A DNA stretch of 64,000 bases from the NCBI RefSeq assembly GCF_023715605.1, contig NZ_JAMBOL010000007.1, positions 1 to 64,000 of the forward strand. Reading direction: 5' to 3'. The position numbers and the translations under genes were made by a program. Positions 1-64,000 of the stretch are shown piece after piece; position 1 is the first letter of the stretch; each line of letters begins with the position of its first letter. The DNA comes from Halalkalibacter oceani. GTDB lineage: Bacteria; Bacillota; Bacilli; Bacillales; Bacillaceae_D. The notes under the pieces are model-generated. The model worked only from the letters and a program-made list of their open reading frames with translations. It searched no databases and was not told the DNA's origin.

Positions 1-1473
<1,473 letters not shown>

Positions 1474-1590
1474 ATGGTGAGCTGATTAAGCTCTTACGTT
1501 AATAATTTGAAAGTCGCTTCACACTGCATCCTGTGCAGGCTCCGCTGGCTTTTTTGACGGTGACATTCGTCACCTTTTTTTCGCTTGGCT

Positions 1591-1610
1591 TTTGTTCAGT
1601 TTTCAAAGAA
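1591..1610 (-). promoter_or_regulatory. rrn leader antitermination box region
   Basis: On the minus strand, between the promoters and the 16S 5' end, the sequence TTCTTTGAAAACTGAACAA is typical of the leader just upstream of Bacillus 16S genes, where the boxA-type Nus antitermination signal sits. It is about 120 bases before the mature 16S start. Confidence 0.6.
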
Positions 1611-1636
1611 CTCGAATCGCCAATGGCGACTTTTAT

Positions 1637-1666
1637 ATCTTAACACCGGTTGACATTTCGCGTCAA
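1637..1666 (-). promoter_or_regulatory. rrn promoter P2 (sigma-A)
   Basis: Minus-strand -35 TTGACG (1661-1666) and -10 TAAGAT (1637-1642) with an 18-base spacer, placed upstream of the leader box and 16S gene. This is the downstream member of a tandem pair. Confidence 0.65.
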
Positions 1667-1710
1667 GGGTTAATTTAAATTATTTCATCACCTCAGCGGC
1701 GACAAGTAAT

Positions 1711-1739
1711 AATTTATCACACCTACAAAATGACGTCAA
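1711..1739 (-). promoter_or_regulatory. rrn promoter P1 (sigma-A), overlapping the ygxA stop codon
   Basis: Minus-strand -35 TTGACG (1734-1739) and -10 TAAATT (1711-1716) with an exact 17-base spacer, about 73 bases upstream of P2. The -35 hexamer overlaps the TGA stop codon of the upstream ygxA gene (1736-1738), so no terminator can sit between them and ygxA transcripts should read into the rRNA operon. Confidence 0.65.
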
Positions 1740-2605
1740 CATATTTTTTCAAGAAAATAAGTGATTTTTGTTATTCCTTCCGCTTTTGTTTTTTCCTCTT
1801 CCGTTGAAAGAAAACCTTTTTCAACTAAATGCTGGACCAACAATTCTAAATCGACGCGGTAATCCTCGACTTCCGGATGCTCCATATAATCGGCCATCGT
1901 CGACGGTCCCTCTTCAATAATAGAAAGAAAATGCTGGCTACCGACGCTCGTTTTGGAATGAACAGCGAATTCCGTCGCTAAAATAAGAAGCTCAATCCGC
2001 TTTTCCAACGGTTCTTCACTCTTCAATAGCTCCTGATAAAGCTTGTACGTTTGCGGTTCAATATGACGAACCTGCTCCCAAACCGTCACTTCCGGATAAT
2101 AGCCGTGATGAATAACCGATAAACGTGCTAAATGATGCAACGCATGCATCATATGGCTGTATGCATCGAAGTAATGCTGATGTCTGAACAACGTTCTTCC
2201 TTCCTCAAACCTTCTGAGCAGCTTTGTGAATTGAATCGTCATTTTTTTCGAACGGTCCTTGGGCGGGAAGGATTCAATTCTATCTTTAATCCCCATTAAA
2301 AACTCATTCCGGTCAAAAACAATCTTCCCATTGACGAGCCAATCTATTAACCGGCGCTGATTTCCGGCAATTAAAACCTGATGCATCAAGCATTGACTTA
2401 AGAAATGAAACGAAACCTGTTTGCCATCCACCTCGTAATGCTTTACCTGCCATTCCTCTTCAGGCTTATTATGAATAAGAAGGATAACAACTTCAGAGCC
2501 ATCGGTAATGGACAGCGGGGACATCTCCTTTTCAATTAACATAATAGCCAGCGTTTCCTCCAAGCCGGCTCTGTCCTGATATAATTGACGCAGTGTTCCT
2601 TCCAT
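1736..2605 (-). CDS. ygxA: nucleotidyltransferase-like protein YgxA
   Basis: Protein of about 289 residues that matches the YgxA family, which lies directly upstream of an rRNA operon and divergent from ygzB in B. subtilis; the same arrangement is seen here. The family is described as nucleotidyltransferase-like, with a helical, HEPN/MNT-like build, but its substrate is not known. Several in-frame starts are possible: the AGGAG at 2616-2620 suits the ATG at 2605 (10-base gap) better than the one at 2611 (4-base gap) or the TTG at 2614. The stop codon overlaps the -35 box of the rrn P1 promoter. Confidence 0.8.
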   Translation of the reverse strand: MEGTLRQLYQDRAGLEETLAIMLIEKEMSPLSITDGSEVVILLIHNKPEEEWQVKHYEVDGKQVSFHFLSQCLMHQVLIAGNQRRLIDWLVNGKIVFDRNEFLMGIKDRIESFPPKDRSKKMTIQFTKLLRRFEEGRTLFRHQHYFDAYSHMMHALHHLARLSVIHHGYYPEVTVWEQVRHIEPQTYKLYQELLKSEEPLEKRIELLILATEFAVHSKTSVGSQHFLSIIEEGPSTMADYMEHPEVEDYRVDLELLVQHLVEKGFLSTEEEKTKAEGITKITYFLEKIC

Positions 2606-2753
2606 TACCATCAAACTCCTTTCTCAAATCAAAAAATACCGATGCAGAACTATCTTCTTCGACGCCCACGAGAAATCTCCTGCCACTCTTACAGAATCGA
2701 ACGGATGTTGAATTGACCGCCATATGCTATACTACATGCTAGGAGGGACAATC

Positions 2754-3113
2754 ATGGCTTTAAAATACACGAACAAAATTAATAAGATCAGAACCTTTGC
2801 GTTGTCACTTGTGTTTATCGGCATCCTTGTGATGTATATCGGCATCTTCTTCAGACAATCGGTTATTCTGATGACCATTACGATGCTGCTCGGTTTTTTA
2901 TTTGTGATCGGAAGTACCGTCGTCTACTTTTGGATCGGAATGCTGTCGACGAGGACGATTCAGGTTGTGTGTCCCAGCTGTGGCGGAGCGACAAAAATGC
3001 TTGGCCGGGTTGATGCCTGCATGCATTGCAGCGAGCCATTAACGTTAGATAAATCACTCGAAGGAAAAGAATTTGACGAAACCTATAACCGCAAATCAAA
3101 ATCGAAGCAATAA
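2754..3113 (+). CDS. ygzB: UPF0295 membrane protein YgzB
   Basis: 119-residue protein of the UPF0295 family, next to perR as in B. subtilis. Two hydrophobic segments lie at about residues 14-34 and 42-64, followed by a cytoplasmic zinc-ribbon-like tail with CPSC and CMHC pairs. The tail ends in a basic run. The start at 2754 is set by AGGAGGG at 2741-2747 (6-base gap); the in-frame ATG 30 bases earlier has no binding site. It is divergent from ygxA and convergent with perR. Function unknown. Confidence 0.88.
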
Positions 3114-3117
3114 GAAA

Positions 3118-3142
3118 GTGCCTGTCCGTGTCGGACAGGCAC
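3118..3142. terminator. perfect hairpin after ygzB
   Basis: An 11-base-pair perfect stem, GTGCCTGTCCG with TGT loop. On the plus strand no T-run follows; on the minus strand a T-rich stretch (TTTCTTATT) follows. It may stop transcription from the perR side or simply protect the ygzB 3' end. Confidence 0.5.
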
Positions 3143-3190
3143 CAAACACTAAGAGCATATAGGTGCAATGGCTTCACTTACCACATTCTT

Positions 3191-3234
3191 AGGGGCTGGG
3201 CAAAAGGTGAAAAACACCCTTTGTCCCAGCCCCT
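3191..3234. terminator. bidirectional terminator between ygzB and perR
   Basis: Long hairpin AGGGGCTGGG-CAAAAGGTG / CACCCTTTG-TCCCAGCCCCT placed directly after the perR stop codon. It belongs to the set of gene-end hairpins with an AAAAGG/CCTTT inner stem that recurs through this window. Confidence 0.75.
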
Positions 3235-3675
3235 TTAATGATTGACCTTTTCTCCTTGACACGATGGGCACGTTCCATAAATCTCCATCCGGTGACTATG
3301 AACTTTAAAGCCTGTCACATGCTCCGCCAGCGTTTCCACCTCGTCTAACCCAGGATAATGAAAGTCGACGATCTTTCCACAATTCCCACAGATCACATGG
3401 TAGTGATCAGAGGTAACCGAATCAAATCTGCTCGATGAGTCTCCATATGTCAGCTCTTTAACGATCCCTGCTTCCTTAAAGACCCGCAGGTTATTATAAA
3501 CGGTTGCCACACTCATATTGGGAAAACGACCCTCCAACGCCTTATAAATATCGTCAGCTGTCGGATGAGTCATTGATTCATATAAAAATTCCAAAATCGC
3601 ATGACGTTGCGGAGTCATACGCACGCGGGTGTTTTTCAACGCATCAAGTGCATCTTGCAAGCGATGGGCAGACAT
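3235..3675 (-). CDS. perR: peroxide stress repressor PerR (Fur family)
   Basis: 146-residue Fur-family repressor, the expected length for PerR. The regulatory metal ligands of B. subtilis PerR are all present at the same numbers (H37, D85, H91, H93, D104), and so are the structural zinc cysteines in two CxxC pairs (C96/C99 and C136/C139). The N-terminal winged helix contains the family block [14 protein letters not shown]. PerR senses peroxide by metal-catalysed oxidation of His ligands and represses oxidative-stress genes. The start at ATG 3675 is chosen because AGAGGTG lies 7 bases upstream; the ATG six bases earlier is too close to it. A PerR box upstream implies autoregulation. Confidence 0.96.
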
Positions 3676-3714
3676 TGTCATGCACCTCTCTTTCAAAAGA
3701 AAACCATTCTTACC

Positions 3715-3729
3715 TTATAATAAGTATAA
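3715..3729 (-). promoter_or_regulatory. PerR box upstream of perR
   Basis: The minus-strand 15-mer TTATACTTATTATAA differs from the PerR box consensus TTATAATTATTATAA at one base. It lies about 40 bases upstream of the perR start codon, so it indicates negative autoregulation, as known in B. subtilis. Confidence 0.8.
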
Positions 3730-3757
3730 TATGCAAAAGCCTTCTCTGTCAACGCTC

Positions 3758-4051
3758 TCAAATATTTAACAAAGGAGCCGCATCCTTCACTTGCAACAAA
3801 AAGGAGGTATACCGATGCTCTTGTTTGCTTGCCCTTTGTTTCTTCTTTTCCACATCAAGGCAGGCTGCTTTAAGGGCGTCTGATAACCCGGGAAGATCCG
3901 CTTCCTCAACCCCAAAAAGAAAAGTCGTGTTCCCTTTTCTCCAGAAGCCTCCGGAACTGGCCAACTCTGTCATTCGATAGCCTTGCTTTCTCAGTTGAGT
4001 TTCTACCTCATTGGCATACATGTTATCAATAATACATACTAAGAGCTTCAT
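3758..4051 (-). CDS. DarA/YaaQ-like PII-fold protein (c-di-AMP receptor family)
   Basis: 97-residue protein that begins MKLLVCIIDNMYANEV and has the family block with TELASSGGFWRKGNTTFLFG at residues ~32-51, the loop that binds cyclic di-AMP in DarA/YaaQ. The usual darA is elsewhere in Bacillus (near tmk-holB), so this is probably a second, paralogous receptor; the tail (KKKQRASKQEH...) is basic and differs from DarA. It is transcribed with the same strand as bcp and perR, 60 bases before the perR promoter region. Start at 4051 is set by a GGGGG site 5 bases upstream. Ligand binding is inferred from family only. Confidence 0.75.
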   Translation of the reverse strand: MKLLVCIIDNMYANEVETQLRKQGYRMTELASSGGFWRKGNTTFLFGVEEADLPGLSDALKAACLDVEKKKQRASKQEHRYTSFLLQVKDAAPLLNI

Positions 4052-4063
4052 GTTACCCCCCAT

Positions 4064-4276
4064 TTCTATTAGGTGTTCATTAGTAATTTATTCAAGTGAA
4101 TGATTCGTGGTTCGTACGAGAAATCCTTTAAGAAAAGCGCGCAGGCTTTTTCTTAGAAGCATTGCGCGGACCCGTTCAATATCTTCATTCTCCATGAAAG
4201 TGGGGTTCTTTCACGGAGAATGTAACGGGGGGAGCCTGTCCTTTCCCCGGCCATCCCTCTCATGTACAGCTGTTAC
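4064..4276. other. bcp-darA intergenic region with palindrome and a doubtful 35-codon ORF
   Basis: Holds an imperfect inverted repeat at 4186-4222 (arms CATTCTCC-TGAAAG and CTTTCA-GGAGAATG around a 7-base loop), which could fold on either strand but lacks a T-run. On the minus strand 4195-4088 is an ORF of 35 codons beginning MENEDIERVRAMLLRKS, basic and partly helical; it has no convincing ribosome binding site because its upstream side is the hairpin. Nothing else is apparent. Confidence 0.4.
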
Positions 4277-4750
4277 TCAGCTTTCAAGTTCATCTTTAAT
4301 GTAGGTCAACGCTTCCTCCACATGGTCTTTCACACGGACCTTTCTCCATTCCTTCACTAAGATCCCGTCTTTATCAATGACAAAGGTTGAACGTTCAATT
4401 CCCATATATTCCTTACCGAAATTCTTTTTTAGCTTCCATACGCCATAATCCTCGGCCACTTGATGATCCTCATCGGCAAGCAGCTGAAAGGGCAGCTCAT
4501 ATTTATCAATAAATTTTTTATGACGGTCAACCGGGTCCGGACTTACACCAAGAATCACCGTATTCAGACCGGAGAAATCGTCAATCCGGTCACGAAAGTC
4601 GCACGCCTGTGTCGTGCAGCCTGGAGTCATATCCTTTGGATAAAAATAAAGCACAACGGTCTTTCCTTTAAAGTCTGCCAGTGACACCGTTTCTCCGTTG
4701 CTTGACGGAAGAGTAAATGGAGGAGCTTCTTGTCCAATTTGAGCTTTCAT
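4277..4750 (-). CDS. bcp: thioredoxin-dependent peroxiredoxin Bcp (PrxQ type)
   Basis: 157-residue peroxiredoxin reducing H2O2 and organic peroxides with thioredoxin. Peroxidatic Cys45 lies in the PGCTTQAC block and the resolving Cys50 four residues on, the typical PrxQ spacing. The neighbour perR is the peroxide regulator and the same pair is adjacent in B. subtilis (ygaF/perR). No clear PerR box was seen in front of it. Confidence 0.95.
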   Translation of the reverse strand: MKAQIGQEAPPFTLPSSNGETVSLADFKGKTVVLYFYPKDMTPGCTTQACDFRDRIDDFSGLNTVILGVSPDPVDRHKKFIDKYELPFQLLADEDHQVAEDYGVWKLKKNFGKEYMGIERSTFVIDKDGILVKEWRKVRVKDHVEEALTYIKDELES

Positions 4751-4808
4751 CGAATCATCCTTTCCATACGATTTCTTTAAGCGTAGCCGAATTTAAGCTG
4801 GAAGACAA

Positions 4809-5234
4809 CTAACCACCCTTGCTTTTTACATGGAAGACGGTTGTCACGACAAAGGCCGCCGGGAGAAGGTACCCAAAAAGCGCCTGAATCACGGCGATGA
4901 TCCGGCCCACTCCAATTGGCACTAAATCCCCGTAGCCGACTGAAAGCAAGGTCACAGCGCTAAAGTAAATAATATCTTCAAGCATATGCGGCATCGGCCC
5001 TTGAATCGAATGATTCGCTTCGACCAAGACATGAACGCCCAACAGCTCTAATCCAAGATACAGAATGGAAAAGGAAAGGATCACGGTGATGTAAACTAGC
5101 ACAAGCAAAGTAAAATGACGAAGAGATACAGCATAAGCCCCGCGCGACGGTCGGTAACGAAGCAGCAGCAGAAGGCTGACGATCGTCCCTGTCGTCGCCG
5201 TAACTAAAATACCATATAAAAGCATTGTCATCAT
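4809..5234 (-). CDS. two-pore-helix-type potassium ion channel subunit
   Basis: 141-residue integral membrane protein. Segments at about residues 5-25, 42-62 and 105-130 are hydrophobic, and residues ~88-102 hold the pore helix and selectivity filter TLLSVGYGD, a K+ channel signature. No C-terminal RCK/TrkA domain is present, so it should be a simple tetrameric channel, ungated by cytoplasmic ligand domains. Start at 5234 follows GGAGGGGG; the longer reading upstream has no binding site. It is divergent from gsaB. Confidence 0.85.
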   Translation of the reverse strand: MMTMLLYGILVTATTGTIVSLLLLLRYRPSRGAYAVSLRHFTLLVLVYITVILSFSILYLGLELLGVHVLVEANHSIQGPMPHMLEDIIYFSAVTLLSVGYGDLVPIGVGRIIAVIQALFGYLLPAAFVVTTVFHVKSKGG

Positions 5235-5366
5235 TGTTCCCCCTCCCTTGATCATTATGCTTGTCTGGCGCATTTTAGAAGAGGCTGGCCTTGCTGATGA
5301 CAAGAGTTGTATGGTTGAATAAGAACAGGAATTCTTAGCAAATTGACCACAGCTGGAGGGTATAAC

Positions 5367-6656
5367 ATGAATCATTCACAATCAGAAGCCTTATATAAAG
5401 AAGCTCAAGAGCATATCGTCGGCGGCGTTAACAGCCCGTCACGGGCTTATAAGGGCGTCGGCGGCGGCACCCCTGTGTTTATGGAGCGGGCCAAAGGGGC
5501 TTACTTCTGGGATGTTGACGGAAACCGTTACATTGATTACTTGGCGGCATACGGCCCGATTATTACGGGACATGCTCATCCTCATATTACAGAAGCGATC
5601 ACCCGTGCTGCCGAAAACGGCGTCCTGTACGGAACACCGACGAAATTGGAAAATCAGTTCGCGAAAATGCTGAAAGAAGCGATTCCATCGCTCGAAAAAG
5701 TGCGGTTTGTCAACTCCGGCACAGAAGCGGTGATGACAACGATCCGCGTCGCCAGAGCTTATACGGGACGCGATAAAATCATCAAATTCGCCGGGTGCTA
5801 TCACGGCCATTCCGACCTCGTCCTCGTCGCCGCCGGTTCGGGACCTTCTACGTTGGGCACGCCTGACTCCGCCGGGGTGACAAAGAGCATCGCCAAAGAA
5901 GTGATCACCGTACCTTTTAATGACATCAACGCATACAAGCAGGCAATTGATAAATGGGGCTGCGACATCGCCGCCGTTCTCGTGGAACCGATTGTCGGCA
6001 ACTTCGGCATCGTCGAGCCGGCACCAGGCTTCCTTGAAGCAGTCAATGAGCTTACACATGATGCCGGCGCTCTCGTTATTTATGACGAAGTGATCACCGC
6101 CTTCCGCTTCATGTATGGCGGCGCGCAAAACTATTTAGGAGTCGAACCGGATATGACGGCGCTCGGGAAAATCATCGGCGGCGGCCTGCCGATTGGCGCC
6201 TATGGCGGCCGGGTGGACATTATGGAAAAGGTTGCCCCGCTCGGGCCAGCCTATCAGGCCGGTACAATGGCCGGTAATCCAGCTTCCATGAGCGCCGGCA
6301 TTGCCTGCCTGGAAGTTTTGCAGGAAAGCGGACTGTATGAGCGGCTCGATCAGATTGGAGCAAAGCTTGAAGAAGGAATGCTGACCCTTGCCGAGAAGCA
6401 TCAACAGACTGTCACCGTTAACCGTCTCAAAGGCGCGCTGACGATTTATTTTGGCGCTGAGCGGATCACCAATTATGAGCAGGCCGAAAAAACCGACAGC
6501 GAGAAATTCGGCATCTTTTTCAAGGAACTGCTAAAACGCGGCGTTCATATCGCGCCGTCGAAATTCGAAGCGTGGTTCCTGACGATCGCCCACACAGAAG
6601 AAGATATCGAGAAAACGTTAGACGCGGTTGATCAAGCTTTCGCAGCGATGAATTAA
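5367..6656 (+). CDS. gsaB: glutamate-1-semialdehyde 2,1-aminomutase
   Basis: 429-residue PLP enzyme converting glutamate-1-semialdehyde to 5-aminolevulinate, the C5 route to haem. PLP lysine K268 lies in [18 protein letters not shown], and the cofactor-binding NSGTEA (117-122) and GCYHGHSD (143-150) blocks are intact. Its place beside bcp and ygaE matches gsaB of B. subtilis, the second GSA-aminomutase, rather than hemL of the hem operon. Start at 5367 follows GGAGGG at 5355-5360. Confidence 0.94.
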
Positions 6657-6692
6657 ATAACAGCCTCCTAAGTCATTTCGTTCCTCCAAATG

Positions 6693-6838
6693 TTTTTCGC
6701 AACTCGAGAAAGAGGAATAGCTCCGCGCCTTGCTTCGAGAAACCCGCTCGTAGCAAGGCTTTCAAAACCAGGCAATGGTTACGCTCATTACGAAAAAGCT
6801 GCTGAAAAAGTGAAAATCGCACTTTTTCAGCAGCTTCC
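6693..6838 (-). repeat. dispersed ~150-bp repeat, copy A
   Basis: Read on the minus strand this stretch is closely similar over its whole length to 34657-34813 on the plus strand. Shared parts include a perfect inverted repeat built on AGCTGCTGAAAAAGTG, then CGTAATGAGCGTA, TTTTGAAAGCCTTGCTACGAG and GGGTTTCTCG. It fills most of the gsaB-ygaE gap. ORFs read through the two copies are in different frames, so it is non-coding. The hairpin at its start could terminate gsaB transcription. Confidence 0.85.
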
Positions 6839-7004
6839 TCAAAAAGACCTCTTTTCATCTTTCTGAAAAAAATCACTTGCCGCTTTCCGGCAGATATTGT
6901 ATATTACGTTCGGTAATCTTTTATGAAGGGTATTGAGTAATGATAATTGCAATACTAGATGTAAGAGAAACTAAACGGAAAACAAGAAAGGACATCATTT
7001 TTAT

Positions 7005-8090
7005 ATGAAACTTGGAGCTCGTATTTTTAAAACGGGTCTTGCCATTATGATTTCCCTGTATTTAGCGATATGGCTCGGGCTTGAGCCGCCGGTTTTCGCC
7101 GCCCTCGCTGCCGCATTCGCTGTTCAGCCATCTATTTACCGCACATTTCAAACGATTTTGGATCAAGTGCAAGCCAACCTGATCGGTGCGGTTCTAGGCG
7201 TTATTTTCGTGATGACCTTTGGCCATGAGCCGTTCGTTATCGGAATCGTCGTCGTCATCGCGATCGCGATCATTTTAAAAGTGAAGCTCGAGTCTTCAAC
7301 GATTCCATTGGCGATTATTACCGTTATCATCGTGATGGAGAGCCCGGCCGATAACTTTATCGAGTTTTCTACCGGCCGCTTTTTCTTAATTTTGCTCGGG
7401 GTGATTTCCGCCTTTATTGTCAATCTCGTCTTCGTTCCACCGCGCTATGAAACGAAGCTCTATCACAAGCTGCAAAAGGCGACGGAAGACATCAACCAGT
7501 GGACGATGCTTTTTATTCGCAACGACGCTGACCCGCGCGCGCTGAAAAAAGACTTGGGCCGCCTGGAAGAGAGCATGATTAAAATCGAAAACCTGTATCT
7601 TTTATATAAGGAAGAGCGCAATTATTTTCAGCGGAACAAATACGGCAAAGCACGTAAAGTTGTCTTATTCCGCCAAATGCTCGTCACGACAAAAAAAGCA
7701 TTCAGTGTGCTGAAAAACCTCGAACGGCGGGCGGAAGCATTGAATCATACTTCCGACAAGATCCAAAAGAAATTTGAAAAGCAGCTCGACTATTTAACCG
7801 CCTATCATGACTTGATTTTACTGCGCTATGTCGGGAAAGTTCATTCGCACCATCCGGAGGAATTGACCGAACGGATGAACAGCGGCAAGGAACAGCTCGT
7901 CTCCTGCTTTATTGAATTGCGGGAACAGGACTGCACCACACATGAGCAATGGCTCCAGCTGCTGCCAATCGTCTCGCAAATGATTGAATACCAGGAGCAG
8001 CTTGAACATCTCGACCAGCTTGTCGACAGCTTCTTCAACTACCACAAATTAGAAAATGAAGTCAAAATCAAAGATCCTGAAGATGACTGA
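7005..8090 (+). CDS. ygaE: aromatic acid exporter family (ArAE/DUF939) membrane protein
   Basis: 361-residue protein with an N-terminal half of about five hydrophobic segments (residues ~10-140) resembling the ArAE_1/FUSC half-transporter fold, and a soluble helical C-terminal half rich in charged residues (DUF939 C-terminal type). Proteins of this class export aromatic or other organic acids, but the substrate of YgaE is not known. It sits between gsaB and the ABC exporter ygaD as in B. subtilis. The AAAGGA site is unusually far (about 13 bases) from the ATG. Confidence 0.8.
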   Translation: MKLGARIFKTGLAIMISLYLAIWLGLEPPVFAALAAAFAVQPSIYRTFQTILDQVQANLIGAVLGVIFVMTFGHEPFVIGIVVVIAIAIILKVKLESSTIPLAIITVIIVMESPADNFIEFSTGRFFLILLGVISAFIVNLVFVPPRYETKLYHKLQKATEDINQWTMLFIRNDADPRALKKDLGRLEESMIKIENLYLLYKEERNYFQRNKYGKARKVVLFRQMLVTTKKAFSVLKNLERRAEALNHTSDKIQKKFEKQLDYLTAYHDLILLRYVGKVHSHHPEELTERMNSGKEQLVSCFIELREQDCTTHEQWLQLLPIVSQMIEYQEQLEHLDQLVDSFFNYHKLENEVKIKDPEDD

Positions 8091-8095
8091 AAAGA

Positions 8096-8137
8096 GGGCT
8101 TGGCAAAAAGGTTGTTTTTTCACCTTTTGCCAAGCCC
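8096..8137. terminator. bidirectional terminator between ygaE and ygaD
   Basis: Hairpin GGGCTTGGCAAAAAGGT / ACCTTTTGCCAAGCCC with a T-rich loop and TTTT on the right side, shared by two convergent genes. Same hairpin family as others in the window. Confidence 0.8.
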
Positions 8138-8140
8138 CTT

Positions 8141-9892
8141 TTAAAGCTGCTGAACCTCGAATAATTTCTGATAGCTGCCGCCTTTGACCATTAGGTCCTC
8201 GTGACTGCCGGACTCGACAATTTCGCCATTTTCAATGACGACGATCCGATCCGCGTGGGTAATCGTCGAGAGCCTGTGGGCGACGATAAAGGTCGTGCGA
8301 TCACGCGCCAATTTTTCAAGCGCCTCTTGAATATAATGTTCGCTTTCCAAATCAAGCGCCGAAGTCGCCTCATCAAAAATCAGGATCGGCGGATTTTTCA
8401 AAAAGACTCTGGCAATCGCCACGCGTTGCTTTTGACCGCCTGAAAGCTTCACGCCTCTTTCGCCGACCTCCGTCTCATAGCCGTTCGGCAGGGACATAAT
8501 GAAGCCGTGCGCATTAGCAGCTTTTGCAGCGGCAACTACTTCTTCGTCAGTGGCGTCAGGCCGCCCCATCAAAATATTCGCCTTGACGGAATGACTGAAC
8601 AGAATATTATCCTGCAGCACCATGCCGATATTGTCGCGCAGCGTGCGGACCTGATAGTCGCGCAAATCCTTGCCATCCAAGAGAATCCGTCCTTCGGTGA
8701 CATCATAAAAGCGCGGCAGCAGACTAATGAGCGTGCTCTTTCCTCCGCCGCTCATCCCGACAAAGGCGATCGTCTCTCCCCGTTCTACTTTGAGCTGTAA
8801 ATTTTTTAAAACCGGTTCCTCATCTTCATTGTAGCGAAAGGTTACATTGTCAAATTCAAAGCTGCCTTGCGCCCGTTTGAGCGGAGTTGCAGAAGAGCGA
8901 TCGACAATATCATACTTTTCATCAATAAATTCAAATACACGATCCATCGAAGCAATAGCCTGCGTCAATGTCGTCGAGGAATTTACGAGCCGGCGAAGCG
9001 GGCCGTACAGCCGCTCCATATAGAGCACAAAGGCGGTCATCGCCCCTACTTCAAGCTGTCCGGTAATGACAAAATAACCGGAGACGAAAATGACTAGCAG
9101 CGGGGCGACATCGGTAATCGTATTGACGACGGCAAAGGTTTTCGCGTTCCATTTCGTATGATCGATTGCTTTCGTCAGAAAATGCCCATTCCGCTTGGCA
9201 AACTGGTCCTGCTCATACTCCTCCAACGCGAAGCTGCGAATGACGTTCATCCCTTGTACCCGTTCATGAAGATGCCCCTGGACCTCAGCAAGCGCCTGAG
9301 AACGCACACGCGTCAAATGACGGAGCCTGCTGTAAAAGAACTTGATCGAAAAACCGTAAAGCGGAAACATCGAAATCGCGACAATTGTCAGCCAGACGTT
9401 TAAATTCAACATAATAATAACCGCAATAATAATCGTAAATAAGTCCAGCCAAATATTCATTAGTCCGGTAATGACAAACGTCTTCGTTTGTTCCACATCG
9501 TGAATCACCCGCGAAATGATTTCCCCGACCTTGCGATTGGAGTAAAATTTCAAACTGAGCTTCTGAATATGGGTAAACAGTTGGTCACGGATATCATACA
9601 GCACCTTGTTGCCGATGAACTGGGCAAAGTACTGACGGAAGTACTCAATCGGCGGGCGCAAAACGACAAAAATAAAAAACATGCCAATCATGATTTTAAA
9701 TAAAAGTGACAGCTTTTCATCATCAGCTAACGCTTCTGCGAAAATGATGTCATCAATCACATACATCATCACTAACGGCAAAAGTAAAGGAATGCCGAAT
9801 TTCAGCACCCCAATTAAAACCGTCAGAATGATTTCCTTCCAATATGGCTTGACGAAAGCCAGATAGCGCTTTATGCTATTCAGTTTCGCCAC
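8141..9892 (-). CDS. ygaD: ABC exporter, fused membrane and ATPase domains (YgaD)
   Basis: About 583 residues: ABC transmembrane type 1 domain with six helices in the first ~320 residues, then an ATPase domain with Walker [10 protein letters not shown], signature LSGGQ, Walker [13 protein letters not shown] and H-loop AHR. Closely resembles B. subtilis YgaD, a half-transporter acting as a dimer to export lipids or drugs; the substrate is unknown. The start is uncertain: GTG at 9892 touches its AAGGGGG site, whereas CTG at 9883 has ideal 8-base spacing and lines up with the YgaD start. The site can be masked by upstream RNA structure (see the hairpin at 9913-9955). Confidence 0.88.
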
Positions 9893-9912
9893 CCCCTTTT
9901 CATTCGCTGAGA

Positions 9913-9955
9913 AGGGGGTGTGCCAAAAGGTAGGTAACCCTTTTGGCACACCCCT
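9913..9955 (-). terminator. terminator between ntdP and ygaD
   Basis: Hairpin AGGGGTGTGCCAAAAGG.../...CCTTTTGGCACACCCCCT on the minus strand, just after ntdP. Its 3' arm ends in ACCCCCTT, which is also complementary to the AAGGGGGT ribosome binding site of ygaD (9893-9899), so the same bases can either complete the terminator or mask the site. Confidence 0.65.
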
Positions 9956-9966
9956 GTCTGACTTAT

Positions 9967-10494
9967 TTAGCGATATTGCAAAAACCGTTCATACCAGCTT
10001 TCAACAAATTGCGGCGCAAAGGGGCCTTTCCGTTGATGAATCCATGAAATCAACTCATCGACGCCCCGTTTCAGCAAATCATCGACAGCCGGTGGATAAT
10101 TCATTTGCTTACTGTGCAATTCATATTCATCCTCATCCAAGAGCTTAAAGGTCATATCCGGATACACCTTAATATCTAGGTCATAGTCAATATACTTTAA
10201 CGCTTCCTCATCCCAGGTAAAAGGTGAACCAAGGTTGCAATAGTAATAAATTCCGTCGGATCGAATCATTCCGATCGTATTAAACCATTGTTCAGAATCA
10301 AAGTAGCAAATGGCCGGCTCCCGTGTCCGCCAATTCCGTCCGTCAGATTCTTTCACAAGTATTCGATCATTCCCGCCTATTACAACCTTTGACGTCCCTT
10401 TAAGCACAATTGTTTCTTCCCAAATGCGATGAATCGATCCATTATGCTTATAGCTCTGGATCTGAATATGACTTCCAACTTTGGGAAAATTCAT
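9967..10494 (-). CDS. ntdP: nucleoside tri- and diphosphatase NtdP (YgaC, DUF402)
   Basis: 175-residue DUF402-family protein closely resembling B. subtilis YgaC, including [25 protein letters not shown] and [12 protein letters not shown] blocks whose acidic residues bind divalent metal. Staphylococcal homologues hydrolyse nucleoside tri- and diphosphates. The start at 10494 follows GGAG with a 6-base gap; the longer ORF start at 10542 is not supported. Confidence 0.88.
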
Positions 10495-10783
10495 AAAGAT
10501 CTCCTTCCTCACAAAATTTCGGACGTCAGTAGGTCTCATCAAAAACGCGCGCTCACTTCACTTGTTCCCTCATCCTTTTTTCCTACCCTATCCATTACTA
10601 TTACGTTTGCTTGCGGTAAAAAATTCTCTTCATTCTTCTATATTATAACTCGTTCTATTCTGTTTTGAAATGGTTAGCGCTTTTTGCTGCAAAATAAGCG
10701 GAAATTATGTATAGATAGGCACAAAGTAAACGTTCTCGACAACATCCCAACGATTCTCTCTGTTTAGGAAACGATAACAAAAA
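10495..10783. other. intergenic region upstream of ntdP
   Basis: Nearly 300 bases between the ntdP start and the sspE terminator. It contains an AT-rich stretch with a possible minus-strand -10 (TAATAT near 10640-10645) for ntdP. No convincing gene was found; the ORF readable at 10655-10921 is an antisense shadow of sspE and its terminator. Confidence 0.4.
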
Positions 10784-10817
10784 GCAGGAAGCAAAACCGT
10801 TTAGGTTCGCTCCCTGC
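10784..10817 (-). terminator. rho-independent terminator of sspE
   Basis: Minus-strand stem GCAGGGAGC / GCTTCCTGC followed by TTTTTG, about 35 bases after the sspE stop codon. Confidence 0.8.
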
Positions 10818-10850
10818 CTGTTTGACGCAATCTCATACAACTTGCTTACA

Positions 10851-11054
10851 TTATTGTTGACGTTGTTGCTGTTGTTGCTGTTGAGCGGATGCTTGACCTT
10901 TACGAGCTTCCGCTTGAGCATTTTGCTGTTTTACTTCTTGAGCGTTTGTTTCGCTCGCAAACTCAGTGTTGAAGCTTTGGTTTTGCGCAGAAGCAGCGTT
11001 TTGCTTACGGACTTGTTGAGCATTTGTTTTAGAAGCTTGTTGTTGTTTGTCCAT
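10851..11054 (-). CDS. sspE: gamma-type small acid-soluble spore protein SspE
   Basis: 67-residue, glutamine- and asparagine-rich protein with no bulky hydrophobic core. It has the family repeat SFNTEFASETNAQEVKQQNAQAE, with the GPR-like cleavage region TEFASE, and a polyglutamine tail. Gamma-type SASP is a germination amino-acid store in spores. A perfect GGAGGTG site precedes the ATG, and a sigma-G-type promoter lies upstream. The gene is next to ntdP and fabL as in B. subtilis. Confidence 0.95.
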   Translation of the reverse strand: MDKQQQASKTNAQQVRKQNAASAQNQSFNTEFASETNAQEVKQQNAQAEARKGQASAQQQQQQQRQQ

Positions 11055-11076
11055 GTGATATCACCTCCACGATACT

Positions 11077-11107
11077 TAAGATGTCCGGGGAGGTGTAAGA
11101 TTATACA
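11077..11107 (-). promoter_or_regulatory. sigma-G-type forespore promoter of sspE
   Basis: Minus-strand TGTATAA (11101-11107), 17-base spacer, CATCTTA (11077-11083), close to the sigma-G consensus TGAATAA / CATACTA. Its position about 22 bases upstream of the start codon suits forespore expression. Confidence 0.65.
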
Positions 11108-11115
11108 ATAATTTT

Positions 11116-11892
<777 letters not shown>

Positions 11893-11983
11893 TTAATTCG
11901 AAACAATACCTTTTCATACCTTTACATTATAGCGCATAGCTCCGACTGCGAACAGCCACACTAGGCAAAGAGGAGGGAATGTG

Positions 11984-12202
11984 ATGTATGACGGTCGTGA
12001 TATGACTGAGCTTTCTACCGTGGAAAAGCAGAACTGGAGCGACGATGAGCTTGCTTTTTTTCATCACAGTTTCCAGCAGATAGCTCCATATGTGAATGCT
12101 GAAGGTGTAACCATTCACCGGGAAATTATTAAAGAAATTGAAAACCGGGGAGGATTGCAGCAGCCCATTACTCACCACCAAGGATTTTTGGATCCATTTT
12201 AA
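11984..12202 (+). CDS. small conserved protein, likely YfhS
   Basis: 72-residue hydrophilic protein (MYDGRDMTEL...) with an amphipathic helical middle (DDELAFFHHSFQQI) and no cysteines or membrane segments. By size and position next to fabL on the mutY side it corresponds to yfhS of B. subtilis, but the assignment rests mainly on synteny. GGAGGG lies 6 bases before the ATG at 11984. Function unknown. Confidence 0.7.
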   Translation: MYDGRDMTELSTVEKQNWSDDELAFFHHSFQQIAPYVNAEGVTIHREIIKEIENRGGLQQPITHHQGFLDPF

Positions 12203-12222
12203 GAGAATTGCACACCTGTTAG

Positions 12223-12266
12223 AAAAAAGCGTCTAAAGGGATTCTTTCCCTTCAGACGCTTTTTTT
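12223..12266. terminator. bidirectional terminator
   Basis: AAAAAAGCGTCTAAAGGG / CCCTTCAGACGCTTTTTTT, with T-runs on both strands, between the convergent yfhS-like gene and the dehydrogenase at 12266. Confidence 0.9.
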
Positions 12267-13138
12267 CAGCTCTTGCTTTGGTACCAGCGGTAAAGCGCCT
12301 GGGTTCCACTGTTTTCTTCCCCCATCGCCGCCAATTCTTCGTACATCGTCTTTGCCTGCTTTAATGCCGGGGTGAGCAGTCCCATCTCTTCTGCCGATTC
12401 CAGCGCAATCGTCATATCTTTAATAAAATGTTTCACGTAAAAGCCAGGCGCGAAATCACCATCAATCATCTTTGGAGCGAGATTGCTCAACGACCAGCTC
12501 CCCGCCGCTCCCGTCGTAATACTCGTCAGCACTTTGTGCTGGTCAAGGCCGGCTTTTTCAGCATAAACCATCGCTTCACACACACCGAGCATATTGCCGG
12601 CAATCGCAATCTGATTCGCTAATTTCGTATGCTGCCCAGCGCCAGCCTCTCCTTGATACCTAATATTCGTTCCCATCGCTTCAAAAATTGGCTTCACTGC
12701 CTGAAAAGCTTCTTCATCTCCGCCAACCATGATTGACAGCTTTCCGTCACGCGCCCCAATATCCCCTCCGGACACAGGAGCGTCCAGGGCATATAGTTGC
12801 TTTTCTTTTGCTTTTTGATAAATATCAACGGCCAGCCGCGGCGAGGATGTCGTCATATCAATGATATAACTGCCCGCCTTCGCCTGTTCAACAATTCCAT
12901 TTTCACCAAGATAAATTTCTTCTACATCCCGGGGATAACCGACAATTGTAATGACGACGTCTGAGGCAGCCGCCAGCTCTGCCGGAGTCTCCTTCCAGAT
13001 GGCCCCTTCTGCCAGCAGTTCTTCCGCCTTTGCTTTTGTCCGCGTATAAACGTGTAACGTATAGCCTGCTTTCATCAAGTTTCTGATCATACCTTTTCCC
13101 ATTACACCTGTACCGATAAAGCCAACTGTTTGAGTCAT
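12266..13138 (-). CDS. 3-hydroxyisobutyrate dehydrogenase family oxidoreductase
   Basis: 290-residue beta-hydroxyacid dehydrogenase. It has an N-terminal Rossmann motif GFIGTGVMGKGM (6-17), substrate block DAPVSGGDIGARDGKLSIMVGG (119-140) and catalytic K172 in GQHTKLANQ. Enzymes of this type oxidise or reduce 3-hydroxyisobutyrate, tartronate semialdehyde or similar short hydroxy acids. It is the last gene of the LacI-linked catabolic block, separated from the aldehyde dehydrogenase by a terminator-like hairpin, so it probably has its own promoter. GGGAGGGG lies 8 bases before the ATG at 13138. Tartronate semialdehyde reductase is an attractive role near glyoxylate genes but is inferred. Confidence 0.85.
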   Translation of the reverse strand: MTQTVGFIGTGVMGKGMIRNLMKAGYTLHVYTRTKAKAEELLAEGAIWKETPAELAAASDVVITIVGYPRDVEEIYLGENGIVEQAKAGSYIIDMTTSSPRLAVDIYQKAKEKQLYALDAPVSGGDIGARDGKLSIMVGGDEEAFQAVKPIFEAMGTNIRYQGEAGAGQHTKLANQIAIAGNMLGVCEAMVYAEKAGLDQHKVLTSITTGAAGSWSLSNLAPKMIDGDFAPGFYVKHFIKDMTIALESAEEMGLLTPALKQAKTMYEELAAMGEENSGTQALYRWYQSKS

Positions 13139-13257
13139 CAAACATTCCCCTCCCAAATCGATTATGTAAAATGGACTAACACGATCTTACTTGTCCATAT
13201 TTTAACATCACTTTCAGAATTTTAATAGCGTCGGCAATCGGCCGGCAAAAACAAGGA

Positions 13258-13294
13258 GGCCGGACCAAAGGTGCTTTTCACCTTCGGCCCGGCC
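13258..13294 (-). terminator. terminator after aldehyde dehydrogenase
   Basis: Hairpin GGCCGGACCAAAGGTG / CACCTTCGGCCCGGCC, inside the AAAGG/CCTT hairpin family, just downstream of the aldehyde dehydrogenase stop codon; no strong T-run. Confidence 0.6.
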
Positions 13295-13307
13295 CCGCGC
13301 GCGTTCC

Positions 13308-14777
13308 TTATTCATCAAAATCAATCATGATACTTTTTGTCTGAGTAAAACTTTCAATCATACTTTCCAAAGAATATTCACGGCCAATTCCGCTTTGCTT
13401 ATAGCCGCCGTACGAGTGCCCCGTCATCATTCCGCCGCCGCGGTTGATTTGAACCCAGCCGGCTTCAAGCAGATTTGCCGTCCGCATCGCACGGGTCGTA
13501 TCCTTCGTCCAAATAAACGCAGCTAACCCATAATCACTTCTGTTCGCCATCTTAATGACTTCCTCTTCATCGTCCCACGGAATGACGATTAAAACCGGAC
13601 CGAAGATTTCTTCCTTCGCCAGACGCAGATCATCATGAGGAGCGGCGAAGATCGTCGGCTCAAGGAAATACCCTTCTGAGAGCGGGCCTTCCGCCGGTGG
13701 TAATCCGCCGAGAAGCAGCTCGATATCGGGGTGATTGATCCCTTCCTCGATGTAGGAGCAAACTTTGTTATACTGCTTCTCATTAATAATCGAGCCCATA
13801 TCGTTATTCTCATCAAGCGGATCGCCTACTTGAAGAAGCTTCGCCTTCGCAATCAGCTTTTCAACAAAGGAATCATAGATTGATTTATGCAAATAGAGAC
13901 GGGATCCGGCTGAGCACGACTGGCCTTGGCGCGCAAATCGCATTGCCGACATCACATTGTCGATTACCTTCTCACTGTCGGCATCAGGGTAAACAATTTG
14001 CGGGCTTTTCCCGCCAAGCTCTAACGAAATCGGAATGATCCGTTCAGCCGCTTCATGCATGATGATTTTTCCTGTTTGCGTCGAACCGGTAAATGTCAGC
14101 TTTCTCACAAGCGGATGCTTCGCCAGTGGCAGGCCGCACTCTTCACCAAAGCCGGTCAAAATGTTGACGACACCCGGCGGCAATATGTCCGCGCAAATTT
14201 TAGCGAGCTTCAGCACGCCTAATGGCGCATCCTCGGCTGCTTTCAACACGATCGTATTCCCTGCCGCCAACGCCGGCGCGATTTTTAACGCGGCAAGCTG
14301 AACCGGGGCATTCCATGGGATAATTCCGCCGATCACGCCATATGGCTCTCGCTGGGTATAAGCGAAGAGTTGATTATCAACAGGGAGGGTTTCGCCTTTC
14401 AGCTCTCCGGCGACGCCACCGAAATAGCGAATGACATCAACGACACCCTTTGCTTCCCCTTTCGCCTGTGTTTTCAAGGCATTCCCCGTTTCCGTGGCAA
14501 TCGTCCGGGCCAGCTCTTCAAACTGCGCATCAACGGCATCAGCGATTTTCCAGAGCATCCGCCCCCGTTCTCGCGCCGGCACTTTTCTCCAACTGTCAAA
14601 CGCCTCGTTCGCTGCCTGCACGGCGTTGTCGACATCCTCAGCTGTCGCACGCGGCACTTCGGCAATAACGGTTCCCCGTTTCGCCGGGTTCTCAATTTGA
14701 AAAAATTCCTTTCCCGCTGCTTCTGTCCACTTTCCGTTAATTAGCATAAGCTCTCGTGTGATTGTTTCGGTTTTCAT
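13308..14777 (-). CDS. NAD(P)-dependent aldehyde dehydrogenase
   Basis: 489 residues, normal ALDH-superfamily length. Catalytic Cys288 (GQSCSAGSR), general base Glu253 (LELGGKSP), NAD-site IIPWNAP (152-158) and GSTQTGK (231-237) are intact. It follows the TRAP transporter genes with a 49-base gap and probably shares their transcript, so it likely oxidises an aldehyde made from the imported acid by the hydroxyacid dehydrogenase. Similar to betaine/vanillin-type ALDHs; the substrate cannot be fixed from sequence. GGAAGG precedes the ATG. Confidence 0.9.
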   Translation of the reverse strand: MKTETITRELMLINGKWTEAAGKEFFQIENPAKRGTVIAEVPRATAEDVDNAVQAANEAFDSWRKVPARERGRMLWKIADAVDAQFEELARTIATETGNALKTQAKGEAKGVVDVIRYFGGVAGELKGETLPVDNQLFAYTQREPYGVIGGIIPWNAPVQLAALKIAPALAAGNTIVLKAAEDAPLGVLKLAKICADILPPGVVNILTGFGEECGLPLAKHPLVRKLTFTGSTQTGKIIMHEAAERIIPISLELGGKSPQIVYPDADSEKVIDNVMSAMRFARQGQSCSAGSRLYLHKSIYDSFVEKLIAKAKLLQVGDPLDENNDMGSIINEKQYNKVCSYIEEGINHPDIELLLGGLPPAEGPLSEGYFLEPTIFAAPHDDLRLAKEEIFGPVLIVIPWDDEEEVIKMANRSDYGLAAFIWTKDTTRAMRTANLLEAGWVQINRGGGMMTGHSYGGYKQSGIGREYSLESMIESFTQTKSIMIDFDE

Positions 14778-14826
14778 TTAAAACACCTTCCTTTTCTTAT
14801 TTAAACATACAAGCTAAAACTCCCCG

Positions 14827-16113
14827 TCACCCGTAAAAGAGGTTCGGCAAATAATTAAACAGGTCAGGCAAAACAATCATCAACACTAAAATAACCATGA
14901 TACAAATAATAAAGGGAATACAGGCCCTCGCAACCTGAAACAGTCCGGCATTCCCGATCGACGAGGCGACAAACAGATTCAGTCCGACAGGCGGCGTCAA
15001 CACACCAATACTTAAATTGACCGCCAGCATGACGCCAAACAAAATCGGGTCATAGCCGATATTCAGGATAGCCGGCAAAAAGAGCGGTGTGACGACTAAA
15101 ATGACCGAGCCGGCGTCGAGGAACATTCCGAGAATAATGACGATAAAATTAATTAACAGCAAAATAAGAATTTTGTTTTCCGTAATCGTTAACAAGCTTT
15201 CGGTCATCGCCGCGGGAATTTGCTGAATCGTTAATGTCCACGACAATAAATTAGCCGAAGCGATAACAATCATAATAACGCAAGAAGCATAAGCGGCGCG
15301 CGCAAATACACTCGGAAGCTCTTTAAGAGAGATTTCCCTGAACACAATCACCGACAAAATAAACGCATAGCCCGCGGCGACAGCGGCAGATTCCGTCGGC
15401 GTAAAAGCCCCGATCACAATTCCTCCCATTATAATAACAGGCAGCAAAAAAGCCGGAATCGTTTTTAACGAAATTTTCAAAAACTGACGGAAGAAAATTT
15501 TTGATCCAATGGGGTAATTCTCTTTTCTCGCGTGAAAAAACACCACTACGGCAAAAAGAATCGCCATCAGCACTCCCGGAACATAGCCGGCGATAAAAAG
15601 CTGACCAATCGATACCTCGGCCGTTAAGCCATAAATAATGAGCGGAATGCTCGGCGGAATAATCGGACCAATCGAACCAGCTGCCGCGATGACGCCGGAG
15701 GCAAAGTTCTTATGGTAGCCTTCTTTTTTCAACGCCGGAATCATAATGCCGCCAACTGCGGCCGTCCCTGCAGAGGCCGAGCCGCTAATGCTGGAAAAAA
15801 ACATGCTCGTGCCGATCCCGACATACGCCAAGCCCCCTCTGACACGCCCAATGATCGCCTTCGTAAACTCGACGAGCTGACCGGAGATACTTTTCGTATT
15901 CATTAATTCTCCGGCAAGAATAAAAAGAGGAATCGCCATTAGCGGAAAGCTGTCGACACCGGTAATCATTTTCTGACCAAGCATCGAAATCGGAATCCCG
16001 CCGGTAAGAAACAAGGAAATCGAGATTGTTCCCACCCCGAGGGCGATGAAAATCGGGATGCCGATGGCCAGGCAGGCAAAGAGAACGACTAGGAAAAGCA
16101 ACAAAGCCAACAT
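14827..16113 (-). CDS. dctM: TRAP transporter large permease subunit (DctM)
   Basis: 428-residue, very hydrophobic protein with about 12 membrane segments and the DctM signatures PLFILAGELMN, SGSASAGTAAVGGIMIPAL and IGPIIPPSIPLIIYG. It carries the sodium-coupled substrate translocation path of a tripartite ATP-independent periplasmic-type transporter. It lies 3 bases after dctQ, showing tight operon structure. Confidence 0.93.
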   Translation of the reverse strand: MLALLLFLVVLFACLAIGIPIFIALGVGTISISLFLTGGIPISMLGQKMITGVDSFPLMAIPLFILAGELMNTKSISGQLVEFTKAIIGRVRGGLAYVGIGTSMFFSSISGSASAGTAAVGGIMIPALKKEGYHKNFASGVIAAAGSIGPIIPPSIPLIIYGLTAEVSIGQLFIAGYVPGVLMAILFAVVVFFHARKENYPIGSKIFFRQFLKISLKTIPAFLLPVIIMGGIVIGAFTPTESAAVAAGYAFILSVIVFREISLKELPSVFARAAYASCVIMIVIASANLLSWTLTIQQIPAAMTESLLTITENKILILLLINFIVIILGMFLDAGSVILVVTPLFLPAILNIGYDPILFGVMLAVNLSIGVLTPPVGLNLFVASSIGNAGLFQVARACIPFIICIMVILVLMIVLPDLFNYLPNLFYG

Positions 16114-16116
16114 ACG

Positions 16117-16656
16117 CTACCCTCTTTTCTTTCTGAATCTGAAGAACATTTGAAACAGCACAACGCCGACCATCAAGCAAATGGACACCGGCATCACGAT
16201 ATAAACGAAATTCATCTGAATTCCTAGGCCTGGTGAAGTTTGCATCGAGACGATTTCCAGCATCTCTAAGCTCCCGATGAAAATAACCGCGAGAAAAGCC
16301 AGAATGATCAGACCGCGCAATACATACAGAGCGAGACCCAATTTTTCCGAAACGTTGTTGTATACATTATCTACCTGAATATGCAAATTACGCCTCAAAG
16401 CAATGGCGGAGCCTAAGAAAATTAACCAAACAGCGAGAAAGCGGGAAAGCTCTCCGGCCCAAGTAATGGAATTCCCCGTCACAAAGCGGGCATAAACTTG
16501 AGCAATGACAACGATTAAGATGAGAAACAGCATTGTCGCAACAAGGGTGTTCTCAGCCTTCTCCAGCATAATCAATCGTTTCTTCTTCCGCTTCGATTGC
16601 AGCTCTTCTTCGATTTCCATCTGCTCAACTTGTAAGCTCGATTGTTGTTTGGACAT
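16117..16656 (-). CDS. dctQ: TRAP transporter small permease subunit (DctQ)
   Basis: About 179 residues with four membrane segments after a long charged N-terminus (KRKKKR near residue 25). The family motif SITWAGELSRFLAVWLIFLGSAIALRRN is present. It pairs with DctM. Two starts are possible: ATG 16656 after AAAGGG (8-base gap) or ATG 16698 after GTGAGG (7-base gap), which adds 14 residues. Confidence 0.9.
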   Translation of the reverse strand: MSKQQSSLQVEQMEIEEELQSKRKKKRLIMLEKAENTLVATMLFLILIVVIAQVYARFVTGNSITWAGELSRFLAVWLIFLGSAIALRRNLHIQVDNVYNNVSEKLGLALYVLRGLIILAFLAVIFIGSLEMLEIVSMQTSPGLGIQMNFVYIVMPVSICLMVGVVLFQMFFRFRKKRG

Positions 16657-16738
16657 ATGAATGACCCTTTCTTCTATAATTCCTCGCTGCTCTGCCATAA
16701 GGAAGCCTCACAGCAAAACAGCGAGTACGGCATGCAGC

Positions 16739-17788
16739 CTATTCTCCAAGATGGCGTATTTCTTCTACCAGCTCTTCCAGATCCGGATTTTCCTGATAAA
16801 AACTCTGATAGACGACTTCACTTGCTTCTCTAAATTCCGTTAAGTCCGGTGTTGTCAAAATCATGCCGTTATCAACGAGGAGCTGCTTATTTTCCGCTTC
16901 CTGTCCACGGTGAAGTTCGTTGTGATAACGCGCCGTTTCCTTTACCGCTTCGGTTACGACCTCCTGTAGCTCTGGCGAGAGGTCGGTAAACCATTTATCG
17001 TTGGCAAGAATAATATTTTGCCCGTACATATGGTTCGTCTCAGCTACATAATCCTGCACTTCGTAAAATTTTCCCGAAGCAGCGGTTGTATAGGCATTTT
17101 CCTGGCCGTCAACCACCCCTTGCTGCAGTGCACTATACAGCTCGTTATAGGCAATTGTCGTCACATTCGCCCCAAGCGCTTCAAGATTGGCGATGGAAAT
17201 CGGAGCTTCCGGCACCCGAAGACTGAGTCCCTTTACATCCTCCAACGAATTGATTTCCCTGCTGCTGTTGGTGATTTGCCGAAATCCGTTATCAATAAAC
17301 GCCAGTCCTCTCAACCCGGTCTCCGCCGCCATTCCGTCCAATATTTCCTGTCCTAGTTCCCCATCGAGCACTTGATCGACATGATCAAAGTCGCGAAATA
17401 AATACGGAAGGTCAGTTAAGTTAACAGGTTCGTAAATCGTCCCTAATATCGGACTTAAATGGGTAATATGAATTTGTCCTGCCTGCGTCTGTTCCATGAC
17501 ATCACGTTCTCCACCCAGTTGGCCGCCACCGTATATTTCAACTTGCAGCTGACCATTGCTGTTTTCTTCAATCATCGGTTTCAGTTTCTCCGTGAACGAA
17601 ATATGAACAGGATGCGAGTCCGGCTGCTGATGCGCAACAGTGATGACTTGCGCTTCGGTTTCCGTACCAGCTTGCGCCTCCCCGTCCCCGCCTGATTCAG
17701 CTGCCTCGTTTCCGCATGCTGCTAAAAGCAAGAGAAAGGCCACAATCAATAAAGCGCTTACATTTTTCACATTGGCTACCTTTTTCAT
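16739..17788 (-). CDS. dctP: TRAP transporter solute-binding lipoprotein (DctP)
   Basis: About 349 residues. A lipoprotein signal peptide with lipobox LLAAC is followed by a low-complexity linker and a DctP-type substrate-binding domain with the conserved-arginine region LSLRVPEAP, where the carboxylate of the ligand normally binds. It is anchored outside the membrane and feeds DctQM. An in-frame ATG at 17821 overlaps the stop codon of the preceding gene (TAATG) but lacks a binding site; the AAGGGGG site suits ATG 17788. Confidence 0.9.
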   Translation of the reverse strand: MKKVANVKNVSALLIVAFLLLLAACGNEAAESGGDGEAQAGTETEAQVITVAHQQPDSHPVHISFTEKLKPMIEENSNGQLQVEIYGGGQLGGERDVMEQTQAGQIHITHLSPILGTIYEPVNLTDLPYLFRDFDHVDQVLDGELGQEILDGMAAETGLRGLAFIDNGFRQITNSSREINSLEDVKGLSLRVPEAPISIANLEALGANVTTIAYNELYSALQQGVVDGQENAYTTAASGKFYEVQDYVAETNHMYGQNIILANDKWFTDLSPELQEVVTEAVKETARYHNELHRGQEAENKQLLVDNGMILTTPDLTEFREASEVVYQSFYQENPDLEELVEEIRHLGE

Positions 17789-17820
17789 TTTCATCTTCCC
17801 CCTTAAGCTCTTCATTTTCA

Positions 17821-19665
17821 TTAAACCGAGGCGACATTTTCAACCAGCTTCACTGCGGCTAAATCCTCTATCACTTGACAAACCGCCGTCTGGTCCAGTG
17901 CACCCTTATTATGAATTTTCGCTGTATGGAACAAATTGTAGGTGCTTGTTCCGACAAAGGACGGCACTTCGGCCCTCTGCGTCATCTCCATAAAGAGACC
18001 GAGATCCTTATGCATATGATTTAGCATGAATTTGACGTTTTCATAGGTGTTATAAATAATATTCGGACCGAAATATTGCAAAATTTTACTGTTGCCCATG
18101 CTTTTCGCAAATACATCAGCCATCACTTTTACATCCAATCCGTGCTTAACCCCTGTCGCAAACGACTCGCCCAAAGCGACGATGCTTGCCGCCCCGACCA
18201 TGTTGTGGCAGAGCTTCAACGCTTGTGCCAATCCAGACTCTCCGATGTATTCAATGTTCTCGCCAATATATTCGACATAGGCGAGCACTTCCTCAAACCG
18301 TTCTTTATCCCCGCCAACCATGATCGTCAATGTTCCATCTTCGGCTCCGGCAGGTCCCCCGCTGACCGGGCAATCAAAGTAATAAGCGTCACGCCGCTGA
18401 CAGAAGTCATTCATTTCACGCGTTGTCGCCGGATCAATCGTACTTAAATCCAGAATCCTTGTTCCACTGAGAATCGAATCAGCTATCCCATCCTCTCCTT
18501 GAAACAGCTCCTTAATCACCTGCGGACCAGGAAGGCTTAAAAAGATCACATCAGCAAATTGCGCTACCTCCCTTGGATGACGGGCAACGAGACCTCCCGC
18601 CTGACGAATAGCTTCCTGCCCTGCTTCTGAAATATCATAGGCAAGCACTTCACAATTGTTTTTTCGTAAATTTTTCAGCACTCCTCTGCCAATAGCGCCG
18701 ACACCGATTAAACCGACTTTTTTAGCTCCCTCTAATGACACCGCTTTCAATTCCGCTTTTGGCAAATGATTGTTTTCAATTAACGTAACACCGGCTAACT
18801 GTTCAATCACCTGGCAAACAGCCGTATGATCGAGCGGACCTTTTCCATTGTTTCTCGCTGCGTGATATAAGTTATACGCGCTTGCGCCAATAAAGGAAGG
18901 GACTCCGATTTGCTGTGTCATCCGTACATAGAGGCCAAGATCCTTATGCATATGATTTAGCATGAATTTAACATTTTCATAGGTGTTGTGAATAATATTG
19001 GGACCGAAATACTCCAATGATCTGCTGCCGGCTAAGCTTTTTCCAATCACATCAGCGATGACTTGAACATTCAGCCCGTGCTTAACCCCTGTCGCGAACG
19101 CTTCACCTAAAGCGACGATATTTGCTGCTCCGACCATGTTATGGCAGAGCTTCAACGCCTGCGCCAATCCTGAATCTCCGATGTATTCAATATTTCCACC
19201 GATGTACTCAACATACGTTCGCACTTCCTCGAACTGCTCCTGATCGCCGCCAACCATAATCGTCAGTGTCCCGTCCTCCGCTCCGGCAGGACCTCCACTG
19301 ACCGGGCAGTCAAAATAATAAGCGCCACGCTGCTGACAGAAAGTATTCATCTCCCGCGTCGTCGCCGGATCGATTGTACTTAGATCGAGAATTCTAGTTC
19401 CGCCGAGAATTGAATCCGCTATTCCGTCCTCTCCGTGAAACAGCTCCTTAATGACCTGCGGCCCGGGAAGACTTAAAAACATCACATCTGCAAACTGCGC
19501 AACCTCTCGCGGATGACGGGCAACGAGACCTCCCGCTCCTTTAATTGCCTCCTGTCCTGCTTCTGAAATGTCATAGGCAAGCACTTCACAATTGTTTTTC
19601 CGTAAATTTTTCAGCACTCCTCTGCCAATTGCTCCAACGCCAATCAAACCTATCTTTTTCATCAT
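17821..19665 (-). CDS. double-length 3-hydroxyisobutyrate dehydrogenase-like protein (tandem fusion)
   Basis: 614 residues made of two complete, mutually very similar beta-hydroxyacid dehydrogenase units in one frame. Unit 1 covers residues 1-~300 and unit 2 ~315-614, joined by a short linker (PKAELKAVSLEGA). Each has the Rossmann motif GLIGVGAIGRG, the substrate block DCPVSGGPAGAEDGTLTIMV and the catalytic lysine in QALKLCHN (K172 and K484), so both look active. Family members are normally ~290-300 residues. The DNA halves are 17821-18723 and 18724-19665. It heads the operon dctP-dctQ-dctM-aldehyde dehydrogenase, opposite a LacI regulator. AGAGTG precedes the start weakly. Substrate unknown; 3-hydroxyisobutyrate, threonate or a similar hydroxy acid are options. 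Confidence 0.9.
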   Translation of the reverse strand: MMKKIGLIGVGAIGRGVLKNLRKNNCEVLAYDISEAGQEAIKGAGGLVARHPREVAQFADVMFLSLPGPQVIKELFHGEDGIADSILGGTRILDLSTIDPATTREMNTFCQQRGAYYFDCPVSGGPAGAEDGTLTIMVGGDQEQFEEVRTYVEYIGGNIEYIGDSGLAQALKLCHNMVGAANIVALGEAFATGVKHGLNVQVIADVIGKSLAGSRSLEYFGPNIIHNTYENVKFMLNHMHKDLGLYVRMTQQIGVPSFIGASAYNLYHAARNNGKGPLDHTAVCQVIEQLAGVTLIENNHLPKAELKAVSLEGAKKVGLIGVGAIGRGVLKNLRKNNCEVLAYDISEAGQEAIRQAGGLVARHPREVAQFADVIFLSLPGPQVIKELFQGEDGIADSILSGTRILDLSTIDPATTREMNDFCQRRDAYYFDCPVSGGPAGAEDGTLTIMVGGDKERFEEVLAYVEYIGENIEYIGESGLAQALKLCHNMVGAASIVALGESFATGVKHGLDVKVMADVFAKSMGNSKILQYFGPNIIYNTYENVKFMLNHMHKDLGLFMEMTQRAEVPSFVGTSTYNLFHTAKIHNKGALDQTAVCQVIEDLAAVKLVENVASV

Positions 19666-19753
19666 TTAGCCACACTCTCTTTTCGAAAATTCAAATAAAT
19701 AAGTCGATAACAGTTTACTAAAGCGGAATAACGTTCTATTTCACCTCCGTTAA

Positions 19754-19765
19754 TTAAACGTTTAA
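19754..19765. promoter_or_regulatory. LacI-family operator O1
   Basis: Perfect 12-base palindrome TTAAACGTTTAA upstream of the double dehydrogenase gene. It shares its core with the larger palindrome at 19805-19832. Confidence 0.75.
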
Positions 19766-19804
19766 CATCAGTAAAAAACTTACTTAATATGCAACTAATT
19801 TCCG

Positions 19805-19832
19805 TAAATAGGTTAAACGTTTAACCTATTTA
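19805..19832. promoter_or_regulatory. LacI-family operator O2, 28-bp perfect palindrome
   Basis: A 28-base exact palindrome centred on GGTTAAACGTTTAACC. LacI-family proteins bind such CG-centred palindromes. Two operators 54 bases apart (centre to centre) in front of the dehydrogenase-TRAP operon allow cooperative repression or looping. Confidence 0.85.
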
Positions 19833-20035
19833 GACTATAAAATATGTTCCTTTTCGTGTCAATAACTTTCTGAAAATTAATTTTATTAAGCGTCTCATTT
19901 ATCCAATTTCAGCAAATACCTTATAATAAAGCGAATTAATGCAATCCATTTCTTTCTCTCTGCTTCAGAACAAAAAACATATCAAAAGCTCGTTTTTTAG
20001 GTATAATGGAAAAAACATTAATTTCTGCACCCTAA

Positions 20036-20055
20036 ATAGTTAATCGTTAAACCTA
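20036..20055. promoter_or_regulatory. degenerate LacI-type operator near the lacI promoter
   Basis: AGTTAATCGTTAAACC, an imperfect match to the O1/O2 core, downstream of a TATAAT box (about 20002-20007) in front of the lacI gene. It suggests autoregulation. The remaining 19833-20035 sequence is AT-rich and holds only promoter-like elements. Confidence 0.5.
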
Positions 20056-20173
20056 AACCTGCTGCTGTTCCTGGGATACATTCGTTGAATTCAATACGGG
20101 GGATCGTTACACTTACTATAGGGAGAAATTAATTTACGCTATTCTATTAGATAGAGGAGTTAGGAGTTACATA

Positions 20174-21178
20174 ATGAAAATAACGATGAAAACGATTGCG
20201 CAAGAAGCTGGGGTTTCGGTCACCACCGTTTCACATGTCATCAACGGAACTAAAAAAATATCAGCAGAAAAGCATAAAATCATAACGGATCTCATTAAGA
20301 AATATAATTATGTTCCTAATTCAATGGCTCAAAGCTTGCGAAATCATTCGACCAAAACAGCAGGCTTAGTTGTATCCAGCTTTCCCGATTCACATGTTAC
20401 GAATATCGTCAATGGAATTGGCAGACGAGCACAGGAAGCAGGCTATAATCTGCTCTTCGTGAACACGAATGAAAATGAAGAGTACGAGCGGGAAACGATC
20501 CATCTTCTCCATTCGAAAATGGTTGATGGGTTGATTTTATCTCCTACCTCAAGCAATTTAACCTACTTGCAAAAACTGATTGATAAACAGTTCCCGATTG
20601 TTTTCGTCAACCGCTATGATACTTTGTACGATCAGATTCCAAGGGTCGGGGCGAACAACTATCAGGCGGGCTTTGACGCGACTACGCATCTTATTAAACA
20701 CGGCCACCAGGAAATCGGCTTAGTTTGCGGGTTAAGGAAAAATTACATCACGACGACGGAAGAGCGGATTAAAGGTTACAAAGAGGCTTTACTAAAGCAT
20801 AACCTACACGTAAACGAGGATTATCTAGTCGCCACCAATGCTACAGTAGAAGGTGGAAAAAGAGCAACAAAAGCGTTATTAGCAAAACACCCGCAGCTTA
20901 CTGCGCTGTTTTGCGTCAATGATCTGACAACGATCGGCTCGATTGAAGCTCTTCATGAAATGGAGCTTGCCTGCCCCGAAGATGTTGCTGTTATTGGCTG
21001 CGGCGACTTTGAAGCTGCTTCCATTATTGACCCTCCCGTCACAACCGTCCGCCTGGCGCCCGAAACGATCGGCATTACAGCATTCGATGCCTTGCTCAGC
21101 AAAATCAATAATAACGACTATTGCCAGCATATCGAATTACCGACCTCACTGCTGATTCGAAAATCGTGCGGATGTTAA
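20174..21178 (+). CDS. LacI/GalR-family transcriptional regulator
   Basis: 334 residues. The N-terminal helix-turn-helix MKTIAQEAGVSVTTVSHVIN and hinge helix (PNSMAQSLR) are followed by a periplasmic-binding-protein-like effector domain; the tail IRKSCGC is typical of the family. Divergent from the double dehydrogenase/TRAP operon and flanked by TTAAACGTTTAA operators, it is the likely repressor of that operon, released by the imported substrate. AGGAGT sites precede the ATG. Confidence 0.92.
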   Translation: MKITMKTIAQEAGVSVTTVSHVINGTKKISAEKHKIITDLIKKYNYVPNSMAQSLRNHSTKTAGLVVSSFPDSHVTNIVNGIGRRAQEAGYNLLFVNTNENEEYERETIHLLHSKMVDGLILSPTSSNLTYLQKLIDKQFPIVFVNRYDTLYDQIPRVGANNYQAGFDATTHLIKHGHQEIGLVCGLRKNYITTTEERIKGYKEALLKHNLHVNEDYLVATNATVEGGKRATKALLAKHPQLTALFCVNDLTTIGSIEALHEMELACPEDVAVIGCGDFEAASIIDPPVTTVRLAPETIGITAFDALLSKINNNDYCQHIELPTSLLIRKSCGC

Positions 21179-21179
21179 A

Positions 21180-21225
21180 AGAGGCTCGGATAAAAGGCTG
21201 TTCTTTACCTTTTATCCGAGCCTCT
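21180..21225. terminator. terminator after lacI, AAAAGG-core hairpin
   Basis: Stem AGAGGCTCGGATAAAAGG / CCTTTTATCCGAGCCTCT, starting 2 bases after the lacI stop and followed by the tag AAGCAATGAGCGGAGCCG. Same inner stem as the hairpin at 22598-22640. Confidence 0.8.
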
Positions 21226-21326
21226 AAGCAATGAGCGGAGCCGCCGTAAATCGTGCTAAGAAGGCGACACGACAATAGAAAAGTAAGCAGGAAAGCGGGT
21301 TTCCTGCTTCAACGACTCTGCCAATG

Positions 21327-22337
21327 TTATTGCAGCCCTTCCAAAATCGAACCATATGTCTCGGTCAGGTTCTCCAGCTCTTTCATAAAGTCCTCTGAAT
21401 TTAACCAGCCATCGCGCAAATGCAAATAATTCGCTTCTTCGTATTCTTTATAATCAGGGCGCTCTTTTGCTTCTTCAAGCGCCTGCTCCAAAAGCTCGAC
21501 AATCTCCGGCGGTGTATCGGCATGAACCATAAATCCGCGGTTTTGCCCATCTGTTACGTCAATCCCTATTTCTGTTGAAATCGGGGTATCCTCAAAGCCT
21601 TCTAATGGGGAATCCGCGAAAGCGACGAGCATGTTCAATGTTCCCTCCTGAAGATAGCCCATCGCCGGCCCAGGTTCCTCGGCAATGACATCAATATGGC
21701 CGCCTAACAATGCTGCTGTCATTTCCCCGGCGCCTTCATAGGAAATATAATTTAATTTCGTCCCTGTCGCTTCTTCAAACTGCCTGACGACAAGTTCATC
21801 GAACCCGGCGGAACCCGTCCCGCCAATCATAATTTCTCCCGGACTTTCCTTTGCCTGAGCAATCAGATCATCAATGTCCGCAAACCTGCCATCACTCAAC
21901 GCATGAAAAGCCATCGTGTCGTGCTGGACACGACCAATTGCCTTATACGTGCTTAACTCATGAGGAGTGCTGCCAGAAGCAAGATTGATCGGATAGTTCG
22001 AAGTCATGGACCAGATCGTATAGCCATCAGCCGGTGCGCGGGCGACATGATCGGCAGCGTGGATTCCAGCCGCTCCTTCAAGGTTTACAATGTTGACCGT
22101 CGCATCGAGGATATCTTCGAGTTCCTTGGCAATCGCTCTTGCAAAATTATCGCTGCCGCCACCGGCCCCAAACCCAACAATAATTTCAATCGGCCTCTCC
22201 GGATATCCGCTGGCAGAGCCCGACCCTTCCTCCGTAGTCCCTTCTCCGGCGGCGGCTTCATCCGTCGCGCCTCCTCCACAGGCTTGCATCAGTACAACCA
22301 TTGCTAATAACAGAAACGGAATTACGATTTTTTTCAT
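21327..22337 (-). CDS. tripartite tricarboxylate transporter-type binding lipoprotein (TctC/Bug family)
   Basis: About 336 residues. A lipoprotein signal peptide with lipobox LMQAC is followed by a Gly/Glu/Ala-rich linker and a Bug-type domain beginning YPERPIEIIVGFGAGGGSDNFAR, the family's ligand-loop motif. These proteins capture carboxylates for TctAB permeases, but no tctA or tctB lies in this window, so it is an orphan. The upstream sigma-54 promoter and UAS match those of the glycolate unit, which suggests capture of glycolate or a related acid. Start is ATG 22337 or GTG 22343, the latter better spaced from GGGGGAGA. A cre box lies between promoter and gene. Confidence 0.85.
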   Translation of the reverse strand: MKKIVIPFLLLAMVVLMQACGGGATDEAAAGEGTTEEGSGSASGYPERPIEIIVGFGAGGGSDNFARAIAKELEDILDATVNIVNLEGAAGIHAADHVARAPADGYTIWSMTSNYPINLASGSTPHELSTYKAIGRVQHDTMAFHALSDGRFADIDDLIAQAKESPGEIMIGGTGSAGFDELVVRQFEEATGTKLNYISYEGAGEMTAALLGGHIDVIAEEPGPAMGYLQEGTLNMLVAFADSPLEGFEDTPISTEIGIDVTDGQNRGFMVHADTPPEIVELLEQALEEAKERPDYKEYEEANYLHLRDGWLNSEDFMKELENLTETYGSILEGLQ

Positions 22338-22386
22338 TTGCACAATGATCTCCCCCATTTCTTTGGTTCGGTTCCAATAACAAAAA

Positions 22387-22400
22387 AGAAAGCGCTATCA
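22387..22400 (-). promoter_or_regulatory. cre box (CcpA site) upstream of tctC-like gene
   Basis: AGAAAGCGCTATCA differs from the cre consensus TGWAANCGNTNWCA only at the first base. It lies downstream of the predicted sigma-54 start site, where CcpA would act as a roadblock when preferred sugars are present. Confidence 0.65.
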
Positions 22401-22475
22401 TTATCTTGCAGCTTCTAACAGCAACCCATCTGTTCCACCCCCTCAGATCATGAATTGCGTCCCATTGATAGTTGC

Positions 22476-22492
22476 ATGCAAAAAACGTACCA
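22476..22492 (-). promoter_or_regulatory. sigma-54 (-24/-12) promoter of tctC-like gene
   Basis: Minus-strand TGGTACG-TTTT-TTGCAT fits the consensus TGGYACR-N4-TTGCW exactly. It is about 140 bases upstream of the tctC-like start codon, and the activator gene lies 7 kb away in the same gene block. Confidence 0.8.
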
Positions 22493-22574
22493 GCAAAAAA
22501 AGCTTGGAATCCTGTGTGATTTCTCTGCTTCTCACATAAAAAATGTTTCTTATTGCACCATCTTGTTCACGCTC

Positions 22575-22591
22575 CGTTTCATTTAGAAACG
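22575..22591 (-). promoter_or_regulatory. upstream activator site, GTTTC-N5-GAAAC type
   Basis: CGTTTC-ATTTA-GAAACG, a perfect 6+5+6 inverted repeat about 85 bases upstream of the -24 element. It has the same geometry as the sites at 32974 and 32997, so the same sigma-54 activator probably binds here. Confidence 0.7.
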
Positions 22592-22597
22592 AAAAAG

Positions 22598-22640
22598 AGG
22601 CTAGGATAAAAGGTTGTTTTTTACCCTTTTATCCTAGCCT
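22598..22640. terminator. terminator after the FAH-family gene, AAAAGG-core hairpin
   Basis: Stem AGGCTAGGATAAAAGG / CCTTTTATCCTAGCCT, followed by the AAGCAATGAGCGGAGCCG tag. It closes the glycolate operon on the minus strand. Confidence 0.75.
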
Positions 22641-22694
22641 TTAAGCAATGAGCGGAGCCGTTGCTGCTGTATGCTGCCTCGTTATGCCTCTCCC

Positions 22695-23453
22695 TCACTC
22701 TACGACAAACGTATTTCTCAGAACGCCGATTTCCTTTATTTCACACTCAATCTGATCTCCATCCCGCACAAATTCCGCTCCGAGCGGACTGCCGGTCAGG
22801 ATTACATCCCCTTGCTGTAGCGTCATCACCTGCGAAAGATAAGAAATCATTTTTCTGATCGGAACAATCATCAAGCTCGTTGGACTGTTTTGCTTTTCGA
22901 CTCCGTTCAGTGTCGCGGTAACATTCACGCCAAACGGATCAAGCTCCGTCTCAATGACAGGTCCAAGCGGCGTAAATGTGTCAAATGCTTTGCCGATTGT
23001 CCAATGACCATTTTCATGGAAATATTGCGGCGCTGTGACGTCATTGGCCACCGTATAGCCGAAGACGTAATCAAGCACGCTATCTTCGGGGACATTTTTA
23101 GCTTCTTTCCCGATGATCACCGCCAGTTCTGATTCAAATTTTACTTCCTCAAGCGCCGGGGGTATCACGATATCTTCCCCCGGTCCGATGACAGACGAGG
23201 TCGGCTTGAAGAAAAAGACAGGAATCTCCGGCAATGTTTCAGGTAAATCATCCGTTTGGCCAACGAAGTTCGCGCCGATGCCGATAATATTTCGCGGTTC
23301 AAGTGGTGCCAGCACCTGAACATCTGAGCTCGTGACCGTATCCCCCGTCTCCTCCCACGCTCCAAAAATTGTCCCGCTAATTTTCTTAATCGTTGTGCCT
23401 TCAAGCACACCGTGATGAATCTGTCCATTTTGCTCATATCTGATAAATTTCAT
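22695..23453 (-). CDS. fumarylacetoacetate hydrolase (FAH) family protein
   Basis: 252 residues with the FAH catalytic domain. Metal ligands sit in FESELAVIIG (about residues 106-115) and in the acidic residue of the GYTVANDVT block; FDTFTPLGP and LTGSPLG are also conserved. Members hydrolyse acylpyruvates, decarboxylate oxaloacetate or act on ureidoglycolate-like compounds. As the last gene of the glycolate/malate unit, oxaloacetate decarboxylase or acylpyruvase activity would fit, but this is inference. It begins 15 bases after the malic enzyme gene. Confidence 0.85.
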   Translation of the reverse strand: MKFIRYEQNGQIHHGVLEGTTIKKISGTIFGAWEETGDTVTSSDVQVLAPLEPRNIIGIGANFVGQTDDLPETLPEIPVFFFKPTSSVIGPGEDIVIPPALEEVKFESELAVIIGKEAKNVPEDSVLDYVFGYTVANDVTAPQYFHENGHWTIGKAFDTFTPLGPVIETELDPFGVNVTATLNGVEKQNSPTSLMIVPIRKMISYLSQVMTLQQGDVILTGSPLGAEFVRDGDQIECEIKEIGVLRNTFVVE

Positions 23454-23468
23454 TGCATCCTTCCTCCC

Positions 23469-24668
23469 TTATATGACCGCATCACTTGTTGTAGCTCTTC
23501 TTGCGACTCCTGTTTCAATAGCCGTTTGTGCCACTGCTTCGGCCACTGCCGGAACGACGCGCGCGTCGAATACGTTCGGAATCACATAATCAGCTGTGAG
23601 GCTTTCCCGTTCAATTAAATTGGCGATCGCATATACCGCCGCTATTTTCATTTCTTCATTGATCTCGGAAGCTCTCACACTCAATGCTCCTTTAAAAATA
23701 CCCGGGAAAGCGAGCACATTGTTCACCTGATTCGGCAAATCTGACCGTCCTGTGCCGATGACAGCTGCCCCGGCCGCCTTGGCAGCATCCGGCATGATTT
23801 CCGGCTGGGGATTCGCCATCGCAAAAATAATCGGGTCTTCATTCATCGTCGAAATCATCTCGCTTGTCAGCGCTCCGGCAACTGAGACACCAATAAATAC
23901 ATCCGCCCCCTTGACCGCTTCTGCGAGTGAGGCAGAAATTTGCCGTTGATTCGTCTGTCCGGCAATTGATTGTTTCATTTCATTTAAACCGCTTCGACCT
24001 TGATGAATCGGTCCCTTTGAATCACAAAGAATCAGGTCATTCACTCCAATATGCAGCAGCAATTTCGTAATGGCGATGCCCGCTGCCCCCGCTCCATTGA
24101 CGACTACCGTCACATCTTCCATTTCCTTGTTGACATAGTTTAAAGCATTGAGCAAGCCTGCTGCCGTAACGATTGCTGTCCCGTGCTGGTCATCATGAAA
24201 AACCGGAATGTTCATCTCTTTCTTTAACTGCTCCTCAATAATAAAACAATTCGGCGCTGAAATATCCTCGAGATTAATGCCGCCGAATGTCGGCTCCATC
24301 GCTTTAACCGTTTGAATAATGTCGTCCGGGTCCTGCGTGTTTAAACAAATCGGAAACGCGTCAATATTGGCAAATGCTTTAAACAAAGCCGCCTTTCCTT
24401 CCATCACCGGCATCGAAGCTTCGCCTCCGATATTGCCAAGTCCAAGCACCGACGTGCCATCGGAGATAATGCCGACGAGGTTGCCTTTTATCGTATAATC
24501 ATAAACCTTCTCCGGATGTTGGTGAATAGCTGTGCACGGCTCTGCGACCCCAGGAGAATAGGCTAAACTTAAGTCTTCCATACTGTTTAACTCAACTTTC
24601 AAATCAACGCTTAGTTTTCCGTTCGCTTGCTTGTGCAGGGCTAATGCCTTCTCTCTGATGGTCCGCAT
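23469..24668 (-). CDS. NAD(P)-dependent malic enzyme
   Basis: 399 residues, the short bacterial malic enzyme without a phosphotransacetylase tail. Catalytic Tyr37 is in LAYSPGVAEPC; the metal/malate site lies in SDGTSVLGLGNIGGEASMPV, and the dinucleotide fold in VVVNGAGAAGIAI. It decarboxylates malate to pyruvate. Lying directly after malate synthase, it would drain malate made from glyoxylate and return acetyl-CoA via pyruvate. AAGGAG with a 9-base gap selects ATG 24668. Confidence 0.92.
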   Translation of the reverse strand: MRTIREKALALHKQANGKLSVDLKVELNSMEDLSLAYSPGVAEPCTAIHQHPEKVYDYTIKGNLVGIISDGTSVLGLGNIGGEASMPVMEGKAALFKAFANIDAFPICLNTQDPDDIIQTVKAMEPTFGGINLEDISAPNCFIIEEQLKKEMNIPVFHDDQHGTAIVTAAGLLNALNYVNKEMEDVTVVVNGAGAAGIAITKLLLHIGVNDLILCDSKGPIHQGRSGLNEMKQSIAGQTNQRQISASLAEAVKGADVFIGVSVAGALTSEMISTMNEDPIIFAMANPQPEIMPDAAKAAGAAVIGTGRSDLPNQVNNVLAFPGIFKGALSVRASEINEEMKIAAVYAIANLIERESLTADYVIPNVFDARVVPAVAEAVAQTAIETGVARRATTSDAVI

Positions 24669-24707
24669 TTCCTTCATCTCCTTATTACATGCTTTTTTTG
24701 TCAGCCG

Positions 24708-26887
24708 TTACGCTCTTTGCGCTGTTTTCGCTTTAAATTCAATTCTACGCTGATGCAAAATAGGCTCAGTATAACCATTCGGCTGCTCTCTTCCTCTAAA
24801 AACCAAATCTTTTGCCGCCTGGAAAGCGACGGACTCGTCAAAGTTAGCTGCCATCGGACGATAGGCCGGATCATGGCTGTTTTGTTCATCGACAACCTTC
24901 GCCATTCGTTTCAGCGTTTCCACTACTTGCTCTTCCATGCAAATACCATGACGGAGCCAGTTCGCCATATGCTGGCTCGAAATCCTCAATGTCGCCCGGT
25001 CTTCCATCAAGCCGATATTCGTAATGTCAGGGACCTTCGAGCAGCCGACTCCCTGCTCCACCCAGCGGACGACATAGCCGAGAATGCCTTGCGCGTTATT
25101 ATCAAGCTCCTGCTGAATCTCCTCCGCGCTCCAATGAGCCTCCTGCGCCACAGGCAGCTCCAGTATCGCATCTTGGTAGCGTTCGGCTTTCTGCTTCAGC
25201 TCATTTTGCACGGCTATGACATCAATCTCATGATAATGGAGAGCATGAAGGGCCGCCGCTGTCGGTGATGGCACCCAGGCTGTATTCGCCCCTGCTTCAA
25301 GCTGAGCTGATTTTTGTTCAAGCATTGCCTTCATTAAATCAGGCATCGCCCACATTCCTTTGCCGATCTGGGCTTTTCCTTGCAGCCCTGTCTCCAATCC
25401 GGTTTGCACATTTGATTTTTCGTACGCGCCAAGCCAGGCTGCCGATTTCATATCGTTTTTCCGGATCATCGGTCCCGCTTCCATCGAAGTGTGAATTTCA
25501 TCCCCTGTCCGGTCAAGGAAGCCGGTATTTATAAAGACGACTCTGTCCTTCACCTCTCGAATGCACGCTTTTAAATTTAACGATGTCCGCCGTTCTTCAT
25601 CCATGACGCCGATTTTCAGCGTATCCGGCATCAGCCCGAGCATCTTCTCAACGCGAGCAAATAACGTGTTGGCAAAGGCTACCTCTTTGGAGCCGTGCAT
25701 TTTCGGTTTTACAATATAAATGGAGCCTTCCGACGAGTTTTGGTATATGCCATTGCCAAGCAGCGTGTGCTTCGCAATTAAGCTCGTCACGACAGCGTCA
25801 AGAATCCCCTCCGGAATTTCTTCGCCGTTTTGGTCGAGCACGGCGTTAATGGTCATCAGATGGCCGACATTGCGGACGAGCATCATCGAACGTCCGCGCA
25901 GCGTAATCTCATCTCCCGCGGCGGTCGTATACTGACGGTCAGGCTGAAGCGTACGAGTGATTTGCTTTCCTCCTTTAGCGAAGGTCGCTGAAAGATCGCC
26001 TTTCATTAACCCAAGCCAGTTGCGGTACACGAGTACTTTATCTTCCGCATCGACCGCCGCCACCGAATCCTCGCAATCCATGATCGTTGTAATCGCCGCT
26101 TCGACGACGATATCCTTCACGCCGGCTTTGTCTGTTTTTCCGATAGGATGTGTCCGGTCAATTTGAATCTCAATATGGAGGCCGTTGTTTTTCAGCAAAA
26201 TCGAGCTTGGCGCATCCGGCGCTCCCTGATAGCCGACAAACTTTTCTTCATTAGCTAACATAGCAGATTGACCATTCTCAAGAGCAATCGTAAGTTGACC
26301 ATTGATCAGCCGATAGTCTGTCACCTCATGATGAGAGCCGTTTTCCAAAGGAAACGTTTTATCAAGAAAATCTTTCGAAAAGGAAATAACCTTTTCGCCA
26401 CGGACCGGATTGTATCCCTCACCGCGCTCTGCCCCGCCCTCTTCGGAAATCGCATCAGTGCCGTAAAGGGCATCATATAAGCTTCCCAGCGGGCATTGGC
26501 GGCATTGATTGCATAGCGGGCGTTATTAACCGGAACAACGAGCTGCGGACCCGCCTGGCTAGAAAATTCGACATCAACCTGATCGGTCGTAATTTGGAAA
26601 TCCTCCGGCTCAGGCTCCAAGTATCCAATTTCTGTCAGGAAGGATTTATACTGCGCAAATTCAAATGCTCCACTATTTTTCCGATACCAGTCGTCAATTT
26701 TCTGCTGGAGGGCATCACGCTCGGCAAGCAGTGCTTTGTTTTCCGGTGCAAACTCCTTAACCAATGCTTCAAAATCAGTCCAAAATTGCTGCTGCTCCAC
26801 ACCGCTGTCCGGCAGTGCTTCTGTGTTAATAAACTGGTACAGCTCTGAAGCGACTTGAAAACTTCCAACCTTCTCATAGTTTTGCAT
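24708..26887 (-). pseudogene. glcB: malate synthase G (glcB) with a single-base frameshift
   Basis: The coding sequence is split in two frames. Codons 1-134 (26887-26486) end at Trp134 in NAARW; the remaining 592 codons read in the next frame ([13 protein letters not shown]...), and the sum, 726 residues, equals a normal malate synthase G. The break is at 26485-26487, where three G occur (minus strand) and a fourth would restore the frame. Sequence on both sides is fully conserved, including [14 protein letters not shown], the METMEDP-equivalent region and the SDGLV-like C-terminal part, so the change is recent or a sequencing error. Enzyme role: glyoxylate + acetyl-CoA to malate. The start at 26887 follows AAGGAGGAG and overlaps the end of glcF by 14 bases. 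Confidence 0.88.
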
Positions 26888-28262
26888 GAATATCTCCTCC
26901 TTGCATCTCAATGATTTTGCTGTTTTCCTCCTGATCTCCTTCAGCTCTTTCAATCGACTCTACTAAATAATCGACAACATGCTTTGCTTCGATTTGTTCC
27001 TCCATGCCCTCTTTATGGATGCCAAGCTTCATTTGCAAAAAGCAGCCGGGATTAGCTGTGAGAAGTACCGCCGAATCTGTTTGCTGCACATGCTTCATCT
27101 TTTTATCAAGGATGTCATTGGCCAGCTTCGGCTGCAACAGGTTGTAAATTCCCGCCGAGCCGCAGCACAGCTTTTTATCGGCCAGCTCGACATATTCGGT
27201 CTCCGGCACTTTTTTGACAAGCTGTGCCGGCGCATCCTTCACCTTCATCACATATTGCAAATGACAGGACGCCTGATAGGTGACCCGCTCTCCTCTTCCG
27301 ACGGTCTCCGGCATCTCCCCTTTCTCATAAATCAGTTCACTAATGTCACGAATTTTTGCCGAAAAAGCTTTCGCCCGCGGCAGCCACTCGGGATCATCTC
27401 TAAACAAATCAACATATTCCTTTAATGCAGCGCCACAGCCTCCTGCATTTGAAATAATATAATCAACTTCCGCTTCTTCAAACGCTTCGATATTCAGCTT
27501 GGCAAGCTCTATCGTTTTGTCGACTTTGCCACTGTGATGATGAAGAGCCCCACAGCATTTCTGCAATGTCGGTGTGACAACGTCAAAGCCGGTTTTCGCC
27601 AGCAGCTTGATCGAATTTTCATTTGTCTTTCTGAACATTACATCCATAATACAGCCCTGAAAAAAAGCGACACGAGCTTTGGCCGGTGCATCGGTATTCG
27701 CACGGGCGGTAAATTCCGGATGCGGCTTTCGCTTACGAGGCGCTTCCACAGCCGGAGTGATGCGCTCCATGAGCCGGAGCTGTTCCGGAAAAAGCTTCAT
27801 AATGCCAAGCCCGCGGGTGACCGTTTGCAGCCCGCTTTTTTGATAGAACCATAGCAAATGGCCGACTTGATTCAGGCGCTTCTGGTTCGGCAGGATTTTA
27901 TCGAAGAAGAAATCTTTAAAGGTTCGCACCGGATAGGACGGCTTCTCCAGATCGGTTGCGACGGCCGTGCTGCTCTCGACTGCAGCAGCGACTTTCTCTT
28001 TCGCCAGCATAACAATGTCCGGCACCTGCACATCAATCGGACAGGCATCAACGCAGGCTGAGCAAAGAAGACAGCGATCCAGCTGCTGCTTAATCTCCTG
28101 ATTGACCGGAATCTCGCCTTCAATCAGGCTCCGCGCCATCAGCACCCGTCCCCTCGGACCATCCGCTTCCCTCCCCGTAATGTCGAGCGTCGGACAAACA
28201 CCGCGGCATGCGCCGCAACGCACGCACGTATGCATTGACTCTTCCGCTGTTAGCGTTTTCAT
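26874..28262 (-). CDS. glcF: glycolate oxidase iron-sulfur subunit GlcF
   Basis: 462 residues. Two ferredoxin-type [4Fe-4S] motifs lie near the N-terminus (CVRCGACRGVCP and CLLCSACVDACP), and two cysteine-rich CCG domains near the C-terminal half (CCGALHHH and CCGSAGIYN). The protein passes electrons from the FAD subunit GlcD to the membrane quinone pool. There is no separate glcE; Gram-positive versions often consist of GlcD and GlcF only. GGAGG precedes the ATG, and the end overlaps glcB, implying translational coupling. Confidence 0.93.
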   Translation of the reverse strand: MKTLTAEESMHTCVRCGACRGVCPTLDITGREADGPRGRVLMARSLIEGEIPVNQEIKQQLDRCLLCSACVDACPIDVQVPDIVMLAKEKVAAAVESSTAVATDLEKPSYPVRTFKDFFFDKILPNQKRLNQVGHLLWFYQKSGLQTVTRGLGIMKLFPEQLRLMERITPAVEAPRKRKPHPEFTARANTDAPAKARVAFFQGCIMDVMFRKTNENSIKLLAKTGFDVVTPTLQKCCGALHHHSGKVDKTIELAKLNIEAFEEAEVDYIISNAGGCGAALKEYVDLFRDDPEWLPRAKAFSAKIRDISELIYEKGEMPETVGRGERVTYQASCHLQYVMKVKDAPAQLVKKVPETEYVELADKKLCCGSAGIYNLLQPKLANDILDKKMKHVQQTDSAVLLTANPGCFLQMKLGIHKEGMEEQIEAKHVVDYLVESIERAEGDQEENSKIIEMQGGDIHAKL

Positions 28263-28283
28263 TTCCTCACCTCCAAAGGGTTC

Positions 28284-29720
28284 TTAATTCGGCAACGCCA
28301 TTTTTCCCGGATTTAAAATATTGTTCGGATCGAGCGTTTTCTTAATCGCCCGCATTACATCCATTGCCGCGCCGTGCTCCAGATCCATATATTTCGCCCG
28401 GACAAGCCCGACTCCATGCTCAGCCGTCGTCGTTCCTTCCATCTCAATCGCCAGCTCGTGAATATCATCGATCATTTTTTGCACATTTGTCATTTCCAGC
28501 TCATTATTGCGGTTAATGACCGGGCCGGTATGCATATTGCCATCGCCGACATGACCGTAAATCCCGCACACTATTCCGTATTTCTCGGCAATGTTATGAA
28601 TCGCCCGCAACGTTTCCGGCAAACGCGAAATCGGTACGCAAATATCCTCTCCTCCATATACTCTGAAACCACCCGGCTTCAGCAAACCGACGGAGGCGCC
28701 AACGAGCTTTCTCGCCTGCCAAAGCTGCTCGCATTCATCCGGCTCATCGCTGAATCGAAGGAAATTCGTATAAGGCTCTACCACTTTCTTTAAGCGGTTG
28801 ACTTGAGAGGTGACTTCTTCCTTCGCCCCATCAACCTCAAATACGAGCACGGCCTCACAATCAAGCGGCAAATCGATTTCGGGCTTCATCATTTTCACAG
28901 CCTTCGTACAGTTGAAATCCATAATTTCAATCGCTGATGGTTGAAGTCCTGACGAGAAGACAGCGTTGACCGCTTCACCGGCCTGCTCAAGCTGCTCGAA
29001 CGAGCATAAAACGATCCCGCGCGTCACCGGAAGAGGCAGCAGCTTAAGCCGTAAACGGGTCATTATGCCAAGTGTTCCTTCAGAACCGATTAATAGGTGA
29101 GCGAGGTCATAGCCGGAAACCGATTTTAACGCCTTTGATTTCGCTCCCCCTGTTACGATCACTTCGCCGGTTGGAAGAACAACCTCCATGCCGAGTACAT
29201 AATGCCGTGTCACGCCGTATTTCACCGCGCGCAGCCCGCTCGAATTGTTTGCGACCATGCCGCCGATCGTACACATATTGGCGCTTCCCGGATCAGGCGG
29301 AAACCGCAGTCCATATGGCTTCAACGCTTCATTCAAATCATTTTGCACCACACCTGGCTCGATGATCGCCTGCATATTTTTGTAGTCGATTTCTACAATA
29401 CGGTTCATCTTAGACAGATCGATCATGATGCCGCCTTTCGTCGACACAGCTCCCCCTGTTTGCCCAGTGGCGGCCCCGCGGGGATAGACCGGGATCTGAT
29501 AATCATTTGCCAGCTTGACGCATTCGCTTACTTCCTCGGTTGAGAGAGCGATCACCGCCACTTCCGGTTCCCGCGGATGAAGCTGCGTTTCAAATGAAGC
29601 ATCATATGAGTAAGTGATCATATCAGTTTTCCCTGTCATGACACGATCGGCGCCGAAGATTTCCTTCAGGCGGGTAATCACTTTGTCGTCCAACAAGGAA
29701 GATATCATTGTATCCTTCAT
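28284..29720 (-). CDS. glcD: glycolate oxidase FAD subunit GlcD
   Basis: 478 residues. An FAD-binding PCMH-type domain (residues ~40-220, with YPRGAATGQTGGAV and PDPGSANMCTIGGMVANNSSG) is followed by an FAD-oxidase C-terminal domain including YGHVGDGNMH and TTTAEHGVG. It oxidises glycolate (or lactate-like 2-hydroxy acids) to the 2-oxo acid. The start at ATG 29720 follows AAAGGAG with an 8-base gap; the longer ORF overlaps the upstream regulator. The gene begins 13 bases after the sigma-54 activator gene. Confidence 0.92.
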   Translation of the reverse strand: MKDTMISSLLDDKVITRLKEIFGADRVMTGKTDMITYSYDASFETQLHPREPEVAVIALSTEEVSECVKLANDYQIPVYPRGAATGQTGGAVSTKGGIMIDLSKMNRIVEIDYKNMQAIIEPGVVQNDLNEALKPYGLRFPPDPGSANMCTIGGMVANNSSGLRAVKYGVTRHYVLGMEVVLPTGEVIVTGGAKSKALKSVSGYDLAHLLIGSEGTLGIMTRLRLKLLPLPVTRGIVLCSFEQLEQAGEAVNAVFSSGLQPSAIEIMDFNCTKAVKMMKPEIDLPLDCEAVLVFEVDGAKEEVTSQVNRLKKVVEPYTNFLRFSDEPDECEQLWQARKLVGASVGLLKPGGFRVYGGEDICVPISRLPETLRAIHNIAEKYGIVCGIYGHVGDGNMHTGPVINRNNELEMTNVQKMIDDIHELAIEMEGTTTAEHGVGLVRAKYMDLEHGAAMDVMRAIKKTLDPNNILNPGKMALPN

Positions 29721-29733
29721 AGGCCATTCTCCT

Positions 29734-31620
29734 TTATTTATTATTGATTTTGCGCCATAACGTCGTCCGGCCAATGCCAAGTATTTTCGCCGCTTCCGTC
29801 TTATTTCCATTCACCTGCTTCAGCACCTGGAGAATATAATCGCGTTCAAAATTTTGCAGCTTCCCCTGATCTTGTGCCTCTCCTTTTTCCGCTGCGATAT
29901 AGTCAGCAAAATCTTTTCCGCCGGCGACTTTTACCGTTTCTGCGCTGATCGTGCTCTCCGGCGAGAGAATCATTGAGCGCTCGACGACATTGCGCAGCTG
30001 TCTGATGTTTCCAGGCCATTGGTAGCGCTGCAAGAGCGTTAACGCTTCCTGATCGAAGCCTTTGATCTCCCGCTGGATGCTTGGCGTAAGCTCGGCGATG
30101 AAATAATCACATAATAGTGGAATGTCGTCGGCCCGCTCCCGCAGCGCAGGAATGATAATGTCGAGAATATTAAGGCGGTAATAGAGATCAGCACGGAATT
30201 TGGCTTCTTCCATCATTTTGGCGAAGTCGCGGTTGCTCGCCGCAATCACCCGAATATCAATCGGAATGACGCGCTCATCGCCAAGCCGCATGACCTCTCC
30301 TTCCTGAAGAACGCGAAGCAGCTGTGCCTGCAACGATTCATCCAGTTCACCAATTTCATCAAGAAAAATCGTGCCGCGATGGGCAAGCTCGAACAGCCCT
30401 GTCTTCCCGCCTTTTCTCGCTCCGGTAAAAGCGCCGTCGACATAGCCGAACAGCTCACTTTCCAGCAAATTGGCCGGGATCGCGGCGCAGTTAACAGCGA
30501 CGAATGGACCGTCCGAACGCTTGCTGTAGGCGTGGAGTAAGTGGGCGAACACTTCCTTTCCCACTCCTGTTTCACCCGTCAATAGCACTGTGGAGTCGAC
30601 TTGTGAGTAACGTCTCACCTTTTCCAGCGCTTCTAAAAAAACAGGGCTTTTGCCGACGATATTCTCAAAGCGGTATTTCGTCACATGACCGCGATGAAGC
30701 AGCTTTTTCCGGATTTCCTGCTCCTGGCGCTGCAGCACCTGAAGCTCCTGAAAGGTGCAAACCGCGCCGAACACGCTATTTTCATGCCTGATCGGAATCT
30801 GATTCGTAATAATCTTAACGCCGTTTTCCTCCTGAATCCGGTTCAACTCTTCTTTTCCGGTGGCGATGACCTTTTTAATACGCGAGTTTGAAAACACCTC
30901 TTCAATCGGCCTTCCAATCAGGCGATCATACGGAATATTTAGAATTTTGCTGACAGGAGGATTGCAGACGGTGATAATTCCTTTATCATCAACAGCGATG
31001 ACTCCTTCCGCGATAAAATCAAGAATCGCTTTCAGCTGCTTTGTCCGCGAGATTTCCGCCCGTCTTACGTCGATTAAGCTTTTCGCTTCGTTGATTGCCT
31101 GAATGACTGATTCAACACCGGATGAAAGCATGACCGTTTTAACATCAGTCTCTTTCACCTCGTTGACGTAAATGTTTTTGCCGATCAATACATCAATCTT
31201 ACGCTCAAGCAATTCCGCGACGCCCGCTTTGACTTCCTCCAATGTATTTACCTGAACTTTTTCGATTTTCCGTCCAAGAGAGGCCTCGATGCTTTCCACT
31301 CCTTGCAATACTTCAGCCGTATCGGCAATGCCGACCTTCGTTCCGCATTTAAACGCTTTCATGATCGTCCGCAGCAAATCATAACCTGTAATCGGAATTT
31401 GCACGACCGGAATCGTAATATCGGAACCGCTGATCGTCGAGCCTACTGTGCCGCGGCTAATAATGATCTCAGCTCCGGCCTGTTCGCATTGTTTCGCGAT
31501 GCGAACCGCTTCTGCAAGAGAAACTTTTTTGATCGGGATTTGTTCTCCCGTTTTCTCACAGGCTTCCTGAGCAACTTCTACCAATTCGTTTATTGGAGCT
31601 AAAATAACGATTTCAGACAT
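29734..31620 (-). CDS. PrpR-type sigma-54-dependent activator
   Basis: 628 residues. The N-terminal PrpR_N-like sensing domain covers ~1-190 (EIVILAPINELVEVAQEACE, SRGTVGSTI). A PAS domain lies at ~205-310, then the AAA+ domain with Walker A GETGVGKE, the sigma-54 contact loop GAFTGA and Walker B-type TIFLDEIGEL; a Fis-type helix-turn-helix (GNKTEAAKILGIGRTTLWRKI) ends the protein. It should sense a metabolite directly and activate the two -24/-12 promoters found at 32908 and 22476. GGGGTGG, 5 bases from the ATG, sets the start at 31620. Confidence 0.93.
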   Translation of the reverse strand: MSEIVILAPINELVEVAQEACEKTGEQIPIKKVSLAEAVRIAKQCEQAGAEIIISRGTVGSTISGSDITIPVVQIPITGYDLLRTIMKAFKCGTKVGIADTAEVLQGVESIEASLGRKIEKVQVNTLEEVKAGVAELLERKIDVLIGKNIYVNEVKETDVKTVMLSSGVESVIQAINEAKSLIDVRRAEISRTKQLKAILDFIAEGVIAVDDKGIITVCNPPVSKILNIPYDRLIGRPIEEVFSNSRIKKVIATGKEELNRIQEENGVKIITNQIPIRHENSVFGAVCTFQELQVLQRQEQEIRKKLLHRGHVTKYRFENIVGKSPVFLEALEKVRRYSQVDSTVLLTGETGVGKEVFAHLLHAYSKRSDGPFVAVNCAAIPANLLESELFGYVDGAFTGARKGGKTGLFELAHRGTIFLDEIGELDESLQAQLLRVLQEGEVMRLGDERVIPIDIRVIAASNRDFAKMMEEAKFRADLYYRLNILDIIIPALRERADDIPLLCDYFIAELTPSIQREIKGFDQEALTLLQRYQWPGNIRQLRNVVERSMILSPESTISAETVKVAGGKDFADYIAAEKGEAQDQGKLQNFERDYILQVLKQVNGNKTEAAKILGIGRTTLWRKINNK

Positions 31621-31696
31621 GTCGTCCACCCCTTGCGACTTGATAGTTCTATCATAGCACGCAATGAAACGAGCAAGTTTGAATTTTGGAATTTTA

Positions 31697-32863
31697 TTAA
31701 CAATTTGGATTTTCAAGCCATTGCTTTTGCGCGGCTGCGACCCCGGCCCCGAGTTCAACGTCATGGCCGGACTGTCTCAATCCCAATTCAATTGCGGCGA
31801 ACATTTTCAAAATATCGGCTGCATCTGTATAGCCCATATGACCAAGCCGCACTATTTTGTTTTTTACTTTTCCAAGTCCGCCCCCCAGCGCAATATGAAA
31901 GGTTTCACGCATCAGCTTGCGAAACTCGTCTGCTTCCTCCAGCTTTACCGCGGTTAGCGTCGGACTGGCTGCTTCGTCGGCGACTAATAATTCAACCCCT
32001 AATGCGCGGACCCCCGCCCGTGTCATGTCGCGCAGGGCGGCGTGACGCTTGAATTCCTGTTCCATTCCTCCCCCTCGTTCGATCATATTGCATGCTTCAA
32101 GCAAGCCGCTTACGAGAGCGATATTAGGAGTGTAAGGTGTGCCCACTCCGGCATCGAGGCTTTTGCGATAGGCAGATAAATCAAAGTAGAAGGATGGACA
32201 GTCCTGCTGGTCAATTACATTCCAGCCCTTTTCACTGACCGTAATCAAAGCCAGACCAGGCGGTAGCATTAACGCTTTTTGCCCACCGGTCGCGACGATG
32301 TCAATCCCCCATTCATCCATATATAAGGGCGCGCCGACAATCGAGCTGACCGCATCAACTAAAAATAAAGCGTCGGTCTCTTTTACGATGGCGGCAATCT
32401 CTTGGATTGGATTAAGCGCGGAGGTCGACGTTTCACAATGAGTGGCGAAAACCGCCTTCGCTTCCGGATGCTCCTTCAGCGCCTTGCGGACATCTTCAGG
32501 GTCAATGACCTCACCCCATTCCGCCTCGATCCGCACGACGTTACAGCCGATATGGTTTGTGATCTTCTGCAAATACTCCCCAAAGTAGCCAATCACACAG
32601 AGGATGATCGTATCGTTCTTCCCGACCGTGTTGACAATCGCCGCCTCAAGCGCCGACGCTCCACTTGATGTTAACGGAATAACTAAATTTTCCGTTTGAA
32701 AAATCATTTTCGCTTTTTGAATTGTCTGTTGCAGCACTTCCTGAAACTGAGGGTTCCGATAATCCATCATCGGACTGTCGAAGCTTTGCAGCATGGCGCG
32801 CTGAATTTCTTTCGGCACTTGAACCGGACCAGGCAAACGCAAATCCATTTTTTCTGAAAACAT
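31697..32863 (-). CDS. class V aminotransferase (serine/alanine-glyoxylate type)
   Basis: 388 residues; PLP lysine K196 lies in ATGGQKALMLPPG, with the cofactor aspartate in LFLVDAVSSIVG and the phosphate-binding SSGASALEAA loop. The fold is that of serine-glyoxylate/alanine-glyoxylate aminotransferases, which convert glyoxylate to glycine. This fits its place as first gene of the glycolate unit behind a sigma-54 promoter; purine-linked PucG-type activity is an alternative. AAGGAG sets the start at 32863. Confidence 0.88.
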   Translation of the reverse strand: MFSEKMDLRLPGPVQVPKEIQRAMLQSFDSPMMDYRNPQFQEVLQQTIQKAKMIFQTENLVIPLTSSGASALEAAIVNTVGKNDTIILCVIGYFGEYLQKITNHIGCNVVRIEAEWGEVIDPEDVRKALKEHPEAKAVFATHCETSTSALNPIQEIAAIVKETDALFLVDAVSSIVGAPLYMDEWGIDIVATGGQKALMLPPGLALITVSEKGWNVIDQQDCPSFYFDLSAYRKSLDAGVGTPYTPNIALVSGLLEACNMIERGGGMEQEFKRHAALRDMTRAGVRALGVELLVADEAASPTLTAVKLEEADEFRKLMRETFHIALGGGLGKVKNKIVRLGHMGYTDAADILKMFAAIELGLRQSGHDVELGAGVAAAQKQWLENPNC

Positions 32864-32907
32864 TTGAGCTCTCTCCTTCAATTGCAGAATCATTTCACGT
32901 AATTAGT

Positions 32908-32925
32908 ATGCAATGACCGTGCCAA
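32908..32925 (-). promoter_or_regulatory. sigma-54 (-24/-12) promoter of the glycolate unit
   Basis: TTGGCACGGTCATTGCAT on the minus strand is an exact match to TTGGCAC-N5-TTGCAT. It lies 45 bases upstream of the aminotransferase start codon and, as all following genes are co-directional with short gaps, probably drives 32863-22695. Confidence 0.92.
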
Positions 32926-32973
32926 CTTGAAATCCCCATTAAAACGCTGACTAGCAACACCGGAAAGTGTTTC

Positions 32974-32992
32974 TTGTTTCGTTTTGAAACAA
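32974..32992 (-). promoter_or_regulatory. upstream activator site 1
   Basis: TTGTTTCGTTTTGAAACAA, a perfect inverted repeat with 7-base arms and a 5-base centre, about 50 bases upstream of the -24 element. Confidence 0.75.
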
Positions 32993-32996
32993 AAAT

Positions 32997-33015
32997 TCGT
33001 TCCAAATCGAAACGA
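32997..33015 (-). promoter_or_regulatory. upstream activator site 2
   Basis: TCGTTCCAAATCGAAACGA, same 7+5+7 geometry with one mismatch, centred 23 bases (about two helical turns) from site 1, so both lie on the same face of the DNA. Confidence 0.7.
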
Positions 33016-33058
33016 TAACCAGTTGTAAAGGAAACCTTAACTTTTTAAAGCAAGATTA

Positions 33059-33077
33059 TATGTTTTTTCGAAACATT
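33059..33077 (-). promoter_or_regulatory. possible upstream activator site 3
   Basis: ATGTTT-TTTCG-AAACAT with 6-base arms and 5-base centre; weaker similarity to sites 1 and 2. It also overlaps the likely promoter of the plus-strand quinone reductase gene. A weak cre-like TGAAAGCGTTTAGT follows at 33094-33107. Confidence 0.45.
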
Positions 33078-33129
33078 CGTATAAAATGAAAATTGAAAGC
33101 GTTTAGTTTATTGAAAAGGAGCGATAGTC

Positions 33130-34092
33130 ATGAAAGCAATCGTATACGAACAATATGGAGATCCTTCTGTCTTAAAGGTAGCAGAAGTCGAAAAGCCGGT
33201 TATTCAGGCAAAAGAAGTTCTTATTGCGGTAAAAGCGAGTGGAGTAAACCCAGTTGATACATATTTCCGGAAAGGGATTCGCCCTGTCGACAGTTTCCCT
33301 CATATTCCTCATTTTGACCTGGCGGGAGAAGTTGTCGAAATCGGTTCCTCTGTCACCGGAGTCGCTGTTGGCGACCGCGTCTGGGCGACGGGAGCTAAAG
33401 GCTCATCGGCGGAATTTGCCGCTGTATCACATGAGCTCGTCTTCCCGCTTCCTGAGAATACTACCTTCACGGACGGGGCCGCGCTGGCAATGCCGTTCAT
33501 GACCGCCCATCTTTCGCTTTATTATCGTGGAGACTTGCAACCGAACCAGTCGGTTCTCATCTTTGGCGCAGCGGGAGCCGTCGGCCATGCAGCCGTTCAG
33601 CTTGCGAAACAGTCAGGTGCTCATGTTATTGCCACAGCTGGCGATGACGAAAAAGCGAAACTCGCCAAGGAAGCGGGCGCCGATAATGTGATTATGTACA
33701 AGGAGGAGGATCTTGTAGAGCGCGCGAAAGAGCTGACGGAGCAAAAAGGCGTCGATCTGATTCTTGATATGTCATTAAGTGAAAATATCGAAAAGGATTT
33801 AGAGATGATTGCCACCGGCGGGCGGATCGTGACAATTGGTTCTCCGGTTGACAACACTCCGACCTTGCCTTGGCGGATGCTGAACGCAAAAAATGCTTCC
33901 CTGCAAGGAATTCTTTTATTAACCGCACCAATTGAAGAAATGAAACGGGCCGGGCAGGAGATTGCTGAAAAGTTCGCGGCGGGCACCTTACAGGCGCATG
34001 TCGGCAAATTGCTCCCATTCTCGGAACCGGCCACTGCTCACGAGCTTGTGGAACAAAAGAAAATTAACGGACGAATCATCCTCTCTCACTGA
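33130..34092 (+). CDS. zinc-independent quinone oxidoreductase (MDR superfamily)
   Basis: 320 residues. It has a GroES-like N-terminal domain, then a Rossmann domain with the NADPH motif IFGAAGAVGHAAVQLAK (near residues 138-154). The zinc-binding cysteines of alcohol dehydrogenases are absent, as in NADPH:quinone reductases of the QOR type. It is divergent from the glycolate unit and followed by its own terminator, so monocistronic. AAGGAG lies before the ATG. Confidence 0.88.
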   Translation: MKAIVYEQYGDPSVLKVAEVEKPVIQAKEVLIAVKASGVNPVDTYFRKGIRPVDSFPHIPHFDLAGEVVEIGSSVTGVAVGDRVWATGAKGSSAEFAAVSHELVFPLPENTTFTDGAALAMPFMTAHLSLYYRGDLQPNQSVLIFGAAGAVGHAAVQLAKQSGAHVIATAGDDEKAKLAKEAGADNVIMYKEEDLVERAKELTEQKGVDLILDMSLSENIEKDLEMIATGGRIVTIGSPVDNTPTLPWRMLNAKNASLQGILLLTAPIEEMKRAGQEIAEKFAAGTLQAHVGKLLPFSEPATAHELVEQKKINGRIILSH

Positions 34093-34107
34093 TGAGGGTG
34101 CAAACGG

Positions 34108-34155
34108 AAAAAGGCTGCCCCGGACTTTGCTCAAGCGAGTCAGGGACAGCCTTTT
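34108..34155 (+). terminator. terminator of quinone oxidoreductase gene
   Basis: AAAAAGGCTGCCC ... GGGACAGCCTTTT followed by CTTTC, 16 bases after the stop codon. Confidence 0.85.
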
Positions 34156-34238
34156 CTTTCATCGCCAATCAAGCTCCCCGGCGTTCGGGTATCTTTGTCA
34201 AAACTGGACATGCTAAGGCTAGAAAGGGGAGTAGGCTC

Positions 34239-34574
34239 ATGGAAAAACAATTATATTATGTGAATTTAAATCCGATCAGTATGGATACGATCAGCCCGAC
34301 CCGTGTCGATGACGGGCAACTGATTGAATATGAAATTGAAGCGACGCCTGCTGAAAAGAAAGCGCTGGAAGATCTGCTGCACCAGGTTCAGGCCCATGAT
34401 GTTGAACTTGGGAACCTCTTTTCCTTCCGGCATTTTGATGATGAAACAGGCGACGCCGATAAAAACGAATTCCAGCGCGGACTAAATGATGTCTTTGAAG
34501 AGCTGTACCGCCTCGGCACCGCTGAAACAAAGCAAAAAATAAGCGAAATCCACCTGATTAATGATGATCAATAA
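34239..34574 (+). CDS. conserved hypothetical protein
   Basis: 111 residues, acidic, without membrane segments or cysteines. The N-terminal half looks like short beta strands (QLYYVNLNPISMDTIS); the second half is helical (ATPAEKKALEDLLHQVQAHD, FEELYRLGTAETKQKI). I do not recognise a family with known function. AAAGGGGAG lies 8 bases before the ATG, and a strong terminator follows, so it is a genuine monocistronic gene. Confidence 0.7.
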   Translation: MEKQLYYVNLNPISMDTISPTRVDDGQLIEYEIEATPAEKKALEDLLHQVQAHDVELGNLFSFRHFDDETGDADKNEFQRGLNDVFEELYRLGTAETKQKISEIHLINDDQ

Positions 34575-34610
34575 AGAAGTGTCCCAAAAATTCTTTGGGA
34601 CACTTCTTTT
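34573..34610 (+). terminator. terminator of the 34239 gene
   Basis: AAAGAAGTGTCCCAAA / TTTGGGACACTTCTTTT, a perfect stem starting at the stop codon. Confidence 0.9.
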
Positions 34611-34611
34611 A

Positions 34612-34911
34612 TGCAATGAACGGAGGCGCTACATGTCTTTAAAAGCTTAGAGAGGAGAAGCTGCTGAAAAAGTACGATTTTCACTTTTTCAACAGCTTTT
34701 TCGTAATGAGCGTAGCCGTTTCCTGATTTTGAAAGCCTTGCTACGAGTGGGTTTCTCGTAGTAAGGCGCGCAACGCGCGGAGCCATTACTCTTCTTCGAG
34801 TTACGGAAAAAGAGGTTTTTCAGTGGCTTCACTCACCATAAGCCCGTTGTGAGGAAGCTGTTAAAAGAGAGCGTGGCGGTTCCGCTCACTGCTTCGAGCT
34901 TAAGAAAAGCT
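34612..34911. repeat. repeat-rich intergenic region holding dispersed repeat copy B
   Basis: No gene. 34657-34813 is the plus-strand copy of the ~150-bp repeat also found inverted at 6693-6838, and carries an extra short insertion, CAACGCGCGG-like, near 34770. Short tags resembling GCAATGAGCGGAGCC occur at 34613, 34713 and, on the other strand, near 34823 and 34880. The inverted repeat AGCTGCTGAAAAAGT / ACTTTTTCAACAGCT lies at 34659-34696. Confidence 0.8.
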
Positions 34912-35664
34912 CTAAAAAGCTTTTGATTGTCCGCCGTCGACGTTGAGCGTCGCCCCGACAATCCAGCTTGCTCTGTCCGAGGCTAAAAACGTCACTACGT
35001 CGGCAATTTCTTCCGGTGTGCCAAACCGCCGGGCTGGAATTTGATCATTAATAAAGCGGTTGATTTTCTCAGGGTTTTCTTCGAGTCTTTTTTGCCAGTT
35101 TCCGCTTGGATGGAGAATGGAGCCTGGCGCTACGCCGTTAACCCGGACTCCATCGGCAATTGCTTCGTCAGCTAAAGCCTTTGTGAAACTGATTAAAGCT
35201 GCTTTCGCATTATTGTAAGTCGCCTTTCCTCCGGATTCCCTGCCGAAAATCGAGGTAATATTAATAATGCAGCCGGAGCGCCTTTCTTTCATATAAGGCA
35301 GGACGTGCTTGCTTAAGGCAACCGCCGAAAAATAATTCAGCTCCATCGCTTCATAGAACAAGGCGACATCCGTATTAGCGACCGTCGTCCCGTTGCTTCC
35401 GCCGGCATTATTGATCAGAATATCAATTCGTCCCCATTGTTTGATGACTTCATCAATCATCTGTCGCCGGTCCTCTTCCTTCGTCACATCACCCTCAATC
35501 GCGAAAACATCAAGCTCCTTGCGCGCTCGTTCAAGCGCTTCTTTTCCACGACCGACGATCGCCACTTCAGCGCCTTCCGCTTTAAAAGCGGCCGCGATGG
35601 CCCGTCCGATTCCTTTTGAACCGCCTGTTACAAGAACGACCTTGTCAGCCAGATAAAGCTCCAT
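34912..35664 (-). CDS. short-chain dehydrogenase/reductase, classical SDR
   Basis: 250 residues with TGGSKGIG (cofactor), NNAGG, a catalytic Ser in NITSIFG and YNNAK (Tyr-x3-Lys), and a C-terminal NVDGG. Resembles 3-oxoacyl-ACP reductase/glucose dehydrogenase-type SDRs; the substrate cannot be named. It lies between the accessory block and mutY, 11 bases after mutY's stop, and AGGAGG sets the start. Confidence 0.87.
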   Translation of the reverse strand: MELYLADKVVLVTGGSKGIGRAIAAAFKAEGAEVAIVGRGKEALERARKELDVFAIEGDVTKEEDRRQMIDEVIKQWGRIDILINNAGGSNGTTVANTDVALFYEAMELNYFSAVALSKHVLPYMKERRSGCIINITSIFGRESGGKATYNNAKAALISFTKALADEAIADGVRVNGVAPGSILHPSGNWQKRLEENPEKINRFINDQIPARRFGTPEEIADVVTFLASDRASWIVGATLNVDGGQSKAF

Positions 35665-35675
35665 CTCGTTTCCTC

Positions 35676-36752
35676 CTAAATTGAATGCTGAATGATTTTC
35701 TGATGGGAAACCGGGAATGCGAATTGCTCAATTTCCTGTTTTGATACCCATCTCCTGCTTTCGCTTTCTCCAATTGGACGACCTTTCACCCGCGCTTCAT
35801 ATACTGTAATTTGCCAAATCAAATGAGAAAACACATGCTCGACTGTCTGCACCGGCTTGCTCAGCGCTTCCACCTGGAACTGCTCCTCTGCCCAGGCGGC
35901 CAGCTCCTCCTTCTGAGTGGCCACGCCGGCCGTTTCGATATTCGGAAACTGCCACAGCCGTGCCAGAAGCCCTTCGGCGGGCCGCTTTTCAATCAGCACT
36001 TCGCCCTCCTCATTGCGCACAATCAGCGCCGCCATCAGCTTCGGTAACGGCTTTTTCTTTTTTGACTTAATCGGCAATCCTTCCTGGACACCCGCCTCGT
36101 AAGCCCGGCAATGCGGACGTACGGGGCATAACAGACAGCCAGGGGAACGAGGCGTGCAAATCAATGCGCCCAGCTCCATCAACCCTTGATTAAAGGCTGA
36201 CGGGTCCTCTTTGGAAATCAGCTCATATAATACCTGTTCAAACCGTTTTCTCGCTGCCGGCTTCGCGATGTCTTCCTCAATCAGCAAAATCCGCGAAAGC
36301 ACCCTCATCACATTTCCATCAACGGCCGGTTCCGGTTTGCCGTAAGCAATGCTTAAAATCGCTCCCGCCGTATAAGGGCCTACCCCTTTTAAAGAGGAGA
36401 TTTCTTCTTTTGTATCGGGCACCTTTCCGCCATATTGTTCGACGACTTCCTTCACTGCGCTTTGCAAATTGCGCACGCGGGAATAATAGCCTAGCCCTTC
36501 CCACGCTTTCAAAATGTCCTCTTCATCCGCCGCCGCTAAATCCTCCGCGGTAGGGAAACGCCGCATAAACGCTTCATAATACGGAATAACCGTCTCGACT
36601 CTCGTTTGCTGGAGCATGATCTCCGACACCCACACTCTGTAGGCGTCCTTTGACTCCCGCCACGGCAATATCCGTTGATTTTCATAAAACCAGTTGACCA
36701 AACTCTCTCTAAATGACTCAGTTGCAAAATCTTGCAGCAGTTCGTTCTCCAC
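35676..36752 (-). CDS. mutY: adenine DNA glycosylase MutY
   Basis: 358 residues. It removes adenine mispaired with 8-oxoguanine. Catalytic Glu44 is in [11 protein letters not shown]; the helix-hairpin-helix is [13 protein letters not shown] and catalytic Asp146 lies in AVDGN. The [4Fe-4S] cluster loop is C-x6-C-x2-C-x5-C ([17 protein letters not shown]), and a NUDIX-like 8-oxoG recognition domain makes up the C-terminal third. The start is GTG 36752 after GGAGG. Confidence 0.95.
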
Positions 36753-36765
36753 TCTTTTCCTCCTC

Positions 36766-37074
36766 TTATTCTTTCCGTTGAAACGCCCAGCAATGAATGT
36801 TTTCCGCTCCACCTTCAATATAGGGCGCGATCTTCCGAAAGAGCGAATGCTCCTCTGATCTCCGCAATTTTTTTAATACATGATAATGCGATAATGTCGG
36901 CACTGCAAACATTTCCACATAAAGATGAGGCTGATCCTCGGCCACAAACCACTCGATCTGACTTGCGCCGTATTCGGGCAGCACCTGAATAATTTCCTTC
37001 ATCGCCTCTTCATATCGCCCAATTTGGTCCTCTTTCACCTTATATTCCATAAAAATTTGTAAAGGTTTTGTCAT
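36766..37074 (-). CDS. small conserved protein, possible dimeric alpha-beta barrel
   Basis: 102 residues, rich in aromatic residues. The N-terminal [24 protein letters not shown] pattern (strand, then helix) resembles ABM/NIPSNAP-like dimeric alpha-beta barrels, but no catalytic motif is evident and I do not recognise a named family. It ends 13 bases before mutY and is probably co-transcribed. GAGGAG is about 11 bases from the ATG. Confidence 0.6.
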
Positions 37075-37207
37075 ATTTTTATAACTCCTCTTTTAGCCGT
37101 TGCTTAACCGGGTATAAATACATTATAGTATAAGAAAACTAATTTCCGGCTGTTCTTTATCGGCTGACATTGATTTTGCTTTCATGTTAACAAGGAGGTC
37201 TGCAAAC

Positions 37208-38188
37208 TTGGATACTGGAACACATGTTGTCATGGGCCTCTCTCTTGGCGGCTTAGCGACTCTCGACCCTACAATCGCAAATGATCCATTGCTGCCTACT
37301 TCGATTATGATTGCGACGATCATCGGTTCTCAGGCGCCTGATTTCGATACGGTGTTAAAGCTGCGTAACAACGCGGTCTACATTCGAAATCACCGCGGGA
37401 TTACTCATTCCCTGCCTGCTCTTTTTATCTGGCCCCTGCTTATTACAGCAGGCATTGTCGCATTTACTCCTGAAACTAACTGGCAGCTCGTGCTGCTTTG
37501 GTCCTTTATTGCCGTTGTGCTCCATGTCTTTGTGGATATTTTCAACTCTTACGGTACACAGGCGCTCAGACCTATTTCAAATAAATGGATTGCGCTCGGT
37601 GTCATTAACATCTTTGACCCGTTTATCTTTTTTAGTCACTTGGCAGCTTTTGCGCTCTGGGCATTCGGCGCTGCAGCCGGACCGACCTTTTTCATTCTTT
37701 ATCTCCTCCTTGTGCTTTACTACAGCTGGCGAATATTCGAAAAGAAGAAAGTCGACAAACATGCGAAAAGGCTGCATCCAGATGCAACCCATGTTTTTGT
37801 CTCTCCTTCGATTCGCTGGAACCAGTGGCACCTTGTCATTCGGACACCGGAGCTGTTATATGTCGCTGAATCACGCAATAACAAAATTGAGTACTTTGAG
37901 AAATACTCATTTGATCCGATTCCAGATATTCCGGTTATTTCTGCGGCCAGGCGTGATCCAAATTTAGCAGCCTTTCTCTCCTTTTCCCCGACTTATCGCT
38001 GGGAAGTTGAGGAGAAAGGTGAGTTAACCGAAGTCCGCTTCGTTGACTTACGCTACCGCAGTAAAGGACATTACCCCTTTGTCGCCATTGTTCAGCTGAC
38101 AAAGGATTTGGAAATTGTCAGCTCCTACACAGGCTGGGTATTCAGCGAGGAGACTTTGCAAAAAAAATTAAATGTTGTAACTGAATAG
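37208..38188 (+). CDS. yfhP: membrane-bound metal-dependent hydrolase family protein YfhP
   Basis: 326 residues. The N-terminal half has several membrane segments and the YdjM/YfhP-type conserved acids and histidines (GSQAPDFDTV, NHRGITHSLP, HVFVDIFNSYG), which form the putative metal site; the C-terminal half is soluble beta-rich. Next to mutY as in B. subtilis, where YfhP is described as a repressor-like or hydrolase protein. The start is TTG 37208: AAGGAGG lies 9 bases upstream and the protein then begins like YfhP (DTGTHVVMG). Confidence 0.88.
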   Translation: MDTGTHVVMGLSLGGLATLDPTIANDPLLPTSIMIATIIGSQAPDFDTVLKLRNNAVYIRNHRGITHSLPALFIWPLLITAGIVAFTPETNWQLVLLWSFIAVVLHVFVDIFNSYGTQALRPISNKWIALGVINIFDPFIFFSHLAAFALWAFGAAAGPTFFILYLLLVLYYSWRIFEKKKVDKHAKRLHPDATHVFVSPSIRWNQWHLVIRTPELLYVAESRNNKIEYFEKYSFDPIPDIPVISAARRDPNLAAFLSFSPTYRWEVEEKGELTEVRFVDLRYRSKGHYPFVAIVQLTKDLEIVSSYTGWVFSEETLQKKLNVVTE

Positions 38189-38201
38189 CCTGTTAAGTTT
38201 C

Positions 38202-38246
38202 GGGTGTACGTCAAAAGGAAAAACAACCCTTTAAAGGCGTACACCC
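38202..38246. terminator. terminator between yfhP and yfhJ
   Basis: GGGTGTACG...CAAAAGG / CCCTTTAAAGG...CGTACACCC, bidirectional position between convergent genes; member of the AAAAGG hairpin set. Confidence 0.7.
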
Positions 38247-38247
38247 T

Positions 38248-38514
38248 TTACTGTTTTAGCTCGTCTTCTTTGTTAAGATGAGCGAATTTTTTATCGCGGG
38301 GCTGATAACGATGCAAATGAGGACCGTACTGGTTAATCCACTTGCTGACAATCTGCGCGGTCACTTCAGGGCCTTTATAGCTCCAGCCTCCTTTAGCCCG
38401 CGTCGCTTCAAAATCTTCCCATAGGCTTTCTACCCACGTACGCGCCTGTCCCGTGGAAAGCTCCTGATTGACTGATAATAACTGTTCTGTTAACTTGCGG
38501 AACTGATCCTCCAC
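38248..38514 (-). CDS. yfhJ: WVELL-family protein YfhJ
   Basis: 88 residues with the hallmark ARTWVESLWEDFEATRAK followed by GWSYKGPEVT. Function unknown; in B. subtilis it is near sspK and yfhH, as here. GTG 38514, with GGAGG 8 bases upstream, is preferred to the TTG 21 bases earlier, which has no site. Confidence 0.87.
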   Translation of the reverse strand: MEDQFRKLTEQLLSVNQELSTGQARTWVESLWEDFEATRAKGGWSYKGPEVTAQIVSKWINQYGPHLHRYQPRDKKFAHLNKEDELKQ

Positions 38515-38608
38515 CGGTTCTTCCTCCTTTGACAATCTTTATACAACATAGTGCGGAACCTGTTTACTTATACTACAGTTGAGCACTTCACAAGGGGGGC
38601 TGACAAAA

Positions 38609-38749
38609 ATGCGAAACAAAGCGAAGGGCTTTCCGAATCATAAATCATTTGCAGGACAATCACCAAATCATAATGAACATCAGTCGCTTCGTGCAGACGG
38701 CACGATCAACACCCACCCGCGCGACCGTATGCGCAAAGGCGGGAAATAA
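38609..38749 (+). CDS. sspK: small acid-soluble spore protein K (SspK-like)
   Basis: 46-residue basic protein (MRNKAKGFPNHKSF...) ending RADGTINTHPRDRMRKGGK, which matches the SspK family pattern RNKxKGFPN ... RADGSINTHPQERM. The gene is between yfhJ and yfhH as in B. subtilis. GGGGGG lies 9 bases before the ATG. It is a minor spore-core protein made in the forespore. Confidence 0.88.
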   Translation: MRNKAKGFPNHKSFAGQSPNHNEHQSLRADGTINTHPRDRMRKGGK

Positions 38750-38776
38750 GCTTATCTGATGACGGAGGTGCCAGCT

Positions 38777-38929
38777 ATGGGTAAGGAGAAACAATTCGTT
38801 CGCTATAAAGATCCCTTCGACTCCCCTCGTGCCAATCCAAAGCATGCCGGAGATCAGGTGAATGGGGAAACACAAATGACTCAGCATGAGATTGTGCTCA
38901 AAAACAACGTAAGAAAACGTCAAAGATAG
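38777..38929 (+). CDS. YpzG-like small spore-associated protein
   Basis: 50-residue basic protein with KDPFDSPRANPKHAGDQVNGE and TQ repeats, resembling the YpzG family (KHA..QVNGETxxTQ). Starts 27 bases after sspK with GGAGGTG, so likely forms a forespore operon with it. Function unknown. Confidence 0.78.
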   Translation: MGKEKQFVRYKDPFDSPRANPKHAGDQVNGETQMTQHEIVLKNNVRKRQR

Positions 38930-38969
38930 CAAATACGTCAGTGTGCAAAGTCTGCGTCCAGTTTTAAAT

Positions 38970-39000
38970 TCCTATACCGAACGTTTTATTCGGTATAGGA
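38970..39000 (+). terminator. terminator of sspK-ypzG
   Basis: TCCTATACCGAA / TTCGGTATAGGA, 12-base-pair perfect stem followed by TTTG; lies 40 bases after the ypzG-like gene and 28 bases before the convergent yfhH end. Confidence 0.75.
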
Positions 39001-39027
39001 TTTGCGCAGACGAAACCGCTGTTTTTT

Positions 39028-39342
39028 TTATTTCTCCTTCGCCAACAGGGAAATCGGAACGGCTTCAAGCTCTGTCCCGTCATTGCGGTATCCCCAGGCA
39101 AAGTGGCCATTTAAATAGGATATTTGAAAGCTCGATTCACCATCGGTCAGGAGATATGTTTTCCCCGGTTGAAAATCATTCGGATCAAGCAAATACGCTT
39201 TTGCCATCAGCATTCTTCTCTCATGAACAGCAAATTCATTCATCATCCCTAATTGCTCTGCTTTTTTTGCCTTTTCATTTAAAGCGGCGATTTCCTGCTT
39301 TAATTCAAATTCTGACATTTCACTGAAGCGTTTCGTATCCAT
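39028..39342 (-). CDS. yfhH: YfhH family protein (DUF1811)
   Basis: 104 residues. An N-terminal helical stretch with MSEFELKQEIAALNEKA and a GMMNEFAVHERRMLMAKAYLLDP helix precedes a small SH3-like beta domain (PGKTYLLTDG...FAWGYR). Function unknown; the partner order yfhJ-yfhH-recX matches B. subtilis. GAGAGG is 9 bases from the ATG at 39342. Confidence 0.87.
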   Translation of the reverse strand: MDTKRFSEMSEFELKQEIAALNEKAKKAEQLGMMNEFAVHERRMLMAKAYLLDPNDFQPGKTYLLTDGESSFQISYLNGHFAWGYRNDGTELEAVPISLLAKEK

Positions 39343-39401
39343 CTCGTCATTCCTCTCTGTACGATCATTATAAGACAACCACAAACCTGTGACAAAATAA
39401 G

Positions 39402-40214
39402 CTACTTTAGCTCCTGTTCCGTTAAAAACCGCTCGATGATTTCAAGTGAAAATCCTTTGCGGTATAAGGCCTGTTTGATTCTCTGTTGCCGTTCCCATCC
39501 CTCATATTTCGTATATTTCCGTAAAAGCTTCTCCCCTTGATACATAATCGCATCCCATTCCTCATCCGCGCTGTTTGTAAGCTCGACCTGCTGGAAGGCC
39601 GCCGTAATCACCTCATGGGTAAAGCCTTTGCTCATCAATTGATTTGCCAATTTAGTCCGCCACGCCTGTTCGGACAGCTTCGGACTGCGCGATTGCTGCT
39701 TTTGCAGCCAGGCTGCAATCCGCTCCTGCTGTTCGCCAGGGGGAAATTCCATCAGCGCCTCGTCAACAACATCAGCCTTCACACCCTTTTGCAGCAGCTC
39801 CTGCTTTAATTTAAAAGGCCCTCTCAGCAGACTGTTTTTTTTCGAACGGATGTAGGCACGGGCAAACTCCCCGTCATTCAACAGCTGTTGTTCAAGTAAA
39901 TTGGCAATAACCGCTTCAATATCGCTTGCTTTCTTTTCTTTTTTCTGCAAATAATCGCGCACCTCGGCAATCGAACGCATCCGGTACGATAAATAATGGA
40001 GAGCGAGATGATACGCCTTTTTCATTTCATCTTCTTCAAGCAGCCGGATCAGTTCCTCTTCCTGAATCTCTAATCCTTTTCGCAAATGGTACTTAATAAG
40101 GACATCCTCGTCCACACTGCAGGCATACTCTTCTCCTGATCCACGATCAAGATAAAGGTTGTAACGGGCCTTATTTCGCTTTTGTGCCGTAATTTTTGTG
40201 ATGATCGCCGCCAT
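39402..40214 (-). CDS. recX: RecA regulatory protein RecX
   Basis: 270 residues, made of repeated three-helix RecX modules (AYHLALHYLSYRMRSIAEVRDYL, ARAYIRSKKNSLLRGPFKLKQEL, RTKLANQLMSKGF and RIKQALYRKGFSLEII). RecX binds RecA filaments and limits or modulates recombination. Long version typical of Firmicutes. GGGAGG is 8 bases before ATG 40214. Divergent from yfhF. Confidence 0.93.
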   Translation of the reverse strand: MAAIITKITAQKRNKARYNLYLDRGSGEEYACSVDEDVLIKYHLRKGLEIQEEELIRLLEEDEMKKAYHLALHYLSYRMRSIAEVRDYLQKKEKKASDIEAVIANLLEQQLLNDGEFARAYIRSKKNSLLRGPFKLKQELLQKGVKADVVDEALMEFPPGEQQERIAAWLQKQQSRSPKLSEQAWRTKLANQLMSKGFTHEVITAAFQQVELTNSADEEWDAIMYQGEKLLRKYTKYEGWERQQRIKQALYRKGFSLEIIERFLTEQELK

Positions 40215-40299
40215 GGGAGCACCTCCCTGTTCTATAATAAGCATAACACTGTCTACTCTTAGCGTTGAAAGGGTAGAGAATAATCAGGAGGGATGCACG

Positions 40300-41211
40300 A
40301 TGAAAATTGCGATAGCCGGGGGCTCGGGCTTTATTGGTACAAAGCTGTCCGAGCATTTCGTCAAGCAAGGTCATACTGTTTACATTTTAACAAGAAACGC
40401 GGGCAATAAGCCATCGAAAAGCGGAATTACCTTTGTGGAATGGCTCAATGAAACGGCGAGGCCGGAACAACTGCTGGAAGGAATTGATGCCTTTGTCAAT
40501 TTAGCTGGAGAATCAATAGGCGCGGGGCGCTGGACCGCCAAAAGAAAACAGCGCATTTTACAGAGCAGGATCGAGTCTACCCGGGCGGTCATTGATCTGT
40601 TTAACGCATTGGATAAGAAACCGGAAGTACTGATTAACGCTTCTGCGATCGGCTATTACGGCCATTCGGAGACAGCCGTTTTCAAGGAAGATTCCGCCCC
40701 TGTCGACTCGGACTTTCTATCCGATGTTGTCCAGCGCTGGGAAAATGAAGCCGGCAGCGCGCGCTCTCTCGGTATCCGGGTTGTCTATTGCCGTTTAGGT
40801 ATCGTCCTCGACAAGGAGGAAGGTGCGCTGCAAAGAATGCTGCTTCCTTATCAATTATTTGCCGGAGGGACTCTAGGGTCGGGCAACCAGTGGGTAAGCT
40901 GGATTCATATTCGCGATGTCATCGGCATGATTGACTTTGCCCTTACAAATCAGGAGGTGGAAGGGCCGCTCAACCTGACCGCTCCCGCGCCGCTGCAAAT
41001 GAAGGAGTTCGGCAAAACAATCGCTGCTGTTCTTCAACGTCCCCATTGGCTTCCGGCCCCTGCTTTTGCCTTAAAAGCCTTGCTTGGAGAGATGAGCACG
41101 CTCGTTTTAGACGGACAACAGGTTCTGCCTGAGAAGGCGAAAAGACACGGCTACGAGTATCATTTCCCGCACGCAAAGCAGGCTTTAGAAGATCTGTTAA
41201 AAAATCACTAA
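40300..41211 (+). CDS. yfhF: TIGR01777-family epimerase/NAD(P)-binding protein YfhF
   Basis: 303 residues, SDR39U1-type extended SDR. It has the Rossmann motif GGSGFIG (residues 7-13), NLAGESI..GRWTAKRK, catalytic-like SAIGYYG, and a C-terminal DUF1731-like region (LPAPAFALKALLGEMSTLVLDGQ.VLPEKA). Its biochemical substrate is not established. Divergent from recX as in B. subtilis. AGGAGG sets the start at 40300. Confidence 0.9.
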   Translation: MKIAIAGGSGFIGTKLSEHFVKQGHTVYILTRNAGNKPSKSGITFVEWLNETARPEQLLEGIDAFVNLAGESIGAGRWTAKRKQRILQSRIESTRAVIDLFNALDKKPEVLINASAIGYYGHSETAVFKEDSAPVDSDFLSDVVQRWENEAGSARSLGIRVVYCRLGIVLDKEEGALQRMLLPYQLFAGGTLGSGNQWVSWIHIRDVIGMIDFALTNQEVEGPLNLTAPAPLQMKEFGKTIAAVLQRPHWLPAPAFALKALLGEMSTLVLDGQQVLPEKAKRHGYEYHFPHAKQALEDLLKNH

Positions 41212-41421
41212 AAAAGAGAAAATTTTTCACAAAAAATTAATAAAAAAGTGTATCTTTTTTTAAGAAAAACCATTAATATATAGAAGTATTCAAGAGCATA
41301 CAAGCGAATATCAGCCTTATTCAATGATTCAACATCAATAAACACGTTTAATCTTAATATTTAAACATATATAGAGTTATTTGAACATTTGTAAGGTTTT
41401 TGGTCACCGCCAGTCTGCAAG

Positions 41422-41450
41422 TTGAATTTGATTCGTTTCATCGTTAAATT
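41422..41450 (+). promoter_or_regulatory. sigma-A promoter of the leader/GNAT transcript
   Basis: TTGAAT (41422-41427), 17-base spacer, TAAATT (41445-41450). It predicts transcription starting near 41457, only a few bases before the leader-peptide ATG. The 200 bases before it, back to yfhF, are very AT-rich and show no gene. Confidence 0.6.
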
Positions 41451-41463
41451 CGGGGGTGTGCCA

Positions 41464-41499
41464 ATGTTCTGCCCCCATGTCCAAAGGGGGTTTTTTTGA
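41464..41499 (+). CDS. putative 11-residue leader peptide
   Basis: ATG TTC TGC CCC CAT GTC CAA AGG... encodes MFCPHVQRGFF. Its TGA stop shares one base with the ATG of the acetyltransferase gene, so translation could be coupled. Its coding region contains the CCCCC/GGGGG hairpin. It is short and may be accidental, but its GGGGGTG upstream and stop-start overlap are suggestive. Confidence 0.4.
   Translation: MFCPHVQRGFF
41472..41497 (+). terminator. terminator-like hairpin covering the GNAT ribosome binding site
   Basis: CCCCC (41472-41476), 9-base loop, GGGGG (41486-41490), then T7. It looks like an intrinsic terminator but also contains the AAAGGGGG Shine-Dalgarno of the next gene (8 bases from its ATG), so folding should lower both read-through and translation. 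Confidence 0.55.
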
Positions 41500-42062
41500 T
41501 GACTTTAAAGAAACGAGACGTCGCTGATTGTCATGTTATGTATGACCTGTTAATAGATCCGGCTGTATTTCCTTTCGTTCGGCAAAAAGTGTCTTCCTAT
41601 GATGAATTCGTCTTTCTGACAAAACAGACAATCGAAGCAGAAGAACGCGGCGAACTCATCTCCCGGACAATTGTTGATGAATGGGGCGCACCTATCGGGG
41701 CCATCACGTTATACGATATTGAAAACGGCAGCGGATTCCTCGGTACTTGGATCGGAAAGCCTTATTTTGGGAAGGGCTATAACAAATTGGCGAAGGAAGC
41801 TTTTTTTAGTGAACTATTTTTCAGCGGTGATATTCAAACCGTTTTCATGCGGATTCGTAAAGAAAACATCCGCTCAACAATGGCTGCACAAAAGCTGCCT
41901 TATTGTTCACTAGCGAATGAACTGCGTCCCGACCTTTACCGGATGATTAACCAATCAGGCGATCATTATCATCTTTTTCAAATTGAAAAAGACCAGTACC
42001 ATCTTTATATGATGAGAACGGCACAGCCTACACTTGACGAGCTCGGGGCAAAAGAGGCGTAG
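41499..42062 (+). CDS. GNAT-family N-acetyltransferase
   Basis: 187 residues resembling RimJ/RimL-type acetyltransferases. The acetyl-CoA region is in FLGTWIGKPYFGKGYNKLAKEAFFSELFF, where G-x-G/A-type turns (FGKGYN) occupy the pyrophosphate loop. Preceded by RLLVDEWGAPIGAITLYD-type strands (VDEWGAPIGAITLYD). Substrate unknown. The ATG at 41499 overlaps a leader-peptide stop codon and its ribosome site is inside a hairpin. Confidence 0.82.
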   Translation: MTLKKRDVADCHVMYDLLIDPAVFPFVRQKVSSYDEFVFLTKQTIEAEERGELISRTIVDEWGAPIGAITLYDIENGSGFLGTWIGKPYFGKGYNKLAKEAFFSELFFSGDIQTVFMRIRKENIRSTMAAQKLPYCSLANELRPDLYRMINQSGDHYHLFQIEKDQYHLYMMRTAQPTLDELGAKEA

Positions 42063-42154
42063 GAAAAGTATGGGACCGTGGCAAAAGCTTGAAGTATATC
42101 CCATTTGAGATTGCATAACCTATAAACAGCTTATAAGGAAATGTGGTGATACAG

Positions 42155-42289
42155 ATGGAGAGTAAGAAAAAACAGGTCAAAGAAGAATATTCCACCTTGA
42201 AAAAGGCTCAGGAAGTGAATTACGCTTCAGAATTCCACGCTGCTGATGAGGCAATGAAGCAGGAAAAAGTGAGAAAGCAAGAAAGATGA
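42155..42289 (+). CDS. YfhE-like small protein
   Basis: 44 residues, highly charged, with KKAQEVNYASEFHAADEA resembling the YfhE family pattern (Q.V.Y..EF..AD.A). Near yfhF/yfhH, where yfhD and yfhE also lie in Bacillus. GGTGAT lies close to the ATG. Probably a spore-related small protein; function unknown. Confidence 0.6.
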   Translation: MESKKKQVKEEYSTLKKAQEVNYASEFHAADEAMKQEKVRKQER

Positions 42290-42300
42290 ATAAGCTTGTC

Positions 42301-42338
42301 GAAAGCGCACGAGTAAAACATTCGGGCGCTTTTTTTTC
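42301..42338 (+). terminator. terminator after yfhE-like gene
   Basis: GAAAGCGCACGA / TCGGGCGCTTTTTTTTC, 12 bases after the stop codon. The following 42340-42525 holds no gene. Confidence 0.85.
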
Positions 42339-42525
42339 TGTCTTCTTTTTAATAAAACCGGCGAACCCCTTATCAATATTGACCTTTCGCCAAAAATCAA
42401 TTTTCGCTTTTTTTCAATTTGTTAGAAATGTTAACCATTTAGCAGTATTTACAGCGATGACTGCCCTTAGTCTCTCTAATCAGACCTAAGAGTGTCTTAA
42501 GCCGATTAATCCGTAATAAGCTAAG

Positions 42526-42554
42526 TTGCGATCTTTTCTCCATCCCCGTATGAT
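42526..42554 (+). promoter_or_regulatory. sigma-A promoter of ectABC
   Basis: TTGCGA (42526-42531), 17-base spacer, TATGAT (42549-42554). Predicted start near 42561, about 34 bases before the proposed ectA start codon. Ectoine operons are osmotically induced; no operator is evident. Confidence 0.65.
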
Positions 42555-42594
42555 AAAAATGTGAAAAAAATTGGACGTAAGGAGGGCAATCACT

Positions 42595-43122
42595 ATTAAA
42601 AATCAACTAACATCTGCAACAGCAACAGTCGAAAAAATTCATTTCGATAAACCTACTGTTGAAGATGGCGCTGCAATGTGGGAATTGGTCAATCAATCGA
42701 CTTTAGATCAGAATTCTGCTTATAAATACATCATGATGTGTGAATTTTTCGCCGATACATGTGTAGTCGCAAAAGAGGGTGATACTCTCGTCGGCTTTAT
42801 TACAGCTTTTATTCCTCCAGAACGACAGGATGCTGTTTTCGTTTGGCAAATTGGAGTAGATGCTTCGCAACGCGGCAAGGGGCTTGCTTCCAAAATGCTG
42901 CAAGAACTTGTCGAGCGCCAGAAAAAGGCGATTTCGTACGTGGAAGCGACGATCACTCCTTCTAATGAAGCATCCCAGGCTCTTTTCCGCCGCTTAGCGC
43001 GAACCTATCAAACGAATTGCGAAGTGACCGAATGTTTCTCTGAAGATCTGTTTCCAGGTAATCATCACGAAAAAGAATTAGCTTTTCGAATAGGTCCAAT
43101 TGAAAAAAATCTCAAAAAATAG
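42595..43122 (+). CDS. ectA: L-2,4-diaminobutyric acid N-acetyltransferase EctA
   Basis: 175 residues, GNAT fold; it acetylates diaminobutyrate in ectoine synthesis. Family blocks KPTVEDGAAMWELV, YKYIMMCEFFADTCVVA, FVWQIGVDASQRGKGLASKML (acetyl-CoA loop) and TITPSNEASQALFRRLAR are present. No ATG occurs before residue ~28 of the conserved domain. The only good ribosome site, GGAGGG at 42581-42586, is 8 bases from an ATT, and an in-frame TTG (42571) has no site and would leave a 10-base leader. ATT is therefore the probable start, which is rare. Confidence 0.93.
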   Translation: MKNQLTSATATVEKIHFDKPTVEDGAAMWELVNQSTLDQNSAYKYIMMCEFFADTCVVAKEGDTLVGFITAFIPPERQDAVFVWQIGVDASQRGKGLASKMLQELVERQKKAISYVEATITPSNEASQALFRRLARTYQTNCEVTECFSEDLFPGNHHEKELAFRIGPIEKNLKK

Positions 43123-43215
43123 GTTTACTTGATTGATAAGCGGGGAATAAAGTAGTTGTTCAAATACGTTACCCAGTATAGGTATTAATGTATGAATAAG
43201 GAGGAAAACATAAAC

Positions 43216-44499
43216 ATGACGAAAACAGATATGAAGGTTTTTGAAGAGCTTGAATCCGAGGTACGTAGTTATTGCCGCAGCTTTCCAACTGTTTTTACGA
43301 AAGCAAAAGGTTATAAAATGTGGGATGAAGCCGGAAAAGAATATATTGACTTCTTCTCAGGTGCCGGCGCGCTGAACTATGGTCATAATGATCCATATAT
43401 GAAGGAGAAATTAGTCGAATATATTCTCAGCGACGGTGTTACCCATTCACTTGATATGGCTACAGCACCGAAAGCTGAATTTCTTGAAACCTTCAATAAT
43501 GTTATTTTAAAGCCGCGAAACATGGAATATAAAATTATGTTTCCCGGCCCAACCGGAACGAACACAGTAGAAAGCGCATTGAAGCTTGCCCGGAAAGCGA
43601 CCGGACGTACGGATATTATCAGCTTCACGAATGGCTTTCACGGGATGACGATCGGGTCTCTCTCAGTGACGGGAAATTCATTTAAACGAAAAGGAGCCGG
43701 CGTCCCGTTACAGCATGTCGTAACAATGCCTTATGATAACTTCGTCTCCGACAGTCTCGATGACCTGGAGTACCTTGAGCGTTTCCTTGAGGACCGGGGC
43801 AGCGGTGTAGCGATTCCAGCCGCGATGATTCTTGAGACCGTTCAAGGCGAAGGTGGAATAAATGCCGCCCGCTTCGAGTGGCTGCAACGGATTGAAGCGA
43901 TTTGCAAACGTTGGGATATTCTGCTTATTGTAGATGATGTGCAAGCCGGCGTCGGCCGTACAGGTACATTCTTCAGCTTCGAGCAGGCTGGAATTAAGCC
44001 GGATATTATTTGTCTGTCGAAGTCCATCGGCGGGTACGGTACACCGCTTGCGATCACCTTGATCCGCCCTGATTTGGATATTTGGGATCCCGGCGAGCAT
44101 AACGGAACATTCCGTGGTAACAACCACGCCTTCGTTACCGCCACTGCGGCATTATCATACTGGAAAGATGACACATTGGAAAGAAATGTTCAGGAAAAAG
44201 CCAAGGTCATCAAAGCGACGTTGCAAAAGCTCGTCGATATGTATCCGGAAATGAAAGGCGAGGTTCGCGGCAGAGGCTTCATGGCCGGCGTCGCTTCGGA
44301 AATTGAAGGATTCGCTTCCAAAGTGACAGCCGAAGCATTCCAGCGCGGCTTGATTATGGAAACATCGGGACCTGAGGATGAAGTCTTTAAGCTCTTCCCG
44401 CCGATTAACATTGATGATGAAGGCCTCGAAAAAGGCTTGCACATCCTTGAGGAAAGCGTCAAATCCGTCGTTGGAGCGAAGGAGCTTGTCGGTTCATAA
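43216..44499 (+). CDS. ectB: diaminobutyrate-2-oxoglutarate transaminase EctB
   Basis: 427 residues, class III PLP transaminase. K269 in [12 protein letters not shown] binds PLP; other blocks are [28 protein letters not shown] and [12 protein letters not shown]. It makes L-2,4-diaminobutyrate from aspartate semialdehyde with glutamate, the first ectoine step. AAGGAGG lies before the ATG at 43216. Second gene of ectABC. Confidence 0.96.
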
Positions 44500-44557
44500 A
44501 CAAAATGCTATACACCACACTAAAATACGAAACAGACATTGATGGAGGTTATCATAG

Positions 44558-44947
44558 ATGAAAGTAGTTGCCCTAAAAGACATTATTGGAACAGATCAGG
44601 AAGTAAAGGCAGACAACTGGACGAGTCGCCGCCTGCTTTTAAAGAAAGACGGGATGGGTTATTCTGTCCACGATACAATCATTAAAGCAGGTACAGAAAC
44701 CCATATTTGGTACCAGAATCACCTTGAAGCCGTTTATTGCATTGAAGGGGAAGGAGAAGTCGTCACATTAAAGGACAATAAAGTATGGCCGATCAAGAAA
44801 GATGAAATTTATGCCCTTGATCAGCACGATGAGCACCTTCTCCGCGCCAAAACAGACATGCGCATGGTATGCGTATTCAATCCGCCGATTACCGGCGCGG
44901 AAACACACGATGAAAACGGCGTGTATCCAGCTGATACGGATCAGTAA
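44558..44947 (+). CDS. ectC: L-ectoine synthase EctC
   Basis: 129 residues, single-domain cupin. It cyclises N-gamma-acetyldiaminobutyrate to ectoine. Blocks include [41 protein letters not shown] (metal-binding Glu) and [12 protein letters not shown] with the conserved His. No ectD hydroxylase follows, so the product should be ectoine, not hydroxyectoine, unless ectD is elsewhere. GGAGG precedes the ATG. Confidence 0.97.
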
Positions 44948-44968
44948 TACTAGCCTCACTAACTGTTG

Positions 44969-45015
44969 AGAGCTCGGCTTAAAGGGAGAAGCAACCCTTT
45001 TGCCGAGCTCTTTTT
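44969..45015 (+). terminator. terminator of ectABC
   Basis: GAGCTCGGC-AAAGGG / CCCTTT-GCCGAGCTC followed by TTTTTTATT; its inner AAAGGG/CCCTTT stem fits the hairpin family seen elsewhere. Confidence 0.92.
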
Positions 45016-45073
45016 TATTCATGCGTCAGAGGAGAGTAAGTAGAATGACCAGGGGTGCCCCTTAGCTCAACTG

Positions 45074-46228
45074 CTACCGAAAGACACGAACGCTGTATTT
45101 CTCAATCACATCACGATTGATTTCAATCCCTAATCCAGGCTTTTCAGGTATTTTCACCATTCCATCCTCCATTTGAATCGCATGGAAAATTAAATCTTCG
45201 CGGAATGGATGAGACGATTGATCATATTCCAAATAAGGTTCCAATGGATTTAAAGATAACGGTGCCGGGGGAAGCGAAGCAATATATTGTAAGGATGCGG
45301 CCAGCCCTATCCCGGAGCCCCATACATGAGGGATAAGCATCGTATTATAGGCTTGAGCCATTGCCGCTATTTTTTTGCATTCAGTAAAACCTCCGGAAGA
45401 ACAAAGATCCGGCTGCAGAATATCGAGTGCTCCTCCACTAATCCAATGCCGATATCCGATTTTCCCGAAGATGTTTTCTCCAGCAGCAACAAAAGTCTTT
45501 GTTACATTTCGTAATTGTTTATATCCTTCTAAATCCTCTGGAGGTAAAGGTTCTTCGAAAAAGAAAATATTGTCGCGTTCACTTTCCAGTAAAATTTTTC
45601 TGGCAAGAGAAGCATTGTACGCTCCATTGGCATCAAGCATAATTTTCGGTTTATCGCCAACAGCTTTGCGGATTTCATGAATATATTCAAGATCTGCTTC
45701 TGCTCCAAAACCGATTTTCAGTTTGAACGCTTGAAATCCTTTTGCTAAATGCTCTTTCGCCTCTTTAATCCCGGATTCAATATCATCCTGGTTCTCTTTT
45801 CGATAAAAGCCAGTAGCGTAAGGCGTAATTGCTTTCCGAAACATCCCTCCAATTAATTTGCTTACTGGCTTGTTTACACTTTTCCCGATCACATCCCATA
45901 TTGCAATGTCCACGCCACTTATCGCATTTACCGCAGCTCCACTCTGGCCATACGGCCTTGAAAGATTATACATTTCTTCCCATATTACTTCCACGTCAAA
46001 TGGATCTTTTCCTAAAAGCAGAGGCTTAAAGCAATACTTAATAAACGACGCTGCAATTTCCGGTGGCTGAAGCCCGTGGCAAAGAGACTCTCCCCAACCC
46101 GTTACTCCTTGATCTGTAACAATTTCTACGAGAACTGTGCTGCGCTGATGCACCCAGCCTTGTGAGAAAGCAAATGGTTCCTCCAAAGGAGAAATTAATA
46201 CGTGAGGGATGACATCAATAATTTTCAT
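45074..46228 (-). CDS. mandelate racemase/muconate lactonizing enzyme-family sugar-acid dehydratase
   Basis: 384 residues, enolase superfamily, MR subgroup. A capping domain covers residues 1-~130, then a barrel with K-x-K in FKLKIG, metal ligands Asp in DANGAYN and Glu in FEEPLPPED and AAGEN, and the catalytic His in PHVWGSGIG. The K-x-K plus His-Asp pattern implies a dehydratase or racemase for a sugar acid such as galactonate, gluconate or similar. It is co-directional with a GntP permease 39 bases upstream, which supports sugar-acid use. ATG 46228 is 8 bases from AAAGGAG. Confidence 0.9.
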   Translation of the reverse strand: MKIIDVIPHVLISPLEEPFAFSQGWVHQRSTVLVEIVTDQGVTGWGESLCHGLQPPEIAASFIKYCFKPLLLGKDPFDVEVIWEEMYNLSRPYGQSGAAVNAISGVDIAIWDVIGKSVNKPVSKLIGGMFRKAITPYATGFYRKENQDDIESGIKEAKEHLAKGFQAFKLKIGFGAEADLEYIHEIRKAVGDKPKIMLDANGAYNASLARKILLESERDNIFFFEEPLPPEDLEGYKQLRNVTKTFVAAGENIFGKIGYRHWISGGALDILQPDLCSSGGFTECKKIAAMAQAYNTMLIPHVWGSGIGLAASLQYIASLPPAPLSLNPLEPYLEYDQSSHPFREDLIFHAIQMEDGMVKIPEKPGLGIEINRDVIEKYSVRVFR

Positions 46229-46267
46229 TTTTTCCACTCCTTTTTCTATCTACTATTTTTACTTAAT

Positions 46268-47605
46268 TTAAATAAAGAAAGAGAGAATTCCTACAGCTAT
46301 AATTCCGGTTATCCCCATAATCAATGTAGTAAATGTAACAGCCCAATAGCTTTGTTTGAGATCCATTCCTCCCATTTTTCCAACCATCCAAAATAAACTT
46401 GCATTAGTATGAATAACTGTTAACGAACCGACAGCTACAGCTAATAAGGCGAGCTCCGGGCTGATGCCTAAATCACCTAACAGCGGCATAACAATCGCTG
46501 AAGCAGTTGTAATAGCTACAGTGGATGAGCCAACAGCCGTAACTGTTAAGGCGGCAATGATAAAGGGAATTAAAAATCCAGGAAAACCGAGAGCCAATAC
46601 CTCCCCGCCTAGAAACTCACCGATATTTGTTTCTTTAAGCACGCTTCCGAAGCTTCCCCCTGCCGCTGTAATGAGCAAGATATTGGCACTTTTTTCAATA
46701 GCATTAGAAACCCACGTATCTGTCACTTCTCCGTCCAATTTTTTAGGAAGCAAAAACGCCAGTAACACCCCTATTAAAAGAGCAATTGGAGGGGAACCAA
46801 TGAAAATAATAATGCTTATGAGCAAAGAATCACCCGAAAGAAACTGACTGGAGAAAGATTGGCCAATAATTAAAATAATAGGGACGATGATGGGCAGAAA
46901 AGAGCGAAAAGTCGATGGAGTGTGGACAATTGTTTTCTCTGACTCATCAGATTGTTCTAAATCCTCTTCCACCATGATCTTCGGATATTTTCGCGTTAGA
47001 AACTTAGAGTTTGCCCATAAAGTAGTGACGATTACAATAGGTATGGCTACAATGAGGGCATAAATCGTAAACTTCCCAAGGTCGGCTCCTAAAAGTTCAG
47101 CTCCTGCGATGGGCCCCGGAGTAGGCGGTATCAACACATGAGTTGTCATCAAGCCCGCCATCAGCGCTGTAGCTAAGGACACATAAGGAATGTTACCGAC
47201 TTTAGAAAGGGATTTTATAATTGGGTTTAAAAGCACAAATCCGGAGTCACTAAATACAGGGATAGAAACGACGGCTCCAGAGACATTCGTACCTAGCGTA
47301 CTTTTCTTTTTACCGATAATACCTAGAATAAATTGAGCAATTTTTTTAGCTCCCCCTGTTGCCGTAAGGATTTCACCGATGATTATTCCTGAAACAATGA
47401 CGATCCCTACACTTCCCAATATCGAACCAAACCCATTAAGAATCGTATCAAGCGTTTGTTCTATCCCAAGTCCACTTGCCAAACCAAAAAATATGGACAC
47501 AAATAGCAATGAAAGAAAGGGATGAATCTTCATTTTAACGATCATAAATATTAAAAAGAACATACATATAAGCAGCCAAAAGGCTATCCATGACTGTGCC
47601 ACCAT
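46268..47605 (-). CDS. GntP-family gluconate/sugar-acid:proton symporter
   Basis: 445 residues, about 12 membrane segments. The GntP signatures are FGGEVLALGFPGFLIPFIIAALTVTAVGSSTVA and HVLIPPTPGPIAGAELLGADLG. It should import the acid used by the dehydratase just downstream. First gene of the two-gene operon; upstream lie a LacI operator and a cre box. GGGAGGG sets the start. Confidence 0.92.
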   Translation of the reverse strand: MVAQSWIAFWLLICMFFLIFMIVKMKIHPFLSLLFVSIFFGLASGLGIEQTLDTILNGFGSILGSVGIVIVSGIIIGEILTATGGAKKIAQFILGIIGKKKSTLGTNVSGAVVSIPVFSDSGFVLLNPIIKSLSKVGNIPYVSLATALMAGLMTTHVLIPPTPGPIAGAELLGADLGKFTIYALIVAIPIVIVTTLWANSKFLTRKYPKIMVEEDLEQSDESEKTIVHTPSTFRSFLPIIVPIILIIGQSFSSQFLSGDSLLISIIIFIGSPPIALLIGVLLAFLLPKKLDGEVTDTWVSNAIEKSANILLITAAGGSFGSVLKETNIGEFLGGEVLALGFPGFLIPFIIAALTVTAVGSSTVAITTASAIVMPLLGDLGISPELALLAVAVGSLTVIHTNASLFWMVGKMGGMDLKQSYWAVTFTTLIMGITGIIAVGILSFFI

Positions 47606-47749
47606 AGCACAACCCTCCCACCAATAAATAATTTTAAGCTTTCAAATCATTGTCCTCACGCTCATATTATCCACCAACACCCATCCTATCGCTTGCCAAT
47701 GTTCCGTTCCTTTAAAATGTCATTATTCCTCTAAGCATCCCCCCTTTTA

Positions 47750-47763
47750 TATAAGCGCTTTCA
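47750..47763 (-). promoter_or_regulatory. cre box upstream of gntP-like operon
   Basis: TGAAAGCGCTTATA on the minus strand, matching cre at 12-13 of 14 positions. It lies 5 bases from the LacI operator, so sugar repression and specific repression converge. Confidence 0.6.
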
Positions 47764-47768
47764 TTAAA

Positions 47769-47782
47769 TCTAATCGATTAGA
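47769..47782. promoter_or_regulatory. LacI-family operator, TCTAATCGATTAGA
   Basis: Perfect 14-base palindrome in the gap between the lacI gene and gntP. The same core appears in front of the regulator's own gene. Confidence 0.82.
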
Positions 47783-47815
47783 AATGACTGAGAAAAAGAA
47801 ATGGCTTTACACCAT

Positions 47816-48832
47816 TTACCCTTTTTCAACCCCACAAGTTTGTCTGATCATTAACTTTGGACTAAGAACAACATTTTGGATATCATCTTTTTTATCTTTT
47901 TGATTGATTTTCTCTATTAATCGCTCCATAGCCCGTCTGCCTATTTCATACCTTGGTATATGAACGGTCGTAAGTTGCACAAAGCGAAATGAGGTAATAA
48001 ATAAATCATCGAATCCGACAACAGCTATATCTCCCGGGATGGAAAGGTTTAAATCTTTAACCGCATCAATTACCCCGAGTGCCATAAAATCAGAGCTGGA
48101 AAAAATGGCAGTAGGTCTTTCATCAGCGGGTAGCTCCAATAACCGCTTAGCTCCCTCATAGCTTTTTTGATATTCGGTATTTCCCCAGACTATCCATTCC
48201 GGCTTGACTTCAAGGTTTGCATCTTCCATTGCTTTCAAAAAGCCTTTCTTCCTGTCAGCACTTACTGCAGAACCTCTCAGCCCCTCAATAAAGGCTATTT
48301 TCACATGGCCGCCAGTAATCAGGTGCTTCGCTGCCATGTAGCCTCCCGAAAAGTTATCAGCCGTTACTGAATCTACCTCCAGACCTTCTATCCCTCTGTG
48401 GGCAAGTACAATAGGAAAGGAAGTATCCATTAACTTCTTTACTTGTTCAATATCTTTCTCCAAAGCATTTGCCAGTATCATACCATCTATTCCGCCTTTA
48501 CGTACTTGATCCATTATGCCGGCAAATTGTCCCTGCTTATCTTCTGTGTTGAATAAAAGCAAAGTGTAACCGTTTTCTCTGGCGACATCCTGACAGCCCT
48601 TCGCCAAATCAGGGTAAAAAGGATTCATAATGTCAGGCAGTACCATTGCAATGGTATTATTCTTCTTGACGCGAAGCCTTCTTGCTACTTCATTCGGAAC
48701 ATAGTTTAATTCTTCAATTGCTTTTAAAACCTTTGTCTTTCTTTCTTCGCTCACAGGTCTGTCATTGAGGACATAGGAGACTGTGGCGACTGAAACTCCT
48801 GCTTTTTTCGCTATATCTTTTATCGTTGCCAA
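47816..48832 (-). CDS. LacI-family repressor of the sugar-acid operon
   Basis: 338 residues. N-terminal HTH (MATIKDIAKKAGVSVATVSYVLND) and hinge NEVARRLR, then the sugar-binding-like domain; typical tail MIRQTCGVEKG. It is transcribed towards gntP. Operators with the core TAATCGATTA lie on both sides of the gene, implying repression of itself and of gntP-dehydratase. Confidence 0.92.
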   Translation of the reverse strand: MATIKDIAKKAGVSVATVSYVLNDRPVSEERKTKVLKAIEELNYVPNEVARRLRVKKNNTIAMVLPDIMNPFYPDLAKGCQDVARENGYTLLLFNTEDKQGQFAGIMDQVRKGGIDGMILANALEKDIEQVKKLMDTSFPIVLAHRGIEGLEVDSVTADNFSGGYMAAKHLITGGHVKIAFIEGLRGSAVSADRKKGFLKAMEDANLEVKPEWIVWGNTEYQKSYEGAKRLLELPADERPTAIFSSSDFMALGVIDAVKDLNLSIPGDIAVVGFDDLFITSFRFVQLTTVHIPRYEIGRRAMERLIEKINQKDKKDDIQNVVLSPKLMIRQTCGVEKG

Positions 48833-48850
48833 ATCAAAGAAAACCTCCAG

Positions 48851-48866
48851 ATCTAATCGATTAGAT
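48851..48866. promoter_or_regulatory. LacI operator in front of its own gene
   Basis: ATCTAATCGATTAGAT, 16-base perfect palindrome about 18 bases upstream of the repressor start codon; same core as 47769-47782. Confidence 0.82.
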
Positions 48867-48994
48867 TTATCGTCATTGTACTGTTTCTCAATTCACCTGT
48901 CAATCAAATCCTAAAATGAATTCTGAAAATTCGACTAAACTAATACACTTGACTCTATATATTCTATAGCATTTAGTATCTGTATTCTTACCGC

Positions 48995-49029
48995 AAAAAA
49001 AATCCCGCTAGGACAAAAGCCAGCGGGGC
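48995..49029 (-). terminator. terminator of the 49042 gene
   Basis: Minus-strand CCCGCT ... AGCGGG stem followed by ATTTTTTTTG, just after the stop codon. Confidence 0.8.
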
Positions 49030-49041
49030 TTAGAAAACGAA

Positions 49042-49338
49042 TTAATGGACATAAAGCTGCTGAAAGGTCAGATCCTCTTTATCAACACCTAGCCCCTCCA
49101 AAAAGTCAAATACGTCCTGAAAAGAAGCGACCGGATACTGGGTTTTACACATGTGACTCGTACGATGAAGATCACGTAAAAACTTCCGGTCCTTGCCGAT
49201 CTTCTTTTCCATTTTCATTAAAATGTCGAGCACTTCCTGATCTTTCTCAAAGGTCACATGTCCATCACTTTCATTAAAGTAAACAATTAATGGAACCTGC
49301 GTATACGGATGAACAAAATGCGCTTTAAAAAGATTCAT
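49042..49338 (-). CDS. conserved hypothetical protein
   Basis: 98 residues. The start MNLFKAHFVHPYTQVPLIVYFNESDGHVTFEKD looks like beta strands, followed by a helical, basic region (DILMKMEKKIGKDRKFLRDLHRTSH). It has one CKTQ cysteine and no membrane segment. I do not recognise the family. GGAGGGGG lies 3-8 bases from the ATG, and a terminator follows, so it is a real single gene. Confidence 0.65.
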   Translation of the reverse strand: MNLFKAHFVHPYTQVPLIVYFNESDGHVTFEKDQEVLDILMKMEKKIGKDRKFLRDLHRTSHMCKTQYPVASFQDVFDFLEGLGVDKEDLTFQQLYVH

Positions 49339-49491
49339 TTTCCCCCTCCTCTTTTTCTTTCTCTTCTCACTATACAAAAAGCGGCCAAAGAATCAAGACA
49401 TTTGTTCATATTATCCACTCTTCTCCCTTAATCTGTTAAACTAAAAGAGAAATCAAGAAATAATTTCTCAGTCTCAGAATAGGAGGACAAG

Positions 49492-50253
49492 ATGAATTAC
49501 ACCATTATTACCGGTTCATCAAGAGGATTAGGACAAGCAATTGCTACACGGCTCCTCACAAAAGAAGCACAAACTTTAATTTGTATCTCCCGGAACGAAA
49601 ATGAAGAGATCAAGCAAGCCGCCGAGCAGCACAACATCGGCTACCATTTCTATTCCGTCGATTTAAGCAATGTTTCTGCACTCCCAGCGTTAATGGACAA
49701 GATTTTTTCCACCATTGAACTGGATGAAGCAAAGCAAATTCATCTTATCAACAACGCCGGACTGCTCGCTCCCGCCCGCCCATTAGAGCGAGTCGAAAGC
49801 GAGGAGCTTCAGAAAAATGTAAACGTTAATCTCGCAGCACCAATGCTTTTGACCGCCGAATTTCTCAAGCACACCGCAAACAGTCCGGCAGACAAACGCA
49901 TTATCAACGTTTCTTCCGGCGCCGGCCAGCGTCCGATTTACGGATGGAGCTGCTATGGCGCAGCGAAGGCCGGACTTGATTTATTCAGCCGCAACGTCGC
50001 CGTCGAACAAGCGGAAGCCGCTCACCCGGCAAAGATTTGCTCCTTTGGCCCGGGTATTATGGACACGGCGATGCAAGGAGAAATCCGCTCAATCGATAAA
50101 AATGATTTCATTCATGTCGATACGTTCCGCCGCTATAAGGAAGAAGGAAAGCTCCTTGCTCCAGATCAGGTCGCCAAAGTGATTGTCGATCTGCTCGAAT
50201 CAAATGATTTCCCCGACGGCAAAGTGACCGACATCAGCAAATATCTTTCTTAG
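49492..50253 (+). CDS. short-chain dehydrogenase, benzil reductase (YueD)-like
   Basis: 253 residues, SDR with TGSSRGLG (cofactor), NNAGL, VSSGAGQRPIYGWSCYGAAKAGLD (Ser...Tyr-x3-Lys) and an extended helical insertion. It resembles the (S)-benzoin-forming benzil reductase/sepiapterin reductase group. GGAGG lies 6-7 bases from the ATG. It ends 190 bases before the CRISPR array and is unrelated to it. Confidence 0.82.
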   Translation: MNYTIITGSSRGLGQAIATRLLTKEAQTLICISRNENEEIKQAAEQHNIGYHFYSVDLSNVSALPALMDKIFSTIELDEAKQIHLINNAGLLAPARPLERVESEELQKNVNVNLAAPMLLTAEFLKHTANSPADKRIINVSSGAGQRPIYGWSCYGAAKAGLDLFSRNVAVEQAEAAHPAKICSFGPGIMDTAMQGEIRSIDKNDFIHVDTFRRYKEEGKLLAPDQVAKVIVDLLESNDFPDGKVTDISKYLS

Positions 50254-50442
50254 CTTTTCATAGTGGGTAGCCGGTGCGAACCCCAAGCGCACATAAAAAC
50301 CCCGGATCACTCGCACCAAAAAAAGACTGAAATATGAAAAAATATGTAACACCAAACAAGAATATGCTATTCTATTACCAAGAAAAGTTAATAAAAAGTA
50401 CTCACCAGCGCTGTTTTTCCTTTTTTTAGGGGAAATCGGGCT
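50254..50442 (+). promoter_or_regulatory. CRISPR leader
   Basis: AT-rich, non-coding sequence directly before the first repeat, with GGTGCGAACCCCAAGCGCAC and a run of A/T later (TTTTTCCTTTTTTTAGGGG). This layout resembles leaders of type I-C arrays in Bacillaceae. It should hold the promoter for the precursor RNA and the site where new spacers enter. Confidence 0.75.
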
Positions 50443-51608
50443 ATCGCACTCTTTATGAGTGCGTGGATTGAAATACAACGAGATCATAAAGGCGATTCAG
50501 CCTGTCACAATCGCACTCTTTATGAGTGCGTGGATTGAAATTAATCTCTGGTTCTGCTACTGCTGTCACCTCAGAGATCGCACTCTTTATGAGTGCGTGG
50601 ATTGAAATGATTAGCCAGGACGTTTGGCGTTAATACGTTTAATCGCACTCTTTATGAGTGCGTGGATTGAAATTCGTGCAATATCAACGCATTGAAAACG
50701 TGGCGATATCGCACTCTTTATGAGTGCGTGGATTGAAATATTACCTTCAGGAATTCGAGTTGGCACTACGTTAAATCGCACTCTTTATGGGTGCGTGGAT
50801 TGAAATAATCTGTATTAATAGAGCATGTTGGATTATTCGAATCGCACTCTTTATGGGTGCGTGGATTGAAATTCTCTGTCGCTTTTTTATCCGTTTCCTT
50901 TCTTGTTATCGCACTCTTTATGGGTGCGTGGATTGAAATAACACTGCTAAATCCAAACGCTTCGATGTAATCAATCGCACTCTTTATGGGTGCGTGGATT
51001 GAAATTAATGTTTCAGCTTTCTTACTCCAGCCATAGCTTTATCGCACTCTTTATGGGTGCGTGGATTGAAATGCGTGCCCTTTCTCAAGCAGGTGGGTGA
51101 GCTGTGGCATCGCACTCTTTATGAGTGCGTGGATTGAAATTTCCATGAAATGATTCACAGTACAGGGCATACAAAATCGCACTCTTTATGAGTGCGTGGA
51201 TTGAAATCTCCTAGCGAACTTTTCGTGACCATCCAGCGCTCATCGCACTCTTTATGGGTGCGTGGATTGAAATTTTTGCTCTTGTAGAGCTTGCTTAATG
51301 ACTTGCGATCGCACTCTTTATGGGTGCGTGGATTGAAATTTGGCTCTTGATCCTTACTCCAAAACTTAAACCCATCGCACTCTTTATGGGGGCGTGGATT
51401 GAAATATCGTCTCCTTCAGCACCTGGTTAATGACAATTCGGATCGCACTCTTTATGGGTGCGTGGATTGAAATTCAGCTGACACAGGGACCCCTTTGCCG
51501 TACTTTAAATCGCACTCTTTATGGAGTGCGTAGATTGAAATTTGAAATCTAGTAAATCAGTATCAACAGTGTCATATCGCATTCTTTGGCAGGGGCATGG
51601 ATGGCTAG
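50443..51608 (+). CRISPR. type I-C CRISPR array, 17 repeats plus one decayed repeat
   Basis: Repeats are 32 bases, beginning ATCGCACTCTTTATGAG or ...GGG and ending TGCGTGGATTGAAAT, the type I-C form (GTCGCAC...GATTGAAAT). Starts: 50443, 50510, 50577, 50642, 50708, 50775, 50841, 50908, 50974, 51041, 51109, 51176, 51242, 51308, 51374, 51442, 51509 (last one 33 bases, altered), then a decayed 18th at 51576. Spacers are 33-36 bases and all differ. Repeat stem CGCACTC/GAGTGCG becomes CGCACTC/GGGTGCG (one G-U) in repeats 6-10 and 13-16; the 15th has GGGGGCG. No cas gene is present between 49 and 52 kb or elsewhere in the window. Confidence 0.98.
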
Positions 51609-51675
51609 GATCTTACAGCTTCTTTTCCCCTCCACCGTTTACTCCGCTCTTCCCCTCACTCAACCAAATAAAAAC

Positions 51676-51705
51676 AACCCGCCGCTCAGAAAAATGCGAC
51701 GGGTT
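51676..51705 (-). terminator. terminator of the lysR gene
   Basis: Minus-strand AACCCGTCGC / GCGGCGGGTT followed by GTTTTTATTT, between the CRISPR end and the LysR stop codon. Confidence 0.82.
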
Positions 51706-51719
51706 ACAGGGGCAGAGCG

Positions 51720-52577
51720 TTAGTTGCTATGTTCTTCCTCTTTGATTAAACGTAAAAAGGAGCGGTAGGCCTGGTCCAGATAAATGTCTTTTCGATGAAT
51801 GAAAAAGAGATCGACTGTTTGCTCTTCAGGGGGAAGGGTATGAACGGTGAGCGTTCCCTCATTGATTTGCTGGGTGGCAAGCGATTTTGGTAAAATCGCT
51901 ATGCCGAGACCTGCCTCGATGCAATGTAAAATCGCTTCCAAGGTGCTGAGCTCCAGCCGATTCCCTGGAGAAATTTGATTTGTCTCAAACCAGCGGTCGA
52001 GTCTTGTTTTATATGGACAGTGAGGACGCGTCAAGATATTTTTTGCGCTTAGCTCAATGTCTTGCTTTGCATTGGAAATGATCACAAGCTCCTCTTGATA
52101 GATTGGGATGGCTTCCAACTTATTGTCTTCAATCGGCCCGATGACAAAAGCTCCGTCCAGCTTATGTGTAAGCACATCCTGGATGAGCTGTGTCGTTAAC
52201 GCGACGCGCAAGGATAGCTCGACATTCGGGAATTGCTCGTTATAATTCACCAACAGCTGCGGCAGTCGGGCCGCGGCGGCTGTTTCATTTGTTCCTAGGG
52301 AAAGCGAGCCATGGGGCTCGTCTGAATCCTGGATCGCTTTTTTTGTTTCGTTGACAAGCAGCAAAATCTCCTCGGCCTGTTTTAATAATAATTTTCCCTT
52401 CCCCGTCAAACTGATGCCGCGTGGATGACGATAAAACAGCTGTGTGTTGAGTTCTGTCTCCAGCTTTTTCATTCTTGCCGTCACATTCGATTGGACATAG
52501 TTCAACCGTTCCGCTGTTTTTGTGATGTTTTGTTCAGCGGCGAGCGTTTTGAAAATAAGCAGATCTTTCATATCCAT
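51720..52577 (-). CDS. LysR-family transcriptional regulator
   Basis: 285 residues. The N-terminal winged helix contains AAEQNITKTAERLNYVQSNVTARMKKLE; an effector domain follows with two lobes. Divergent from the hydrolase-dehydrogenase pair across a ~130-base gap containing AT-rich inverted sequence (TGATTGAATTATTC...AATCA), a place for LysR sites. It probably controls that pair. GGGGAG sets the ATG at 52577. Confidence 0.9.
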   Translation of the reverse strand: MDMKDLLIFKTLAAEQNITKTAERLNYVQSNVTARMKKLETELNTQLFYRHPRGISLTGKGKLLLKQAEEILLLVNETKKAIQDSDEPHGSLSLGTNETAAAARLPQLLVNYNEQFPNVELSLRVALTTQLIQDVLTHKLDGAFVIGPIEDNKLEAIPIYQEELVIISNAKQDIELSAKNILTRPHCPYKTRLDRWFETNQISPGNRLELSTLEAILHCIEAGLGIAILPKSLATQQINEGTLTVHTLPPEEQTVDLFFIHRKDIYLDQAYRSFLRLIKEEEHSN

Positions 52578-52706
52578 CTTTAACTCCCCTTCCCTATAAC
52601 CATCAAAAAAAGTGATTGAATTATTCAAAATGAATCATTTTTAATTATATAGTAAACGAGATAGACTGTACCTAGCAAGCTATTACGATGTGAGGTGATT
52701 TAGCAA

Positions 52707-53627
52707 ATGAATGATTGGCAAAACCTTCAGCAAGCAGGACTTACTAAGCAGTATGCACTTGTAAACGGTGTGCGTCTTCACTATGTGGAAGCAGGAAAAC
52801 AGCATCATCAAACGGTCGTCCTTTTACATGGCTTCCCGCAAAATTGGCAGATGTGGCGTTATCTCATTCCTGAATTAATAAAGCGCTATCATGTCATTGC
52901 TGTCGATTTAAGAGGCTATGGCGATTCGGAGAAACCGGAAGGAATGAACGGCTATGATAAAGGAACGATGGCACGTGATGTTTACGAATTGATCGCTTCC
53001 ATGCAGCTAAAAAAAATCGCGCTCGTCGGCCATGATCGCGGCGCGAGGGTGGCAAGACGCTTTGCCCTTGATTATCCAGATACCGTCGCCGCCCTTAGCC
53101 TTATTGATATTCTTCCGCTGGAATTAATTTATGATCAGCTATCTGTTTCGGCAGCCGCGAAAAAATATTGGCATTGGACGTTCCAATTAGTGCCTGACTT
53201 GCCTGAAGCATTAATCGAAGGCCGCGAAGAAGTTTATTTGCAGTTTTTATTTAACCGCAGCCCGGAACTGCTCAAGCAATTAAAAAAAGAGGGTGTGTGG
53301 CAGGAATACCTCCGGGCTTGGAAGGAGCCGGGCGGTTATCAGGCCGCGCTAAATGACTACCGCGCCACCTATGAAGTCGATTTGCCAAAGTATCGGGCGG
53401 AGCGTCAAGTTCAGCGAAAACTGACACAGCCTTGCCTGCTATTATGGGGTGATCATGGAAATTTAGCCGATCAACCCGTACTCGATTACTGGAAAGAGGT
53501 CGCAACGACCGTTAGCGGAAAAGCAATTGCCGACTGTGGACATTATGTGCCTGAGGAACAGCCCGAAGCCGTTCTCCAGGAGCTATTACCATTTTTACAA
53601 AACTTTTTTCACGAAGGAGAGTCATAG
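52707..53627 (+). CDS. alpha/beta hydrolase, haloacetate dehalogenase-like
   Basis: 306 residues. Residues match the fluoroacetate dehalogenase plan almost by number: nucleophile Asp110 and Arg111/Arg114 in GHDRGARVARR, Asp134, the W-H-W cluster at 155-157 that forms the halide pocket in that family, Tyr218 in NDYRATYE, and His279. The oxyanion motif HGFPQNW is present. The pattern supports cleavage of C-halogen bonds of 2-haloacetates; epoxide hydrolase activity is the other option in this subfamily. Three bases separate it from the next gene. GAGGTGAT precedes the ATG. Confidence 0.82.
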   Translation: MNDWQNLQQAGLTKQYALVNGVRLHYVEAGKQHHQTVVLLHGFPQNWQMWRYLIPELIKRYHVIAVDLRGYGDSEKPEGMNGYDKGTMARDVYELIASMQLKKIALVGHDRGARVARRFALDYPDTVAALSLIDILPLELIYDQLSVSAAAKKYWHWTFQLVPDLPEALIEGREEVYLQFLFNRSPELLKQLKKEGVWQEYLRAWKEPGGYQAALNDYRATYEVDLPKYRAERQVQRKLTQPCLLLWGDHGNLADQPVLDYWKEVATTVSGKAIADCGHYVPEEQPEAVLQELLPFLQNFFHEGES

Positions 53628-53630
53628 AAA

Positions 53631-54692
53631 ATGAAAACGATTAAGGTAGCAAGTATCCCCGGAGATGGAATTGGCCAAGAGGTCGTCCCCGCGGCCGAGG
53701 AAGTAGTAAAGGCAATTGCTGCGCTTCATGGCGGTCTTTCGTTCGAATTCACTCGCTTTCCATGGAGCTGCGAATATTATACAGAGACCGGTAAAATGAT
53801 GCCTGATGACGGGCTGAAACAGTTAACCGATTTTGACAGCATCTTTTTAGGGGCGGTCGGCGATCCCAGAGTCGTGCCCGATCATATTTCATTATGGGGA
53901 CTGTTGCTGACGATTCGCCGGGAATTTGAACAGGTGATTAATGTCCGGCCGGCCAAGCTGTTAAACGGGCTGCGCTCCCCATTAGTAAATCCGAATGATT
54001 TTGACTTGATTGTTGTCCGGGAAAATAGTGAAGGAGAGTACAGTTCAGTAGGTGGTGAAATCTATCAAGGTGGAGATCAAATCGCCATTCAAAATGCGAT
54101 CTTCTCCCGCAAAGGGACGGAACGGGCGATGCGCTACGCGTTTGAATTGGCGAAAAAGCGCAACAAAAAGCTGACAAGTGCGACAAAATCAAACGGCATC
54201 TTTCATACGATGCCATTCTGGGACCGGATTTTCACCGACGTTTCGCGTGATTATCCTGATATCGAAACGGATTCACAGCATATCGATGCGCTGGCCGCCT
54301 TTTTCGTCACCGCCCCGCATCGCTTTGACGTCATCGTGGCGAGCAATTTATTCGGCGATATTTTGACCGATCTTGGCGCGGCGATCATGGGTAGCGTCGG
54401 TATCGCCCCTTCAGCAAATATCAATGTTAACGGCAAATATCCATCGATGTTCGAACCGGTTCATGGCTCAGCGCCCGATATTGCCGGGAAAGGAATGGCC
54501 AATCCCATCGGACAAATTTGGACAGCGAAAATGATGCTCGACCATTTTGGCGAGGAAGAGCTCGGCTCAGCATTGCTCGCTACGATTGAATCGCTTCTCG
54601 CTGATCAGATCACCACTCCTGATCTCGGCGGTACCTTCTCGACAAATGAAGTGACAAATGAACTGATCGCCCGATTGAAGAAGCTCGGGTAA
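53631..54692 (+). CDS. tartrate dehydrogenase/decarboxylase family protein (TtuC/YcsA)
   Basis: 353 residues, isocitrate/isopropylmalate dehydrogenase superfamily. It has the cofactor/substrate region PGDGIGQEVV, the TtuC-type HISLWGLLLTIRREF in place of the 3-IPM determinant, Lys in KSNGIFH, and SNLFGDILTDLGAAIMGSVG with metal-binding Asp. It oxidises tartrate, D-malate or similar 2-hydroxydiacids to oxo products. Co-transcribed with the hydrolase. GAAGGAG precedes the ATG. Confidence 0.88.
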   Translation: MKTIKVASIPGDGIGQEVVPAAEEVVKAIAALHGGLSFEFTRFPWSCEYYTETGKMMPDDGLKQLTDFDSIFLGAVGDPRVVPDHISLWGLLLTIRREFEQVINVRPAKLLNGLRSPLVNPNDFDLIVVRENSEGEYSSVGGEIYQGGDQIAIQNAIFSRKGTERAMRYAFELAKKRNKKLTSATKSNGIFHTMPFWDRIFTDVSRDYPDIETDSQHIDALAAFFVTAPHRFDVIVASNLFGDILTDLGAAIMGSVGIAPSANINVNGKYPSMFEPVHGSAPDIAGKGMANPIGQIWTAKMMLDHFGEEELGSALLATIESLLADQITTPDLGGTFSTNEVTNELIARLKKLG

Positions 54693-54741
54693 AGCATACT
54701 TTACTCTGCTGAAACTGGCAGCGTTTCCGGTCTACACATGA

Positions 54742-54784
54742 GAGCTGGGCCAGAAGGTTGTTTATTTACCTTTTGGCCCAGTTC
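54742..54784. terminator. terminator between TtuC-like and AKR genes
   Basis: GAGCTGGGCCAGAAGG / CCTTTTGGCCCAGTTC with a TTGTTTATTTA loop; convergent gene pair; AAAAGG-type hairpin. Confidence 0.78.
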
Positions 54785-54805
54785 TACCAGCTTTCTCTCA
54801 CCCTC

Positions 54806-55708
54806 TTACGGCACTTCATGGCCGAGCGAGCTGTGAAGAATCGCAAACCATTGATCAAGAGTTAACTCATATTGCAGCGCATTGATTGCCGCTTGAATCC
54901 GCTCCTTCTTCTGCGTGCCGATAATCGGCATTGTCTTAGCCGGATGACGCAAAATCCAAGCATACGCGACCTCATCAATCGAGCCGGCGCCAATCTCTTT
55001 CTGCACCTCTGTTAACGCTTCACGGACGCGCACTCCTTTTTCGCTCATGTCCGAAAAAAGCTTGCCGCCGGCGAGCGGTGACCAGATCATCGGAACGAGC
55101 CTGTTCTCCAAACAAGCATTCATTGTCCCGTCCTCGATGTTTTCCAAAACGAGCGGAGAAAGCTCGACCTGATTGATCACCAGCTTCTCTGACACATACG
55201 ATTGCAGCATCGTCAGCTGATCGCTTTTGAAATTGGAAACACCAAAGTAACGTACTTTCCCGTCTTTCTTTAGTGTCTCAAAGGCTTCTGCCACTTCCTC
55301 AGGATTCATCAGCGGATCAGGCCGGTGAATGAGCAGAACATCAATATAATCCGTCTGCAAATTTTTAAGCGACTGGTCCACCGAGGCAATAATATGGGAC
55401 TTGGATGTATGATAATGATGCGTTTTATGGTTCGGTCGCTGCGGCGAAGGGAGAACAATCCCGCATTTCGTGACAATTTCAATTTTTTGCCGCAAGGATG
55501 GCTCCTTGGCAAGAGCAACTCCAAACAGCTCTTCACATGTATAGCTTCCATAAATATCGGCGTGATCAAATGTTGTAACGCCCTGTTCATAAACATATTT
55601 CAGCAGATCAAGAGTCTGTCCGCTTGATTGCTTCCAATTCGCCAGCCTCCACAGCCCGTACACGAGCCGTGAGAAAGACAAATCTTCGGCCAACTTTATT
55701 CGTTCCAT
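54806..55708 (-). CDS. aldo/keto reductase family oxidoreductase
   Basis: 300 residues with the AKR tetrad: Asp in FDHADIYG, Tyr of that motif, Lys in IVTKCG and His in DVLLIHRPDPLM. The NADPH-binding C-terminal IIGTQKKERIQAA is present. Similar to B. subtilis YcsN-type proteins; substrate unknown. It starts 2 bases after the upstream hydrolase gene ends, so the two are co-transcribed. GGGGGAG sets the start. Confidence 0.88.
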   Translation of the reverse strand: MERIKLAEDLSFSRLVYGLWRLANWKQSSGQTLDLLKYVYEQGVTTFDHADIYGSYTCEELFGVALAKEPSLRQKIEIVTKCGIVLPSPQRPNHKTHHYHTSKSHIIASVDQSLKNLQTDYIDVLLIHRPDPLMNPEEVAEAFETLKKDGKVRYFGVSNFKSDQLTMLQSYVSEKLVINQVELSPLVLENIEDGTMNACLENRLVPMIWSPLAGGKLFSDMSEKGVRVREALTEVQKEIGAGSIDEVAYAWILRHPAKTMPIIGTQKKERIQAAINALQYELTLDQWFAILHSSLGHEVP

Positions 55709-55710
55709 GC

Positions 55711-56733
55711 TTACTCCCCCTGTTTATGGCGTAAATAGTGTGCAATCAATCTGAAAGTCTGAGTACGGATCACCGCTTCTTCATTCAAAAGCTGATGCCT
55801 GCCGCCGTTCATCAACACAAATGTGCTCTGCGGATAATGGGCGATCGCCCAGCTTCTTCCGTACCGTCCATCGACTGTGCGATCCCTGTCACCCTGTATC
55901 ATTAAAAAAACAAGCTCCTCGTCTGCAGGATGCCGTTTGTTTTCTCCGTCAATCATTTGCTTCAACGCCACCAGCCAATCAAGCGGAAGCTTCCTTTCCT
56001 GCAACGGATCAGCTTTTGTAAAAGTTAAATAGGCCTGATCAGTGGAATTTTTTGTGAAGACCCGTTTCAGCTTCTTTATGTAGCGTTTGCCAAACGACAT
56101 ACCTACCGTCGATAGCCGCCACATATACGGCCGCAAAAGCGGCGCAATCAGAATAACCTTGTCAAACGCCTCTCTCCGCCGCTGCAAATAATGCAGCCCG
56201 ACCGTTGCCCCGGTACTGTGGCCAAGCAAATGGACAGGCTGTCTACCGGCGAGAACCTGCTCGTAAACGCAATGAAGGTCAGCCTCGTACTCCTTAAACT
56301 GTTTAATCGTTGCTCTGTCCCCCGTCGAAAGCCCATGCCCGCGCAAATCAAAGCCGACGACCGTATAGCCCTCCTCCACTAAAAAGTGAATTGTCTTCGA
56401 CAAAGAACCGAGATGGTCAAGATAGCCGTGAAGCAGCAGCACCGTTTCCTGCTTCCCCTTGCTATCAGGAGCGAAGCGCTGGACGAATACTCGTTGCTTC
56501 CCTGTCGTCGTGATATAGCCGTATTGATGGGTGCATTGAGTTGCCGGCAAATGATAAAAGGCCCGATATCGGGCGATCGCCTCGGCCAGCTCCGGCTGTT
56601 CCTCAGCAAATGCCGGAGACATTGATGTTATCCTGTTGAGTGCCTGTTTCACCATATGCGCATCCATATAGAAGCTTTTTGCCTCCACTCTTATGTATTT
56701 TCGTCCCTTAAACCGAAGGAGGTTTTCCAGCAC
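55711..56733 (-). CDS. alpha/beta hydrolase, lysophospholipase-like
   Basis: About 340 residues at the longest reading. The nucleophile elbow is GHSTGA, the oxyanion motif LLLHGYLDHLG, and a catalytic His lies in GGRHQLLNE. This is the serine-hydrolase plan of monoacylglycerol/lysophospholipases. The start is uncertain: the GTG at 56733 has a weak site, and the GGAGG near 56680 is about 14 bases from ATG 56667. Tightly coupled with the downstream AKR gene. Confidence 0.8.
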   Translation of the reverse strand: MLENLLRFKGRKYIRVEAKSFYMDAHMVKQALNRITSMSPAFAEEQPELAEAIARYRAFYHLPATQCTHQYGYITTTGKQRVFVQRFAPDSKGKQETVLLLHGYLDHLGSLSKTIHFLVEEGYTVVGFDLRGHGLSTGDRATIKQFKEYEADLHCVYEQVLAGRQPVHLLGHSTGATVGLHYLQRRREAFDKVILIAPLLRPYMWRLSTVGMSFGKRYIKKLKRVFTKNSTDQAYLTFTKADPLQERKLPLDWLVALKQMIDGENKRHPADEELVFLMIQGDRDRTVDGRYGRSWAIAHYPQSTFVLMNGGRHQLLNEEAVIRTQTFRLIAHYLRHKQGE

Positions 56734-56837
56734 CTGCTGGCAGAATCCTCTTATTCAATCGTACTAAAACAACCGTGAAAAGAAAAGGCACTGCCCCAAT
56801 AGCATCTTTGGTCATCCTCCCAGTCAAAAACAAAAAA

Positions 56838-56875
56838 GGATTTACAGACAAGTCGTCCAACCTGTCTGTAAATCC
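56838..56875 (-). terminator. terminator of the PPOX-family gene
   Basis: GGATTTACAGACA / TGTCTGTAAATCC followed by TTTTTTG on the minus strand, 11 bases after the stop codon. Confidence 0.88.
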
Positions 56876-56885
56876 TCAGCCTCCA

Positions 56886-57512
56886 TTAATAAAGCCGCTT
56901 CGTATAGCTTTCTTCAAGCAAATCGGCAACATCTTCATTTGGAATTTTGGAGTGGGCCGATAAAATCTTGGCAGCTGATGGCAGTGTTTCTTTCTCAGGC
57001 CAGGAGTCAGCATCCCACAAGCCTGAACGCTTAAATGCTTTGGCGCAATGAATGAAGCCTTCCTCCACTTCCACGCCTATTGCTAAAAGCGGCTGGCGCT
57101 CGTTCACTTTCATTTTATCAAGGAGATCTTCATCCTTCACCAATGTCGCCTTTCCATTAACTCTCAGCGTTTCCTCCATGCCGGGTATAATAAAAATCAG
57201 CCCTATTCTGGCATTAGATAAAATGTTGCGCATCGAGTCGATTCTCCGATTGCCTGGTCTTTCCGGGATAATGAGATGCTTATCATCAAGAATATAAACA
57301 AATCCCGGCTTATCTCCCCGCGGGGACACATCACAGAAGCCTTCCTCATCAGCAGTGGAAATCAGCAAAAATGGCGATTTTGCTATAAACTCCTTACAAT
57401 GGCTGTCCAAATGAGAAATCACCTTGTTCTTGACCAGTTTACTCGGAAACCCAACAATTTCACGAAGTTCTTCCTCTGAATCAATCGTCTGACGAAATCG
57501 TTGATGAGCCAT
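56886..57512 (-). CDS. pyridoxamine 5'-phosphate oxidase family protein (MSMEG_1061-type)
   Basis: 208 residues, split-barrel flavin fold: FLLISTADEEGFCDVSPRGDKPGFV (about 47-71), then LIIPERPGNRRIDSMRNILSNARIGLIFIIPGMEETLRVNGKA, the typical FMN-binding layout. The family is annotated as PPOX-class, often flavin- or F420-dependent; its substrate is unknown. Monocistronic, with GGAGGGG before the ATG. Confidence 0.85.
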   Translation of the reverse strand: MAHQRFRQTIDSEEELREIVGFPSKLVKNKVISHLDSHCKEFIAKSPFLLISTADEEGFCDVSPRGDKPGFVYILDDKHLIIPERPGNRRIDSMRNILSNARIGLIFIIPGMEETLRVNGKATLVKDEDLLDKMKVNERQPLLAIGVEVEEGFIHCAKAFKRSGLWDADSWPEKETLPSAAKILSAHSKIPNEDVADLLEESYTKRLY

Positions 57513-57612
57513 CCAACCCCTCCTCTTTATTCTGCTTTTGTTAATTAATCACTATCATACTATCACTCACCTCTTATTATAATGGAATTCTTTCAATTTT
57601 TTCATTAAAAAA

Positions 57613-57657
57613 GACAGGATGTGTCAAAAGGAAGCCTCCTTTTTAACACACCCCGTC
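57613..57657. terminator. terminator at the end of the phn operon
   Basis: GACAGGATGTGTCAAAAGG / CCTTTTTAACACACCCCGTC, an imperfect stem. It closes the phn operon on the minus strand and belongs to the AAAAGG hairpin set. Confidence 0.7.
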
Positions 57658-57662
57658 TCATC

Positions 57663-58517
57663 TCATCCATTTACTTTCAATTTTTTCTTAAACTGTGTGG
57701 CGACGATCTCGAGCATAACGGCAATGATAAGGATAAAGTAAGTAATCGTGCCGATTTCGCGAATATCGAGGTAAAAATTACTTGCCATGAACATGTCAAA
57801 GCCGATTCCTCCCGCTCCGGCGGCCGCTCCCATCGCCACCGCGACGGCGAAATTGATTTCAAAGCGTAGAAATGTCCAGGAAATCATATAGGTGAGGGAG
57901 GATGGAATGACAGCCTGAAAGATGATTTGCCAAAAGCCTGCTCCGCTCGCCTGCAACGCTTCAACGACTCCTTTATCAAGCTCCTCAAAGGATTCTGAGT
58001 AAGCTTTCACCAAATAGCCGACAGAATGAAATGTCATGCCGATGACGGCGGCGACACTGCCGAGCCCTGCGGCGACAGCAAAGATAAGAACCCATAACAC
58101 GGTCGGGACGGCCCTGATAAAAGCAACAAGACCTTTAATGACGGCAGAGACGCGCTTTGACGTTAAATTCTCGGCGGCCAGCAGGCCGAGAAAGACAGCG
58201 ATGATCGCTCCAAATAAAGTTGTTAAAAAAGCAAGACCCAGTGTAATAAAAACTTGATGAACCGCATGTCCGAACGTAAAATGCTGAAAATGAGGTTCAA
58301 CAAACATTGCTTTCAAGTTCGCGAATGTGATAAGCAACGCCTCAAAAAAATTGATTTCCTTGTAATCGAAGCTGAAAAAAGCATAGACCGTCAGGAACGC
58401 CAGCGTCAACAGCGTCAGCCTGATCACAATCGTCGACTTCGTTAAGACTTTAACTTTCAGGCGCTTTCCTGAAGGAAGCAGCGGCTTTTCTCCGATCATT
58501 TGCTCCTTGGCACCCAC
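57663..58517 (-). CDS. phnE: phosphonate ABC transporter permease PhnE (second copy)
   Basis: 284 residues, about six membrane segments with the EAA-like loop EALQASGAGFWQIIFQAVIPSSLTYM, which couples to PhnC. Starts at GTG 58517, sharing one base with the TAG of the preceding phnE (TAGTG) and preceded by GGAGGGTG. Its N-terminal ~30 residues are charged and extra relative to the first copy. Two different permeases probably pair as a heterodimer. Confidence 0.9.
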   Translation of the reverse strand: MGAKEQMIGEKPLLPSGKRLKVKVLTKSTIVIRLTLLTLAFLTVYAFFSFDYKEINFFEALLITFANLKAMFVEPHFQHFTFGHAVHQVFITLGLAFLTTLFGAIIAVFLGLLAAENLTSKRVSAVIKGLVAFIRAVPTVLWVLIFAVAAGLGSVAAVIGMTFHSVGYLVKAYSESFEELDKGVVEALQASGAGFWQIIFQAVIPSSLTYMISWTFLRFEINFAVAVAMGAAAGAGGIGFDMFMASNFYLDIREIGTITYFILIIAVMLEIVATQFKKKLKVNG

Positions 58518-59302
58518 TATAAAATCACCCTCCTTACATAATTTGATACGGCTTCAATAAGGAGAATGGCGACGACAATCGCAATTACAACAAGGGCGGC
58601 GATATCATAATTCAGATTTTTGTAATACAGATTAAAGGTAAACCCGATGCCGGAACCTGTTAAAAGGCCAATGAGCGTCGCACTGCGGACATTCGTTTCA
58701 ATCATAAAGAGAACCCAGCTGATCATTTGCGGAAGACTGGATGGAACGACCGATTGGGCAATGATCGAAAAATAGCTTGCTCCAGTCGCTCTTAATGCCT
58801 CAACCGAACCCCCGCTTACTTCATCAATCGTTTCGACAAAGGATCTTGTTAAAAAACCAAACGAAGCAAAAAACAGGGCGAAATAGCCGGTTAATGAGCT
58901 TTGACCAAAGGAAAAAAGCAGAATCATCGCCCAGGCTGCCACATCAATATTCCGAAAGACCGTCGCGATCCCGCGGCAAATACTACCGAAGAACGCATTG
59001 ACGCGAGTTGTGTTTGAACCGAGTACAGCAAATAGGAGCGCAAACATCGCACCAAGCGTTGTCGCCGCAATCGATACGAGCAGCGTTTCAATTAAACTGT
59101 TTAAAATACCCGGCAGCCGCGATAAGGATTCCTGCGTCGGATAAAAATTCCCAAGTGCCCATATAACAGCCCGCGGAAATGATTCAAACCCTCTGACAAT
59201 ATTATACTCAGTAATGAGGATCGCACCGAGTGTGATCAACCCTAAGACGAGCAGAAATCCGAGAGTGTTTCTCCTTTTTCGTGCAAAAAAATCAGCTTGC
59301 AT
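58517..59302 (-). CDS. phnE: phosphonate ABC transporter permease PhnE (first copy)
   Basis: 261 residues, about five to six membrane segments. It has the EAA-like loop EALRATGASYFSIIAQSVVPSSLPQM and the PhnE-type SFVETIDEVSGG block. Overlaps phnC by 11 bases and phnE2 by one base, indicating strict co-translation. GGAGG lies 5 bases before ATG 59302. Confidence 0.9.
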   Translation of the reverse strand: MQADFFARKRRNTLGFLLVLGLITLGAILITEYNIVRGFESFPRAVIWALGNFYPTQESLSRLPGILNSLIETLLVSIAATTLGAMFALLFAVLGSNTTRVNAFFGSICRGIATVFRNIDVAAWAMILLFSFGQSSLTGYFALFFASFGFLTRSFVETIDEVSGGSVEALRATGASYFSIIAQSVVPSSLPQMISWVLFMIETNVRSATLIGLLTGSGIGFTFNLYYKNLNYDIAALVVIAIVVAILLIEAVSNYVRRVIL

Positions 59303-60080
59303 GGATGCCTCCTATGTCAAAGATTAGATCTTCAGCCTCGGATCCGTAAATTTGCTGAATGTCTTCTTTTGTCATCTCTTTCGGGGCTCCATTGTAGACG
59401 ACCTGGCCCTTGTTAATGCCGATAATCGTATCCGAATATTTCAGCGCAACATCGACTTGATGAAGATTGACGAGAACAGTGATCCCCATCGTTGTTGAAA
59501 CCGTCCGGAGATGATCCATAATTGTTTTTGCCGAATTTGGATCAAGTGAGGCAATCGGCTCATCGCACAAAAGCATCCGCGGATCCTGAACGAGCGCCCT
59601 CGCAATACCGACGCGCTGCTTCTGACCTCCACTCAGCTGGTCAGCCCGTTTGTAGATGAAGTCCTCCAGCCCAAGAAGCGACAAAATTCTGATCGCCTGC
59701 TCTTTTTCCGCCTGACTGTATAGGCCGAGAACCCCCGCTAAAGTTGACTTTTTCCCAAGCGTTCCATGAAGCGTATTTTCGATCACACTTAAGCGATTCA
59801 CTAAATTATAATGCTGAAAAATCATTCCGATTTTCGTTCGCACCTTTTTTAAGTCCTTCTTTTTAACATTCATGACGTCGATCCGATCAAAGGTAATCTC
59901 TCCGTGTGAGGCATCAATCATCCGATTGATACAGCGGAGGAGAGTCGATTTCCCCGCACCGGATGGACCGATGATGGAAACAAACTCTCCCTCGTTGACG
60001 GAGAAGCTAACATCAGATAATGCCTTTGTATCATTTCCAAATTGTTTGGACAGATGATTGATTTCAAGTAAGGCTGTCAT
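59292..60080 (-). CDS. phnC: phosphonate ABC transporter ATP-binding protein PhnC
   Basis: 262 residues. Walker A GPSGAGKST (38-46), Q-loop FQHYN, signature [12 protein letters not shown], Walker B MLLCDEPIASLD and H-loop NLHQ are intact. Phosphonate transporter-specific ATPase, next to the binding protein phnD. GAGGAG selects ATG 60080 over the longer reading. Confidence 0.93.
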   Translation of the reverse strand: MTALLEINHLSKQFGNDTKALSDVSFSVNEGEFVSIIGPSGAGKSTLLRCINRMIDASHGEITFDRIDVMNVKKKDLKKVRTKIGMIFQHYNLVNRLSVIENTLHGTLGKKSTLAGVLGLYSQAEKEQAIRILSLLGLEDFIYKRADQLSGGQKQRVGIARALVQDPRMLLCDEPIASLDPNSAKTIMDHLRTVSTTMGITVLVNLHQVDVALKYSDTIIGINKGQVVYNGAPKEMTKEDIQQIYGSEAEDLIFDIGGIHAS

Positions 60081-60102
60081 AGTTAACTCTCCTCTTATCC
60101 TT

Positions 60103-61131
60103 TTAGTTAGAAAGCTCGCGAATCGGATTAAACCAGGCGTCCTCAACATCAACTAAACGCTCGTCCGCTGTTTTTGAAAACAATCCGGAAAAATCTGAGT
60201 CCTCAGGCACGAAAATCTTCTCGTTGTTCGCCACCTCATCAGATGTCATAACTTCAAGCAGCTCTGCTTGCATCTCTTCGTTAATGTTGTCCCCATTAAT
60301 GACAAATGGTGCGTTTAACACAGGAGTGACGGAAATAAGGATAAATTCTTTCCCTGTTACCGTATTGAACGGCTCTGCCGCGTCCTCTCTTACTTTATAA
60401 ATCGCCCCCGGCCGGTTTTCTTCGCCTTCGATCAATTCAACGTAGTTATTGACGCATGTATCACAAAATGCAGCAACATCGACATTCCCAGATAGCAGAT
60501 TGACCGCTGAACCTTGATGAGAACCGCCATACAGTACATCACTAAAGAAATGATTGTCGCCACCTTCAAGCAGATCGTCTGCCGTTACATCTTCAAAGCC
60601 AGGCTGTTCGCTGAAATAATCGACAATTCCAGTGGAAGGAACCCGAAAGCCTGAGGTTGAACTGTTCGAGACAAACGAGAATCTCTTTCCTTGGATGTTG
60701 TCAATCGCGAACTCATCACCATTTTTGTACTCATCAGCATTTTCTATTTCTACAGCAAGCCAGCTATAGTAAATCGCGTCGTCCAACGTACCGGACTCAC
60801 CGGACGGGACGACGAGCGGAAGAACCTGGTCATTTTTATTTTTCGCTTCAATGTACCCTTGCGCCCCTAAGTAAGCCATGTCCGCATTTCCGTTAGCAAT
60901 TGCCTCGATCGCCACAATATAATCCGTTGTCGTTTGATGCGTAACTTCTGCGCCCGTCTTCTCTTCAATCATTCTACCAATTTCATCACGTGTGTCTGTC
61001 AAATCTGTGCCGGATTCATTCGGAAGCCAGGCAATTGTGATACTGTCTTGTCCTGCTGTACCTGAAGAAGAACAACCAGCAATGAATAGCAAAATGAACG
61101 TCAGTACATATAGCAATGATTTTTTCATCAT
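60103..61131 (-). CDS. phnD: phosphonate-binding lipoprotein PhnD
   Basis: 342 residues. Signal peptide with lipobox FIAGC, then a PhnD-like domain with ITIAWLPNESGTDLT, DMAYLGAQGYIEA and SFVSNSSTSGFRVPS, where the oxyanion is held by backbone and Ser/Thr groups in the family. It captures phosphonates or phosphate-type esters outside the membrane. GAGGAG lies before ATG 61131. An 82-base gap to phnL may hold an internal promoter (a TTGACA is visible, but no good -10). Confidence 0.92.
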   Translation of the reverse strand: MMKKSLLYVLTFILLFIAGCSSSGTAGQDSITIAWLPNESGTDLTDTRDEIGRMIEEKTGAEVTHQTTTDYIVAIEAIANGNADMAYLGAQGYIEAKNKNDQVLPLVVPSGESGTLDDAIYYSWLAVEIENADEYKNGDEFAIDNIQGKRFSFVSNSSTSGFRVPSTGIVDYFSEQPGFEDVTADDLLEGGDNHFFSDVLYGGSHQGSAVNLLSGNVDVAAFCDTCVNNYVELIEGEENRPGAIYKVREDAAEPFNTVTGKEFILISVTPVLNAPFVINGDNINEEMQAELLEVMTSDEVANNEKIFVPEDSDFSGLFSKTADERLVDVEDAWFNPIRELSN

Positions 61132-61213
61132 AAAATCTCCTCACTTTTTTAATTTCCCAATTCTACTATAGCTCGTAATTGTCAACCTACTATTAAGACG
61201 ATATTAGCAATTA

Positions 61214-61936
61214 TTAAAAGTTAGTAAATTTGGTAGAATAAGAGAATACTCCATCTTGCATGTTATACTCACGGTCACATAGATGATTCATAAACTCAAG
61301 ATCATGAAAAATTCCCAAAATCGTCGTTCCTTCCTTCATCAGCTGTTCAATCAGAAGCTTAACTTTCATTTTCGACTCCTGGTCAAGACTTGCGGTTGGC
61401 TCATCAAGCAGAAGCAGCCGCGGCTTTTTGACCATCGCTCTTGCAATATTAAGCCTGAGCTTTTCACCTCCCGAAAACGTAGCTGGGTAACTGTCCCATA
61501 AGGCTGGATCTAATTCAAAATGGGCGAGAATCTTTTCAGTTTCCAATTCTGCAAGCTGCTGATTTTCCCCCATCTCCAAAATCGCCTGCTTAACAAGCTG
61601 CCTCGCTGTCGTTCTTGGCATTACATTTAGAAATTGGGACACATAGCCGATTTCATGCTTTCGTAAATAAAGCATTTGCCGCTCGGTCGCCTCAGCCAGA
61701 TTAAGCGGGCCAAAAGCTTTCGACTCGTACGAAATGCTTCCTTCCTGAATCCGGTACGTGCCGTAGAGGCACTTTAAAATCGTCGACTTTCCGCTTCCGC
61801 TTTTCCCGGTAATACCGACAAATTCGCCTTCCTTCACTTGAATATCAATATCGCTGACCGCCCGGATATGCTTGTCTAAATTATGGAGGTCAAACGACTT
61901 CGATAACCCTTTAATTTCCAGAAGAGATTCCAACAT
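61214..61936 (-). CDS. phnL: C-P lyase system ATP-binding protein PhnL
   Basis: 240 residues, ABC ATPase without partner permease. Walker A GKSGSGKST, signature FSGGEKLRLNIA and Walker B LLLLDEPTASLD; PhnL-type FLNVMPRTTA is present. In the C-P lyase pathway it assists the PhnI-based ribose-phosphonate step. Starts at ATG 61936 after GGGTGA; the longer reading overlaps phnM. Confidence 0.92.
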   Translation of the reverse strand: MLESLLEIKGLSKSFDLHNLDKHIRAVSDIDIQVKEGEFVGITGKSGSGKSTILKCLYGTYRIQEGSISYESKAFGPLNLAEATERQMLYLRKHEIGYVSQFLNVMPRTTARQLVKQAILEMGENQQLAELETEKILAHFELDPALWDSYPATFSGGEKLRLNIARAMVKKPRLLLLDEPTASLDQESKMKVKLLIEQLMKEGTTILGIFHDLEFMNHLCDREYNMQDGVFSYSTKFTNF

Positions 61937-61996
61937 GCTCACCCGCTTTCTTATTTCTTTCCCAGCTGCGACCTCTTCAGAAGCTGGAAACAAGCT

Positions 61997-63181
61997 TTAT
62001 ATCCGATAGTTTGTTTTCTGAATCAGTTGTCCATCGACAAAGACACTCGTAATAACCGGAAACTGATCGCTGATTTTTTCAATAATGAGCAGGTCGGCTT
62101 TTTTCCCTTCGCGAACAGAGCCAATCTCATGATCCATTTTGACTGCTTTAGCCGGGTTGATCGTGACAAGCTTCATCATTTCCGCCAGGTCCATTCCATA
62201 TTTGTCAACCAGGGCAAAGACAGAGTGAAGCATCGCCGCAGGATAATAGTCGCTGCACAATATATCAATTGACTCTTTTTGAATGGCTTCTGCCGCGCAA
62301 AGATTTCCGCTATGCGATCCGCCGAGCAGAACATTCGGGGCCCCGGCAATCGTATACATCCCAAGCTCCCGCGCTCTTTCAGCCACTTCAAGCGTGATTG
62401 GAAATTCACTGATCGTCGCACCGAAGCTGTGGACAAGCTCCAGTTTTTCAAGTGTGTCATCATCATGCGAAGCCACCGCAATCCGGTGCTCGTGAGCAAG
62501 CTCGGCGATTTCCTTCATGCTCTCCATCGAAAGCTTTTCCTTCGTCTGGTGATTATGAATCATCACGTCAATCGAGGCGTCGCTCACATTGTTATAGCTT
62601 TTTACCGTTTGACGATAAATTTCTAAATGACGGTATTGCCCCTGTCCCGGCGTATGATCCATAAAGGAAACTAAATGGACTTTCTTTTCAGCGATGTAGC
62701 GCTTTAGATTATCAACCTCACCGATATTATCAATCTCAAATCTGGCATGAAACCGATGGCGGACGAGATGCTTCGTTTTATGACTCTGCTCAATTAAATC
62801 GATAAATTTCCGGACATTTTCCGGCTCGCGAATCGGTTTGTATTCATACTCCGTTCCTTTAAAAAGCGAAAGAGAATGAAACATTGTCGTAATCCCGTGC
62901 CCGATTAATTCCTTCTCTGTTTCTCTTAAGCTCAAATTAAAATCCATCAGCGACGTTGGACGCGGGGCAGCCATATGCTCAATATAGTCTGAATGAATAT
63001 CGATAAAGCCAGGAGAAACAAAACCGCCTCCCGCATCAATGATTTCCATTCCTTCCCTGAACTTGATCTCCCCAATTGGAGCAATTCTGGCGATCCGGTC
63101 TTCTTCAATTAAAAGATCATAGCCGTGCAACACCGTATCCTCGGTGATCAATCTTCCATTTGTGATTACATACAAAAGCAT
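61997..63181 (-). CDS. phnM: alpha-D-ribose 1-methylphosphonate 5-triphosphate diphosphatase PhnM
   Basis: 394 residues, amidohydrolase fold. Metal ligands appear as DIHSD (HxD on strand 1), a later catalytic region SHDDDT, and FPITLEVA and GGSHSGN. It removes pyrophosphate from ribose-methylphosphonate triphosphate before C-P cleavage. The start is ATG 63181, 2-3 bases from AGGAGGA; TTG 63175 has better spacing (8 bases). Lies 31 bases after phnK. Confidence 0.93.
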   Translation of the reverse strand: MLLYVITNGRLITEDTVLHGYDLLIEEDRIARIAPIGEIKFREGMEIIDAGGGFVSPGFIDIHSDYIEHMAAPRPTSLMDFNLSLRETEKELIGHGITTMFHSLSLFKGTEYEYKPIREPENVRKFIDLIEQSHKTKHLVRHRFHARFEIDNIGEVDNLKRYIAEKKVHLVSFMDHTPGQGQYRHLEIYRQTVKSYNNVSDASIDVMIHNHQTKEKLSMESMKEIAELAHEHRIAVASHDDDTLEKLELVHSFGATISEFPITLEVAERARELGMYTIAGAPNVLLGGSHSGNLCAAEAIQKESIDILCSDYYPAAMLHSVFALVDKYGMDLAEMMKLVTINPAKAVKMDHEIGSVREGKKADLLIIEKISDQFPVITSVFVDGQLIQKTNYRI

Positions 63182-63212
63182 TTCCTCCTAACCTTCAGAA
63201 TGTTGGCCGACG

Positions 63213-64000
63213 TTAAAGCAGGGAGTGGACCAATTGCTGGGTATAACGGTGCTGTGGATCCTCCAAAATCTGGTCGGTCAAGCCTTGCTCAATCACCATT
63301 CCATCCAGCATGACGAGCGTACGGTCCGCCAGCATCCGGATCACGCCTAAATCATGGGAGACGAGAACCATACTAATGTTCAGCTCGCGCTGAAGGCCTT
63401 TAATTAAATCGAGAACGCTCGCCTGAACAGAAAGATCAAGTCCCGTTGTCACTTCATCCAGCAGCAGCAAAGGCGGATTGTTGGAAAGCGCCTTGGCAAT
63501 CTGCACGCGCTGCTGCATCCCTCCCGAAAAATTTTTCGGTGCTTCTTTCCGGCGATGAACAGGAATATTCACCTTATTAAGCAGCTCCGCTCCCCTGTTC
63601 TCCATCATGCCGACGTCACGGCTGCCCGCTGCGATCAGTTTTTCTGCAATATTGCCGATTGAGGAGAAATTCATCCGTAAGCCTAGCAGCGGATTTTGAT
63701 AGACCTTTCCCATAATGTGATTGCGAATATAGCGCTGCTGCTGGGAGGACTGCTCAAATAAGTTTTCTTCGCCATTTTCAAAAGCGCTGACAAACGCTTC
63801 TCCGCTCGTGACTTCCTGGTCAAAATAAAGGCACTGCATCAGCGTCGATTTTCCACTGCCGCTCTCCCCGACAATTCCTAGCACCTCGCCTGGAAAGACA
63901 TCAAAGGAAACATTTCGGCAGGCGTAAACCGTTCCGCAAACCTGGCAGTGATTTTTCACTAAGGTTGCCGATTGCTCATCGCGGCAATGCTCGCAGCCAG
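63213..64000 (-). CDS. phnK: C-P lyase subunit/ATP-binding protein PhnK, 5' end outside the window
   Basis: The ORF stays open to the window edge, so the true start is beyond 64000. Visible part: about 262 residues with Walker A GESGSGKST, Q-loop region VYQNPLLGLR, signature FSGGMQQRVQIAKAL, Walker B LLLLDEVTTGLD and H-loop SHDLGV. Before the Walker A there is a C-x2-C ... C-x2-C pair (CEHC and CQVC, 16-17 residues apart) absent from E. coli PhnK; it could bind zinc. PhnK docks on the PhnGHIJ core. Upstream phnG-J are expected beyond the edge. Confidence 0.92.
   Translation of the reverse strand, partial: GCEHCRDEQSATLVKNHCQVCGTVYACRNVSFDVFPGEVLGIVGESGSGKSTLMQCLYFDQEVTSGEAFVSAFENGEENLFEQSSQQQRYIRNHIMGKVYQNPLLGLRMNFSSIGNIAEKLIAAGSRDVGMMENRGAELLNKVNIPVHRRKEAPKNFSGGMQQRVQIAKALSNNPPLLLLDEVTTGLDLSVQASVLDLIKGLQRELNISMVLVSHDLGVIRMLADRTLVMLDGMVIEQGLTDQILEDPQHRYTQQLVHSLL

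Follow-up and report, generated by a model that had tools for sequence, protein, structure and literature searches.

A rare double beta-hydroxyacid dehydrogenase in Halalkalibacter: two apparently competent units in one chain, probably with gene-converted nucleotide-binding parts

When examining a 64,000-nucleotide stretch of the Halalkalibacter oceani genome (contig NZ_JAMBOL010000007.1, positions 1 to 64,000; hereafter, the window, with forward-strand coordinates), we observed on the minus strand a single open reading frame (ORF), starting with ATG, that encodes two complete beta-hydroxyacid dehydrogenase (beta-HAD) units in one chain; the plus strand of the same stretch contains many stops in that register. 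The parts of the double gene are as follows.

17821-19665, minus strand: coding sequence of the fused double beta-HAD, 614 amino acids (ORF, self-alignment, Pfam)
18775-19659, minus strand: unit 1, residues 3-297, with the catalytic lysine K172 at 19150-19152 (alignment, Pfam, fold model of the unit)
18724-18774, minus strand: linker, residues 298-314, 17 residues (alignment of the units)
17824-18723, minus strand: unit 2, residues 315-614, with the catalytic lysine K484 at 18214-18216 (alignment, Pfam, motifs)

In the ungapped self-alignment, K3 is the first residue of unit 1 and K315 that of unit 2, which places the units 312 residues apart, and 246 of 300 residues are identical between them. 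The Pfam domains NAD_binding_2 (PF03446) and NAD_binding_11 (PF14833) follow each other twice in the protein, with whole-protein scores of 255.4 bits (cut-off 21) and 178.7 bits (cut-off 30), respectively. Both units contain intact versions of the motifs with established roles in beta-HADs, namely, GxGxxG, D-x-PVSGG, the catalytic lysine with an asparagine four residues on, and KD; among the aligned units, GxGxxG, PVSGG, the lysine and KD are present in all nine. The presence of two full units in one ORF, claimed in a preliminary description of this DNA, is thus confirmed and chance is excluded; K172 and K484, proposed there as the catalytic lysines, share one conserved alignment column, and the boundary between the two stretches given there, 17821-18723 and 18724-19665, falls where unit 2 begins, at K315.

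The two halves differ at 190 of 900 nucleotides, distributed over the first, second and third codon positions as 37, 29 and 124 (300 each), which shows that each half evolved while coding for protein. In bins of 20 residues, the DNA identity between the units is 75-88% over residues 1-200, 70% over residues 201-220, 93% over residues 221-240 and 60-67% in the final 60 residues; the earlier statement that the halves are very similar at the start and diverged elsewhere thus holds only approximately. These differences, a longest exact in-register match of only 32 bases and the recurrence of the double ORF in three further genomes leave practically no room for an assembly artefact or a collapsed tandem repeat, for which we found no supporting point; the preliminary description likewise took it not to be a simple assembly duplicate.

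The double gene is surrounded by the following genes and sites.

16739-17821, minus strand: TRAP solute-binding protein (DctP family), whose first possible ATG shares one base with the stop codon of the double gene (TAATG)
16117-16698, minus strand: DctQ-like small TRAP subunit, recognised by position and by 39-43% identity to the equivalent Paenibacillus and Ammoniphilus ORFs
14827-16113, minus strand: DctM large TRAP subunit
13308-14777, minus strand: aldehyde dehydrogenase (ALDH), with a relative in the cluster of all four loci that carry a double gene
12266-13156, minus strand: a further beta-HAD paralogue, of the ordinary single-unit type, with about 30% identity to the units of the double
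20174-21178, plus strand: LacI-family regulator, divergent from the double gene
19754-19765, no strand: operator-like palindrome TTAAACGTTTAA, one of only two places in the window with at most one mismatch
19805-19832, no strand: 28-bp perfect palindrome that encloses the same core of 12 bp, TTAAACGTTTAA, a probable LacI-family operator

The two TTAAACGTTTAA-type sites with at most one mismatch compare with a mean of 0.22 expected in the window, and two are reached in 2 of 100 shuffles. The corresponding intergenic stretch of H. oceani P106, which carries the same double gene, has sites with one and three mismatches to the 16-bp core of the 28-bp palindrome. The adjoining LacI-family repressor probably controls the operon. 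A search of positions 10000-24000 against Rfam at the gathering thresholds gave no matches. Farther away, the minus strand of 22695-32893 carries genes for FAH-family, malic enzyme-like, malate synthase, CCG-domain and FAD-oxidase proteins, a PrpR_N/sigma-54-type regulator and a class V aminotransferase, a run that may serve glycolate/glyoxylate metabolism. At 24708-26953 (minus strand), the malate synthase ORF, recognised by Pfam, is 546 amino acids long and is preceded by an overlapping ORF of 210 amino acids; at the corresponding place in P106 (L010, 732-2978), matched by position and length only, there is a single ORF of 748 amino acids, so the malate synthase gene is possibly split in the window or in its assembly.

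The same double ORF is present in H. oceani P106 (locus L010, genome G782; 95% identity), Cytobacillus purgationiresistens (L012; 73%) and Ammoniphilus resinae (L011; 65%), so that the four double loci span three genera. The match in G782 has the same position as that in G008, a genome of the window's genus. Genome searches were run with E-value limits of 1e-80 to 1e-100 (1e-60 for the double protein against the phylum), and the counts are matches at each limit. Matches were found in two of 13 genomes of the genus, both double; in two of 41 genomes of the family, the same two; and in one of 397 genomes of the order, the window's own. Among 398 genomes of the class, 16 matched, including two doubles, that of the window and that of genome G178, which carries the Ammoniphilus sequence; the remaining 14 are single by span and open frame. 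Three of 398 genomes of the phylum matched, the only double being in the own genome. The family of Cytobacillus yielded one match in 193 genomes and that of Ammoniphilus one in four, in each case the genome of the species itself. In the large genome draws, about 3-6 candidates were scored per genome, and doubles below roughly 35-40% identity (an estimate) could escape; contigs were scanned for doubles with six short exact query peptides, a procedure that finds close relatives only. As many as 2090 of 72,556 plasmid records match, all below 60% identity, and none of the 20 matches listed is a double, each spanning about 0.86-0.91 kb. No viral relatives were found by tblastn with the full double protein, and the unit profile gave one distant partial match among viruses. 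Among the titles and beginnings of abstracts listed from the open-licence literature, we found no description of a bacterial double beta-HAD. The double is rare among the genomes searched, which fits its earlier presentation as an unusual rather than a common and catalogued architecture, although a tandem plant protein is in print (see below).

The nearest unfused relative that we found is a single unit of Paenibacillus sp. J2TS4 (L013), which is 62-64% identical to the units of the window protein and likewise adjoins a related TRAP transporter, but it is a lone unit, the ALDH beside it is a different one, and its cluster also includes genes for a CoA-transferase and an enoyl-CoA hydratase. 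As a query against 398 genomes of the phylum, this single unit matched only the own genome. In genome G1115, the beta-HAD match of which is only 28% identical in the phylum search, locus L051 (1498-3318) contains a pair of separate beta-HAD genes, encoding 301 and 299 amino acids, that lie side by side in one frame with 15 bases between them and are followed by an ORF that resembles a solute-binding protein. This pair is a possible unfused counterpart of the double, that is, an arrangement from which the fusion could arise.

The preliminary description named the protein a double 3-hydroxyisobutyrate dehydrogenase, and this name finds no support. The units score 188.0 and 175.2 bits with the respective model, TIGR01692, the cut-off of which is 291.6 bits, and only the whole protein, at 356.1 bits, exceeds it. 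The same applies to TIGR01505 (2-hydroxy-3-oxopropionate reductase; cut-off 340.75 bits), with 199.6 and 172.1 bits for the units and a sum of 363.5. Both specific names would thus be an artefact of the summation of two sub-threshold units, and neither 3-hydroxyisobutyrate dehydrogenase (HIBADH) nor tartronate semialdehyde reductase activity is supported at single-unit scores of 172-200 bits, below the NCBIfam cut-offs. With NF043037 (L-threonate dehydrogenase; cut-off 350 bits), even the whole protein stays below at 314.7 bits (units, 163.2 and 159.7), and for each unit all six NCBIfam models listed give scores below their cut-offs. The model of a single unit (pLDDT 86.5, pTM 0.85) has its best fold match, with a TM score of 0.89-0.90, in 3cky, 2-(hydroxymethyl)glutarate dehydrogenase, a beta-HAD of nicotinate fermentation, followed by tartronate semialdehyde reductase, glxR, and gamma-hydroxybutyrate and 3-hydroxyisobutyrate dehydrogenases. 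The AlphaFold2 model of the whole protein, built from four sequences, is poor (pLDDT 51.8, pTM 0.36) and so does not predict how the units pair within the chain. An aspartate at the end of the second strand is a sign of NAD+ use, and its presence suggests that the double uses this cofactor.

The gene context suggests that a small hydroxy acid is imported and oxidised in an NAD-dependent reaction. Of the four loci with a double gene, three have the TRAP genes next to it; none were found in the 17.9-kb Cytobacillus stretch. The ALDH relatives are 74.8-97.8% identical among the four loci; the ALDH gene comes next after the double gene in Ammoniphilus and Cytobacillus and is separated from it by the TRAP genes in the window and in P106. 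The occurrence of a closely related ALDH in all four loci suggests a route from hydroxy acid via semialdehyde to acid, and the Paenibacillus single unit, with its TRAP transporter and a different ALDH, indicates that fusion is not needed for such a pathway. We also considered an acyl-CoA pathway, for which the CoA-transferase and enoyl-CoA hydratase genes of the Paenibacillus and Cytobacillus clusters would speak. The link is weak because the CoA-transferase relatives, 70-74% identical, in genomes G000, G008 and G783 lie in other clusters and because no ORF of at least 150 amino acids matching the enoyl-CoA hydratase was found in the three stretches fetched. The acrylate and 3-hydroxypropionate pathways serve here only as a lead. 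In Ammoniphilus, a separate stretch (L048, 6121-8611) carries tandem CoA-transferase genes that are 59% and 70% identical to that of Cytobacillus, preceded by an ORF that we take to be PdxA-like.

The origin of the double was addressed by comparing the two parts of the unit. In the Rossmann part (residues 1-160 of the unit), the N-terminal and C-terminal units of the same protein are 91% identical in the window, 92% in P106, 88% in Cytobacillus and 71% in Ammoniphilus, compared with 63-72% across the double-bearing genera (67-72% between Halalkalibacter and Cytobacillus). In the helical part (about residues 200-300), the N unit of the window is only 66% identical to its own C unit, versus 78% (N with N) and 77% (C with C) in the comparison with Cytobacillus; within Cytobacillus, the two units are 77% identical, no lower than to their window counterparts. 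For the first trees, four of 11 candidate outgroup loci were kept, the motif and length filter having yielded nothing for the other seven; in the second set, L002 was dropped as well on account of its very long branch, and the quartet and helical-DNA analyses included nine units only. AU tests of the Rossmann part rejected grouping by position (p 7e-67 and 1e-77; 2e-46 and 4e-11 without the distant outgroup).

Separate tandem duplication and fusion in each genus, with the unit-specific helical residues produced by parallel selection for complementary partners, is the history that the whole-unit protein trees, in which N groups with C within each genus, would favour at face value, and adjacent unfused beta-HAD genes do occur elsewhere (L051). 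We nevertheless consider it unlikely, given the behaviour of the helical part. With the helical-part proteins, the grouping of the four Halalkalibacter units is rejected (p 0.017 and 0.016), all eight double units come together to the exclusion of the Paenibacillus single unit (support 97/97 without L002 and 89/98 with it), and the C unit of Cytobacillus joins those of Halalkalibacter (93/97 and 91/93, not starred). The corresponding group of all double units has no support in the Rossmann tree (36/52 without L002). The N units form no clade in the best helical trees, and an N clade is not rejected (p 0.40 and 0.50); neither is a grouping of the Cytobacillus N and C units (p 0.127; 0.095 without L002). 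The trees of the helical-part DNA do not decide the matter: at codon positions 1 and 2, the grouping of the Halalkalibacter units is not rejected (p 0.092), and with all positions N joins C weakly in both Halalkalibacter and Cytobacillus, in the former very weakly (30/3).

Site patterns also bear on the choice. A breakpoint at unit residue 151 separates a part with one 'unit' site among 95 from a part with 17 among 44, and none of 5000 shuffles gave one as strong; beyond it, 'species' sites still exceed 'unit' sites, 27 versus 17, with seven 'cross' sites in addition. For the amino acid quartets of the window and Cytobacillus, the counts of species, unit and cross sites are 28, 0 and 1 in residues 1-150 and 2, 6 and 2 in residues 151-296, and the latter excess of unit sites goes against independent duplications, as does the sequence ENNHL at the start of the linker, common to Halalkalibacter and Cytobacillus. 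At third codon positions, the excess of inter-unit identity in the first part is significant in Cytobacillus (p 7.6e-7) and in P106 (p 0.02), and in the window it is not (63% versus 56%; Fisher p 0.24). Between the window and P106, 80 unit, 14 species and three cross sites were counted; most sites within Halalkalibacter thus follow position, which implies that much of the homogenisation is older than the split of these two. The Ammoniphilus double departs from the N/C pattern, a point in favour of independent duplications: with the window, 477 of 5000 shuffles gave a breakpoint as strong, the amino acid sites after residue 150 are four species, two unit and six cross, and the comparison with Cytobacillus gives six, three and three. 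Judging by these few sites, it is as if the order of units had been exchanged, the Ammoniphilus C unit being nearer to the window N unit.

Together, these sequence comparisons make a fairly strong case that the fusion predates the split of the Halalkalibacter and Cytobacillus copies and that the Rossmann parts were homogenised in each lineage by gene conversion, with the helical parts keeping unit-specific residues. The preliminary description spoke of an in-frame tandem duplication; an in-frame double of a beta-HAD unit it is, but a fused ancestor shared with Cytobacillus and later homogenisation of the first half fit better. The data appear best explained by this simplest account. Several points tell against it: the DNA of the helical part leaves the choice undecided, the best helical trees have no N clade, the silent sites of the window show no significant excess in the first part, the Ammoniphilus double departs from the pattern, and shared codon usage may raise within-species similarity.

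From the interdomain helix onwards, six positions differ between the N and C units throughout Halalkalibacter (the window and P106) and Cytobacillus, and the tail contributes a seventh; at positions 215 and 218 (527 and 530 in unit 2) each of the four doubles has one R/E-type and one K/Q-type unit, the order being exchanged in Ammoniphilus. Such differences would be expected if the functions were split, one unit being catalytic, or of one substrate preference, and the other mainly structural, or of another preference; long-chain 6-phosphogluconate dehydrogenase (6PGDH), which is described in PMC8900737 as drawing its active-site residues from the first helical copy only, offers a parallel. In the window protein, by contrast, the lysine, asparagine, SGG and KD are intact in both units, the first 160 residues of which are 91% alike, which suggests that both sites are in use and renders a split of functions improbable.

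Each unit of the window protein possesses the two Pfam domains and the motifs of single-unit beta-HADs such as HIBADH, tartronate semialdehyde reductase and 3cky. The chain departs from the usual layout of the family, one unit per chain assembling into dimers or tetramers: the solved single-unit beta-HADs listed are chains of about 290-320 amino acids, whereas the window protein has two units per chain. A tandem arrangement is already known in plants. The protein AT1G18270, named LTD for L-threonate metabolizing domains, is described in PMC12540250 as containing NAD_binding_2 and NAD_binding_11 twice in succession in one chain, the tandem LtnD-like units being followed by OtnK-like (kinase) and OtnC-like (aldolase) domains. 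The window protein, likened to it by architecture, shares the tandem part and lacks the OtnK/OtnC-like part, with nothing after unit 2. The bacterial double looks like a rare layout with ordinary chemistry.

A different comparison is with long-chain 6PGDH, in which, according to PMC10851217, an extension of about 130 residues replicates the beta-HAD dimer fold, and for which PMC8900737 gives as the most probable origin a beta-HAD whose gene was duplicated and then lost a domain. The window protein falls outside that family: it scores 51.1 bits with TIGR00873 against a cut-off of 426.7 bits and has two Rossmann domains. The likeness is in layout rather than one of demonstrated kinship. In long-chain 6PGDH, the helical domain is duplicated but there is a single Rossmann domain, the second nucleotide-binding domain being absent, whereas the window protein has kept both, and its layout thus resembles the step proposed to precede the domain deletion. 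Conceivably, although we put this forward only tentatively, the double is an analogue of the inferred ancestor of long-chain 6PGDH, that is, a covalent pseudo-dimer with gene-converted nucleotide-binding halves and fixed, complementary helical partners.

Taken as a whole, the reading that we favour, and regard as reasonably probable, is that the protein is a covalent pair of competent beta-HAD units, descended from a fused ancestor with gene-converted Rossmann parts, that forms a pseudo-dimer and oxidises an imported hydroxy acid. The gene, probably governed by the LacI-family repressor, would yield two covalently joined, catalytically competent units. Since beta-HADs are described in PMC10851217 as dimerising through the C-terminal helical bundle, units 1 and 2 may well pair as a pseudo-dimer, the intramolecular dimer suggested in the preliminary description, with two chains perhaps forming a pseudo-tetramer. 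The TRAP transporter may import a small beta-hydroxy acid, which the double would oxidise with NAD+ to a semialdehyde that the ALDH of the cluster would oxidise further.

The case also reveals an annotation trap, in which a double protein passes an 'equivalog' cut-off by summing two sub-threshold units. The bacterial double opens the layout expected before the 6PGDH domain deletion to direct study and provides a natural test case for the question why homogenisation affects one part of a repeated protein and spares another.
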